This document shows positions 1 to 64,000 of a stretch of DNA of 64,000 bases, one piece after another. The position numbers and the translations under genes were made by a program. The notes below the pieces were generated by a model. The model searched no databases. It saw only the letters and a program-made list of their open reading frames with translations, and was not told the origin of the DNA. Source of the DNA: Pezizomycotina sp. ARF18 (Eukaryota > Ascomycota); the NCBI GenBank assembly GCA_002224055.1, contig AZLU01000010.1:165457-229456 (forward strand). Direction: 5' to 3'. Every line of letters begins with the position of its first letter. Position 1 is the first letter of the stretch.

Positions 1-2770
1 ACGAAATCGTCTCGAGCGTCCAAGAGCCTTGCGACTAATAGCATCTCGAAGCTGTTTAAGGTAACGTAGGGTCGATCTTTTTTCATTTAGCGTTTGCACG
101 TTTTCTCATTTTATTTCGTTTTCATTTTTCTTCTTGTCGTCATACGGGCGAATTTTATTTGTGTGTTAGGTTCTGACAGATAAACTTCAATGATAGTCAT
201 TTCAAATCTTCGGCGCTGCGGCCGTGGGTTCCAGACTGCCAATAATATTGCCCAGCCTGAGGGTTCTAGCTGGAGAGAAGAAATCCTCGAGCTTTCTGTC
301 TAGCAAATAAGGGCGGATTCAAGGCAGAAAGTTTTGCAGTAGCCGTTTAGCGGACAATACACCTTACCATGGCTCTGAGAAAAAGCTATCTCGTACAAAC
401 GTTGGCAAAATGGCGAGCTAAAAGCTGCCCTACGGTTTGCAATGTGAGTCTGCGGATATTTCAGTATTCGCATTTGTGTTCAATATCACTTGAAAAAGAA
501 GTAAATGTGGCGGGCGTTTTGGCTCCTCTGCGGAGCCTGCTCGTATTATCCTTGCTCTACTTAAAGAGTTCATTCGAGACCCGGTGGAAGTGGAACTCAC
601 GACTCGAAAATGGCGAAGAAACAATACTAAGTAGCTTAAAAAGTTTCGAGAAAACTACCGAAAAACAAAAACCGTCAAAAGGTCTCGGGGATTCAAAGCC
701 GAAGCACACTTGTTGCTCAAAGGTAAAGGAACGCTCTCGTACCTGTTCCGACAAAAGTAGTAAGAATGGGCTTACTCGAACTCAGAAGTAACGATACGAA
801 CTTTTGGGGAATTAGATCCCCCTTTTGCCCAATACCGAACCAGCGAAGCCGAACGACCAAGATCTTCATTGCGCATTGTGGGGCGTGTTCGCGTCGAAGA
901 TACCCGCGGCAATGGTGGGCCATTCCTGGTTAGAAAACAATTCAGCACGAGGCCATTTTTCGCCAGACATCTTTCTTCGCCAAAACCACGAGATTTCTTA
1001 TCCTCATGGCCGGGCTTCCTTATCCAGCATGTCCAAAGGTCATGGTGCTTTGATCTCTATAGAAAATCGGCGAGTTACGAATTACTGGGGCATACACGGT
1101 AGGGGAAATTCCGTATCGGCAGTGTAGTATCTGCGATCGTCGAAGTGCCTTTTTAGCTAAGCAACTCTCCTCTTACGCTGTTATGCTCGTATCTGTGGAG
1201 TTTGGTGGATTTGGTTGCTCGATCTTTCTGCATGAGAAGAACGAGCATTGTGCCAAGCGGCTAACATTATTATTTGTTCCCCCTCCAACAGTCGGTCCAA
1301 AAATTCTCACTTCAACTGCCGTAAAAGGACAAGCTCTTCCCACGACAGTTGACCAGGCGTTTCATGTATCGCTCAGGCGATTGGCAACAATAACAAACAA
1401 GAACGCAACATCAAGTGGGAAAAGACAACTTACCAACGTTCCTTCCTTCATTTTTATTTTTATTTTTTTTTCACTCTAAGGTGTTCGCTATACTCTGCAG
1501 AATAAAATCTTCAAGCTTGGCGATTGTAATGTAATAAGTGACATTCGTCAGGACTAGAAATCGAGATTCAGCTCAAAATGACAGATTTCGAATATGGAAT
1601 TCGCAGACGTCTTTTCCGCCTAGCGAATCTCACATTGCGCCGTCAATGTCATTCTGCTTGCAAACGAAGATTCTTTGCATTCTCAGTCGGTGGCTGCGTC
1701 TTGGTCTGACAGAGGTTCAACCCAACTGGATCTTCAAATAAGTCTTTTTGGAAATACTGCGCATTCCGTGCTTGGGTCTCCACGGTCCTCCTCAGCAATC
1801 CAGGATTTCGCGGTTTTTCTCTAACGAAGAATAAATTCACTTCTTCAGGCCCTGCTCCGTGGTTGGCCTTAGGCAGAATAACTCAACGAAACATGAGTCT
1901 ATTTTCTTTTCCCTTACTGGCTCTGGTATGGAAAGCTTCCTACCTGGCATAGATACTTCCAAAAGTTTTACATGGATGGGACTATAAGCAAAGGGACTTG
2001 GGTTCCTTTCCTACCTTGAGGAAAAGGAACCCCCTTTAGATGCGGCTTGTAGATAGATATTGGAGCTCGCACTGAAACAAAACGAAAATTTCGGTCGAAC
2101 GCTCCACGGGTATATCGCCACTCTTATTGCATAGCACACTGCCAAGCTCAAGAGCGTCGCTAAGGGGAAATTTTCATAGTGGATTACTTATTGCGAAACA
2201 TTGCAGCAATGATTACCCAATATTTTCGTTCGAAAGCTTGTTACTGAAAGATTTTCATACACGCCGATTGGTTTATTTACGAGGAATCACGTCAGGTGGA
2301 AATGAGGAAATCTTGCAGGTTCAAGACTAAAGCGCGCAGAGGAAAAAAGGGTCGAAAAACCGTTCCACCCGAGGGTTCAACTTGAGTAAACGATCCTTTT
2401 CCCTTTTCTTCTTTGATGTTCATTCACTCATCGCTTACCTTTTTTATTGCAAGGATATTTGTTATTATTTTTCTCGTTCGGCTTCGAGGTCCACGTTTAC
2501 GAATTTACGGCGATTATTTCCCCATCCATCGTATCCTGCAGAACCTCCACCAAGACCTTGCAGCGACGATCCCGTCGCTGGTCTTGACAACCCAGTGAAC
2601 CCACCAACCCCAGGCAGCCCCTGCGCAACTTATTCTTTCTTTTTTCTTCGTGTCGTTTTTGGCGGAGCGCGCGTACCTCTAAGCTCAATCGCAACCCAAG
2701 GGTGACATCGAAGGCGGCGATATCTCCGGGCACGAGGGCAGCGTAGAGTCTGGGGAATGAACTCTGGTAC

Positions 2771-2792
2771 TTTTTTTTTTTTTTTTTTTTTT
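2771..2792. repeat. Poly(T) tract, 22 nt
   Basis: Uninterrupted T run. It is one of about a dozen A/T homopolymers of 20-30 nt in the window. Confidence 0.95.
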
Positions 2793-3043
2793 AATGAGCA
2801 GGATGAGGATCCCACCTTCAGGACCCCGCTTAACAATCAACATGAGGCCTCATTGGAGCTACTCCATGACTGCGAAAAAGTACCGTATACGGGAAAGGTG
2901 ACTTAAAAAGAGGGAAGCAAAGAGAAAAAGAAAAAGAAAAGAGACATTCTGAAAACGCAATGTAGCCATCTCATCATCGTTTGGAACAGAAACTTGCTAC
3001 TAAACAGAAGAAAGAAGAAAAAAGAATCATCCGAGAAGGATTT

Positions 3044-3048
<5 letters not shown>

Positions 3049-3074
<26 letters not shown>
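3049..3074. repeat. Poly(T) tract, 26 nt
   Basis: Uninterrupted T run followed by TTTC repeats. Such tracts in fungal promoters can exclude nucleosomes, and the next gene starts about 330 bp downstream. Confidence 0.95.
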
Positions 3075-3189
3075 CTTTCTTTCTTTCTTCTACTTAAATA
3101 TCGCATCTAAATAATAAGGATCGAGTTCCCACATCCCTTGCGAAATTGCCTCATTGAATTTTTCTTTTTTATTATATTCCAAAGGCGTT

Positions 3190-3242
3190 CCTTTTTTTTT
3201 TTTATATATATATTGGTATATATATATCAGGGAGTATATATG
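3190..3242 (+). promoter_or_regulatory. T-tract plus TATA-rich promoter region
   Basis: A T run is followed by two blocks of alternating TA (about 3203-3215 and 3219-3229) and a further TATATA, 165-220 bp upstream of the ATG at 3407. Position and composition fit a core promoter for the rhodopsin-like gene. The transcription start is inferred. Confidence 0.4.
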
Positions 3243-3406
3243 TGGGTGTAAAAGCGTTGATATTTCGCTATAACGGGGGGGACTGATATACTTAGTAGTC
3301 CCACATTTCGCCAGGGGGACTACCGAACAAACTCAACTTTTTGTGGGTATTTTACAAGGAACACAACATTATAAAAAAAAAAAAGAGAAGAAAGGGAAAA
3401 GCGACA

Positions 3407-5135
3407 ATGGGGATAAGCGGACACGACAAGGAGCAGCAGGCTCAGCTGCTGCTCCAGAACCTCCCGTCTTCGATGTCCGATCAGGAGAAGCTAACGTTCG
3501 TGCTGAGCTTCCTACCCGTGGCGGAGAGGAAGCTCTTCATGGAATACTTTGGCGATTCGAGGGGGCTATAGTGGCGCCGGTATGGTGGTTCTGTTATGCG
3601 CTCGCGACTGCGCTGTTTGCGATGCGCCTGTACGCTAGGTTATCGTTCGGTCCTACGGCAGGTTACGGTTCGACGACTGGTTGCAGGTCGCCAGTTTCCT
3701 AACGTTAAGCGGTAAGGATATCTATCGCTTGTCCATTTCCGACTCTCTTTTTTTTTTTATTATTATTAGTGGATGTTCTGAAGAAATGACACTGACACGA
3801 AATAGGCACGATGGCTTGCGTGTGGATCGTATACGTTAACGGACTAGGTCAAGGCCCACTGAAAGTAATCGCAACGGCGCAGGTCGAAGTTATTCTCAAA
3901 ACGTTTGGGCCGGGTCCATCTTGTACCTCGCCTCCTTCAGCTTCAGCAAGTTTTCTCTCATCTCGTTGTATTGGATGTTACTGGGTAACGTCAAGAGGGC
4001 ACGGAAGTACCTCATACCGTCCACCGCTTTTATTCTCATCAGCTCCGTGTTCTTAACCGTATGGAAGATTTTCGCCTGCATACCCATGAAGAGGCAGTAC
4101 ACTATCCTCGGCGACGGTTTGACCAGGCGTGTCACTGGTCGAACTGCGTCGTCCTGTACTCCGCTTACGGATTAACTGCGTGTCCGATTTCATACTAATC
4201 GGCCTGGCGTTCCCGCTACTGAACGGCCTAAAGTTGCCTCGCCGGGAGAAGATGGGAGTTTTCGCGATATTTTCGCTCACGGCGCTCATAATCGTCGCCT
4301 CAACGATCCGCGTAGCTATCATCAGGGCGACGAAGGACCTGCTCATGATTATCACGTGGAGCTTTATTGAAGCCGCATTGGCGCTGGCGGTTACCAGCAT
4401 ACCGTCTCTCAAGGCGATCTTCGGCAGGGTAATCAAGAACCACGCCCACAGGCCCAGTCGGAGCTGGTCCTGGTCTCGATCCCGCTCGAGATCACGTTCG
4501 AGTCAAGATCAAGATCACGCTCCCGGAAAAATTCCTACAGCTCGAAGAAAGGTATTGTGGATTCAAAAAGTGGCACGACGCAGGACGAACCGTTCGACCT
4601 TGAAATACCGACCAGGGCCATGGTAGTCAGCAAGGGAAAAGACGGCAGGTTCGGTATGGTGGAGCCGAAGGACTCGATGGAAATCTTCGCGGAGGCCGAA
4701 CCGCCGTTCAGGAAGGAGTCGAGGAAAGGGAGGATAGTGGATAGTCTGCCGCCGCAGATCGGGCCGCTGGATTCGCAGCTGTTCAATACGTGGGGGAGCA
4801 AAGTTAACGTTCTCACTACGAGCGCTACCGTCGAAAATAAGGAGGATGAGGATGCGATAGAGCCGGTGGAAGAGGTTAAGGAGAAGATGAGGGTCAATTT
4901 TAGCCGACCGTCGCTGCACAAGAGCCACCCCTCGGAGCCTCGCGTCGCGCACGAGCCGTTGAGAATATCTGAGGTGGTGTCGGTGGATAACGGCAACGCG
5001 AACAGGCTCACGTACTTCAATTCATCGGAGGGCAGCGAAGTTTCCGACCATCTGACCTACCTGGAGTCCCCGTCAAAATCGTCATTAGAATCCGCGCCGC
5101 CTCTACCGCCGACATCGCACGCTCATGCACTTTGA
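3407..5135 (+). CDS. Fungal-rhodopsin (SAT4-like) integral membrane protein 1
   Basis: The locus encodes a seven-helix membrane protein of the fungal rhodopsin-domain family, sometimes called Pth11-like or SAT4-like, whose function is mostly unknown. In order it shows an N-terminal soluble stretch with SMSDQEKLTFVLSFLP, a first helix with FALATALFAMRLYARL, the family signature RLRFDDW, a helix with IPSTAFILISSVFLTVWKIF, NCVSDFILIGLAFPLLNGLK followed by LPRREKMG, and WSFIEAALALAVTSIPSLK. These are diagnostic blocks in the right order. An intron of about 94 nt (3712-3805) joins the second block to TMACVWIVY. The cytoplasmic tail is long: an Arg-Ser dipeptide run near 4460-4510, then about 190 acidic and Ser-rich residues ending at 5135. 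The frame shifts near 3570, 3650, 3905, 4140 and 4530. Conservation across the breaks suggests indel errors, but a decayed gene cannot be excluded. Confidence 0.75.
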
Positions 5136-7956
5136 TTTATGTTTTCCTGGTTTCACTCTCGTTGTTTTGCACATCGGAAGTTTTCAGCTCATGCCATAGT
5201 ACCGGTTGTTTTTTTTAAGAGTTTAATCACGGAGTTCTTCCTTTCTCGGTTGTTTCTTATTCTTCCCTGCTAAAGCTCAGTCATACCTTTTTCTCCGGGG
5301 GTTTACTTCCCTTAATCACCAGTCATTCTCTAATTCGCATTTCACTTCTCTGCGGTATACCTTTTTTCCCATTTTCTTCAAACATTCCTTAGAACTCCTT
5401 TTCAAAAAAATGTCGATTTCTATTTTCCCTCATTTGTATAACATCATTCTTCTCGGCATTCTCATTGTAGATAATTTCTTGGGTAATTCCGTCGGCGCAG
5501 TTTGGGCGATAAATTTGTCGTTCTTTTGTATATAAGATACCATTGCCTTACGAAAAAAGTATCGAAATTGAAGGAAACCAAACTAAACTACCAGGAGATA
5601 CATTATACGAGACACTCGCATAAGAAAAGACCATGGGGAAAGATCTCCGTTCGTCTGCTAATCTCCGCGATACCGAAAAGTAGAGCAACAATCACAAAAA
5701 GAGCTGGATCGATAAGGAAGCGAGCGATGCAACTGTTTTTGTGGAAGGATGAGCGTATATCAATTGATCAATAGGCCCGCTCCGTACCATTTTCGGTCTA
5801 AACAAGCACGCTCAAGTTTAGTAGTGTAAAATGGCTGGAAATACTGTCAAAATGCATTTTAACGCTCAAATCTCAAAGTCGAGGACGATCGGATCTTGAA
5901 CTTGCCGTATTTTCATCCTTCCATCTCATCTTTCAGTCTAATGTTATTCTTGGACGTTTTATTAGTCCAAAACGTTGGATAGTGAAAGGGCAGGCATCGG
6001 AGGTTTCATATTCACCTCAGCAACTTTTACTTCCCTGCACTGTGGTACCGTCTATACTCACCTTTTCCCTATCATTGGGAAGATTAACGCTTTACTAAGA
6101 AGAAATCAATATATCATGATTGAAGAAAACCCTCTCGTTCCATATTTTTATGGTGAAAGGCTAGGCTTACCTTCGGCGCTGAACCCTTATATTACCGTTT
6201 GTATTCTTAGATTCTAGAAGTACGCACGGATACGTGTGTGATCCTGTTTTCCTATTGATTCGATCCGGTCGTCGAAATAACCTAAAGGGTTGTAATTTCT
6301 TAGCTACCTAGAATAGCGACGGCTTAGACTCTCAATTGCGAGTTTTTTTATCTAGGTTTTGCTACTTTGCTTATATCTCGAATATAAGAATCGTTGTACA
6401 AGGGTCTGTTTCGCATCTAAGAAAGAAAAAAGAAAATAAGAAACAGAAAAGGAAAATCAAAGATCCGAAAGTCCCAGTAAATTTTCTAACAGATGCCTAT
6501 GAAGTTCTAGAGTCCTTACGCTTCTTTTGGCGCTCTCAGGCTCCTTCTGTCAGGGATATGTAACTAAGTTCATGAATTCTTCCCGTTAATCGCGATCTTT
6601 CCATTCATACTAGTAGATAATTATTTATCCTTTGGCTGCCTTAAGTACGGCTCAGAGTATCTCAAACGAGACAATTCGAACGGGAGCTCTGCGCCAAATT
6701 CCAATCGGCAGCGGGAAATTTTAGATAGGAAAATAAGTAATAGCTCTAAGCGATTGGTATGCCGGTATTATCTATCGATATTGTCAATGGCCCGAAGAAT
6801 ATACCGGTGAAGGCTCTAATTTTCTAAATTAACTGTAGCTTGACGGATATCTTCGTTTATGTCCGCCTCGTTATGCGATATCAAACAAGAAGTTCCAATA
6901 AAAATACTTGAAACGAAGGGTCTCAAACATAAGAAAATGAAATAATGATTATGCCTTAGTATGGAATCGGAAGACGGAAATGACATAGACAAACGGATAT
7001 TTGAATCCCGTTGGAACAGTTCTAGTCTACCTCACAACCAGGAATCAATGTCTCCTAAACAGCTCACTAGGCTTTCTAGTATTCTAATTATATCCTAAAT
7101 TTCAACGTTTGTCGCTACCTGATGCGACATATGGTTTGAGTTTTAACCTTGATCCTTGAAGTGAACATCAGACTTTACCTAACGACGATATTCTCCCAGT
7201 AATTAATTCTATGAATCGCGATTCAAAGTGCGGAAGGCAAGCCTGCGTTGTAATAATTATACGGCATATTTCTAATGCTCCGTATACAATATTTACGGGA
7301 AGTCTATTCCAGGACGATGTTTTATTCGATTCTATCCCTAGTGTGTTAACTTATTCACTAGTATAACTGCCGATTTTGGTTGCTGTTACACAAAACTCTA
7401 TTACTCCACAATATCTAACGGTACACAACTCGAAATGCGCCTAGTTTCAACCCCTATAATATATAAAGGAACCCTTGATCATAACTTCATACGTCTCAAC
7501 ACTCAAGATAGGACCATAAATCATAGTCGGTAGAAAACAAATCATACATACTTACAGCTCAGTCACTATTGATGTGTGTTGCGTCATGCGTCTATTTGTA
7601 TGTCAATATATAGCTACTTTTGACTTTAGATATACGTATGAAAATGACAATCCATGCTAAAGTAGATAGAGGAGTTAAGATTATAATCAACAAGTTATGC
7701 GACGAGCGCCGATATAGTTAATCCGACTTTGGGAGCTTTAAGCTAAGTAATAATACGATTGTGTTATTTTACATTGTCTCTAACGCTGTAAAAACATGGA
7801 AAGGTATTGATAATTCCTTAAGGGCGTCGGAGGTATAATAATAATAACACACCTCGATTAACCAGAATCTACAAAAAAAAAATGAAGAGAAACTATTTTG
7901 TATGCACTAAAATAATCAAGTTCAATTTGGGCTATATATCGAAGAATTAGGAAAAC
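5136..7956. other. Intergenic, no gene seen
   Basis: AT-rich DNA with only short open frames (for example 5502-5774, 5975-6217 and 6336-6563 on +). None resembles a protein family. I see no repeat or RNA gene. Confidence 0.5.
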
Positions 7957-9056
7957 TCATTTGTTTCCGGTAAACGAAACCTCCTGCGAAAGCTTGACAC
8001 CCGTGCACCCGGTAACATCCGACTTATCGCTCATAGCGGCAACTTTGATGTAATGGGAAAAGCTATCGTCTTCATTGTCACTGCTTGCCGGACAAGCGTA
8101 AAACCGCCGTTCTTGCCCGTCCTCGTTGGTAAAATTCATCACGTCTCCCTGGAGCGCGATAATCGACGAAATCGTAAGATCCCTGTTCGGCACGCTGCCG
8201 ATCTTTAGCTGGCACAGGTTACTTTTAACGGAGGTATCGGCGGTCTCCGGGTCGTCGAAAAACACAATATCGTTGTCACCGTCGGCCAACTGCTTTGCGC
8301 GGTTTATGTAGAACTCCCGGCCGCCGCCTGCCGTGCCCGCTACGACCCTCCCGTTGAGGTGGGAAACGGTTAGGCCGTTTAGGGCTTGATCCGCGCTGCG
8401 GACGTAGACAAAAAACTTTGACTGCGGCGCGTTGTGGAGATTAAGACTAACGCCGCTATCTGCTTCGGTATGAGGAGCGGTGGCCGGCGTGGGGTTGTGG
8501 TGAACGGTCCGCGTGTGCGTTTTCCTGACGGTCCTACTCTTGACAACATCGCTTGTCTGAACGGCGTAGACGACGTTCGTCGGCGCGTGTCGGATGGTCC
8601 TCGTTTCGTAGAGGCCATTTCCAACATCTAGCGCAAGTACCGTCGGTCGCGCTACATGAGTCGTCCTACGCGCTACGTACGGATCACCGTGCACGCCGTA
8701 CGTATGCGTATATACGTGATGACTGATCGCATTAACATACGGAGGACGAACGGGTCTTCCCGTAGCGTCGTACTCGTAGTAAGTTACCGTCTTTGTGGGG
8801 AAAATACGAAATCGTAGAACGGAGCTACCGCGTAGGTAGTCGCTGCAGCCTTACAAGATCCCGGAGGAGGATATATGGATGTTACTGGCTGGTAAGGGTC
8901 GTAGATGTTCTCGGCGGGCAGTGAGGGCAAGGCGTATACTTGAAGGGTGGAAGACGTGTGTCGGGCGGTGATGCTGCTGATATCGATCTCGGAGGACACA
9001 TCACGTTTATCATGCTGCCGGTTGCAAAGGCAGCGAGTGGCAGGTATAGTACGCAT
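7957..9056 (-). CDS. Probable secreted protein of unknown function
   Basis: I do not recognise the family. The main open frame (stop at 7957) encodes about 245 residues and extends upstream past position 8694 in the same frame as TVTYYEYDATGRPVRPPY. One frameshift near 8790 joins it to an N-terminal frame starting at 9056. The N terminus reads MRTI, then a hydrophobic segment LPLAAFATG in a shifted frame, then HDKRDV, which looks like a signal peptide followed by a Lys-Arg Kex2 site. The middle is rich in Tyr, Thr, Val, Pro and His. The C-terminal ~150 residues look like a compact domain with two Cys pairs (CQL, YACPAS, GCTG). Secretion is inferred from the N terminus, which needs one or two indels to read through. 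A downstream 3' untranslated region precedes 7.9 kb. Confidence 0.55.
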
Positions 9057-9408
9057 TGCGTACTCCAGTAAATAAACTGGCGTACGAGATCATGGTTGCA
9101 AATAATAGTATAGCTCGTTGATTATTGATCCTCCCTATATTCTAAAATGTTAGCATTCGAGGTCGCTACATCGAATGAAGATCTTGCGTACTTGCCTCAA
9201 CCAAAAATTGATCACCTAGCTGGGTGGATCAGTGAACGACAGTCGACACAAGAGAGAACGAGTATTAAAAATTATGAAATAATAATATTCAAAACAAAGA
9301 AGGACAAAATCAATACAAGAAATTACGACTATACAATAAAAAAAAGGCTCCCTATGAAACAACAACAGCAAAAATAAAAAAGAGAATAAAGTTTATGGGA
9401 ATGCATTC

Positions 9409-9423
9409 GCGGTTCAGAACCGC
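9409..9423. repeat. 15-bp palindrome
   Basis: GCGGTTCAGAACCGC is a perfect palindrome around a central A, about 50 bp upstream of the small frame at 9461. It could bind a dimeric factor or be chance. Confidence 0.4.
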
Positions 9424-9460
9424 CAATTATGTGGAATCTGGACGGATGCATCCATAAATT

Positions 9461-9706
9461 TTGTTTTGCATTCTTCGTGATAATTTCGGGCTTGTGATTG
9501 GCGTGTCCTGGAATTCTTCACCTGATAATGTGCAATATCAGCTTTCTGAGCGCGGCAGGGATAGTTGGATTGTGAATCAGCCTGTTCTGGAATGCAGGTA
9601 CGGGAAGCTGCATCCGCAGTACTTTCAGGGTCTGTTTGATAGCAAAGGACATGAACATCAGTTTACCGAGATTTTGGAGGTAATTTACGATCATTCAGTG
9701 ATCTGA
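9461..9706 (+). CDS. Small hypothetical protein (81 aa)
   Basis: An uninterrupted frame with ATG at 9461 and TGA at 9704-9706. The product is hydrophilic with good amino-acid variety (for example DSWIVNQPVLECRYGKLHPQ and FDSKGHEHQF) and lacks the low-complexity look of neighbouring chance frames. The frame is also open upstream to about 9450. I recognise no family and no intron. It may be an exon of a larger broken gene or a chance frame. Confidence 0.25.
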   Translation: MFCILRDNFGLVIGVSWNSSPDNVQYQLSERGRDSWIVNQPVLECRYGKLHPQYFQGLFDSKGHEHQFTEILEVIYDHSVI

Positions 9707-10569
9707 AAATAAGTATATCTAGGGGGGCCTTAGTCGCTCGGTGTTGCACTACTGAATTCATGAGCGCTTAACTTTGCGCTAGTGTTGACAGTTAACTTCA
9801 ATCAATTAAAGCAGCATGGATATAAAAGTAAATATACTGGCTGCATAATTCTATATTCGCTAATAATTTGAGGACGTCGAGACGCTGAGATTCTTTTGCC
9901 TAGGAATAGTTTGAGCAAAGAAATATATATATGGCGCTAGTCATATCGATATCAAAACCTCCGGCATGATAAGACATAATGTTAGAGTATACGAACCAAC
10001 GATCAACATACCATCCATAATTAGAAATAAGGGGAAATATCTTGGAGTATTGTCCAACAAGGGGCGACTTCTCTGGGTAAGCAGCTTGCGTAGGCGATGG
10101 GGTATTTCCATTTCCCGAAGCCCAGAAGTACTGCTACAATCTCCAATACTTATTAAAATCAGCCGATATAAGTATCCCCGACGTCGACAGCTGATTTTGA
10201 TATTATTGAATTTATAAGCGATAAGAATAGTATCCTTATATACAGCTAAACCCATATTTATACAGCTAACCAAACAGATATAGAACCTGTTACCTATTTA
10301 ACCGAAATTTATCGTGCATGTGCTTCTAGCGGCGGCGATACCATTTGTATGCCAAGGTCGCTGGCGTCCATCCAGCACTATCTCTATTAATTTCGTCCCT
10401 GCCGTGCTTCTCCTTGTCTGCATTCCCAGGACCCCTGCTCGGCGTCAGCTCCCCAAACTTCGCTCGCTTTCAAGGCTTACTGTACTGTCAACGATCGAAT
10501 CATTTCTCCCACCATCCTTGGAACTGGCTTTCGAAATAGAGCTAATTCTCTTTTCGCTTTCGCCAGCGC

Positions 10570-12078
10570 TTAGAATATCTTCCGCATCATGCCGTTTCTA
10601 TACTCATTAATGTTCATCTCAAGATCCTCCGCGTAGGTGTCATCATCGGCTGTATACAATCCGCCGCCGTTCTTAGTTCTGCTATTTGTAAACGCGGTTG
10701 ATCCGATGGTCCTCGGATTGCTCGTGGTTTCTTTTTTAGAGCCGTAGGTTGGGCAGTGCGAACGGTACCATAGCCTATAAGACGGGGTGCGTAGTGCATG
10801 AATAGAGATTTGAGAGAGGGTACGGAGGCGCAGATTATTGCGAGGTGGACTTCGAAGAGAGACCAGATGGCAATTTCGCATTCGGTCCAGTTGACGTCGA
10901 AGCTGCGGGCGAAATCGACGAGGGAGAATAGACGGAAAATGGATGTTATGCATGCGCTATGGAGAATTATAAGTTGTTAGAAAGGCATGTGTGGGCGCTT
11001 TTTGTAATTTCGATTAGGGTAGCGTGTAGCCATGAATGAATAGGATTTGCGCGGATGGAGAACATACAAAGCGCCTAGTCCGAAGATAGAGATAACAATA
11101 ACTTTTTCTCGAAGACGAAGCTTTAGACGTACAACGACGGCTACGGGCATGAAACTGTAACAGTAGTTGTTTTCGGTTAAATTAGTATAAGCACGGAAGC
11201 AATGTTTAAAGTCATTTTGCGCTCGAGAAACTTACAAAACGACGAAATCCGAGATAATGTTGATTATTCCCATCGATTGAAATAGCGCGAGCCGGTCGAT
11301 GCATTTCAAGTCTTCGGCAGGATAATTCCAATAATCGAAGGGCTAAACGAACTATCATTAGCAAATCTCTTCCCGTATACATATGGTAATAAAACACACC
11401 TTGCACTGAAAAGCAACCGCGAACTCAAACGCAACCGCAATAAGGGTAAACACCGCCACCGTACTCAGCACGATCCTTCTAAAAAGCCAATGCGGTGATA
11501 GCTCCATGTAAAACAACAGCAGCGACATCTTAACCAGTAATAAATTCGGGAAATACAATAACTGGCATACGTAGCACAGAACCAAATTCCATTTGTACTG
11601 CGCGTATGTGACATCATATGTGTGCTTCCCAGCTCCGAACTTGTATGCCGCCGTAAGTTCAACGGATTCGGCAATGTATTGGACCATCAACGCGCCGAGG
11701 AGCATTATGTCGTTGCCTCGTATGCCGCCGCAGTACTTATGCCGCGAATACATCCGCAGTGCAACGACGAAAGTTGTTATGGCTGTAAGAATGTATATGA
11801 CAATCTTCGCGGAGGGGTGTTGTCCGGATGGTCGAGACCTTTCACTATTTTCGGAAGGTCGGATACCTTCGTTGTGTTACCGAAAGCTATGAGGTATAGT
11901 GATTTGAGCTCATGGCCATTGTGGTGCGGTATGGAGCCATTTAGGATAGCCTCAAGGCGTGGAGAGGCGACGATTTGGGTGAATGTCTGATGGTAGAACT
12001 GTTCAACGTTCGTCTGTAATGCTAGACTAAACTTATAATAGCATTTATATCTAGCTTTGCGATTTCGGATGCGTTCAT
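10570..12078 (-). CDS. Fungal-rhodopsin (SAT4-like) integral membrane protein 2
   Basis: Second member of the fungal rhodopsin-domain family, only distantly similar to the copy at 3.4 kb. The start at 12078 reads MNASEIAKLDINAIIS after a good TACC context. In order: an N-terminal soluble part, helix 1 IVIYILTAITTFVVALRMYS, GNDIMLLGALMVQYIAES, a helix pair YVCQLLYFPNLLLVKMSLLL, FEFAVAFQC, then PFDYWNYPAEDLKCID (the conserved Cys between helices), IINIISDFVVL, VVVRLKLRLREK and IWSLFEVHLAIICASVPSL. Three introns fit these blocks: 11343-11399 (57 nt), 11155-11235 (81 nt) and 10957-11067 (111 nt, GTATGT donor, TCTAAC branch). The basic, then acidic, tail ends at 10570 in one frame or 10614 in the other. 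Frameshifts lie near 12030, 11806 and in the tail. Family assignment is firm; ligand and role are unknown. Confidence 0.8.
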
Positions 12079-13299
12079 GGTAAGCGAGGGTTACTAAAGT
12101 CGTACTAGAAGTCGAAATCCTGTATGTTAGTGCCAGCCTCGTCTCGAGGCTCTTTTAAAATGCCGCTATATACCTTGTGCTCTGGATATCCCCAGCCTTG
12201 TTTAGGTCGTGATCAAAAGGAGCTTCCAAAAGGTCCTGTCTCTTCAGAGTCTGTCATTTATATATCCCCCGGATATATTTCTCAAAGAAGGACTACGGAG
12301 AACGAAATGACACCAAGATATATCCTCGATTCCCAGGGAGGGGAGGGGGGGGAATTGTATAGAATATATTAGGAGGAAGAGATACACTCTTATGACAATG
12401 TTATATTCAATATCCGCCGCAACAGCAGATTTATTACATTTTGTTTGCAGCTAACTGCAAGTTGGAACTGCTCCATGATTCGTTCCAGACCCCACCCGTA
12501 AGTGTCATCCTGATGGAATAACCGCTAAGACAGGTAGGTTTCATTTTTTCTCTTTTCTTTTTTGTTCCTTTTCGAACGAAGTATTCTTTGTTTGTATCCC
12601 CTAGCTAATACCAAAATACTTCTGCAGTTTCTTACGATGCTTACGGGAGGCTTTCTTTTACGACCGTGTCAATGGTTGACGAGATGGTGAGACTGCAGCG
12701 AGAGCTCGATGTAAAAATGAGCCCTTGGCGCACGGTCATTTCCGGCTCCCGAGCAGAAATACATCGGAGACACACCAAAAACGGGTGGATTTCACGGCTT
12801 ATCGGTTGGGATTTCGAGGTAGCAAACAATCAGGCGTTGACTAGTGTGGGAGGAAAAATATATATATATTTAACTCATGAAAATACGTTCTGTTTCGCTG
12901 TAGCTAGAATCATTACGTACCTGAGTCGAGATTATGCAAGAAAGTGGGAGAAGGAGAGATCGTGACCTATCCCCTGAATAGTCTAGCGCAATCTCAGTGG
13001 ACGAGAATCGCCTAAACTGCAAGCGCCCGGTCGCAGAAAGCAACAAACTTGTTTATCTTCGATATATTCGCTGCTGGCATCCTGTGGGCTCGAGTAGGTC
13101 TCTGGGGATCCGGTTAGAGAGAGCCACCTGAGCTGGAAGATGAAATGCATATCACATTCAGAGACGATTCTTTGGGGAAAAAATCCCCTAGAGGACATCA
13201 GAACTATGCATGTTTGTATTATTATCAGGGGCGACAAACGTTGTGGTTTATTCGCTCTTTATGTCGCCCGCTGCAGGTCGGAGTAATATTATATTAGAA

Positions 13300-13302
<3 letters not shown>

Positions 13303-13328
<26 letters not shown>
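13303..13328. repeat. Poly(T) tract, 26 nt
   Basis: Uninterrupted T run in gene-free DNA. Confidence 0.95.
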
Positions 13329-13333
<5 letters not shown>

Positions 13334-13816
13334 CGCTCATGATCTATATCTATCGCAGCCGAGTGCCTGAGAAAAAGGTATAGGTGAGTAAGTACTTATA
13401 GCCAAGGTAAATAGCTAGGACGGCGTAAGTAAATATGAATAAGGCTTACGGGGAGGGGAGTCAAATATCTATAAACGGTAAAGCGTGACCATTCGCACAC
13501 CCTGTCGGTACATTATTAAATACGTGTCTCAAATTCGCGCTATCCGCGCGCTATTAACTGTGTGACTGTTAACGTAAAAAATATTTACTGCACGTTAAAA
13601 AGTCCACTAATTACGCGCTTTATAAGCACAGCACGTAATGCACGTATAACTGCCGTTTTTAGTATATTCATGTTTCGCAGCCGAAAGACGGAGGCCGTAT
13701 ACGCCAAAATCGGTTAGGTGCATATAGCTCGGATATTTATTTCACATTCAAATATATGTATATTTCAACGAAAATAGCGGCAAGACGAAAACGGAAATAT
13801 TCAGAATTTAAGTATT

Positions 13817-13817
13817 C

Positions 13818-13858
<41 letters not shown>
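13817..13858. repeat. (ATT)n microsatellite
   Basis: About 13 copies of ATT. It is the longest trinucleotide repeat in the window. Confidence 0.95.
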
Positions 13859-13860
<2 letters not shown>

Positions 13861-13940
13861 TTTTTGAGATATTTGACTACCGCTTTATTAGACGCATTTT
13901 TTTTTCAAAGCCGTGGCGACTACCAACCATATCGTAGACC

Positions 13941-13942
<2 letters not shown>

Positions 13943-13972
<30 letters not shown>
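13943..13972. repeat. Poly(A) tract, 30 nt
   Basis: Thirty uninterrupted A residues, 85 bp after the ATT repeat. This is the longest homopolymer in the window. I see no retroposon body in front of it. Confidence 0.95.
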
Positions 13973-13975
<3 letters not shown>

Positions 13976-15324
13976 TTAACGACAGAGATTCACACAAGTA
14001 CTTCGAAGTTACATTTAACGACTCTGCACAATTCCTCGTATTTTTTTAGCCTTGCCAATTTGGCGCTTCTCTTTCCTAGCCAGTTGGTTTAATCTCAAAT
14101 TTACGCCCGGTCTTTAGCGATCTGTATTTGATTAGAATATATACGATGGGTATCACCTCTCACCACAGCGCGTATCGCTTCTTCTCTCCCGGCTGCCTCA
14201 TTTTAACGATCCCTGACTGAGCGACGTGGAGGAACCGAGATTATTTAGGCCGGGATAATTTCTTTCGCCTTCATACCCCGTCGTTACCCTGAGCTTTCCT
14301 GACGGTCTATGGCGATCTCCTTAAATGATATTTCCTCTCTGTGAACAAAAAATCGTGGCTGAACATCTTGTACCTTTTCAGCGCCTTTAAACAAGGGTTT
14401 AGGCCAGCATATCTATGGTCTTAGATCCGACAGAACGTAGAGCTAAGGGATATCTCTATCCTTGGGAAAACCAGATCATTATCCTATAGAGGACCACTCA
14501 ATCAGTATACTCGAAACTAAGCAGCCTAGCGGTAAAAATATATAAGGACTTTGGCAAAGTTCCTAATACGAAATAGTGTATCTTAGACCTACCTGGAGGT
14601 AACTGTAACTATTTTGCCTGTTTCGTTCACGATCAAAATTCGCCAATGCTTTGACTTCTCGTTAGGGTAAACAAACCTACTTCAGATCCTGGCGTTCGCT
14701 TCCGAAGCCAAGAAAACTCTTCAAAATTTCGGCACTAATACTTACAAGGTCTCCATTATAAAAAGAGAGATCTTCGGATCACTGCATTTTTGACATTTCC
14801 ATGTGATCTGATAACCCTGTCTAGCTGAGCATGCTCTTCTCATTCATGGATACCCCTACATTTTTCGCTTGACGGGTTTATCCGGTCCCGCATTTTTTCG
14901 CATTCTTTGTACGCTCTTCAGCTCAATTCTCCTTATCTTTTGCTTGCTATAACGCTATCAGAATACTCCCGTAGGTATGAAATTCCTTTCATGAGATGAA
15001 TCGACAAATCAGAGGCGGTTTCTTTATACCGTTCCTGCTTTTTGAGCCCCACTCCCTTCGGTATTCTGTCTCTCGGTTCAATCTTTGTTCTCATTTCCGA
15101 CTTCAATCTAGAAAAAAAAATCGACACGGATTCAACGCTTCAAAGTGCACTGTTTGCTAACTCGCTGGTCCTTGCGATAGCTCTATGTCTAGCTGAATTT
15201 CATAGTTAAAATTCTTTTTTTTTCTTTCTTTTTTTCTTTATAACACTGGGTGGAAATATCTACTAATATATAAGTATCTACGACAGTATTAAAGTTGGAA
15301 GTTAATATCCTAAGACTTTTTCCC

Positions 15325-15345
15325 TTTTTTTTTTTTTTTTTTTTT
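15325..15345. repeat. Poly(T) tract, 21 nt
   Basis: Uninterrupted T run about 180 bp downstream of the P1 stop codon. Confidence 0.9.
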
Positions 15346-15526
15346 AGCTGATCAAAACGAATTATATTAATAAATTCGCCTGGAGTCCATCGCTTGTAAC
15401 TAAATCATTAAAACCTAGCTGGTTAAATTAGAGGGCGATAAAAAGCATATAAACAATTTTAGAATATCAACGCTATATATCTCCTGCAGTCTTGAATCAC
15501 TACTGGGTAGTTTGTCTGGTTCCCGG

Positions 15527-15994
15527 TCAACCTCTGCGCACATTGAATTTCTTTACTTCTGTACAGGACCAGCATCCATCTTCGTCATCCAGTGTCGGCT
15601 CGAACTCGTGCCAGCTGAGGTCCAGTAAGCTGCGAACGCGGTCAATCCCCAGGTTCTGCACATGAGTAAGCAGCGCTTCCATCTTCGAATCATAGCTGCG
15701 TTCTCGGCTACTCATACTTAGCTCCCTTGCAAGCGTTCTATGGCGGTCGCAAGCTGCGCAGTCGCAAGGGGTAAATTGCCATAATAGCTCCGGACGACCG
15801 TTGTCTGGGCGCTGCATCATGTCATCGCCGCATTGATAGCCTATCGCATGACCTTCGACGATTTTTTCCCTGTTGCATCGGCACCTGTCCTCTGAATCTG
15901 GAGGGGGAATTTCGAACGTGGTAACCCGGGATTCTCTGTGGTGGCCTGGAATCGGGCAGTAGAGATAGATTTTGAATTTTCTACACATAGTCAA
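15527..15994 (-). CDS. P1: small Cys-rich protein, tandem family member 1
   Basis: Intact 155-residue frame and the only clean one of six paralogues. The second Met (MCRKFKIYLYC) is the likely start because the other members begin MC-x-x-aromatic. It shows the family plan: MC..F.IYLYC, a His/Arg-rich turn before VTTFEIP, a C-x-C pair (RCRCN), GHAIGY, then CDCAAC (C-x-C-x2-C), and a helical C-terminal half with VRSLLDLSWHEF. There is no signal peptide or membrane helix, so it is probably intracellular. The paired C-x-C and C-x-C-x2-C motifs suggest a bound zinc ion, which is inference. The C terminus (WSCTEVKKFNVRRG) differs from that of P2-P6, making P1 the most diverged copy. The function is unknown. 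Confidence 0.7.
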   Translation of the reverse strand: MTMCRKFKIYLYCPIPGHHRESRVTTFEIPPPDSEDRCRCNREKIVEGHAIGYQCGDDMMQRPDNGRPELLWQFTPCDCAACDRHRTLARELSMSSRERSYDSKMEALLTHVQNLGIDRVRSLLDLSWHEFEPTLDDEDGCWSCTEVKKFNVRRG

Positions 15995-17361
15995 GCTCCT
16001 TTCAATAATAATAACTGGGGAATTTAGTTGGTGAAAATTTTAATGTTTTGAAGAAGGGGGCGGTTTTCTTGAAAAAGGGCGTATTTGATTAAATCCTAAA
16101 GGAGTAGCGGGTGATTTGCAAAGACTGTTATCAATCCCGGGATTACCGACTTTCCAGTTGGTCAACAGAGATTCATTTTATAGTTTTCTCGGACTGCCCA
16201 AAATTTAAAATAGGCCCGTATATACATCGAGCTTGTCGCTCCCTTTCTTCCGTTTTCTTTTTCCTTTGAGTATTTAGTTTTGATTTGAATCGATTCTTGA
16301 ATTTTAATACCCAGGTAAATAACAAGAAGTAGTTTCGAAAAATATGTAATCGATGAATTAACTGTAGTCTGCTCTACAGTTCTTTCATACTAATGTATTA
16401 TTTGCTATCAAGAACGGAAGCCTACGTAGCATACGGCTCAGATCTTAAGCCCAAGCAAGCGGCTCTCTCCAAACCTTGACGGTTTGACTTGGATTCTGGG
16501 GTAAGTGTGGATCAAGAACGATATTATTATTATTACTTTCAAGAAGAAAAAAAAACCTCAATAAGGACGTATAAAGAGAATTCTGCCAAAGAAACAGAAG
16601 ACTGCCAGCTATAATAAGATTTCATGGGCCTCAAAAAATGAGCGGGAGTCTAAGATGGTGCCCATATATTTATGAGAAAAGGACTACGTGGCAATATAAG
16701 GCTAATTAGCCAAAGGATTGGAGACCTCGAGGTTCCACGGTATCAAAGTATCCGGATTCACGAGTTCAATGATGCATCACACAATCAATTCATGATATTT
16801 CATATGCATATATGTTCGAGAAGGTTATAATTTTTTCTTAAATGTCAAGGAATCATTTCGCTTATCATCAGGCTCATCATCTCCATGATAGTAATGAATA
16901 CTAAATGTTTGTTCCTCTGCGTTTACACACACGCTTGAAAAACAAGGGTTTGCTCGCCATCTTCTTTCCCCAATTCAAAAAAAAAAAAAAAAAAAAAAAT
17001 AGGATAAAATTCCTTATTTTTATGAAATTTTCCATACGAAATAGTCATTGTAATCATAGTGGAAGGATAAAGCCTTTCGAGCTCGAACTATGGCGATAAC
17101 AGGTAATATGGAACTGGAGATTTTAAGCGAGGTGGAATAGATATAAGGAAATTTTTAATTTAGGTTGTCCAGTACCCATCTATTAGATACCGATGTGCTA
17201 ATATTCAGATGATTAAAATGATTGTCTTCTTAATGTTTAATTGTTTAAAAGAACATCTTTTAGCTAGATCATGGGAAACACGACTGGCTGATTTGGGAGG
17301 AAAGAGCTTACCGCTGCTCTAGTCAGTTTAACGCTGGTATCCTATACCTCCGGGTGATTTC
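15995..17361. other. Spacer between P1 and P2
   Basis: No gene seen. It contains an A run of 23 nt at 16977-16999. A short frame at 16905-17099 (+) runs through the A tract and is not credible. Confidence 0.5.
16977..16999. repeat. Poly(A) tract, 23 nt
   Basis: Uninterrupted A run in the P1-P2 spacer. Confidence 0.95.
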
Positions 17362-17850
17362 TCATCCTTGAGTTTCGTTAAACCGAGCGGGATCACCCTG
17401 TAGCCCCGAAGTTATCCATAAGCGTGTATCTGAATCTGGATCTGGATCTGTTCTCTGCCGCGGGCGCGATGCGTACCGTCGCAGATCGTAGAGACTCCTT
17501 ATATTAGAAAATCTTAGTCTGTTGCGAATATAATCGAGCACTAGGCTCTTCTTCCACTGACCAGTATGATCACCGCTGCTTAGGTCCTCCGCGAAGTTTA
17601 CGAAGCCGCCGCAGCGCCCACACGGGCATGGTTCGTACCAATATATATTGATCCTTTCACCATTTGGCATAAGCCTTGATTGCTGTCTGGCAAGTCGGCC
17701 AAGAGCAGCAGCCCCAAGGACAAATTCTTCGGTGCATTCGCACCGCGGTTCCCCTAGCTTGGGTAGATGCTCGTATACGGTGACCCAGATACTCGGGCGC
17801 GCTCTTTATGCTTCGTCGCAGGCAAAGTAGACGATGAAATTGCGACACAT
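17362..17850 (-). CDS. P2: small Cys-rich protein, tandem family member 2
   Basis: The start at 17850 reads MCRNFIVYFAC, and the frame ends at 17362 with LQGDPARFNETQG. Family features in order: IWVTVYEHLP, CEC pair, CPCGRC (C-x-C-x2-C), TGQWKKSLVLDYIRNRL, IRSLYDLRRY and the terminal G-D-P-x-x-F motif. Length is about 160 residues. In the present sequence a stop (TAA) falls near residue 15. Comparison with P4, where the same place reads His-Lys, suggests a pair of small indels there rather than a true stop. It is closest to P3 in both protein and upstream sequence. The function is unknown, and the protein is probably cytosolic because no targeting signal is visible. Confidence 0.65.
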
Positions 17851-18833
17851 AGTTTTATAGATTGTATCTTCATAAATTGAGAGCTTGGTTTTTTTTTCTG
17901 TGAGGAGGAGCTTCGGAAATCTAAGAGATACGACCTTTTGGGGAATTCCAAAAGTTTTTCCGAATGCTGCATATTAATGGTAGTAGTTAATGGCACACTA
18001 GCTTAGTTTATATAACACTCCCTTTCTGTAAAGGTGAAAGAACTGCAAGTTCACGATTTTCCCTATTTAAAGTCGTTTTTACAAGCAGGGGCAGAGATAC
18101 AAAGCACTATCAATGTTGCAACAGGAATAGCGGAGGCATATCCAGCTATAAGTTCTCAAGTGATGTAAAATGAAGAAAAAGAAGAAGTAAGAATGATAGT
18201 ACGAGGTATTAAAGTCCAACCACAATTGAAATAAAATTTTGTTGCTATTTTTCACCACGCTATTCTGCCTACAAGGCACTTTACCGATTTTTTTAATATT
18301 GTTAAGAAGCTTTAGGCAATACTCCAGATTTGATCGTCTTTTGTCTTCTTTGCGAGTGTGAGATTCTAAGATTCTAAGTTCTGGGTTGTCCTGTTCGACA
18401 GGCACACGTATACAGGAGGCAATTATACGGATATAGCGAGTTTAGAAAAGGAACTCGCTGTTGCTTCCAAACCACTCCATCTACGGACATCAAAATACTG
18501 TTTTTTTTTTCTGATACTTGCCTTAATGATTACCAAATTTCAGCGCCATAAAGGTCTAAAACCGATGGTGGGTTCGGTGCAGAACACTATAGGAATTCAC
18601 TTTTAGAAAATATAAGGAATAACATTATATGATCCTATTTGGGCTATGGAGCTACACCAGCAGAGGTAGAATTTGTCGTTGATGAATGTTTAATGTTTCA
18701 AGCTCAGCAAAGGTGAATAAAAAAAAATTTAATTATAGAAGACCATGCATTGGCTGGTCGTCTAAGGGAGATTCAGAATGAAAGGTGTGGTGATGATGGC
18801 CGGTATCATGTAAACTTCGCTACCCGTGGTTAC
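17851..18833. other. Spacer between P2 and P3
   Basis: Contains the P2 upstream element (17979-18010). A frame at 18079-18405 (-) has no recognisable similarity. Nothing else is seen. Confidence 0.45.
17979..18010 (-). promoter_or_regulatory. Conserved element upstream of P2
   Basis: The + strand block GGTAGTAGTTAATGG, three variable bases or so, then ACTAGCTTAGTTTA lies 129 bp upstream of the P2 start. The same block stands 113 bp upstream of P3 at 19419-19450, while surrounding spacer has diverged. It is a candidate promoter element, or a remnant of recent duplication. Confidence 0.5.
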
Positions 18834-19306
18834 TTATTGCTGAGGTTGACCAAACTGATCAGGATCACCCATCGCCTCTGGAAACCACCATCCAGGGTGG
18901 CCAGTTTCTGCATCTGTCCCCGACACTGGCTGTACGGCGTACCACCGCAGATCCGTGAGACGGGAGATATTGCGAATCCTTAACCCGGAACGGATGAATC
19001 TGAGAACTTTATTCCGTTTCCACTGGCCGCTGTGGCGGTTCGAGCTTAGCGCTGAAGCAAACCTGGCCAACCGCGGCAGTCCCTACAAACGCATGCGTTA
19101 TACCAGTAAGTTTCGAGGTACGTGCCATCCGGCAACTGTACAATTTTCTCCTCTCCGGAAAATCGGCCGATGGCCTGACCCGTACTGACAACTTCTTCAC
19201 CGCATGGACATTGTCCTTCTTGGGGGGGAATCTCGTATACGGTGACCCAGGTGCTCCAGTGGGCGCGAACAGAGCAAGCGAGGTAAACGATGAATCTGCG
19301 ACACAT
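18834..19306 (-). CDS. P3: small Cys-rich protein, tandem family member 3
   Basis: The start at 19306 reads MCRRFIVYLAC, and the stop is at 18834. It shows STWVTVYEIPP, a CPCGEE pair, GQAIGRF, ETYWYNACVCRDC (C-x-C-x2-C), then after one frameshift near 19065 the C-terminal half SGQWKRNKVLRFIRSGLRIR, ISRLTDLRWYAV and GDPDQFGQPQQ. Reading across the shift gives about 158 residues. It gives the clearest view of the family consensus. There is no signal peptide, and the cysteine pattern suggests metal binding. It shares its upstream element with P2. Confidence 0.68.
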
Positions 19307-19418
19307 AATTAATTATTTAGCTTATATATTGGATAGATTGAGACCTGGGGCGGCTTTGAAATTTAAGAAAATGGGTGCTTGTGAGATATTTAGTAGTGAT
19401 TTGGAATGGTAAATAGAG

Positions 19419-19450
19419 GGTAGTAGTTAATGGGGAACTAGCTTAGTTTA
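19419..19450 (-). promoter_or_regulatory. Conserved element upstream of P3
   Basis: Same element as at 17979-18010, with three mismatches in the centre (GGGGA for GGCAC) and identical flanks. Confidence 0.5.
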
Positions 19451-19826
19451 AATATTATTGTCTTTGATCTGTGAAGACCCTCAGGGTTGCAAGCTCACGA
19501 TAAATCCAACAGTTTAAGTAACTCTGCTATAATTTGAGGCTTTATATAATATTGATTGTAGGCTCAAACCTTCCAAATCATGTATGGGAGCAAAGGGATT
19601 TTATTGAGCATGAGGTTTAAAATACACAAGTTGTAGGCACGTCTGCCTTTAAATACATAAGAATATAGCTAGCTGTGACTGCTATAATGCTAATAGCAGG
19701 AAGAATAATGAAGTTCTTTGTTGAGAGCTTAAAACCAAGGTTTTGGCCAGATGTAGCGACATCGCGGGTATTTGCATGGCGGTTGTCAAGGAGAACAAGC
19801 TTTATACGCCAACACTGATTATAACG

Positions 19827-19885
19827 GTTTTAAGTAGTCTCGGACCCTCCAAAGGAGGCTTGGAGGGTCCGAGACTAGTTTTAAG
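19827..19885. mobile_element. 43-bp foldback (MITE-like) element with 8-bp target duplication
   Basis: The element at 19835-19877 consists of two perfect 18-bp inverted repeats, TAGTCTCGGACCCTCCAA and its complement, around a 7-base centre (AGGAGGC). It is bounded by exact 8-bp direct repeats GTTTTAAG at 19827-19834 and 19878-19885. Perfect terminal repeats plus an 8-bp duplication are the signature of insertion by a hAT-type transposase. With no coding capacity it must have been moved in trans. The perfect arms and duplication point to recent insertion. A non-transposon hairpin is possible but would not explain the flanking duplication. Confidence 0.7.
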
Positions 19886-20695
19886 AAGGCTTAAGAAAAG
19901 GATAAACTAGCTAATTTATAATTCCAAGGATATTCGTTAAGACATGGCTATAGCGTGAGCCCTGTTACTCGAAAAGTTCTCACAAATACTAACTCAGGCC
20001 AACAAAGTCTTCCATCGAAACGTTTTTTTAAGCATCTCATATCTCGATCTGTGCCTAAGGACGTTTGGTATTGCAAATTCTTGAAGCAAAACAACAGGGT
20101 GGAAGAGCAGAGAGAGTGTGACAATTTGTGATTGAACAATGCGACAATACGTATAAAACTGCTTTTAAAATTGCCAGAAGTTAATATATTGAGCTGTCTA
20201 AGCTTTGGAGTAAAATCTATATCCCAAACGTAAAATATTTTGATGCGGTTTATACCTATCATCCGTCTAAGAACTAACACTTTAGCTTGTGCTGCTGTCT
20301 ACTCGCTTAGACGAGTTCCAAAGCTATATGCCTGAGTTCTAGAAGCCATGTTCCCTTGTCACAGGTGGTAAGAGGTAGCCAGTGTCCATTTCGTATATGG
20401 TGGAAAATTGTCGTGTTGTAAGTCAAGTTCCTTCTATTCAAAAAAATATCCTCGTTCATATGGGAGGTTGAATTTAGATACATCGCACATATATAAAAAA
20501 ATAAAAACGCCGAAAGAGGCCGGATGAACATTTTATAGTTAACGTTATAACTAAATACTACACTTCAATTCTCCGCGCTCATTTCTTTAAATAGGACATC
20601 CAATAATATTTCTCCAACATAGACTTAGTCTCTACAATAATAGCTGAATACCGAGGTTTCTAGGTATTTCTTTTTCTGGAGACGGTCAACTTAGT

Positions 20696-20751
20696 AACAC
20701 CTAAGCATTTTGGTAATGATAATTTATTAGAATTTTGCTATATAAACATGA
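20696..20751. repeat. Duplicated 3' spacer block (P4 copy)
   Basis: The sequence beginning CACCTAAGCATTTTGGTAAT, downstream of P4, is clearly related to 23768-23836 downstream of P6 (TACCTAAGCAATTTAGTAAT). The duplicated unit therefore includes DNA beyond the genes. Confidence 0.55.
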
Positions 20752-20844
20752 TAGATAAAGATGATACAGACAGCTCCGAGCGTAATATTCAACTAGCTCA
20801 CTCGCTCGCTCAGTCTCTGCCAGGATACAGCCCCCAAATAGTTA

Positions 20845-21309
20845 TTACTCTTCTTCATCAGGTAAAGGCGTCAGGTCACCCTGCAGATTTGGAAAGATCC
20901 ACATAGGAACATCCTCGACGCTTGTTCCTAGCAGCGGTTCGGAGCGTACCACCGAAAATCGGCGAGACTGTCAACATTATGGAGCCCCAATATGCGGACA
21001 AAGCTCAAGACGTTCTGTAGTTTCCATGTGTTAGTGCGATCATCGCTTCTCAGCTCGGTCGCAATCGTTTCCGCTCCGGTGCAGTAGCTACAATCGCACT
21101 GGCTTATAATGAAGCTCGACTGAGCCGCCGGCGTTGTCTTCCCTGCCTCCTGCAGTCCAGCGGCCGATTGTATAAGCTCCATCAACTATTTGTCGACCGC
21201 ATCGACATTCTCCATCCTGGCTTGGAATCACGTGCGTGGTGACCCATGTGCTCTTATGATGTCCTCTCTGGCGGGCACAAGCGAAGTAAAGAAAATATCT
21301 GTGACACAT
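20845..21309 (-). CDS. P4: small Cys-rich protein, tandem family member 4
   Basis: The start at 21309 reads MCHRYFLYFACARQRGHHKS, followed by TWVTTHVIP, a CRCGRQ pair and AYTIGRW. After a frameshift near 21120 come QCDCSYC (C-x-C-x2-C), TWKLQNVLSFVRILGLHN, SLADFRWYA, and after a second shift near 20930 VPMWIFPNLQGDL and an acidic end PDEEE with the stop at 20845. Across the shifts the protein is about 155 residues. P4, P5 and P6 share the longer HHKS/RHKS loop and an acidic C terminus and form a subgroup distinct from P1-P3. No targeting signal is seen and the function is unknown. Confidence 0.62.
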
Positions 21310-22330
21310 GATTATTTAGTATGTATAGAGAAACTCGAAAGTTAAAAAAAGGTGGGGTTTTCTTTCTCTTTGTGAGGGCGTTTCAGATTTTTTAAAATAT
21401 AGGAAATTTCTGGTTTTTCGAAGCTTTGAAGAGTATGAAAGAAAGAATGGGAAGATTGATAAAAAAAGTTGAGAAGATACTTATGATCTTGTTTATATAG
21501 AAAGGTTTTTGGATCACGAAGATAATCATAACCCTTAAATTTAATAATCAAGCCTCTCCACCTTAGGAAGGCATGAACTACAAGTTCAAGCCAGATACAT
21601 TTCTTTCTTCGCCCAGTCGACGCTTGAAGTCCAACAAGATTCATGAACACAATTTACTGGTTTCAAAGACCCCATTTAGATTACGACCAGAAAGTGGCTC
21701 AGTTTCCTCGTGTAGAGTCTCAAGGGACGTCACAATCGATCGATTTATGAAATATCCCATCACGATTTCACTTGAAACTCAAATACAAAGTAAATTGCAA
21801 ATATCTCGAACGGGTTTCATTCTGAAGAGCTTTCCCTAATCACATGCCTTCAAACTCGGTTGGTTATAATTGACAGACATTTGAAAATATACACAGATAT
21901 TTGTTGTTCAAATATACGTAGACCGTCACACCGCATCTATCTAATACAAGGTCCTGGCGCCGTGCCTCGTATACAATAACCTGCCAAGAAAATTATTGCT
22001 AAAGCGGGCAACGATATAAGTTAACTCTCTAGGCGTATATATAGCAAAAATGTAACTTTTAGGCCGTAATTTTCTTAACGAGCTACTTCTTCCCCTCTTA
22101 TAGGATCATTCTCATGAGTAGCTTGAATCTCTACAAGGGACTAATCTTTAATATTAATAATCGTTTAATACGAAGAAAAAGATCCAATCCCCGTTATTGA
22201 CAGGAAACCGTCCCATATCTGTCGTTGATAACAACATAAATTACTTACGATTCAAATACTCAGAGGCTGCTTTTGATACTAGGAATCTCCATCTCCACAA
22301 TAACGTTAAATATTACCTCTCATTCTCCTC
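21310..22330. other. Spacer between P4 and P5
   Basis: No gene seen. Around 21731-21820 it carries a block related to 23128-23215 (listed next). Frames at 21342-21650 (-) and 21573-21839 (+) overlap each other and look accidental. Confidence 0.45.
21731..21820. repeat. Duplicated spacer block (P4-P5 copy)
   Basis: The sequence containing ACTTGAAACTC, GTAAATTGCAAATATCTCG and CGGGTTTCA is clearly related to 23128-23215, which lies in the equivalent place upstream of P5. The offset is about 1.4 kb, matching the gene spacing. Confidence 0.55.
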
Positions 22331-22810
22331 CTACTCCTCTTCATGATCAGTGAAGGCGTGAGGATTACCCAGCAATTCTGTGAAGACCCACTCGTCGACA
22401 CCTACTTCAAGGTTATACCGCTTCGCCCCGACGTCGACCTCGTACCACCGAAGATCTACGAACTTACGAGCATTACGGATCTCTAATTTCCAGTAGATGT
22501 GCCTGAGCACCTTACTCACTTTCCACTGGTCGTTGTGACGGTTGTTGTTCAGCTCGTTCACAAGCTCACTCAGCTCGGCGTAGTAGTCGCAATCGCACGG
22601 TGTGTAAAGCTGGTAACATCGAGTGATCCATCGGGTAAATTTCTGAGCCCTCTCTATCCCACCGACCTATCACCCAGGCTTCGGAGACTATTTCTCTTGA
22701 GCATTGGCAGTATCTCTCCCCGGTTCACATCTGTATGCAGTTATCCACGTGCTTTTATGGCGCTCTCTCTGGCTGGCGCAGGCAAAGTAAAGAAAGAATT
22801 TGAAATACGT
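22331..22810 (-). pseudogene. P5: Cys-rich family member 5, start codon lost
   Basis: The 5' end aligns codon for codon with P4 (FFLYFACASQRERHKSTW), but the initiator position reads ACG at 22810-22808 and the next codon Tyr (TAT) replaces the invariant Cys (TGT). Both can arise by single transitions. The middle is broken by at least two shifts. The third Cys of C-x-C-x2-C is Tyr (CDCDYY). The 3' part is intact: NDQWKVSKVLRHIYWKLEIR, KFVDLRWYEV, LLGNPHAFTDHEEE and stop at 22331. The lost start and lost Cys are substitutions, so unlike the frameshifts elsewhere they are unlikely to be indel errors. This copy looks like a real pseudogene or one with an altered start. Confidence 0.55.
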
Positions 22811-22898
22811 GGTTGGCGTTGGTATATATCTGAGAGATCGAAAAGTATAGGAACTCCTTATTTCAAAGGCTCTTGATAATAATTAGGAATGCAAAGAG

Positions 22899-22931
22899 AA
22901 ACGAGACGTTAAGCGTATAATCGTCTCGTTT
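22899..22931. repeat. Perfect 10-bp inverted repeat upstream of P5
   Basis: AAACGAGACG and its complement CGTCTCGTTT flank a 13-base loop, 89 bp upstream of the P5 5' end. It could form a hairpin or bind a dimeric factor. I see no flanking duplication, so it is not called as an insertion. Confidence 0.5.
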
Positions 22932-23127
22932 AAATAAACAGGCAGTTAGACAGAGAGGACGCTCATGTTACTCGAGTTCAATTGTTTAACCCTCTCCTAA
23001 GTTTGGACTACGTATGAAGATTTTTGCCGGATGTTGTTCGAAACGCTTATATTCGATGCCACAATATGAGATAGCTATTTTGAAAGCATAATAATGACAG
23101 ACTTGTCATATTTTGTTCATTTTAGCG

Positions 23128-23215
23128 TCGATTTTCCTCTTGATTTTCAGTTGAAACCCTTTATGTAATGTAAATTACCGATATTTCGAACAGGTTTCGC
23201 CATTTTAAATGTTGG
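23128..23215. repeat. Duplicated spacer block (P5-P6 copy)
   Basis: Partner of 21731-21820. It contains GTTGAAACCC, GTAAATTACCGATATTTCG and CAGGTTTCG. Confidence 0.55.
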
Positions 23216-23294
23216 TCTAAGAGCACATCTTTGAACTAATTTAGCTGGTATAGGTCCATGCATAGAAAGTTGTGCAATAATGACAATAACCTAT

Positions 23295-23338
23295 CAAGAT
23301 AGAGCATCCAAATGAACGGAAGTCCAAATCCTGTTGCC
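23295..23338. repeat. Duplicated spacer block shared with 25067-25110
   Basis: GATAGAGCATCCAAATGAAC here and GATAGACTGCCCAATTGAAC at 25071 start two related stretches of about 44 bp. Each lies about 500-660 bp upstream of a family-member start (P5, P6), extending the homology beyond the last gene. Confidence 0.5.
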
Positions 23339-23767
23339 GCGGGTATGGATTTTAAAGAATTGCAACATGATGGCGTAAGTGCCTATGACATATATAACGA
23401 GAGGTTCGAGTTCACCACTGTTATAATTTCTGTCTTATCTCTTACCAAGAACTTGTATCTGTAGGAAGAAATTGACCAATCGGTAAAAGTACCTCGCGTG
23501 ACAATTCTAAATACCAGTAAAATTAAAATGTCTGATTAACACGAGGAAAGGATACTGTCTAGATCTTTTATTGAGCGCAATACTAATTGCTTTGAATTCG
23601 TATACTCTGGTACTCCTCGAGGTACTGAACACCTCTACTAAGTGCACTTCATTTCACACCCCATATATCACCTCTAATTCTTCTTCAATGCGTACGCCGC
23701 CCTTATTTTCAGCTCAGTCGCAGTCACGCAAGATTTCGGGCTACTTTATTAAAAGCGCCTAACGTAT

Positions 23768-23836
23768 TGCTACCTAAGCAATTTAGTAATGAAGAATAAT
23801 ATTACACATTTATCAAAAATTTGCTACTAAACGTGA
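23768..23836. repeat. Duplicated 3' spacer block (P6 copy)
   Basis: Partner of 20696-20751, about 70 bp downstream of the P6 stop. Confidence 0.5.
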
Positions 23837-23902
23837 TCGCCTAATAGAAATAGCTGGCTAAGCAGAAGCACTAAAATAGCCACAGTTCCTTTGCTCAGTC
23901 TG

Positions 23903-24405
23903 TCAGTACATAGCCGTTAAGTGGGCTATTTGCTCTTCATCAGCAGAATCGAAAGCGCGAGGATAACCCTGTGGCTCTGGGAGGGCCCACTTCACAATCT
24001 CACAGTTGTGAAGCATCTTCTACGGGTCTTCTTTGCAATGCAGGAGATCGGCGAGACTGTTAACGTTGCGAATTCCCAACGTCATGTATATGAACCTGAG
24101 TACTCTTCTCACTTTCCATTGCTGCTGCGGTCATTGTTGTCAAGATCGTCCAAAATCGTACTCACCTCTTGATCGCAATATGAATAAGCACACTGGACGT
24201 AATAATCGACCTCGAATGGACCATCGATATTTATATCTGAGCCCTTTCGGACCAACGGCCGACAGCATGTTCTTCGGCGATCCACTCTTTAGGGCACGGG
24301 CAATCTTCCTCATAATGCGGAACTCTCTTCGCGGTGACCCACGCGCTTTTATGGCGTCCGCTCTGGCACGCGCAGGCAAAATAAAGAGCGTAATGGCAGC
24401 ACATC
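23903..24405 (-). CDS. P6: small Cys-rich protein, tandem family member 6
   Basis: The start at 24405 reads MCCHYALYFACACQSGRHKS, then AWVTAKRVP, a CPCPKE pair and EHAVGRWSE. A first shift near 24235 leads to YYVQCAYSYC, where the middle Cys of C-x-C-x2-C is Tyr. A second near 24130 leads to QWKVRRVLRFIYMTLGIRN and VNSLADL, and a third leads to the family ending PQGYPRAFDSADEEQ with a stop at 23903. The reading is about 165 residues. It is a member of the P4-P6 subgroup and first in the direction of transcription. Whether it still encodes a protein depends on whether the shifts are sequencing errors. Confidence 0.58.
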
Positions 24406-24478
24406 GTTAGTGTTATGATGTATTTGAAAGATCCAAAGTAAAGAGTGGGTGTTTTTTTTTTCTTTTCTTATTGGAATG

Positions 24479-24509
<31 letters not shown>

Positions 24510-25324
24510 ATATAGGCAACTCCGTATTTTTAAGGCTCTAGGTAGTATTCGGAAATGGAAAGCTTGATGAGAGGTATTAAGAGTGATTTCGTCTTGCTCA
24601 AATAGAAGCGGTTGGACCGAGAAGCCACTGATGTTTCCTAAGTTTACGTTTAATAGTAGTCCTCCCTGATGTTTGAAATGTGTATAATAAATTTACCAAA
24701 TTCCGTTCAAAAGGGATTATATAATGGTGCTTCTATATATAAAGACTATCTCGAAAGAATAGTAAGCATGGAATTTTCATATCTCACTGTCCATTTTAAA
24801 CATTGATTCATATTCTTCAATAGCAAGCCTGCATGTAACTTGTGTGTAGATCCCTTCAGATGAATTTTACTAAAATCACTTATTGATGGAAAGAATTGAA
24901 AGGTTTCTGATATCTAAGTTAGAATATAGCCGGAAAGCTGGCTTATTTTCACATGTTGACTTAACATAAGGCATCATAATCGCTTTATTAAATTGTTTCC
25001 TCGCAATTTTCAATGAAAGTATGGATGGCTATGCATATAAGTTCGTATAATTATTCACATAATCATCGAGATAGACTGCCCAATTGAACGTAAGTTCAAA
25101 ATTTGATTGCTATGGACATATGCCGGGAAGAAATAAATTGATACAACGCTTCGAGCTCTCTAGAAAATTTCAAATTGGGAGGTTGTTTCACAATGCAAGG
25201 ATATTTCTACGCCGTCTTATATCTTGGAATTCATCGATAGTAATACCAATTGTTTCTACCTCATATGCTATGATGCCACTTCATATACAGTATATCTCGC
25301 TCCCACTCTCTGTAGACTCGTGCT
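24406..25324. other. Spacer right of the P array
   Basis: It holds a T run (24479-24505) and the duplicated block at 25067-25110. No gene is seen. Confidence 0.45.
24479..24505. repeat. Poly(T) tract, 27 nt
   Basis: Uninterrupted T run 75 bp upstream of the P6 start; possible promoter tract for P6. Confidence 0.9.
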
Positions 25325-26696
25325 CTAGTTCTTCTCCAACGCCGCCTTATTCTTCTCCACCCACTCCTCAAACGCCGTAACCTTCCCTCCAACCTTACCC
25401 AAGTGGCTATCCAGCTCCGCACCGCCATAATACCCATACTCCTGTTCCAACAGCTTCATATTCTCAGCCATCTCATCTTTCACGAAATCCGGCCACTCCA
25501 CCGGAAACCTGCTCTTAAACTCATCCTCGCTAATAGTATTGAGAACACCCTTCCCGCTTCCTCCAGCGACTTTACTAACTATATCAACCGTCTCCTGAGC
25601 CGAATAATACTTCCCCGATACACGCTTCCGAATATTCGAGGATTCTGAGATCGAGTGATGTATTACCAGTATCGTCGACGTCGAAGAGGGAATTGCGCGT
25701 GGGCTTGCAGGGGAGGTTGAGCTGCCATTCTCCGGAGGAGTTTTTCTTGATGGCGAGGGCGGGGATCGCGGTGAAGTTCTGCATATAGATCCGGCGTAGA
25801 ATGCTTACGGGAGGCCGGAGGCGACCAGGTGTTCTTCGACGGCGGCTTTGAGTCAATGGTAAACGTGGAGCTTACCGTTGGTCACTGCGATGTTCATTAG
25901 CTTCGGTGTTTCCTGAAGCACATGCTGAGAAATAAAAGTAGAAAACAGAACTTACGCTTGTTAACATCGGTAAGACCGGACCATATGAAATGCTTCACGC
26001 CTTCCGCCTTTGCGGCATCCACCATAGCATTTCCTTGTTTCGTTTCCGCGTCTTTATTATACTACGTGTAGCTCATCGTATCAGCATCTACAATTCGCTT
26101 TTAACCAAAACACATAAGGTGTATAAACCGCGCACGTGGGATTCATACCGTATCCCAATAATTCGTAACGCGAAAACAAAATCGGCGCCCTTAAATGCCG
26201 CGCTACAGTCTCTGGTTCGCTGAATTGGCCTACGAACACCAAAAACACGTTAGAATTGGATTCCAAATTCATATCCATTTATTACCAAAACATGAGAAAG
26301 GGTAGCTCTTACTTCGACAACCTCGACGCCCTTCTCCTTCAATACTCCGCCGCAGGCTTCTTCGAGTCTCTGGTAACACCCTGTTTACGGTTCGCGGTCA
26401 GTTAAATTTACCGGAAGACATTTCTGGGCTGTGAACAATGCAGTCTATACCCTAATCTTGAACGTCGCCCTAAGCTCAGGATCCGCGAGGACGGCTTTGA
26501 TATGGAACCGCCCTGGTTACCTATTTTCGAATATCAATAACGAAGAATCAGCAATTGCAAAGAGCGTAAGAGCACGAGATAAATATCTCCCTCCAAGACA
26601 TTGCAATTGCGAGAGTGAGGAGATTGAAAGGTCATAATGATATTCAGGTTCGTTAAACTTACCGGTAGCGCCAGTGACAACGAGCAGCTTCGACAT
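25325..26696 (-). CDS. NmrA-like family protein (NAD(P)-binding), copy 1
   Basis: Atypical short-chain dehydrogenase fold; NmrA-like proteins bind NAD(P) and usually act as redox sensors or regulators. The start at 26696 reads MSKLLVVTGATG, the dinucleotide-binding loop, split by an intron after the Gly codon's first base (donor 26662). Next come NQGGSI, ADPELRATFK, VTRDSKKPAAE and LKEKGVEVVE, a further intron, VTNYWDT, an intron, DAAKAEGVKHFIWSGLTDVN, an intron, TNGKLHVYH, AAVEEHLVASG, MQNFTAIPALAIKKNSSGEW, and the C-terminal ENMKLLEQEYGYYGGAELDS and FEEWVEKNKAALEKN, stop at 25325. Intron positions match the copy at 45.1 kb. At least four single- or double-base shifts interrupt the frame. 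Family assignment is firm; the partner is unknown. Confidence 0.8.
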
Positions 26697-27171
26697 TTTG
26701 TGGTTTTGTTGTAGATATTGATCCTTGGGGAAAAACTTCGACTTCTAACAATAACTTTCAATTGATATGTGAATAAGACGATCAACTGTTGAAGAGTATT
26801 AAGCTTCTGAATAACGATCAAAAAAATCTCAGAGGGAAAGAACTCGTCGTTATAACTACATCCCCACCCCTAAAACATCCCAGCTACATCACCATGGATA
26901 GTCTAATAGCCCCGCTCGAACACCCGAAGCATCCAACAATTAACATTGGACAAGCTAGGAGAAAAAGAGCCCCAAATCGTCCCGCTCCCCGCAGCTGCTT
27001 TGAACCCCCATTTCTACCTCTTTCCACGTCTTTTCACGTTTTCTTTCACTCTCGGCATCAGGAACCGGCAGCACGGAGTTCCATGATCATTCCCCCCCGA
27101 TAGATATATTCTCGGTCATCACTTATTTGTCGGCCGATATTTCCGGTCGAGAAATTTTTTTTTTTTTTTAA

Positions 27172-27237
27172 AAAACACCGCACCTGAAAGCCGCGATTTG
27201 TAATATCACCTTCGCGATGCTACTATCGCGGTGTTTT
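27172..27237. repeat. 10-bp inverted repeat, 46-bp centre
   Basis: AAAACACCGC at 27172-27181 is matched by GCGGTGTTTT at 27228-27237. No clear target duplication flanks it. Confidence 0.35.
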
Positions 27238-27314
27238 CGAAGGTATAAAGAAAGCTTCAGTTTTGTAATAGTAGAAAATAAGACATTCAAGTACGTACAA
27301 TCGAAAGTAAAATA

Positions 27315-27338
27315 TCCGTTCGAAAAAGCTCGAACGGA
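27315..27338. terminator. 9-bp hairpin downstream of the deacetylase gene
   Basis: TCCGTTCGA, six bases (AAAAGC), then TCGAACGGA. It lies about 225 bp past the stop of the minus-strand deacetylase gene, so it may sit in the 3' untranslated region. A role in 3' end formation is only a guess. Confidence 0.25.
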
Positions 27339-27560
27339 GAAAGGAAATAAAAGAAATAACGAATCGAAAGCACTCGATTTCTAATTTTCTGCAAAAATAT
27401 TGTATTTGCAATCGCGCGAGTATTCGGCGCTCGGAGGAATACCAACACAAACGACTAGAACGAACATCTAAACCGGCGAAAGATTCACACGAACCCGTCT
27501 CAAAAAAAAAAAAGTTCGGAACATACAACCACGACAACCGATTTTTCTTACTTTTACAAA

Positions 27561-29998
27561 TCAACATCTCCACGGCAGCCTAATGATGGCCCCCACGCCT
27601 CCTATGCTTAGGCCATGCTGGTGTCCTCTCCGCTTAACCTTGGCAGGACTGTTGCCCTGTCCCGCCGTGGCACTGATTGTGCTCGTGTTAGCATCAGCCG
27701 CCGTGCTACCATCGCCTGCTCCAGCAGCAGCGGCATCGGACTGCGGCAACGCCGGTGCAGCAGTGGGAATCATAGCATTAGACGACGCAGAAGCGGTTGT
27801 GGTATCTCCGCTACCGCCGGCGCCCACAATAGTGGACGATGAACCACCGGCGGCAGCGAAAGATCCGGAAGATCCTCCGGCTAGAGCAGCGGAAGAAGCT
27901 CCCGCTGCGACGCTGGCCGCCTTGGAGGCGCTGGATGTCTTGCTAGAAGACGAAGAGGAAGACGAGGAAGATTTCGGTGGCGGACCGCTACGAAATTAAT
28001 CGTTAGACCACGCCTCATATAAAAACGGCCAAAAAACAAGAAGGGAAAAGAGAAGTGGAATGGGAAATGGAGTTCTTACGTAGCGTTCACCTTAACCTGA
28101 CTTGACAGCGTAAACGTAACCGGTCCTTTACTAATATCCGTCCAAATAGTCCAAGGATCCTTCCCGACAACCTCCTTAAACCCACCCGCCTTCAAGCTCG
28201 CGCTCGTAACACCCGTTGTGGGTACAGTAACGGAATCAACTCCTTACACCCACTATTCCCACTAACCGTAACACCCGTAATCGCCGTTCCAGCGCCGTTC
28301 ATGACGTAGCTCATCGTATAATTACACTGATTGCGAGCGTACCGGGACGCAAACATGGCGCTGATGTCGTCGTGCTTCTTGGTTATGATGGGCCGGTTGA
28401 CGTACTGCACGAACTCGTTGAGGATGCTTTCGGTCCACGCTTGGATGATGGAGTACTGGCCCGAGACGCCGTTGAGGGTTACCATGGGCGCATCGGTGAC
28501 GCGGAGGTTGGCCTGGTGGAACATGTATGGGTCGTGGTAGAGACCTAACAGATTACGGCCGGTGGAGGCGCGCTCGAGGTTGAGTAAGGTGAGGAAGTCA
28601 CCGCTACCGGCGGACGTCTTGACCCATTCCTGCGTGGTACAATCCGCGGAATCGCAGTTGAAGTAGATACGCGTACTCCACCGCGGCGTAATCTGGAAGC
28701 CGTCGAAACCGTTAGCAGCCACCGTCGTGAAAAGCGGCCGGTGTCCGTTCTGCTGGTTCATCAGCGGCGGGCGCGTGTTATCGCCGACAGCATTCGTGAG
28801 CCCGAGTTCGAACCAAGCCTTCAGAGCGTCAGCATTGTGCAACCCCGTGATAGCTGGAGGAATTAAACCCTTCGGCGACCAATTCTTCCACGTCGTGAAC
28901 CCGCGAGCGTCGCAAACTGCTGGTTGTACGATATCTCCCTCTTCGCGTCGGCGTAGGTAATCGGATTCTCGCCTTCGTGGGTAAAAGAATGCGAGACGAG
29001 GCGAATTGATCCTTAATCGTAGCGTTCATGAAAAGCGAAGCCAGAGCATCTTTCTTCAAATAAGCCGACGTCCACGCGAAAGTAGTGCTGTTCGGCCAAA
29101 GGTCGTTACCCGTCCCTGGTGGCTTCTGGTACTCAAGGGCGACAACGGGCTGGTCGGCGGTATAATGGCAAGAAAATATCGTCGACTTGCGTGCTCAGTA
29201 GCACCCTACGGTAGGCGGCGAAGATCCCACAGGTACCCCAGTGAGTCCATATGTGGCTAAGATACATACTGACACCACTCCAAGTCGCAAAGGAAGAGAA
29301 GAAAACCATCTGCTCGCGCCCGTCCATCTTGTTGATGACACCTCCGCAGCTTGGGTTCGGGTAATCCGCATTCGTGCCTAGGTTGAGGAAGCAGGTGGTC
29401 GTGCTGGTATCTGAGACCGTAGCAGGATAATGCCACAGTCCCGCCAAACTAACAGTAGGGCTCTTCAACCCCGCAGTGGGGAATTCTGCTGCCGCTACAG
29501 TAGCATCGAGCGTGACGGTCTGGTCCTGGCTGAATCGCAGCATCCACCGAGCGCAACAGATCCGAAAGCAGATCCGGGGTATGCGTTCTGGTGAATCATG
29601 CGGACGCCATACTGCCTCTGATATCCATATATCGTGTTCCACTGCGCGGTCGTCAGAGCCGAATGCCACGTCGCGGTGTCATCGTAGTAGGAAACCAGCT
29701 CTGGACGAGGATCATGCCGTAGTTGCCGCTGGCATCGGTGTTGTTGAGTGCCGGAAGCTGAGCTCCCGCTGGAGGAACGAGCAGGACTTCGTAGGGATAC
29801 CATAGCCGACGAGGAGGAAGTGGCGGTATTGGCGGTCGAACTATCGGGAGATATAATCAGAACGGTGGATTTGATGTTGAAGGGTTGCGCCGTCGTCGTC
29901 GTACTCGTTGCACCATCGGAAAGGGAAGCGAAAAGTAGTAGCGATAAAGCGGCCACGACAACCGCCCGCCGGAGTAGACTTTCTCGCGATAATAACAT
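27561..29998 (-). CDS. agd3: Agd3-like exopolysaccharide N-deacetylase (CE18 type)
   Basis: Agd3 of Aspergillus is a secreted metal-dependent enzyme that removes acetyl groups from galactosaminogalactan, allowing adhesion and biofilm formation. The likely start at 29998 gives MLLSRESLLRRAVVVAALSL, a signal peptide. Then follow STVLIISPDS, NYGMILVQS, TTAQWNTIYGYQRQYGVRM, MVFFSSFATWSGVSMYLSHI, STQVDDIFL (the Asp pair of deacetylase motif 1), an HSFTHE motif of H-S-x-x-H type (motif 2), ITYADAKREISYNQQ, NLLGLYHDPYMFHQANLR, and a long C-terminal domain. An intron of 92 nt (27988-28079, TCTAACG branch) separates the domain from a Ser/Ala/Gly-rich tail of about 140 residues, perhaps a stalk. Four or more frameshifts interrupt it. 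Other genes of the Aspergillus cluster are not nearby. Confidence 0.8.
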
Positions 29999-31340
29999 AT
30001 TCGATTCAATCTCTGCAAGCAAGAATTTTAGCATGATACAGCTTGACAAGCTTTTCACGAATATGCTTCGAAAAAAAGAAAATTTTGTTGCAACTGGCTT
30101 ACCCTTTATAACAGCTCGTCTCGGATAAACTATACGACACTCTCTTTCTCAGTATTTGACCTTGACTAGAGAGGCGAAACCCCCATCCTATGCGAAAACC
30201 ATTGTCGTTGACTTTACCTCATCGTAACACACGAGTACATTCGCTTGCTTTGAGATAGATCTCGAGCCGCTTTTAGGAACCCAGTAGTCAAATATTGATA
30301 TCGTAAACCCGGATAAAGCTTGTGTTCGAGATCTCCGTCCCATCTTTTTCGTTCGTCCTGCCGACGTAAGAGTTAATCTTCGGCCGTTTCTGCTTTGCAT
30401 CGAGGCTTTTAGGAACCCAGTAGTCAAATATTGATATCGTAAACCCGGATAAAGCTTGTGTTCGAGATCTCCGTCCATCTTTTTCGTTCGTCTGCCGACG
30501 TAAGGAGTTAATCTTCGGCCGTTTCTGGCAACCGGTTTTGCCTTGATCGAGGTTGGTTTGCGTGCCGCTTTCGGGTAGAGGGCATGCGACCGGATGTGGC
30601 CATGCGAGAAGATTCGATAATCGGGGATCGCGATAGGAAAGCCCACCAAAAACAAAAAAGAGATACTCGATAGCAGTGCAGAGTACCGCTTGAATCAGGC
30701 TCGTGGCCCTAAAAGCCAATGAACGATTCAGAAAAACTCGGCTATTGAGTTGGAATATTCACACGACCAGGGAATCCGGTTTCATCCCAACTTTTTCAGG
30801 GAAGTTCAGGCGGCGGTTACGCTAGAAGTCTCATAACAAGCCGCTTGGGGTGGGTACAGTCCAATATTGAGGACCGTTTATGTTAGTTGACGAAAGTGAG
30901 TTGAAGCCATCCATGGAGGAGTCTGATGCGGCCGCCAAATACGACTGCTAACGCTCAGAACGAGTAATTCTGACGATGAAACTGCTAAGGGAAGTTAAAG
31001 AGTAGCAATTTCTAGATCCGTAGATTTTCCGCCCAGAACTTTGGAACGGTATCAGATCCGAGAGAACGTGCTGAATAGATCGCTGGAGTCGCCTTAAATG
31101 TTAAATGGATATTATGAAATATAGAATATCGCAATCGTAGTCGGGCTGGAGGAACGAGGTTCCCAGGGAGAGGAAGGGGATAAGCCTAGGAAAAGAAAAA
31201 AAAGGGGGATAGGAAGGGAAGAAAAAGAAGAGAAAAAAAATTTAAAATAAAAAATAAAAGAAAAGGAAGATTTTTAGAGCCGGTGAAATGATGCGTAAAG
31301 GAATCAAGCAGCGATTTGAAGAGTGCTTTTGGTTTCGTTC
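29999..31340. other. Intergenic upstream of the deacetylase
   Basis: No gene. A possible intron acceptor (TTGCTTGCAG, minus strand) lies about 15 bp upstream of the deacetylase ATG, suggesting an intron in its 5' untranslated region. The 136-bp tandem duplication lies in this promoter-side region. An A/G-rich stretch covers 31190-31270. Confidence 0.5.
30269..30552. repeat. Tandem duplication, 136-bp period
   Basis: Copy 1 is 30269-30404 and copy 2 is 30405-30552. Over the first 120 bp the copies are the same except for three one-base length differences: CCC/CC and CC/C in C runs, and G/GG. There is no substitution. Near the 3' end copy 2 has about a dozen extra bases. The duplication is 270 bp upstream of the deacetylase start and could affect its promoter. 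Confidence 0.85.
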
Positions 31341-32954
31341 TTATCGCACAGCCTCAGAAACTTTCAGCTCTGCAGCCGAAACAATAATTTGGCAGGTGCG
31401 ATCTTTTTTTTTTTCATCGCTTGAGAAATGATCCCTTCTTGTCGAGATCAGCTCGCTCCTCTTAGCCATCACCATTGCTTGCGACCGAGGCCCCATCCCC
31501 TCAAGAAATTTTGTCTTAGAATGACCCGTCCTCGTCGAAATCTTCCGGACTGGTGAGATCGTATATATTGCCAAAATCGAAGCCATAAACTCGTCGTCCT
31601 CATCCTCCGTGGAGTTCACTTCCAAGATTTTTAGGACGCCGTCCTGCCAGCAGAAGTCTGACATCCAAGGGTTCTCCTCCAGCCCTTTTCGGCTCTCCTT
31701 CCACAGACCTCGTCCAAAAGACTTCAGACATTCAATGTCGTCCTCGTGATATGTGAATATGGGTAGTGTGTTTGGCAGCGGCTTTCTCTCGAGGAATAGG
31801 AAGTTTTCGTACTGCAGTCCCTCAAACCGCGCGGACGTCAGTCCTTTCAAGTCTCTCTGCATCGTACTAAATACCGGAGCCCAGCTGGACGTAGAAGCGC
31901 TAATGAATTTGTCGAGGGTGATCTGAAATAAGCGGACGGTACTTGGGTTGATCATCAGGCTTAAGGCACTGCTCAAGTGGACACTCTGTTTCAAGTCGCA
32001 GCGATGTAACGTAAAGCTTTCCATGGATGAAACGGGCTTTTTGATCTGGATCGTCGAAAAACGGGGTGAATGTTTGGGGGTCGCCGGGACCCCAACGAAG
32101 GTTCAAACGGTGCACCGATTCCGAAAGAATGATCATTCGCCCAAGTACGAGAGTATCCATTTCAAATTTGCTCCCGTCGCTGTTGCCCTCACTGGTTTGT
32201 AGATAATATCGAGGCACTCGAGTCCGCGAAGAAATCCTGCGACGCCATCGCTCATTGGAAGTGATTCAAGCGGGGGGATACATCACTAGAACCCAGCAGA
32301 AAATGCCGTAGGTCCCCGGGACGAAAAAATCCATTGAGAGAGCGCGTATTGCTAAGCGCAGGATGGGTGGCTACATACCAGAGAATGGAATTGAAAGCTC
32401 GCATAATAACCTCCGTAGCCGCCTCATTACCAAACAGGGTTTGCGGAGTCGGTTTTTATGGTGGCCAACCACGAGCGTATCGAACTCCGAGGCCGGTATC
32501 GCGAATAGCAGCTTGCTGAGTTGTCTTCTAAATCCATCGACAACCCAGGGAATGACTGCCGAAAGTTCCTGACCGCTCGCGCAAAGGGCGTTGCTGTATC
32601 TCCCTTTTCGGAACCCGCCGTTGGGGATTGCAGCATGCCGAGACAGGCACAAATTCGAACGCGGTGCCGCAGCTGAGACTTCGAAAGGGGATATAATTTG
32701 GGCACCGCCTCTTCATAACTAAAGCCAAGAGTGAAAGTTTTAAAGTTCTTAAAAAGAACAGAGGTCGCGAACGCGTTCAGGGTTCCGGTTCACGAGCCGC
32801 AGCTGCTGGAGCGTGAACTTATCAATAAACCGATCTGGATCGAAGACCTCCGTAACCTGCGAAAGACCATTATATAACCCCTAGCACTGTGACGCAAAGG
32901 AAGGCAGGTGTTCACCTCTTTCAGAATATCGTTAGGTAAATCTTCGAACTTCAT
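31341..32954 (-). CDS. F-box protein A of a three-gene family
   Basis: The start at 32954 reads MKFEDLPNDILKE, an F-box first helix; the frame is open further upstream to 33146 but without similarity. A phase-0 intron follows directly (donor GTGAAC, acceptor TTTCGCAG) and leads to VTEVFDPDRFIDKFTLQQLR and LVNR, the rest of an F-box-like fold. The body (ALCASGQELSAVIPWVVDG, ASEFDTLVVGH, LVLGRMIILSESVHRLNLRW, MQRDLKGLTSARFEGLQYEN) looks like leucine-rich repeat material. The shared C-terminal motif is EENPWMSDFCWQDGVLKILE. The open frame runs to 31341. Compared with gene B the natural end may instead be an acidic tail (SPEDFDEDGSF) in the next frame, stopping at 31516. F-box proteins usually select substrates for SCF ubiquitin ligases; the target is unknown. 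Several frameshifts interrupt it. Confidence 0.6.
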
Positions 32955-33916
32955 TTCTGTTTCGATGCCGTTAGAACCGTTTGACCTTTTACGCCGCGAT
33001 TCTGTTCTGTCCTGTCGCGTCTCTTTTGGGATCACCAACGTTTCGCGGCTTCTTATCGATAACGCGGCGGAATCCGGATTTTTCAGGGGGGTCGAAGCCC
33101 TAATGTGCCCAGCTGGAGCCGCAGCCTGCAGGAGCCAGGGCTCCACTCGCTAAACCACAGCGAGCTGCAGACGGGAGTGGACCCCCCACCGCCGTATCCG
33201 GGACGAAAAAAGCTGCGGGGTCTACCGTACTAGTATAATTTGGCGAGGATACCTGCTTATGGAAAGAGTCGACGTCGATTTTTTATGGAAACCGAGACGT
33301 GAGCAGCAGAAAACCCCTAAGCGAGCTTGTTTATTCGATAACAATAACTGCTTCTCTGAGGATAGCTGCTTACTCGCCAGATTGGACGGTAATGTAGATA
33401 CCGAAGGAAAAGGGTAGAAGTCGATATGATGGATCCAACGATGTCAGGGAGAGAGAAACGGTGGAAAGTCGTAGACCCGCGATGCAAATTTTGACGATTG
33501 AGGGCAAGAAAATAAATATACTTAAGTATTTCATTGGCTTCAATTAAGGTGGAGATTTAAATCTTTTTCGGGTGGTAGAGCGGATTCAACCAGGGTAAAA
33601 AAAAAACCCCAAATCATCATAATAGAGCTCAACCCTCCGGGAGTAAGTAGTCTCGCTGGATGCTCATGCCAGCTCTGCTACGCTACGAAGAATGAATAAA
33701 AAAAGAAAGAGGTAGGTGTGTTCATCGAGACTATCCTGGAGAGGGTCTCTAGACTAGCTCAACTGCGAGTATTTAACATTTTACATTTATATTTGCATTT
33801 AACAACCTTTCTGTTTTGGTTTTATTAAGTTTTTAGATGTAGAGGTTATACAGAATGAAAATAACTACAAGAAGCTGTGCCCGCGCCTGCGCTGCTCTAG
33901 CAAAGGATAAGTAGCT
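32955..33916. other. Intergenic between F-box genes A and B
   Basis: No gene seen. Part of the left edge stays open in the frame of gene A, and its true start could lie up to 33146. Confidence 0.4.
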
Positions 33917-35446
33917 TCAATCCATATCCCCATCGCTATTCCCGTCGTCGTCGTCGTCATCTTCTTCTTCGTCCCCGTTTGCGCTCGGGTCGTCTTCGTC
34001 GCTATCCATAAAACGCAGACGCCGTTCTGACTGCAAAATCTCGTCATCCAACTATCTTCCTCAAGACCTTCCTCCTTTCGCTTTCGATAACGGCGTCCAG
34101 CAGCTCCCTCAGCGAGTCGATATCGCTTTGGAACCCGGTGTACAGCGGCCGCCGGAGGATTTTTTGACCCCGCCATCGTCGAATCAATGTGGATTATATA
34201 ATACCCTCCGTCTTCCTTATAGGTCAGGCTCTCGAATAGATCCGCACCAGACTCCAGAGGTTCTCCCGCATGGCGTCAAACACTTCCGCCCAAAACTCAT
34301 CAGAACCTTCCTCCCTCAGTTCTATAAACCGCAGTTGGACGTATCGAAGGCCTTTAAATACGCCCAGCGTGTGCTGGAACGGTACATTGGAACTCAGATG
34401 AATGAATCGAGGAATAGCTCTTTAACGTGGTAGCCGGCTCGTCTTCACCTCCTGGGAGGAAAAGGGGGTTGAAGACCTGGTACCCGCCGAGGTAGCGCAG
34501 GTAAGACTGTGGACCGACTGGGAACGGCGGATCATTGAACCGAGCGAAAGCCAATCGCACGTATCGCACGTATCGCCCACCGGGAGCGTATCGCCCGCAT
34601 TCGTGCGGAAAGTGACAACGAAGGTCCGGATGCCTTGCAGGAAGCTAATACGATGGGTTCGAGGTCCGCCTTCCTACCCATCATATACCGTTCTAAATCG
34701 CCGGGGTAGAAAACCCCTCCAGACGGGTCACACTGTCGAGAGTGGGGTGCGCGGCTAGGTCGCGCCACAGGTCCAAGACGAACGGCCGCGTAATGGCCTC
34801 GATGACTTGACCGCTCTTGTAGAGCTCGACGTCCTCATGCTGGCCGATGAAAAGGGTGTCGAACTTCGCATCCGCGGGGAGGGCTAGTAGTAGTTTGTGT
34901 ACATGCGACTTGCAAACGTCAACGATACCGCGGACGATGCGCGAAAATTCCCTTGGTCGCCTTCGATGGACATCCTCCCGAAGTGACTCATCCTCAGCGC
35001 GGAGCGCGGTATCAGCGAGTTTCGCGTCAGGCGCAAGTTCTTGAAGCGGCTCCGCAGCAGTTCCGCCGGCGACTTGGGGAGGTGGCGGGCGCGAGATATG
35101 ACGTCTTCGTGACAGCGTCCGAGGGAGAGCGTGTCAAGCCCCCTGAAGAGGACGGGGCTCGCGATACATGAAAAAGCGACTTACTAAACGTACTTGCTGC
35201 AGTGTATAACTGTCTTCGAATCTCTGGGGATCAAAGACTCTAGAATCTGTGAGTTCCCATGTATTTTAGTGAGCACTCTATATCATAGAAAAAGAAGCAA
35301 GAAAGAGAAAAAAGGGAAGGCAAGGGATGGAAAGCCCCGCGCCTCCGCCGAACGCGATTCTTCGGCACAGCGATTTTTCCATCATCTCTTTCTCATTGAA
35401 TAATTACCTCCTTGAGTACATCATTAGGCAAGTCGAGCAACTCCAT
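33917..35446 (-). CDS. F-box protein B of a three-gene family
   Basis: The start at 35446 reads MELLDLPNDVLKE, directly followed by a GTAATT donor at the same phase-0 position as in gene A. After the acceptor come RVFDPQRFEDSYTLQQVRLV and SR, then LSLGRCHEDVISRARHLPKS, VRGIVDVCKSHVHKLLLALP, FDTLFIGQHEDVELYKSGQV, FVLDLWRDLAAHPTLDSVTR, LEGVFYPGDLE, MRYVRLAFARFN, then LEEDSWMTRFCSQNGV matching the family C-terminal motif. The end is a strongly acidic tail rich in Asp and Glu (DEEEDDDDDDGNSDGDMD), stop at 33917. A short internal duplication (ATCGCACGT twice) occurs near 34555. About five shifts separate the pieces. It has the most complete outline of the three. Confidence 0.6.
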
Positions 35447-36193
35447 TTTTCAGATGTTGCTTTCAAGTGTTATGTCGCGTGTGCGACATTAGAACTCGTA
35501 TCGATATCATCGATTGCTCGATGAGGTGAACATGAAACGAGCCTGGGGCTCTGGGATTCGAGATTTCGGGAACGCGCTATGCTCAAGCGGTTAAGAACCA
35601 ATCGGTGCTTTCGGCGCCTGTTTGCAGCAGCCAACTGGCAAGGGACGAACAAAAAAGCCGCCGCAAAAGGGACGCATGCCCCAGAGATTCAAAGTTTTTA
35701 TTGCGATTCAATGAGAAGAAAGCTGAATAGTAGCGAGGGGCTATATCGGTTAGATTTAGTCCAGTTTGAAAAATAAATTAGAGCCTTGAAATAGAATGAA
35801 ATTGATGTGAACCCGATGAAGAAAGTAGAAAGAGAGGCTGGATCCATGAATCGAAGGAAGAAAAAAAAGAAAAAAGAAAAAAAAAGACGAAGGACGGAGA
35901 TGCTAGAATCGAAAATCAGCAGGAGGCAGAGCTGCAAAAAAAAAAAAAAAGAAAGAAAGAAAGAAAGAAGAAAGAACTAAATAAAAAGAAAAAGAGACAT
36001 TGCCTCGCTGCAAACTATCGTTTATCGCGATAATAACAGGGCTGAGAGCAGTGAGAGAAATATTGGTAAAATATTGGTCTGATTGCAAAACGATTAGTTA
36101 GATGGAAATCCGAAATAAAATGGAACGGAGCCGTATCTACAGTGTCAAATTAGCGGGGTTTATTACCGCAGTAGCAATGTAGGACTAACCACA
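35447..36193. other. Intergenic between F-box genes B and C
   Basis: It carries A/G-rich low-complexity DNA at 35850-36000, including A runs and GAAA repeats. No gene is seen. Confidence 0.5.
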
Positions 36194-37172
36194 TTAGCGT
36201 ATCAATTTTGACAACACTAGCCGTATCCTCATCGGAGGTCCTTCCAATTCCATAACCTGCAACACACCCGGTTGCTTACAAAACTTCGACATCCAAACAT
36301 CTTCCTCAGGCACCCCAGCGCGCCTGTTAAGAACGACCGCGAGCAGCAGTTCCAGCGAGTCAATATCGCTCTTGAAAGCCGTACAGATCGTCTGTTCCAC
36401 TCCTTCGTCACCCCGCCGTCGCTAAATCCGATCGGGTAAGGAACATACTCCTCTCCCGTTCCGTTATCGTAAAACAGACTCTCGAAGTAAACCGACGTCA
36501 AACAGTTCAAGTACTGCCGCATATCATAGAACGCCTTACCCCAGCGTTGCGTACCCGTGGTATTCTGCAAGCCCATAAATACCAATCGAACTGATCGTAA
36601 ATTAACCAGCGTCGTAAAAGTCCGCTCTAGCGCGTTAGTCCTCACGTGCATGAAGTTTTCAAAAAGAAATTCCTCGACGGAGAGGACAGGTTGATTCTTC
36701 CGGATGACGGCGTACAAAGAATACGGAAAGCTGTAATAACCGCAGTCCCGTATTGCCAGACTACGCACGGTTTCCGAGAGCCTTAACAGCTCGCCGAGCG
36801 CGAGGAAATCTCGGGATTGACTGCCGTCTCCATCGCCCTTGCGCGAGCGGTAGGTAATGTCTAAATCACGAATGCTGGAAAGAAAACCCGTTGGACCCTC
36901 GTTGTAGTCTAGACGCTCATCCAGAGCCAGCATAAGTGGCTCCAGATCGCCGGGTAAATTTTCCCCTCAAGGCGCCTAACGTTGCTGAACGTGGGGTGGG
37001 CCGTTGAATCGCGCAACATAGCATTGAACGATTGTAGGACGGGCATAAACGGCCCATCTTCGTGCAGCTCGGTGGGAGATTTGGTGGGAAAAGTCGGGGA
37101 AACAACCCCAACTGCAGCTATACCCCCACGATCACAATCCCCAAGTATGCTGCACATACTTTTCTTCTGCAA
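36194..37172 (-). pseudogene. F-box family paralogue C, lacking the F-box end
   Basis: It matches genes A and B from the middle onward: MLRDSTAHPTFSNVRRLEGK, GDLEPLMLALDERLDYNEGP, LALGELLRLSETVRSLAIRD, SVEEFLFENFMHVRTNALER, LRSVRLVFMGLQNTTGTQRW, FKSDIDSLELLLAVVLNRR, PEEDVWMSKFCKQPGVLQVM, ending at 36194. I could not find the LPND-type F-box exon or the FDP-R/F exon in the 400 bp upstream, and the acidic tail is short or absent. Roughly 200 N-terminal residues are missing compared with gene B. Two or three frameshifts lie inside. It may be a 5'-truncated duplicate, or the first exons may lie further upstream, diverged beyond recognition. Confidence 0.5.
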
Positions 37173-39227
37173 GCCAACTCAATAGATGGAGCGTCGCCCG
37201 ACCGCCCACCATATAAATTCTAGTTAAAACGACGATAGACCTATTTAAAGAAAACCCGAAAGGATTCTGTTAGCTCGAACCTAAATCACAAAGCAGGGAA
37301 TTGGTTCGAGATGCGTAATACGGAATGATGGTAGGGTTCACGATACCAGTAAAAACCTTTGAGAAGGGAGAAGAGTAGTAGTGCCATGAATAAGGTGGAA
37401 AGGAGAGCGGGGACGGAGTGGAATTCGGGGCATCGTGGGAAAAAGAAAAAATTTATTTTTATTTTTATCTTTTATTTTTGGATTAAGGTGCTTTGATTTC
37501 CAAAGCAACAATAAATTGCCCACACACACAAACAACACAAAGTGAAATTAATATTTATTTATTACCGACTTTTAATAGGCCGTCAAGATCACCAACGCAC
37601 TCTTCAAATGTCCACCTGAAATTCTAACTACTCATACTTTCTCATACAAGGTTCCATCAACTTCCACCGAGAACGCCAGAATATGGTATTTGTTGGATAG
37701 TTTTCTTCATTACCTATATTCAAGTACTCAGGCTACTCATCCATAGGCGTTGGGAACTTCGATAACTAAGGAGAGTTCAGAGCCCATGGTAAACCGCGGG
37801 TTTTCCGATGGTAGCAAATTCTCCATACGCTCACGGCAAGCCCCCTGGGCGGAATTGATGATCGTGATGATGATGATGATGATGGTTCCCCAATAAGGAG
37901 ATTTGTATCGTTGAGAAGACGCAATACCAGACGTGGACACTGCCGATAAAAAAAATGCCAACGATACCGGATGACAAGCCCAGCAAGCTTCAAAGAAACG
38001 ATCACCCAAAAACTCTCGCTGTCTTTATTCGAGATTTCGCAAAGAGGCGTCCTTTCGGTTCGACCTCACTCGCAGCTCTTATGTAGGCTATTAATTATTT
38101 TTTCCCCCGCGCCGTTTCGGTTGATGAGCTCGAAACTCATTGATGCTGGCAGCTACGTACTTTAATCGACGCCCTGCAGATAGAAGACCACTTTCTCACC
38201 GTGATCGCCTACTCCCGCAGAATGTGTTTTCGATCGGGAAAACTTCGGCGCATCCGTTCAAACCCCAAATACCCAAGAAACAAAACTTTTTAGTAGCTTC
38301 CAGCGCTGGATAAAATTCTACAGCACAGAGCCTCAAATAGAACAGCGCTGAAAATTCTCCTTAAATAGACATATATCTTTATCTTTCGGACGAAAAGAGG
38401 TTCTGCAGGGGCCCATCTTGGAGGCGTTTGGGGTAGAGCATACATTCACGTGTGAGAAACACTATGATTATAAATACATTTGGTTTTTCCATTGGAGCAG
38501 GCCATCGATGACAGGCATTTTATACGCTCCCGTTTCTTCCTCCCGAGCTGCCACGCCAAGGGTCAAGTAGGCGGGCCGTGCCCAGCCAGCTTACTGCATG
38601 GTTAACCTGGAAGAGTGATCAGCCTCTTCACCCCCCGGACCGGCTAAAATACGGATGGTTTAGTGTCCAATCAGTGGTGAGTTTCAGCCACTAACGAATC
38701 TCTAGGTTCTTCCCCCCGGTTTCTATTCTTGGGGAGAAAATCGAATATCAGGATTTGCCAATATCACTAACGGGATCCACCCTGAAGAGACAAGAAAAGC
38801 TTACCAGTCACCTTTTCTGACAGAAAGATATTAATATCCTTGACACTTTGAAAAAGGAGATGGCTAATGAAGAGAAAAGTGGAGCACGGAGGCTTTTTAT
38901 GAAGACTATTTATTCGTTGTGCGTGGAGTTTTATATTTAATACGAAGCTGCACCTTTTTTATTTTTTATTTTTATTTTTTTATTTTTATTTTTTTTTCTT
39001 TCTTGATTTTCGTTATCAGCTTGATAACAGAAATTTTCAGCTTGATATAACGACGTCATCGCATTTATCGTTATTCGATCTATTATAGCTTCACGAGCTA
39101 TATTGACTTTTGTTTGTTTTTAAAGGTATATTTATTTACGATAGATCACTTTCGCCTCTTAATCCCGGGACGTCAGGCTCTGATTTTGTAGGAGTTGGGA
39201 GACTCCAAACTCCAGTCCCTACCGATC
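37173..39227. other. Intergenic between F-box fragment C and the DUF3433 gene
   Basis: No recognised gene. A minus-strand frame at 37737-38009 includes a GAT microsatellite (37861-37882) and is of doubtful reality. T/A-rich low-complexity DNA covers 38945-39000, about 230 bp upstream of the next gene. Confidence 0.45.
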
Positions 39228-42200
39228 ATGTCTCAATCAGCTCGCTACCACCCGGCGGCAACATCGGGAGACGACATCGCAGACCAGTACGCCTACCAGT
39301 CCGACAATTCGACTTCCACAACATCCCCGGCCAACGCTACGAAAGCTACCGCGGTGCCGGCGATACTGACGGCGGTTCCATAAACCTTCAACAGCAGCAA
39401 AAACCTCACTCCACCACCAGGAGACTTCAGATTCTAGCTCCTCCTGGGAAAACCTCGCCAAAACCCTCCACGTCGACTCCCTCCGCCCATCCCGGCACGC
39501 CGGTGAATGGCGGCCGAAAGCGTTTAGCTACATCTACTTGCCATCACAATATCCTTCGTCGTTTGCATATTAGTAGCAGCAGAACTCGTCCTTCACCGTT
39601 CGCAAGAGAAAGGATATGTATTTCTTCCCACGGATGGGAAGGTTGACGATTTACCGCTCGCGCCAAAACTTCGCTTATCAATATTTACCGACCCTTGTGG
39701 GTGTGTTGTACGGAACAATATGGGCGCTCGTATGGCATGAAGTGCAGCGGCTCGAGCCGTGGTATCAGCTATCTAAACCATCCGGTGCAACTTTGGATGA
39801 TTCGCTGGCGCTGACTTACAAAGGCTCACTGCCGTTCGTCGTCCCATTTAAAGCGTTCCAAAGGCGTCACTGGGCGATCTTGTGCGGAAGTTTAACATTC
39901 ATGCTCTCGAGCTTCGGACTGACGCCGCTTCTCGGCGCCGGATTCGCGGTAAAGACTATAACCGTTTCGCGGCCGGAAATATTCGTCACGAACTCTTCGT
40001 TCCTGCACCCAAACCTCCAAAGACGCTGACGGCGGAGTTCATGTACGACGCCTACGACACCGCGTGGTTGAATGCCAGTTTACCAGCGTATACAACGCAG
40101 GAATACGGCATCGCGCCGTTTAACCTCCGCGATACCTCCGAGAAGATCGGCGATATACCTGTATTCAAAGCGCGGACGACGATATACACTTCCGACGTGA
40201 AGTGCCAGACCTCGCGTCTGCAGCCGAAGAAGAACGCATCCGATCCCTTCGAAATAAATGTCTACCTCCACCCGACGAAGAACTGCTCGGCGGGGAGTTA
40301 CATTACCACTTATTTTGGGTACTTCCACGCCGTCTGGTGTAAAGACCAGAACATCTTCGCTGGGAATTGGAGCTTAACGAACCGAGCCGAGAAATCCATC
40401 GTTTTCTGCGATGTGGACTACTCGTCTGCGCCTGCGACGGTTTACTACGCCCATCGAACACCACCGTGGTTAACATAACCGACATCGGCACGTTCACGCA
40501 GCTTAATTCATCCGTATTTAATTCGACGCTGTACAACCGCGTCATCGCGGCCTCGTTAACCCCGTCACATCGCCAAGATTTCCGATCACGTGGTTCCCAC
40601 CGGGGGTCCAGCAGGTAAAAGCGTACGCGCCCGATTCAAACAATTTCTACCCATACATCACGCCGTGATATCGCAGGGATCGGCATCCGCCGGCAGAACA
40701 TCCAGGATTACACGCTGCAGGATTTCATCGACACCGTTACGATCGGGCACAAGAGCCTGTTCGCGCACGCGATACCGTACTTACTCGATAAAAGCCCCGG
40801 ATCCAGTAAAGCGCTCGCGTCGTCGACTACCAGGGGTACGCAAAGCCAGACGGGGGAAGCCGTCGTCGCTGTCAAATCGATTATTATCGTCGTCGAGGTT
40901 ATCTGCGGACTGGTACTGGTCATGATGGTCGCGCTGATGGTCAGCGTTAAGCGGCGGAGGAATATCTGTTAACGGAACCCGCGTCCATAGGTGCGCTTAT
41001 GAGCCTCGTCAGCCGGAGTAGAGCGCTCCGAGAGCATTTCACAGGATTAGACGAGGCAGACGACGCAGAAATAAAACGCCTCCTCCGAAGGAGAAATACC
41101 GTTTACAAGTATGGAAGACGGAAGTGCCAACGGTACCTATAAACTCGACATCGACTCCTCAGAGGGAACGCACTACCACGATCCGTCCGACTCCCGCAAG
41201 GAGGAGAAATCCACGCCGAACGATCTACCGTTTATACTTCGACCGCTGGCCGCTCTTCTGGTACTAGTGTTTATTGTTATTACCATCGGACTCGTTGCGG
41301 GATTTACAGCGTACAGTAAATCCAACAACGGCTTACCGCTCGTCGGTAAAATCCTCCTCGTCGAGCAGCTGTATACTCCTACATCCCCATCGGGATATCG
41401 CAGCTCTTCGGAATGATATGGGAGAAATCCTCGCACACTATCCGTCTTGCAGCCGTGGATTAGTATGTCGCAACATCCTACACCCTCCATATCTCCCTAT
41501 CGGTGAAATACACCGCCGTTCCACCGGCACTGCTCCTCCCGCGGAGTATAAAGGGTGGACACTACTTCCTCGCGCTCGGTAGTATAATGCCGTGGACGTC
41601 CTACGTACTCCCGTCCTCGCGGGTGCACTCTTCAGCCGTAAATTCACGACGACTTCAACTCCAGTACGCTCGCTAGAGTAGTACAGCCGAAATTCGAACC
41701 TGCGTACACGCACTTCTCGGGATTCGATATTACACCGCCATGGGCCGTCCGGGATTTAACGACGACGACTTTACGGGGTCGTCGCAGACCGGTCCGCACG
41801 TTTACGATAACAGGATCAAGGATATGTACGCGAGCAGTTTATTCGACCAGTTCGAAGGTCTCCGTGCGAATTTTACGAGGAGGTGGTTCCAGCGTGGTCG
41901 TCCGTTGGTATTTACTTCACGCCATTTAGTTATATTGGAAACTCCAGGGAATAACCGGCGACACGATACGCGGAACGACGACCGGCTTCGAAGGTAGTCT
42001 CGACTGCGAGGAACTCGCCGTCGGAGGAAAGTATAAACCGTGGCTTAACACTAGTTTCAGTAATACGACGTACGGATACCGCTATACGTACGCCTTAAAC
42101 CTAACCGCGTCCGTACCGGATTTTACAAAACCGTATTCAGCTTCTAGGGAAACGAAACAGCAGAAAGTCATGATCGGCAGTCAATACCTCTGGAACTCCT

Positions 42201-43190
42201 CCAGTGACGACTCCCTCAACGGCGGGAGCGGCGGGTTATCCTCCCAGAACGTCTGGAGTAAACTACCGAAAAGCGAGTTTGGAGCTGGAACCGCTGATGA
42301 TAGCAGACCTACAACCCCGAACGGCGTATATAACGCTTCCGGACCCGCATTAAAGAATAGCGATTTCAGACAGGTGATGCAGTGGTCGCAGGCTTTACTG
42401 GTAGCCGGATACGTCCGCACCAACACCGACAACGAAAAGTATCAAGAGAAGTGGATTATCTGCCACCAAGTACCCCTCGCAGCGCGGTACGACGTAACGC
42501 TAGACCCACGGGTAAAGTCCTAAACTACAAGCAAATCGGAAACAAAGAGGACATCCGAACGGTACCGGAGAAGTACTTCGCTACGGAAGCGGAGCTGTAC
42601 AGGTTTTTATCGTCTACGAGCAATCTATTTCAGATAGCAGTAAGCGTTACCTGCGAGGAATACGAGCGCGCCGAATAGTTGGAAGACGCTTGTACTCGGT
42701 GACGTCGCGGAGAAATCGGGGTATGGTAATTATTTAGACCCCGGTGCGCCTCTGTATAACACTACGTCCTCGCGAACGTGTACGCGGAAACCTACAAACG
42801 GTTGTTCCCGATAATACTAGCGCAGAACCGCGGCGTTTTACTAAGAGGCGGTAACACGCGCTCAAGTCCAACAACCGCATAACACCCGTATCCCGCTCCC
42901 AATCCGTCGTCGACGGCACCGCGTCTATAATTTCCTCCACGGAACGCTTCTTCGCGTCTTCGGCCATCGCCATCGCACTCATCTCCCTCCTCATACTTAA
43001 CATCGCCGTTGCAGTAGCCGTGTACGTCGGCAGCGTCGGTATAGTCGGTTTCGGAAGGCGGTACAGGGGGATGAAGATGCGGGCGCCGCTGACGGTGGGG
43101 ATGTTACTCGCGCGGGTATACGATAGCGATGCGCTGCGGGACGTAGAGGGGACTGAGAGGATGCGGGAGGAGGAGAGGGAGGGTGGTTGA
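39228..43190 (+). CDS. DUF3433 multi-pass membrane protein (two repeats)
   Basis: A large fungal plasma- or endomembrane protein family of unknown function. The start at 39228 reads MSQSARYHPAATSG, a soluble Ser/Thr-rich N terminus. Then come GEWRPKAFSYIYL, a helix ITISFVVCILVAAELVL, FLPTDGK, and the DUF3433 hallmark YQYLPTLVGVLYGTIWALVW with RLEPWYQLSKPSGATLDDSL and FKAFQRRHWAIL. An extracellular loop with many Asn-X-Ser/Thr sites follows, then TM VVEVICGLVLVMMVALMVSV, ASIGALMSLVSRS, and a second repeat: RPLAALLVLVFIVITIGLVA, FSYIPIGISQLFGMIWE, a Cys- and Asn-rich loop, ERFFASSAIAIALISLLILN and GRRYRGMKMRAPLTVGMLLA, ending at 43190. The two-repeat plan fits the family. More than eight frameshifts interrupt it. 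No intron is needed to explain the order. Confidence 0.72.
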
Positions 43191-44013
43191 GGAGGAATGG
43201 TGGGGGGCTGTATGGGTTATGGCGCCGTTGTTGGAAGGGAGGGGAGGAGGAGTGCAGGTTTATCGGGGGAAGGTGGAGCAGTAGTGATTTGGAGAAGGGG
43301 AGGTAAGTGTTTTTTTTTTTTGGGGTGTGGATTGTTCTTGTACGTAGTGCCTTTGTGGGTTTTCTGAAGGGGCTACTTGGGAGATAGTGTATGAGAGTTC
43401 TTTTTTGTCTTTCTTTTTTTAGGTCTTTTGTATATAGTATTGATTTTTTTTTGTAACTTCTTTGGTAGAGCGCTGTATGCATTAAGTACTTAGTTATTCG
43501 TTGTATTTTTTACCCCCTCCCCCCCCCCCCCTCTTCTCCCCTAATATCACCTTTTCTTTTTTTTTTTTTTTTGTTATTTACATGGTTTGTATTATAATAG
43601 CTAACTAAGATCACTGATTAGCTCTCAAAGCTGTGCTCTTTCCATTCCACAAAATCTGAACAAAATCCCACACAACTCAGAGTGAGGAGTAAGAAATATA
43701 CATGCATATCCATTTCTTTACGAATGCTCACGTGATCATCGTGTCTGTATTCTTTGAAAGCTAGCTCGTTGGCTGAATAACCGCCTTCTTAGTATTTGTA
43801 CGCCGCTTACTCGAAGGGCTTTTGACTCAAACAACTGTTCCTTCTATAACATGTACATGTACATTACGTCGCCCAACCCATGTTCCAAACCTTTCAATAT
43901 CCACGTTCCTTCCTCGCGGAGGCGGTTCAAAGAAGGAGCGACTCTAAGATTTCTAGTATGGACACAGTCACGAGATTTCGCGCTTCAGTTTCGCGGTGTC
44001 GATCGTTCCGCTC

Positions 44014-44035
44014 TTTTTTTTTTTTTTTTTTTTTT
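44014..44035. repeat. Poly(T) tract, 22 nt
   Basis: Uninterrupted T run in gene-free DNA. Confidence 0.95.
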
Positions 44036-44731
44036 CTTTCTCTCTTTTTTCTCACCTTGATCGCGAGTTCTTCTTATTCCATGAAAACCATTCTCATTTC
44101 CGTTTTTGTTTTTTATTTCCCGTATACGGGAGTTCCTTCAATTCTGTCTGTCGCGAACTGACGATAATCACTACAAACATCTAAGACCTTTTCTTCGAGT
44201 TTCTATAAACCTCTAACCTTTCGTACGAAGATTTCCCACCAACATCATTACTAAACCCCACGATTACGAAAAGGCTGGTGTTGAATACGAGGCGAATCCA
44301 AAATTTTCTCGACCGTGTCGCGTATAAGGCTTAAAACAGCACTAGCGTCGGCCGATAGATGCATCTGGAGCGATCCCGATTGGTGGATTTTGGCCTTTAA
44401 TTCTCGGACGGAAAGAATTTGTGTTCAGTCCTATTCGAAATCAAAGAATCAAAAATGTATTGCTCGGTAAATCCCAAAGAGGTTTCACCCCAAACAGCCC
44501 GAAAGCAGCGACAATTGCCGTACCTTGCGAAGCACTTTTGTCTCTCATTTCTAGATCTTTCAGGGAAAGACCTTCTGAATATCGCCATGAAAACTGATGG
44601 GATATTTTGTTCTCAAGACGGGGCCGATACGAAGGATTAGAAATACTCGTTTCGATTGAACGGAAGAATATAATATCGCCGTGCTGAATAAAACATCATT
44701 TAAGATTTGTCGTTGTTGTAAGGCGGATCGC

Positions 44732-44760
44732 GATAGATAGATAGATAGATAGACAGACAG
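44732..44760. repeat. (GATA)n(GACA)n microsatellite
   Basis: About five GATA units followed by two GACA units. Confidence 0.95.
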
Positions 44761-44876
44761 ATTTTTCCGTGGCCAGCGTGTTCAATAAGCTGTTTCGTTC
44801 TTAGCACGTCATAGTCATAGATAAAACCTCAATTACTCGGTTGTTTTGTTGTTGTTGAGCTTTCCAACGCTAACAA

Positions 44877-44889
44877 CCCCCCCCCCCCC
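44877..44889. repeat. Poly(C) tract, 13 nt
   Basis: Thirteen C residues directly before the CT-rich promoter of the next gene. Its length is likely to be unreliable. Confidence 0.85.
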
Positions 44890-44906
44890 ACAAATGTCCT
44901 CTCCTC

Positions 44907-44915
44907 TATATATTA
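44907..44915 (+). promoter_or_regulatory. TATA box of NmrA copy 2
   Basis: TATATATTA stands 156 bp upstream of the ATG and is followed by a CT-rich stretch (44927-44950), the usual layout of a strong fungal promoter. Confidence 0.5.
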
Positions 44916-44960
44916 ACCAGAGCACGGCCCCTCCTCCCTTCCTTTTTTCATTCACCATCA

Positions 44961-44993
44961 TCAATCAATTCAATCAATTCAATCAATTCAATC
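44961..44993 (+). repeat. 10-bp tandem repeat in the 5' leader
   Basis: Three copies of TCAATCAATT lie between the CT-rich promoter and the ATG at 45063. They are probably transcribed as part of an A/C/T-rich leader free of ATG. Confidence 0.7.
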
Positions 44994-45062
44994 TTCACTA
45001 AACAATCACCAATTTACAAATACCAATTCTACTATATTCCAGCTAAAAGATCATTCGCAACC

Positions 45063-46530
45063 ATGTCGGACAAGAAGATCGTCGTCGTTTTTGGAGCTAC
45101 CGGTGCGTGTAACATAACCCCCACTTTTCCGCCCCGCCAAAAAAAAAAAAAACGAGGGGCAGCAATTGAGCTCCCCAATTGAAGCTATGAGCTTTCGTCA
45201 ACAACTCCCACTGACAAAGACTTTTATCTGTTATAGGGACCCAAGGAGGTTCGGTCGTCAACAGCCTGCTGAACGATCCCGTCACGAAGGAGGCGTTTCA
45301 CATCAAGGTAGGCCATTTTTCATCCTTCGCTCTCCTCTCCGTTACACATAGCGGATAGCAGCAATGGATCGGTAGCTAACTCTCGATTCCACAGGGCGTA
45401 ACCCGCGACCCAACCAAGCCGTCGCGCAGGCGTTGAAGGAGAAGGGCGTAGAGCCGATTAAGGTACGTTTGTAGAGCTTTCTTTTTATTGTCCTAGAAGC
45501 GTTTTCGTTTGTGTCCCCGTTTCGGGGGTTTATCAGCACTTCCGAGGCGCCCAAAACCCCTCCCCCCCCCCCCCCACAAAACATTATTTTTGCGCCAATT
45601 CGAAAACAGTGCTGGAGCTTATTATAGCTAACGAATTTTCTCACTATATTGTTAGGCCGACCTCGACGACCCCGCTTCGCTCAAGGAGGCGTTCAAGGGC
45701 GCCTGGGCCGTCTTCGCGGTCACGAACTACTGGGATACCGTGCGTAACCAAAAACCCCAAAAATACCCTCCCCCCAAATCCTCCCGCAAACCTCGCTACT
45801 AACTACGATGCTACTGTGTGAACAGATGGACAAAGCCAAAGAACTAACCCAAGGAAAATCCATCGCCGACGCCGCAAAATCCGCATCTGTCGCGCGCCTA
45901 ATCTGGTCCTCCTCATCAACGTCGCAAAGGAAACCAACGGCGCCCTCCCCAACGTCCACCACTTCGACTCCAAAAACGACGTGGAGCAGTACATCCGCTC
46001 CCACGGTATTCCGGCGACGTTCTTCTACCCGGGCTTTTACGCTACGAATTTCTTTAGTCCTGGTCCGAACGCAATCAACCATGAGGATGGAGTTTGGAGT
46101 ATTTCCCTGCCGACGGATAGTGATGCTCCGATACCGATTTTCGATCCGGAGGATACGGGGAAGTACGTTAAATCAGTCCTCAAACGGGCACTCAAAGATC
46201 CGAAGGCGTTATTGAACGAGAGAATTCTCAGTGGTGAATATATCCCCGCAAAGGAAGTGATTGAAGTAGCGGCGGAGGAATTAGGCGGTAAAGGCGAGTG
46301 GAGGACTATAAGTAAGAAGAGTACACTAGTAAATTCCCAGAGCAGATGCCGCAGTTCGCGAAGGACGAACTGGCGGAGAACATGACGCTGTTGAATAAGG
46401 AGTATGGGTATTACGGGAGGGACAGTAGTGGGAAGGTCGTTAGTCTTGAGGAAAGTAAGGCGATTTGGAGGAGCCGGTGACGGCGTGGAGGGATGTTGTC
46501 AGGAAGAATAAGGGGAAGCTTCAGAAATAA
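45063..46530 (+). CDS. NmrA-like family protein (NAD(P)-binding), copy 2
   Basis: Five exons can be placed exactly: 45063-45102, 45237-45307, 45395-45462, 45656-45739 and 45825-46530, with a CTACTAAC branch site in the last intron. The product starts MSDKKIVVVFGATGTQGG (Rossmann dinucleotide loop G-x-x-G-x-x-G), then VVNSLLNDPVTKEAFHIK, GVTRDPTKP, ADLDDPASLKEAFKGAWAVF, AVTNYWDT, MDKAKELTQGKSIADAAKSA, LIWSS, VHHFDSKNDVEQYIRSHGIP, FYPGFYATNFFSPGPNAINH, DPEDTGKYVKSVLKRALKDP, FPEQMPQFAKDELAENMTLL, NKEYGYYGRDSSGKVVSLEE, ending LQK at 46530. This is full family length (about 315 residues). Four single-base losses (near 45422, 45915, 46325 and 46470) break the frame although every flanking codon is conserved. 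Its role is probably redox-dependent regulation, by family. Confidence 0.88.
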
Positions 46531-46899
46531 AGGGAAAAGGGAATAATAAAGAATGGATGGCAGTTTCGTTTTTTAGGGGAAGAGATGGGTTGAAAAAGTG
46601 CCTTATATTTGAGGGCTAGGGAGACACTATCTATGAATCATCGAGAAACAAAGAATTACAGAAGACTAGTCTACTAAATTTTCTATAAAAAGATGCAATG
46701 CGAGCTAAAGCTGTGTATCCCATTGCTGAACCCTTTCGAGAGATTTTGTGATCAACTTTCTGAACCTCGAACTATCAGTGGAGTCAGGATGGTGGTTCGA
46801 GCTGGCGCTTTATCCTCTCTTTCTCTTTCGTAACACCAATATCTCTCATCATCCTTTACACCGCTTTACGCTTTACACCCTTTCCTTTTTTTGATCTTG
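46531..46899. other. Spacer after NmrA copy 2
   Basis: No gene seen. It leads into the degenerate tandem array. Confidence 0.5.
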
Positions 46900-49534
46900 T
46901 TTTACATCCTTTTTGTTTTTCGATCACTCGCTATCAATAATATTCGGCACCGATAATTGCTATGTCCTCCTCGGTGCTGCGGTCATCCATTAGATATCAA
47001 CCCCCCTGCGGCTTTTTTGGCATCTTGTGGTTCCTTTAGCAGAGCTTATAGTATGACGCTTCCTGGCCCTTGATTCCTTCCTTTATCATATGTTATCTAG
47101 TTATTATATCGAATAATGTGCACAAGTGTCGACAATATCATGTACGTGTTCTATTTGTTTTGCAGGCACCATAGTATTATTCAACGGCTCTGTGTGCTTC
47201 CCAAAATTAAATAACTAGACTTATGAGCTTCAACGAAAGCGTAGCTTGACGCAGGTGTCTGTATGTCGGCAGGGTACTTGCCTTGCCTTCTTTTTTTCGG
47301 TTTGGCGGCATCCACGGAGTCCAGAACTACGATGGAACTATGCTTTCCCTCGCTTTGTTTAATGCGACCGGTATCGGTCCTCTGCATAATGGCGAAACCC
47401 TCTTTATTCCCCCCCTCTCTGCTTTTTCTTCCAGCTCGATAGCTTTATCCTGTTCATCGATGCCTTTTGTTTTCTATCACTCGCCATCGATAATACTCGA
47501 TACTGATGATTGCTATGTCTTCTTGGTTATTGTTATCTATTGGATATATATGTGGGCCTTTTGTTATCCTGCGGCTCCTTTAGGATAGTTAATAGTATGA
47601 CTTTATCCTCTCTTTGATATTTTTTCTTTCTCGGTGGTATGACACCGAGCCGCTGAATTAAATCTAGAGAAGACATAGGTCGACAATACCCCGCCTCGTG
47701 ACATCTGTGGTTATGTTTTGCAGTGGTCATAGCATCGACTCCCTATAAAGTCCAAGGCTTAATATACAGAATTTATCGAGCTTGGACGCAGGAAGCTTTA
47801 GATAAGAGTGTTGTATAACCAGTAGATTGCTCCTCTTTTTTCCCTTTTTTTTCTTTTCTTTTCTCGTTTCTTATCAGCAGCCGCGCGAGGGTACTGGTGA
47901 TTTATATATCGCCCTAATCCCTGTATCAATCTACCGTAGCTTTTGCTAAGTATCCCGTGGATTCTTAAGCTGAGTTGATAATATGGCGCGGCGCACGTTC
48001 TCTGATTCTTTTTTTCGATGATATGGCATGTGGGCACTTGGACGGGAATGGACGCTATCGGGTCTCGCTCGCATCTTTGGTGATGTTTTGCGGTGACCGT
48101 AGTATCTGATCCTTCCGGTCTGGTAATTAAATGCTAGATTTATCACGTGGGGAGGCGGGCAGTTCAATGCAGGTGTTTGTATATTCGGTAGTCTTCCCGC
48201 CTGTTCTTTTTTTGGGGGGTTTTGACGGTGTATCGACGGTATCCCTATCAGAGGTATTTCGGTCTCAGGGAACTGAATGTATGGGTTGTGTGGGCCCAGT
48301 AAGGGTTTTTATAGTCGGGTAAAATGAAGCCATACAGTCCGCCTCCGTTCTCCACTAAGTATGGGGATTGTACGCGTTGTGGTTTTCGTTATCTGCGGGC
48401 GCCTTTAAGCTTGTTTAATACTATGATAGCGTTCCGAATTCCCTGTCTTTTCTCGATCATGCGAACCCTTTTGGTTTCGTTGCTTTTATCTAAGGTTCCG
48501 GTTGGAAAGAATATAGTGTCTTTCTTCGACATCCGTACGGTGATTCGAGTATGAAGCGCGAATTGGAATTCTAGCTCTAATGCTGGATTTATCATATTCC
48601 CCTGTGCAAGGAGATTTTATACAGGCGTCGGTATGTTTGCTGGCTTGGGGCTCGTTTTTGGGTCTGACGGTGCATCGATGTCGTCTCCACCCGTAACATT
48701 TTCCCATCACGAGAACTGGTGTATCGCGTGTCGATCTGTGCTGGGGTTTGAATTACGTGAAAATACGACTGTGATATATTCTTCTGGTTTTCTGTCAAGT
48801 ATGGAACCAGTCGTAAGACTTTCATCACCTTTTAGCTCTTTTACAATTTTGCCCTCCTTCCACGGTATATCACTTTCTTCGTTTCCTATTTCCCTCGATT
48901 ATCAAACCGGGTACGTATGCGATTATTTGGTTTTGCTTACTTATATCAGAGATCCGATGAGAAAAAGGGAATATCGTTCCCCGGTTTGTAACGGTGTGAT
49001 GATTCGACTATCGAAACCCTATTGAATTCTAAGCTAAATTTATCATCTCCGACGAGAGCTTGAGAGTGTAACTTAATACAGCCAGCTATATTACTGATGC
49101 CTTAACCTTGTCTTTAATTGCGCGTGACGAAATGTATCGGTGCTGATCTCCTTGATGACATTTTCGATTACGAGAAATGAAGTCGTATCGGCCGAGCGGG
49201 TGGCGATATCTACGTAAAAATCCTACTATGTTCTCCTGGCTCTCCATTGGATACAGACATTTATCACAGTTTTCGTTATCTTGAATTTCCTATACCCCTC
49301 GTCATGATATGTAGCGGTGCTCCGGAGTCTTTTGTTTTCATCAGTGATATAACGTGCTGTTGGCCTTCGTAATCGACGAAAAAACTATGCGTAAAGTGCA
49401 GCATCTTTTCTTTTTTTTCTTGCGGCAATATCGTCGTCAGGGCCTTTTTAGTTAGAGACTTTAATCGTAATTTATCGACTTCGGGTCTAAGGAAGTTAAT
49501 GCAGGTGGTATCCGTATATTTGCTGGTGTTTTTT

Positions 49535-49539
<5 letters not shown>

Positions 49540-49566
<27 letters not shown>
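49540..49566. repeat. Poly(T) tract, 27 nt
   Basis: It lies just before the GACGGTGTATC motif of one array unit. Confidence 0.95.
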
Positions 49567-49571
<5 letters not shown>

Positions 49572-52500
49572 GACGGTGTATCGACATTGACCCCGCCAAT
49601 GTTCCTTCAGTTGAGAAGAGTAAGTAGTAGTATCTCGTTAAGCGGGATTTTCCATACTTGCGTAAAAATAGAACTATGTACTCCTCTTCGCTGATGGAGA
49701 CATGTCATGGCTTTCGTTGTGTGGTGGCTCTTTTACCGCGTTTCTTCCTACCCTGTTTTCCTCGATTACGGTTATCGTTTGGTTTCTCCACTCTATCGAT
49801 ATCCGATGCGGAAAACAAAACAATATTATTTGCGGGGTGAAATAACCGTGACTCGAGCATCGAGCGTGATGGTTTGAAGACTTGAATGCTAGATTTATCA
49901 TAAGTGGCAAGAGGAGATTTGATAGCAGCTGTGCATATGACTCGCGGGTTTCCCGCCTCTTTTTCGTTTTTTTAAATCGGACTTTATCCATATTGGTGAT
50001 ATAGACCTAATTCCGTTTCATTAGGCCTAGATGTATCGGCTTGGGTGAGACGATACTATTTCTTGTTTCTCTAATTTTACGTTAAAAAAAAATACTACTA
50101 TAAGATTGTTCTGCTTGTTTTCCGGTAAGTATGGAGAACGGATCATAGTTTTTCGTGCTTTACGCTCGCTCATGACATTAATATATCTCTTTGCGCTTAG
50201 CTTTTGTTTTAACGGGATATAGCGCGCGTAGTTAGCCGCTAAGTGAGCGATGAAGGAAACTATATGGAGGATGAAAGCGTGTTTTTGGTTCTTGCTGCGG
50301 TATACTCGCTCAGTCCTTCTAGTTAAAGACTGAAAGCCGTAATACTATCAAGACTCAGGTATGTAAAATTTAATACAAGTGTCCGTTATGGCGTTATGGG
50401 TTGGCATGTTTCGTGCTGTTTTTGGATTTGATGGCGTATCCATTATATGGATTGACGCCCGGGGCTCAGAGACATCTTGATTAAGAGAGCTGGGCGTATC
50501 GGCTCGGTGATGCCAGTTTCATCTTTTGAGTTTTACGTAAGATACGACTATGATGATAATCCTGGTTGTTCTCCGCTTAGTATAGAGACTGTCGCAGGTT
50601 TTCGTGCCTTAACCCTCGGTCGTAATATGCACAGTTGCTATTAGTTGAATTTCCGAGGTGGTATACGGCGCTTGATTCGTCACCGGGCAGTCGGCAAAAG
50701 GAAATCTATGAGTAGAGCGTGGCACGTGGCGTCCTTTTGTGCACGTCCCTCTCCGGGATTCTTGATGGTAATATGTCAAGTTTCGAGTTAACGAAGTTAA
50801 CATGGGTGTCTACATGTTTGATGGATTTTCCTTCATTTTTTTTTTTTTTTAAATATTGACAGTTGTGTCGATTTTGACACCCGCCCAGGACATTTCATGC
50901 TCGAGAGCTGGATGTATCGATCTGGTTGATGAGTCCACGTTGGGTTTCACATTGACGTTAAAATACAAATATAGCATCCTGGTTCTCCATAGGATTCGGA
51001 GACGGTTCATAGTTTTCGTGGTCTTACCTTCGGTTGTAAAATGTATCGTTGACCTTGGTTTTGTTTCTTCGTGATATAATGCCGTTTCGTTGGCTGTAAC
51101 GTAGTCAAAAAAAAAATGTTGAGCGTAATTTTTTTTTTATGTTCTAGCAGCGATCCCTGTATTAAGCCCCTTCTGGTCTGGAACTGGAATTATAATTTAT
51201 CGGGCTTCGAATTTAAGGAAGTTCACACGGACGTTGATATATTTTGATGGGATCTCCTCTTACTCTGAACTTTTGACGGTGCATCCATGTCGACGATCTG
51301 CGTAGCAGTTTTGATTATGAAAGCTGGATGTATCGGGCTCTACGAACCTGGTAAGATTTTTCTATTTACGCAAAATAAAACTACGTCTTTCCTTGTTCTC
51401 TTAAGCACGGAGACGGTTCAAAGCTCTCGAGCTTTTACCCTCGGTCGTAATATATATTGTTGATCTTGTTTTCCTGTTTCCTCGACAATGTCATTTGTTT
51501 TTGGGTCCACCACCGCGCAGTCGACAAGGAATATGTTATATTGAGCGTGGAAACTTTTGGTGTTCTTTGCCGTGATCTCAGTATCAATGACGTCTAGTTC
51601 AGAAATTCAACCGTGATGTATCGAGCTTCGAATCTAGGGAGGTAAACACGGATGTTTGTATACCTCTTGGCGGTCCTCTTTGTTTTGCATTTTTTGACGG
51701 TGTATCAATATTTACGATTTTGGCAATATTTTCATGGAGAAAGCAGGATTTATCGAGCTCGATCGACGTGAACCTGGTAAGGTTTGTATTTACGTAAAAT
51801 ATAACTAAGCCATAGCTTTTGGCTATCGTCGCGCGCCTGTATCCCTCGTTCACAAATATGTAAACTTCTCTTGATATTTACTATTTTTCTTTTAAAAATG
51901 GCATGACATGTTTTGTCGGTCATCGCGTATTTTACCAAGAAGGCTATCCTGGTCATCTGCTTTTTGCGTGCTTGTGGTGAATCTCATTATCAAAGGTTTC
52001 CTGTGCGTACCTCAATCCCGATTATAATGGTCAGACGGAGAGGAATCTAAAGACGTCCGTATCCTTTTGCGTGCGTTGGCTTATTTGCGTCTTTACTATC
52101 TAAACGTTTCTTATCTTTGCTGACCTCCTGCCAAAAATATTCGCTTTATAAGAGCCGGATCTATTACTCGTTGTGTATACACTTACCGCTTTTCGTATTT
52201 ACGTAGCACGCAGGCGTGATCTCTAGATTGCCTCGTCGCGGTTATATCTTCGGTGAGGATGTTTTTTTTTTATAAAAAAAAAAAATATCATGGGAATTTC
52301 GTGAGTTTCGTCTTACTGACAAATATTAGTTGCGGGCACGATATGGCGCGTACGGCTAATTCAGGTCTTTCCTCATGAAATAAGGCCTTAATCGGAGTAT
52401 CTGGCTTATATTACTTGCGGATTTTACGACTAGAGGAGAGAAATTTATGGCTTAGACCTATTGGCGAGGGCGTTGATACGTAGGGTATGGGGCCAGTGGA

Positions 52501-55500
52501 AAATGAAGGTTATTAGTGGGGCTAAGTAGCAAATAAGCTATCGCTTAGTGGCAGATTTTGCTGCCAGATAACAGTTGTTATTTTTTTTCAAATGGCCGCT
52601 CTTCAGCTTTTACGTTATATCACAGAGGATCGTTTTCCGTTCAATATTTGTGCTTTTAACCTCGAGAATATCTACAATTATACTAGGCTTATATTAGCTA
52701 CGGCTAAGAACTTGAAGCGGTCGGTCTGGCAGAGGGTCTTTTGGGGTGCTGATATCGAGGTCCTTCTCTCTACCTCGTATTTCTGCTCTGGTTCTTACAT
52801 TAATAACGATCTGATATCTTGCGTAGTCGGTTCCCGGAAGAACGCTACCGGAACAATTTAAATTTATCGTCGCTCAGCAAATACGAACGGATGGATCTGT
52901 CTATAAGCCCGGTAACTTGCCCTTGGTTCCCTTTCTTTCTTTCTCTCTTGACGGTGTATCAACAATTGTCGCCGTCAATACGTTTTCATACGAGACCAAG
53001 TCGTATCAGATCGCGGGGGGATCGATATCCACTACAAGTTGAAGTATAGCTTTTTGATGACCGGAATGTAGTTATGCCTTCGTCAGCAAGTCTTCTTTTT
53101 ACAGTTTCCACTAATATTGAAATACATAACTGCGTTGGAATGATTATGTGGATTATCACTTTAACCATCCCTTGGCGAATTTCCGCTTGCTTTTTACGAT
53201 CACTTTATAATAGGCGGATAGCGCATAGTGAAATTTATACTTTTAATTATCCGAATATATAGCGTCAGCTAGAGATCCGTGTAAGTAGTATATATTAATC
53301 GGAATTTGCACGATAGCGAGAGGCCGGATTTATCGGTGTAATACTATTATTGGTTGCTCCCCCCCAGTTACCGATTCTTCTTCATCATTTCTACTTTATG
53401 ATAAAGATAGCCTTCCTTGCACGATTTATCCAGTGATCGCCGACTATTTGTGCAATTATTCCATGGCTTTTGACAACCACGACGATAAAGAGAGGATTTA
53501 TGGCGAAGGGTCGCTCTTAATGCCGTTTCTTCCTTTTCTTATTTTCTTTTTTTATTTTTAAACCGGTAACGATTCTACATCTCCGAAATCCGAGATTACT
53601 GGTGTATCATAGTTTAGGAAAGGTGGGAGTGAGTATAGGCGGTTATAATATACCGGCATCGTCCTCTATCTTCAGATATTTAGATATTATTAAACTGCCG
53701 TGACTCTCGGTAGTCCATGCGTGTTGGCTCCATTACCAGTATGCTGCTGAGCTGTCTTCAGCCTTTCTGAATGAGTTTCTGGTTCTCTATCTGACCTTTT
53801 GAATGACAAGGAAAATATTGGAGGTCGATAGTGGTCCCTTTCTTGTAGTGATCCGGGCATCAGTTTCTACTAGACAATAGACTTCATTGCTGAATTTATC
53901 ATATTTGACGAGACTGCAGCTTTATACGAGTGTCTATATGACTATTGGTTACTATACTTTTCTATTCTCTTATTCCCTTATTTTTATGCTATGTTGGTGG
54001 CAGTGATAGTAAGATCCGCTTACGGGAACTGGAAGAAATAATATACATCTGCTTTGATTTTTTATATTTAAATGAGTCTAAATATTACTATGCAGGCATT
54101 GCGGGGGTTTTTTTTATCGCAGCTAATTGTTTTGCTACTTATGAGCTTGAGCGCATCAAATACGTATTCAAATACGTATATACGGGTTTTAAGCTCGTTA
54201 GGCTTGTCCCCTCAAACTACTTAGTATACCGAAACTCTCCCGGGCTTGTATACATGGCAACAATTCCAGATAGGCGCGATATGTGTTCCACGGTACGCTG
54301 CCGACTATGCCATCTAGGAGCAGCGGCTGAAGAGTGATTTCGGTTGCTTATGCCTTTTAGTGATCTCGCTGATGGGGAAACGATCGATGCCGTGGAGTTA
54401 TGGTGCTTGCGATATCCTCCGAGTATGTATTCTGCCCCTTTGTCTTTATTTTACTACGGGAGATCATCTGGATTTCATGCTTTATGTTCTGAAGTGAAGA
54501 TTAATGATGGCTTATATGGAAGGCGATGGGAGTTTACGAAACTTGAACGATGGGGAGAGGGGATTTATGCCGGGGACTCGTTACAAATATTAATACTCAC
54601 TTCACTCTCATCAAAAAAAAAAAGTTTTCCGTGTAGTTCTTGGACTAGTAGCAATCCATTATCTCGTGAGGTCCAACCTTACGTAATAGCTACTACTAAG
54701 TTGACGCTGGTACTTGTATGTTTTGTTAACTTCTACCCTTTTTTGGAATTTTGTCGATATGGTCCTTTTGATAACATTTGGGTTACTAATAATATTGAGT
54801 GTATCTGTCTAGGGCTTAAAGTATGCTGCTGGATTTGCATAACACATTTACCTAAGCATCCTTCTTTTTCTAATTGCTAGTCTATTTTTCCACCGGTGCT
54901 TCCTTCTTACTATTTATATATGCTGCGGGTAAAAAATAGTCAAACCTTTTGGCGTTGAAGTATGGGTTGTGGGCGAGAGCTGGAGTTTATGGAGATTAAT
55001 CTTGGTATGCCCGATATGGCGAGTTTGCTTTTCTCTTGCTTTTTCTCTACGGAGATTGGTCACAGTAAGTTGCATATGACGACTGCTTGATGAAAGATCA
55101 GTGGAAAGGACCTTATTACTTCGAGCTAGGCGAGCCATTGATACGCAATATATGGACGGTTGGTGGAGTGGAATAATGATATATATTGATTGCGGATACC
55201 TAGCTAAAGAGCTCTTGCGTAGTGGGCGGTGTCGGCTGTTAGGCAACAGTTCATTACTATTATCCAAGTACACCTGCGTCTACCTCATTGCTTAACAGAA
55301 ACTATAGTATTTTTGTTTCTTTTCTACGACGTGGACTTCGGGTTGTGCAACTATGGCGGTGCACTTTCTGCGGCTAGGAAACCTAGGGCGATATGGCAGA
55401 GAGGAGATCTATAACGTAGACTTTTTACCGAGATATTCTTTTCTTTTCTTTTCTTTGTCTCTCTCTTTCTTTCTCTTCTATTTTTTCAGTTCTTACACCA

Positions 55501-56006
55501 GTAATGTTCCAGTATCTAGCAGAACTCGCTTGTACTGAGTGTTATTTAAAATTTTCTCATCTTGGAGAGACGCTGGACTTGATTGTTACTTGTATCTTCG
55601 TTAGCTTCCGAAAATTCCGTCCCCGGAATATTTGTACCTATAATAACTACGGGGACATTTCTTTTGTAAGGGCTGGATGTCCGGGTCCTATGACTGCTAC
55701 AGGATTCGACTTCCGTCATTACATAGATATCGTCTTTTTCTGGACCTGGCTCTTTTCCAGCAGTGACTCCTTCTACTATTTATGAACCTCTCCATATCAG
55801 TACAATCGTGCCCTTTACCTTTTAAGCGTAGCCTAGTGTTCGCGTGCTTAGGATTTATAAAGACAACCTTTCGCGAGTACGATATAGGATATACGGGATC
55901 GTGTCATTTTTGTTTTTATGACATGCTGCCAACAATGGGAGTGAGGGGCACCTTTGCGAACGATCCGCGGGGGTGAAATTTATCGCTCGGGCTAGCGGCG
56001 GGGCGG

Positions 56007-56030
56007 TTTTTTTTTTTTTTTTTTTTTTTT
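56007..56030. repeat. Poly(T) tract, 24 nt
   Basis: Uninterrupted T run in the weaker right part of the array. Confidence 0.95.
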
Positions 56031-57009
56031 GGATTAACGTGGCTTGCTCGCAAGCCTCTTTTTATTGCATTATTACTATGGTGGACGTTTTGCTTTTCCG
56101 AGTTATATAATGGAAGTTGGCCTCGCGCGGAGACCTGCAGAGCTATCTCGGAATCTTTGGCTCGCTTAGAAACTCGAAACGGTAGAGAGAATTTATGGTT
56201 CGGAAGTCCTTATCCATTCCGCAATTGTTCCTTTCCTTTAATTGAACCGCGCGACTTAGCACAAACGTCCATATGTTTTGTCCGTCTGCCAATTTCTTTT
56301 CCCACATAGCTTGTTGGTGTTGACTATGCGCAGTGAATTGTTCTTACGGGGAAGTGAATCGGCCGCGTAAATCCGGTGACGGGGTTTTCGGATACGGTCC
56401 AAACATAAATATGCCTCCTTCTGGTTATTGGTTTCCAGCTTAGCGGACTCCTTATGTCATTACCGATTATAGGGATCCGCTATGGCTTGAGCTTCATTCT
56501 AATAAACGGTATGGATCGTTTGCGGTTCAGTGCCTTTTTTAGCAGTGGGCTGCTTTTATCATTTTTGAAGAGCGGCGCTTTTTGTGTTTTACTATCTTTG
56601 GGCCCTTGTGAACTTGCTTTCTTGACGGTGATTTATATGGCACGCTATGTAATGGGATGTAAGGGTTTTTCCTGCTATAGGGGGCCTGTGGGAATTTGCG
56701 GAGTGGTTTGTCGGAACGCGGAGGTCATACAGTTTGAAGTCATTTTACCGAATTTCACAATTATCAATTCTTGTCACCGTTTTTCGGCTCTATATCTGGT
56801 ACGGGGAATACTCTCACTTTCTTCACTTTGATTTGGAGGTTAGATACCGGTGCGTTATTGACCAGGAGGAGATTTCTTACAGCGCGTTTTCTTCCTGAGA
56901 TGCTTATGCGACTGCGAGTTATTATTGAATTTTCGTCGATATAGCGGTCTAATATTCTCCAACTTAGACCTTTGCATAGCTTCTTGCTTCTTTATGGTTT
57001 CTTCTTTGC

Positions 57010-57038
57010 TTTTTTTTTTTTTTTTTTTTTTTTTTTTT
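57010..57038. repeat. Poly(T) tract, 29 nt
   Basis: Uninterrupted T run near the right limit of the array. Confidence 0.95.
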
Positions 57039-57400
57039 CGGGTGCTGTATGTATCGAGCCTTTATGGGAACCACGGTGAAGTGCTCAAGGCCTCTCTATG
57101 GGACGACAGTATATACTCCCTCGACTTAGGGTGAAGGTATCTTTGATAGTCTCCAGTCGCAGCATCCGGTGTTTATAGGAATCTTTTACCCTGGATCGAT
57201 TCTATCACTTTTGAATGCATCGGGATCGGGTACATATCTCCGGGCACTTCCGCGGTATTTGGGTCACGATAGTTCAATTTCGCTATGGGTCCTGGGTCTC
57301 GAAAACTCGAATATTCTATTTATATAAACGGCTTGTTCGGGCTGTGGGGGTTCCTTTCTTATCAATTCTTTTCCCGCCGTTTATGGATTCCGCAAGCCCG

Positions 57401-59981
57401 TCTATGGTGTTTGAATGACATATTTTACATCAATATAAAATTTTTTGGCGGCGCAATGCTACCTCTTTCAGCCGTGCTCAGTTTCGCAATCTTACCCGTC
57501 GTATTCGAACGAACGCATCATGAGCCGTCGATGTTTTCACGCTTCGATTCTTCTCCATGAAGCGGATTTGCATGCGGCGATGTGGCTCTTCGGCATCGAG
57601 ATTTTCTCTTGAAGGGCGGTAATCGGAGTAAGTACCTTATGTTGCCTCAGCGCCCGCCGGGATTTAAGGGACACAATGCTTTTAGTATATCAGAATCGTT
57701 GGTTTTATCTCATATTTTACCCTCGATTGTTCATCACTTTGTACTTCCATACGCGAGCAATATACCAGTTTCGCCTTCGACGCCCAGAACGCGCAGAAAT
57801 CACTGCAGCTATACAATAAGCGAGAGCCGGTTGCGAGGTTGAAAACTATATAAAGAAGCCTTGGTCCCGTGGAAATTTGGCGGTATATTGGCTCTGTTCG
57901 TCTATTATAAATTGTAGGTTTTCCTGTTCGAGTACCTTTTATTATTCTGTGGGATGAGGGGCATTACCGCTTTAATAATGTCTTCTTCAGTGTCCTGGGG
58001 TGGCTTGTTAAGTATGTTTGAGCGTAGTGTAAGCATCCGAGCCTCCGCGGTTTGTGAATTATGAGAGCCGAAATACTTCCCGTCCGCCCGAACTTTCTAA
58101 TGGAACATCCGTTCGGACAACCCATGGGGAAAGCGCGTGGTTCACTTTTATACTCTGGCAGATTTTGCTGTGGGGGCTTTTTTTACGGTCTACCGATTTA
58201 TATGATACGCTACGCGGTGTTGAATTCCATCTTTCCGTAAATGTTTCCTTCCTTCTTTCTCAACGTTATTTTTGGGGCAGCTCCCCCACCTTTACCAATA
58301 TGTAATGTATGTAGTGTCGGTGCAATATGGCTGTTGACTACCTACTGACACCCCAGTTTTTATTCACCAGAACGGCTTTCACGCGCGGTATGGGCTGAGC
58401 TTCTTCCTCGTTCTCTCTACGCGAGCGGCGGCTTAAAACGTCATGTAAGTGGCTTATGTCGGTTGCTGATACACCAGTCATGAGAGGGGGGCCTTTAATC
58501 ATTCTAGCCAAGATGGTTGATGTTCTTGTTTGGAAACTATCAGCTTCTCATTCTCATTCTATTACTTTACTACGACGGATAGTCTACTTTTCACGTTTTA
58601 TCCAACCAAGCGTCGACCTCCGTAAACCCAGTAAGAGGTTTATATTGACTACGCGTTTAATTGGCTATTTGTAGGGAGAGGGCTTAAATGCTCTCTTAAA
58701 ACCTTCTTTCCTCTTTGTACGTAAAATAGATATATATATATAAATGGGTAGGCTGTTTACGAGACAAAATAACCTTGACAAGTTCAAAAGTGTCTGTTTT
58801 ACCCGCGCAGATTTCAGATTCCATAGAATATATCGGATGCAATTGCGAGCATGGCTTCTAAAACTACAAAAATGTGGGAATAAGCTCCCTTATAGAAGAA
58901 TATACGCATACTGCAATAGTATTAGATAACCAAGCCATTTGGAGATGTTGCGGCTCTTTTAAAGATGCATCGTGGTGTTGTTGGCCATTTGCCTTACAGT
59001 TTGCCTTACAGTTTGTACTACCACACCAATATACACCAACAAAGTACATAGCCCCACGGTCCCTCTACAAATCAGTATATCTATTTTATTTACTTCCAAG
59101 CATAGTGGCGTATTAAAATCGTGGGGAAAAATTGTTGGTTAATTTGTCCTTTTTGAGTTGACTGGATCGCCGTTAGTTGTAAGATGGATCCATCCCATCA
59201 GAGCGATATTTTCAGCGAGGTTATATTTCGATATATCGCGTATATGCTAACGGGAAAGCTGTATTGATACTGGAGGGGGAGATCTCGGGGACTCCTTTGT
59301 TTTGAGCCAATCTACCGGAGTATCTTTGATCCTTTTGTTCTTTTTTTATCAGCCTGCGGACCAGCCTGCAGAAGTCTTGCACATGATCTTCGCGCAATTA
59401 CACCATGCCGTATCCAATCGTTGGCTCCGTTTCGTCTATATAACTCCCAACGGTCCGGATCCTTTTTCTTCTAAACTACCGACAAGGCTTATCGATATAC
59501 CACTTCAGCTGCGGTTTTGGCGCGGTGAGTATTGGAGTTCATGATCATACGATTATACGATCGCGGTTCGTTTGGCTGTGGATAGAATGAGACCTAAGCA
59601 ATAATCAGAGAGCGCGGCAAGCGGAATTTTTAATATCAACGAGGGACGTATTTATTCGATTAGCATCAGGTCCACCACTAGAAAAAACGAAGAAAAAAAA
59701 AAAAAAAGAAAATATATATATGGATAGATACTTAGTAGGTAAATTTAAGATTATCTCGAAAAGACACAAAGAGTCAAGTTGTTCCATTTTAACGATCACC
59801 CTCCCTATTTGCAGGCGGATACGACTCACCAAAGCTGATACGCTCACGAGAGGGAGATATTCCTATAGTTTTTCCCGCTAGCCTCTCTAGATTTAGCAGC
59901 CCTACGTTGACCGCCCACCTTGATAATCCTCTCTACACATTAACATTACCCGGCGAATTTTCAATCTGGTAGTCGATAGAC
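57401..59981. other. Gene-free DNA before the STAND gene
   Basis: T-rich on the + strand to about 58.7 kb, possibly more array too diverged to follow. From 58.74 to 59.15 kb the composition becomes balanced and a 13-bp direct duplication (TTGCCTTACAGTT) occurs at about 58989-59014. No gene is assigned. Confidence 0.4.
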
Positions 59982-62900
59982 ATGTCCGCATCCTTAATGA
60001 AACGCATATTCAAAAGGTCCTCTAGATCGCCCCCTCAGGGCCTCCTTCAGTCGCAGCTACAATAGCGGCCACCACACCAGCTTCTGCGAGTCCGGCAACA
60101 TCTGCTCCTGTTACTCGTCTTGAAGCGGCCCATACAAACGTCCTCCAAGCATCGCAAACACTCGCTACGACCCTTGTCGAATATTCCCGGAGCTCAGACC
60201 CGAGGCTGCCCGTCTCCACTTTGGCACCGAAAACCCACTCGCAAAGACTCCCGGCAGTCCCCCAACACCGGAACAAGTAAATGACTTGATATGCAGCTTC
60301 CTCACCGCCCGCCTCGGCCAGGAGCCCAGCCTAGCCTCCCGGGTAGGGTTGTTTATGTCGAAGCTATACCCACTTGCGAGCATCGCCCTCGGATTAGGCG
60401 CCGCGGCGGCGGAAGCGGCTGCCTTTGTGCCCGTCAAGGGCGCCATGAACGTCATCTCTGCCCTCATTTCCATCGCCGAGGCCGAAAAGGATCGGGGCGA
60501 GGACTTCTTGAAACAACTGAACAGAATCACGTTTCAGGCGCTGCGCGTGGCGGAAATCACGAAAAAAGGACATGACGTGGGGGAGCTGCTGCGCGAGAAA
60601 TGCCTCGACTTGACATCCACCATCTCCTCTTTTTCAATAACGCGCTCCTCTATTTCCGGCACTCTTACTTCACGAACGTACGTAAAACACTCACGCTTGG
60701 GCCGAAACTCTACTTGGACGCCAAGGAGAACCTGGGCGCCGCGATACAGGAATATGATCAAGCTCTCTTGATTGAAATTACTGTGAAGATAATTGAACAT
60801 TACCCCTTCGGCAGCGGCGCAAACCCCCAGGAAACGAGATCTTGGGCGAGATGCATAATTGGCTACTCTCCTCCTACCGCACGCTGAAAACCAGCTGAGA
60901 ATAAACATCGGCTACCGCAGTCCCGGGACGCTACAGTATTTCCTGCAGATTCCAGAATTCATATCCTTCGAGTGGGCGCCACGGATCCTGGAGCCGAAGT
61001 GAGGGACCCAGAGAAACGGACGCTATGGGTCTATGGCCCCCCGGGATCGGCAAGTCGATCATTTCCGGGTACGTAGTGCAGACGCTTAAGGCGCAACATC
61101 CGGACGCTATAGTGCTCTATTTTTTCTGCAAAGCTGGTCACGATATGCTGGACCAGCCCGTAAGCATTGTCCGCACGCTAGCAGGGCAGTTAGCGCAAAG
61201 CGACAAAGGAACAGGACGCTGTTTGATGCGTTGATGGGACAGGAATCAATCCAAGCGAGGAACGGAGCAGCGTGGGATGGTTGTTCGAGGTTCTGCTTCG
61301 AGACGCTGTAAATAACTTGGAGAAGGAGAAGACGGTATTCGTCGTGTTGGACGGGCTGGACGAATGCATGTCGGCATCGGACTCCGATGGTGTGGAGACG
61401 CTATTGAAGGGGTTGAGAGCACTCGAGCGGGTTCATACCTTCATAACCAGTCGCTCAACTCCCGAGCTTTTGAGGGCTCTGCATTCTGCCGCAGGCGCCC
61501 CCTCACTTTCGAGGACAGCAAGTCCGATATCGAGGCGTATATCGCCGGGCGCGTTGCAGAGACCCCACACTTCAACAAGGGTTTCGCTACATTCTTGCCC
61601 AGCTAAAGGACCCCTACGATAATCCTCTTTGGTCAACCCCGCAGGCTTACTTAGCAAATAGAGCGCAGGGGAATTTTATGTGGGTTCGCATCATGCTGGG
61701 ATTGGTCCAGGACACCCAATCCGCGAAGGAGTTTCAGAGGTTGCTTGAGAGTATCCCGGCAGAAATAACCGGCGTATATGCCAAAATCCTGGATCGACTG
61801 GACCGACAAGGGAAACTAAAGATAGCGATGGCTACGCTCGATTGTGTACTTTTTTGTTTTCGCCAGCTGGGTATCAGCAGCCTTGGGGAACTGGTCGGCT
61901 TCGCATTGGACGAGAAAGTGTTGGATTTGAAGGGAAGTATTGAAGGATCTTATGGAGAGTTCTTGGTGTTAACGCCCGGGAACGAAGAGGCTGGGGTGGC
62001 GATCGTGCATGAGACATTCCGAGAGTATATCTGTGATGAAGCCGCATCTGGGAAGATGTTTGTGAGTGAGTGGATGGCGCATGGTAGGATTGTCCTGGGC
62101 TTACTAAGGTGTTTGAAGACGTACGCGAGGGGGAGGAACGCCCAAAGGCCTTGCTGGATTACGCAACTGAGAGATGGACGCAACATTTCAACGCGTTTTT
62201 GAAAGGTTATGAAAAGCAACTTGGTGGTGGGGTGAAAATGGACGAGACCAGGGAAGTTGCCACAAATCCAACGGGAAATATAAATGAAATTTTCAAAGAA
62301 TCGACGGAGGCCCTCTACGCTTTCTTCGCCAACCCGCCAGTTCTCCAATTCTGGATGCGCCAGCTGGCCTTCCTCAAGGACGAGATTTGGTTAGGTTCGG
62401 GAGATTGTAACCGAATTCTAATTCGTCTCCACGATGGCGTCTTGGGGCTACTCAACTCACAAGCCCTCTCAAACATTCTCGATACCCTATCCTGCGACTT
62501 AAAGTCCTGGCGTGCAACTTGCACTGCTCCTTCCTCGCTCTACCTGGCGGATACTCTGTCCCGCAACTTTATCTCCGTCTGGCTAAACACGAATTGGGCG
62601 TCTAAGCACCGCGCGCTCGGCGCTGTCGCACACGCGTTCACCTTCAGGCGTGCCATGCAGCTTATCGAGCCCCACGAGCGCGTGGACCCGGAGACGTGGC
62701 GGAAGGAGAATATAGGCAACCCAAGGTCGGTTTTCGGAAATGTCACGCTCGAAGAGGCCTCCCGCCCGGGGCGACGTGGTTATTTACCGGAAACATCTGG
62801 CTGCAACTGAAGTTCACGCGAGCGCAGCTTGAGGAGCTAACGGGGTGTGCCGAAGGGGAGGTAAACCAGAGCATATACGGTGTCCAAGCTGGCAATTTTG

Positions 62901-64000
62901 CTTTTGCGGAGGCCGCCATCAAAGATGCGGGGTGCGTGAAAAGCTTCAAACGTGCGATAGAAGAGTTCCCGGAACGCAGTGACTTGCACGAGGGCTTGGG
63001 ATGGTATTACGAAATCGTCGCTGACGATAAGGAGAACGCCGTGCTTGCGTATGCCGAAGCAATGAAGCATGACATTGCGAAACCCCCAAATGCGCGAGGC
63101 AATATTATTGCCTGTCAGCGGAGTTGCAGCAGGAGAAGGGAGAATATGATAACGCAGTAGCGACGTTGGTAAAAGGGGCGGAGATATCCGGGGCAAGGAT
63201 ACCTACGTCTACTGGAATAGGGCAAAAGATGTGTTGGAAAAGAAGCAAAGAGGTGGGGATTGGGAGGGAATCAAGGCGCTTTACCGCCGAGCGATCGCAT
63301 CGGATCCACGAAATTCCAAGACCTATTGGCGAGCCTTGGCAAAGGCTCACAGAGAGACGCTTGACTGGGAAGGCGAAATGAATGTGCTTCTCGAAGCTTC
63401 AGCAAAGGATAAAGAAGGGCAAAAGGACTATGGCAAGGAGCTTCGCTCATTGGCAAGGGATCTTTTAGACGAAGATCTGTGGAATCACGCGCAGACTGTG
63501 CTGAAGGCTGGCATTCAAGCACATCCGGAGCAAGCTGGACTCTACAAAGAGGTCCTGGGCCAACTTTTCCTTGCGACTCGGCAGTGGTCCGATGCCATAT
63601 CCATCTTGGAAAGTGAATTGCTTGATGACACCAGCCACCGTATTAAGTCTTATATTTACAGCGACCTTTGCAAAGCATACCTGGGGGCCGGGGCTGTCGA
63701 CAAGCTAATCGAGGCGAAAAGACTAGCTGAAGGCAGCAGGTATGACCCGAACGAGCCATCTTTCGACATTGCACGCGCATATATAGCGATCGGAGACTAC
63801 CGTAATGCGCTGAAGTCCTTAAGAGGGTATATGGCATGGAAGGCTCGCCGGGCCGGGGACGACGACATGCGGGAGTGGGAAGAGCGCAAGCCAGATCTCG
63901 CAGCGGAGCGAAAGATGGAGGTTTACACGACATTAGCTCTGTGCCATGAGCGACTAGGAAATGAGGAGGAGGCCTCAACAGCTTTTCAAATTGCGGTGGA
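59982..64000 (+). CDS. NACHT-TPR STAND (NLR-like) protein, 3' end outside window
   Basis: STAND NTPases of this type act in fungal self/non-self recognition and regulated cell death. The likely start at 59982 reads MSASLMKRIFKRSSRSPPQG. Then come an Ala/Thr/Pro-rich stretch, a helical N-terminal domain (SKLYPLASIALGLGAAAAEA, FVPVKGAMNVISALISIAEA, EKDRGEDFLKQLNRITFQAL, LLYFRHSYFTNVRKTLTLGP), and a NACHT domain with P-loop GPPGIGKS (about 61033-61057) and Walker B VFVVLDGLDEC (61329-61367). Next are TFITSRS, ANRAQGNFMWVRIMLGLVQD, LLESIPAEITGVYAKILDRL, a winged-helix-like segment with AIVHETFREYIC, a middle helical part, and TPR-like repeats from about 62.85 kb to the edge (for example FPERSDLHEGLGWYYEIVAD, YRNALKSLRGY, TLALCHERLGNEEEASTAFQ). 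The frame is still open at 64000. About ten frameshifts interrupt it, one within a C6 run inside the P-loop. Confidence 0.78.

What the first reader, a model, noticed from the sequence alone, without database searches (positions are those of the whole stretch)
46900..57400. Hidden 425-bp tandem array covering about 10 kb
A gene-free stretch, larger than any other in the window, consists of about 24 very diverged units in one orientation. Two independent motifs keep the same 406-466 bp spacing over at least 6 kb. No unit keeps an open reading frame, so it is not a coding repeat. Its age and length recall a fossil satellite, perhaps a former centromeric, subtelomeric or heterochromatic block now beside normal genes.
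Basis: seen in the sequence. Interest (0 to 1): 0.75.

Follow-up and report, generated by a model that had tools for sequence, protein, structure and literature searches.

The report
Decayed tandem repeat in fungal DNA
A gene-free stretch of a fungal chromosome is the worn-down remains of a roughly 425-base sequence once copied head to tail; it is real, no second place was found where we could search, and nothing seen marks it as a centromere, a chromosome end or a working gene.

Summary
Nine good units of 402-459 bp, all on the + strand, fill 48125-51998 at 45-62% pairwise identity; weaker relics reach from about 46859 to 58767. A profile from five units finds four others at E 1e-12 to 3e-18. 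Seven flanking relics pass an iterated search; shuffled flanks gave 1 hit in 25 runs, other DNA of the genome 2 in 15. "24 units" is extrapolation: about 9 clear and 8 partial copies are seen. So it looks local, not a genome-wide satellite, telomeric or centromeric. The core has no RIP signature, Rfam match, consensus RNA fold or gene-like codon use. Neighbouring units are most alike, as expected from unequal exchange. Whether the founding unit was coding is open: one + frame is poor in stops and G-rich at codon position 1 in the best-scoring alignment (0 of 1000 simulations match both), but this fails with other alignments and without alignment. Most likely a fossil tandem array without present function; ordinary in kind.

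The parts
46859..48124 (+). left, more diverged units (starts near 46859, 47412, 47758)
   Evidence: self-BLAST 46859-47074 / 47412-47618 66.5% E 5e-17, 47565-47851 / 47951-48213 E 8e-8; iterated-profile hits 47235, 47770; cyclic profile 126 against shuffles 90, sd 11
48125..48577 (+). unit 1 of the clear core
   Evidence: profile built without it, E 3e-13
48578..49036 (+). unit 2; mostly inside a 156-codon open frame 48555-49022
   Evidence: profile built without it, E 3e-18
49037..49456 (+). unit 3
   Evidence: profile built without it, E 5e-18
49457..49878 (+). unit 4 (with a long T run)
   Evidence: profile built without it, E 1e-12
49879..50326 (+). unit 5
   Evidence: E 3e-13 in round 1 of the iterated search
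50327..50765 (+). unit 6
   Evidence: single-unit query 51172-51592 gives E 3e-17 (round 0)
50766..51175 (+). unit 7
   Evidence: single-unit query E 7e-21 (round 0)
51176..51596 (+). unit 8 (seed unit)
51597..51998 (+). unit 9; 62% identical to unit 8
   Evidence: single-unit query E 2e-22 (round 0)
52037..52204 (+). relic unit
   Evidence: 50 bits in iterated search; E 0.47 with the five-unit profile
52925..53007 (+). relic unit
   Evidence: E 7e-4 with the five-unit profile; 29 bits iterated
53880..54106 (+). relic unit
   Evidence: E 0.017 with the five-unit profile; 61 bits iterated
56254..56426 (+). relic unit, isolated
   Evidence: 58 bits iterated; not significant alone with the five-unit profile (E 0.19)
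58610..58767 (+). relic unit, isolated
   Evidence: E 0.023 with a single-unit query, 64 bits iterated; not among the five-unit profile's hits at E up to 10
46001..58000 (.). T-rich / A-poor strand domain covering the array (AT skew -0.13 to -0.28 in 2-kb windows; -0.08 at 58-60 kb)
45822..46382 (+). NmrA-like gene fragment, left neighbour
   Evidence: Pfam NmrA E 2e-23
60124..63998 (+). right neighbour: coding region with TPR repeats
   Evidence: Pfam TPR on 63153-63998, E 1e-9; no match for 60124-60768 or 61474-62199; coding scan

Best explanation
It is a fossil tandem array at, as far as could be searched, a single locus. A unit of about 425 bp was duplicated head to tail, in one orientation, by unequal exchange between neighbouring copies (inferred from similarity falling with distance). 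Exchange then stopped or became rare, and ordinary substitutions and indels wore the copies down to about 50% identity in the middle and to isolated fragments at the edges. The T-rich strand may be inherited from the unit; the test of this was inconclusive. Shown: the array, its orientation, its extent and decay pattern, no second copy in the searches made, and no RIP (core), RNA-family, RNA-fold or gene-like codon signal. Inferred: the exchange mechanism, the age, and the lack of present function.
For: Units and significance. One orientation: all 7 flanking relics are +, and so are 31 of 31 self-BLAST pairs inside the array at E 1e-4, after pairs of over 60% one base were dropped. Adjacent units are most alike (mean local score 464 one unit apart; 407, 410, 365, 326 at 2 to 5 apart; 357, 341, 295 at 6 to 8; permutation p 0.004). 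No RIP in the core: TpA/ApT 0.83 and 0.88, (CpA+TpG)/(ApC+GpT) 0.96 and 0.97, composite -0.13 and -0.09 at 48-52 kb. Not coding today: indel lengths 138 / 248 / 197 for 0 / 1 / 2 modulo 3 and no period-3 in conservation, no codon-use difference between frames, no 3-base periodicity in the core. No RNA: Rfam none, alignment fold -0.8 kcal/mol, no tRNA. Place.
Against: The best-scoring alignment has a + frame short of stops and G-rich at position 1, which a never-coding repeat would not be expected to have. Two 15-bp blocks are well kept: the second-best block (0.862) exceeds all 194 identity-matched neutral simulations (maximum 0.844), although the best block and the variance do not. In the thin right part (52-56 kb) the two simple RIP indices pass the usual limits, with composite +0.05 and +0.06, as they do in several other windows outside the array, so old RIP there is not excluded. 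Searches of the own genome were by DNA, short patterns and proteins only, so distant copies elsewhere could be missed.
Confidence: 0.6

Rival explanations
1. The array is the fossil of a coding tandem: each unit descends from about 140 codons of a protein (a repeat domain of one large gene, or a small gene family), now full of stops and frameshifts.
For: In the nine-unit alignment one + frame has 27 stops in 1173 codons against 71/1161 and 69/1164 in the other + frames and 4.0-5.0% in the minus frames; G at codon positions 0.283 / 0.208 / 0.186. In 1000 simulations of non-coding descent each is rare (0.004 and 0.003) and both in one frame 0 of 1000. That alignment predicts left-out units best (993 bits against 929, 922, 857), keeps the frame after profile realignment (21/1139 against 69/1125, 65/1128), and the iterated-profile alignment of 16 hits shows it weaker (37/1207 against 77/1206, 63/1202). 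Thirteen loose hits outside the core (E up to 100): 9/318 against 21/321, 16/317. A tandem gene family of equal divergence 22 kb away shows the same kind of signal, stronger: 8/867 against 35/863, 47/865.
Against: With two other alignment settings the + frame-path test gives nothing (P 0.41 and 0.47; the favoured one 0.02; 200 simulations), while the minus strand scores somewhat high in all three (P 0.015, 0.035, 0.075). The three other settings, also after profile realignment, show no continuous depleted frame, nor do the 9 longest rows of the iterated alignment (37/948, 67/952, 38/952). Third codon positions are not clearly less conserved (P 0.25). Codon use does not single out the frame (the two stretches scored there as presumed gene pieces were near zero too, so that test has little shown power). 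The best conservative-replacement score is in a minus frame (P 0.03). Without alignment there is no + strand ORF excess and no 3-base periodicity in the core; on the minus strand open runs are slightly long (core P 0.033 and 0.060 in 2 of 3 measures, whole array 0.030 in one). Frame is not kept within or between units. Pfam best E 0.028, below cut-off, for 10 pieces; PHROGs none for 4; PDB none for the 8-piece alignment, one chain at E 1.2 for one piece; no own-genome relative.
Confidence: 0.25
2. The T-rich stretch is a working non-coding element, either a long + strand transcript or an array of protein-binding sites, with units kept only at short motifs.
For: Well-kept blocks TGACGGTGTATCGAT and AATTTACGTAAAAAT; GTATCG 12 against 2.4 expected and TTATCA 11 against 3.1 on the + strand of 46500-54100; 5' splice-site-like words 8 against 2.5 on the + strand of 54100-59000. 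AT skew of about -0.2 over 12 kb, against -0.03 to +0.08 in the 10-kb windows that end before 46 kb and -0.08 to 0 in three fetched 10-kb stretches.
Against: Block conservation is only partly beyond neutral simulation; shared ancestry alone gives motif enrichment. Splice-like words are not enriched at 46500-54100. One of 30 fetched 3-kb loci elsewhere has a skew of -0.20 too. No consensus RNA fold. The substitution pattern does not show a clear ongoing strand bias (inconclusive). No expression or binding data.
Confidence: 0.1
3. The whole is an artefact of T-rich, low-complexity sequence.
For: The largest short-word lag peaks (1000 and 1280) fall at the spacings of T runs.
Against: Matches run through mixed-sequence blocks, down to E 5e-36 (65.7% over 452 columns) with low-complexity filtering, and composition-matched shuffles and other real DNA do not reproduce it.
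Confidence: 0.02

Closest known systems
Satellite / large-unit minisatellite arrays grown by unequal crossing-over (recalled general knowledge; reviews PMC8122249 and PMC5615363 seen only as search listings)
   Same: head-to-tail units in one orientation, similarity falling with distance between units, decayed edges
   Different: one locus of about 12 kb, about 50% identity, mid-contig between genes, no second copy found in the genome
Tandem gene family in the same window (six minus-strand units, 15551-24387)
   Same: tandem, about 50% mean identity
   Different: 1.5-2.0 kb spacing and a clear coding signal; no sequence relation to the 425-bp units found (best E 0.32)
RIP-mutated fungal repeats (recalled)
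   Same: diverged repeats in a fungus
   Different: no RIP dinucleotide signature in the core; borderline indices in the thin right part, as in other parts of the window
rRNA pseudogene families in filamentous ascomycetes (PMC5555474, search listing only)
   Same: tandem copies that escaped homogenisation
   Different: no Rfam rRNA match

Membership tests
Satellite DNA array (in the broad sense of head-to-tail repeats) | adjacent copies in one orientation with a regular period | tested here: met
Satellite DNA array (in the broad sense of head-to-tail repeats) | local homogenisation: neighbours more alike than distant copies | tested here: met
   p 0.004
Satellite DNA array (in the broad sense of head-to-tail repeats) | abundant, long arrays or several loci in the genome | tested here: not met
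   no second place in DNA, pattern and protein searches; sensitivity limited
Centromeric or subtelomeric block | position at a contig end or in a large AT-rich gene desert | tested here: not met
   212 and 221 kb from the contig ends, GC 0.41-0.44, 14-kb gap between coding regions
Centromeric or subtelomeric block | CENP-A or H3K9me3 chromatin | not testable with these tools
   no chromatin data
RIP-mutated repeat | high TpA/ApT and low (CpA+TpG)/(ApC+GpT) | tested here: not met
   core 48-52 kb: 0.83 and 0.88, 0.96 and 0.97, composite -0.13 and -0.09; right part 52-56 kb borderline (0.99/0.94 and 1.06/1.00, composite +0.05 and +0.06), in the range of other windows without the array
Protein-coding tandem repeat, living | open frame through units, indels in threes, 3-base periodicity | tested here: not met
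Protein-coding tandem repeat, fossil | one frame with fewer stops than non-coding descent allows | tested here: inconclusive
   met in the best-scoring alignment, not with other alignments
Structured RNA gene array | match to a known family or consensus fold with covariation | tested here: not met

The most novel reading that the evidence does not exclude
The array is a living non-coding element, a long T-rich transcript or binding-site array whose units are free to drift except at two or three short blocks, and which seeds a local chromatin state between an NmrA-like gene and a TPR-bearing gene.
Probability: 0.07. Interest if true: 0.6.

Novelty: new member of a known kind. Interest (0 to 1): 0.3.

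Why it matters
It shows that standard repeat finding (Tandem Repeats Finder listed no unit over 24 bp in the window) can miss a 12-kb head-to-tail array at about 50% identity, so stretches called unique intergenic DNA in fungi may be worn-out arrays. As a dated fossil it could show how fast a fungal tandem array decays, and whether T-rich strand bias is a footprint of such arrays.

Tried and rejected
Rejected: RIP as the main cause in the core; living gene with exon repeats (splice-site and branch-point words not enriched on the + strand at 46500-54100; indels and periodicity); structured RNA, tRNA or Pol III unit (no exact B box); centromere or telomere; relation to the neighbouring tandem gene family or to a duplicated NmrA segment (the NmrA similarity ends at about 46590, before the array); regular three-unit higher-order repeat (p 0.30). 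Inconclusive: ongoing strand bias of mutation (predicted equilibrium AT skew -0.05, 95% -0.25 to 0.16; -0.05, +0.12 or -0.18 by threshold). The coding-fossil reading rose after and fell. In one search a simulated coding ancestor with neutral decay also seldom gave as few stops as seen (P 0.016), so that model fits badly too. A first, star-like test of block conservation looked stronger than the tree-shaped one, which I use. Seven paper searches listed no title on such an array; I saw listings only, and the outline with abstract of PMC3315797.

Not done: taxon of the fungus, related species, expression, chromatin. No structure prediction, no scan of the viral, metagenome or GTDB contig collections and no search of the phage, plasmid or E. 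coli collections was run.

Full report
What was checked. The window is from a fungus by its genes (fungal rhodopsin domain, Agd3 deacetylase domain, NmrA) and lies at 165457-229456 of contig 10 of an unnamed 46.36-Mb, 408-contig assembly. Tandem Repeats Finder lists only short-period arrays. Counting high-identity 40-bp windows by lag gives an excess at 400-459 in 46900-57400 (125, 153 and 71 in three 20-lag bins; at most 16 in any of them in 10 shuffles). The excess lies in the left half; the taller peaks near 1000 and 1280 fall at the spacings of T runs.

Units. A single unit (51172-51592) used as query finds its neighbours at E 2e-22, 7e-21 and 3e-17 before any iteration. A profile from five units finds the four core units left out at E 3e-13, 3e-18, 5e-18 and 1e-12; 40 shuffles of 13 kb give at most 7.5 bits. 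The nine core units are 402-459 bp long as I cut them and 45-62% identical pairwise; their common motif starts 409-472 bp apart. Outside 48.1-52.0 kb an iterated search of both strands finds seven relics over 25 bits, all +; an eighth hit of 2.4 bits was dropped. Shuffled flanks, + strand only, gave one hit over 5 bits in 25 runs. Fifteen runs with other real stretches of about 9 kb as flanks, turned T-rich, both strands, gave two, both -; they used 5 window stretches, 3 fetched 10-kb loci and 21 of the 30 fetched 3-kb loci that lie elsewhere. A cyclic-profile test supports continuity to 54.1 kb (about 13 sd) and is weak beyond (1.2 and 2.8 sd; one of two control stretches reached 1.8 sd). So the array is dense at 46.9-52.2 kb, thin to 54.1 kb, and represented by two isolated relics at 56.3 and 58.6 kb. 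Neither of those two is significant with the five-unit profile alone.

Where it sits. A codon-use scan finds the largest coding-poor gap of the window at 46321-60361, 14.0 kb. The array is 212 and 221 kb from the contig ends (contig 445,091 bases). DNA search of the genome with two stretches of the array found only itself. The first motif with up to two mismatches had 13 matches, five in the array and eight elsewhere, against 3 for the reversed-pattern control; the second, with up to three mismatches, had 26, three in the array and 23 elsewhere, against 20. Profile search of the 30 fetched loci elsewhere gave nothing better than E 0.044, at a place chosen by the pattern itself. Protein searches of the genome with two open pieces of the array and one piece of the right part found only themselves.

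How it arose. Similarity between units falls with distance: mean local score 464 for neighbours and 407, 410, 365, 326 for two to five units apart; the neighbour excess has p 0.004 in 5000 permutations; three-unit periodicity is not significant (p 0.30). The closest pairs are units 7-8 and 8-9. This fits growth by unequal exchange, with the central part homogenised last. RIP indices at 48-52 kb are not RIP-like; at 52-56 kb both simple indices pass the usual limits (recalled: over 0.89 and under 1.03) with a composite of only +0.05 and +0.06, as in several windows without the array. AT skew is -0.13 to -0.28 in each 2-kb window from 46 to 58 kb, against -0.03 to +0.08 in 10-kb windows that end before 46 kb; one of 30 3-kb loci elsewhere also reaches -0.20. 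Consensus columns are T-rich (107 T, 59 A), and substitutions between consensus and units predict an equilibrium AT skew of -0.05, but with a 95% range of -0.25 to 0.16 and a change of sign with the threshold, so whether the bias is inherited or ongoing is open. That the bias also covers 54-58 kb fits a once longer array, but does not prove it.

Coding or not. The units are not coding now: indels between units are not in threes and conservation has no period 3, frames are not kept, and alignment-free tests show no + strand ORF excess and no 3-base periodicity in the core (G z 1.1, T z -1.5), while a nearby gene family (5.7, 4.4) and the right-hand genes (9.0, 3.9) are clear. Codon use does not single out a frame, though that test has little shown power. 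A coding ancestor is possible: in the first alignment one + frame has 27 stops in 1173 codons against 71/1161 and 69/1164, with minus frames at 4.0-5.0%. Non-coding descent simulations give P 0.004 for stops, 0.003 for the G excess at position 1, 0 of 1000 for both, and 0.25 for third-position conservation. The same frame has the highest share of synonymous differences (P 0.013), but the best conservative-replacement score is in a minus frame (P 0.03). That alignment predicts left-out units best, and the 16-row profile alignment agrees in a weaker form, but its 9 longest rows do not, and three other alignment settings show no continuous depleted frame, before or after profile realignment. The frame-path test gives P 0.02 for the favoured alignment and 0.41 and 0.47 for two others; the minus strand scores somewhat high in all three (P 0.015, 0.035, 0.075), and minus-strand open runs are slightly long. 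I leave the coding origin open at about one in four.

Function. Rfam has no match at gathering score over the window or at E up to 1 over 46800-59000, no tRNA is found, and the alignment has no consensus fold to speak of (-0.8 kcal/mol, 4 pairs, 3 of them with a change on both sides in at least one unit). Two 15-bp blocks are well kept, TGACGGTGTATCGAT and AATTTACGTAAAAAT. Against tree-shaped neutral simulations matched in identity (100 and 94 kept of 120 each), the second-best block (0.862) exceeds every run (maximum 0.844), but the best block and the overall variance do not. So selection on short motifs is possible but not shown, and I regard the array as dead.

Verdict. The centromere, subtelomere and genome-wide satellite parts are not supported. 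As a kind it is known; its interest is mainly as an example of how much worn-out tandem DNA can hide in fungal intergenic sequence.

Noticed in passing
15551-24387 (-): Tandem family of six minus-strand units about 1.5-2.0 kb apart, mean identity 0.51, with a clear coding signal; two open copies were scanned and one has a weak sub-cut-off match to a CSL zinc finger.
   Followed up: partly
25245-26384 (-) and 45391-46590 (+): Two NmrA-like regions in opposite orientation, about 58% identical over the best 696 columns; beside the downstream end of each similarity, within about 1 kb, a diverged tandem array begins, but the two arrays show no sequence relation.
   Followed up: partly
30262-30532: Recent tandem duplication with a shift of about 138 bp, 96% identical.
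   Followed up: no
31803-36966 (-): Stretches near 31.8, 34.0 and 36.3 kb are similar to each other (52-61% identity), perhaps another small gene family.
   Followed up: no
40001-44000: RIP-like dinucleotide indices (composite +0.36 and +0.62) in sequence of GC 0.49-0.54, partly coding; no other 2-kb window exceeds +0.10.
   Followed up: no
46500-54100: AATAAA on the minus strand is strongly under-represented (2 seen, 12.6 expected from shuffles); unexplained.
   Followed up: no
53942-54877 (+): 311 codons with a single stop in one frame; no Pfam match for either half, no gene-like codon use and no second copy for 54338-54877.
   Followed up: partly
12000-26000: The branch-point-like word CTRAC is about half as frequent as in shuffles on both strands (11 and 11 against 21.1 and 21.6).
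   Followed up: no
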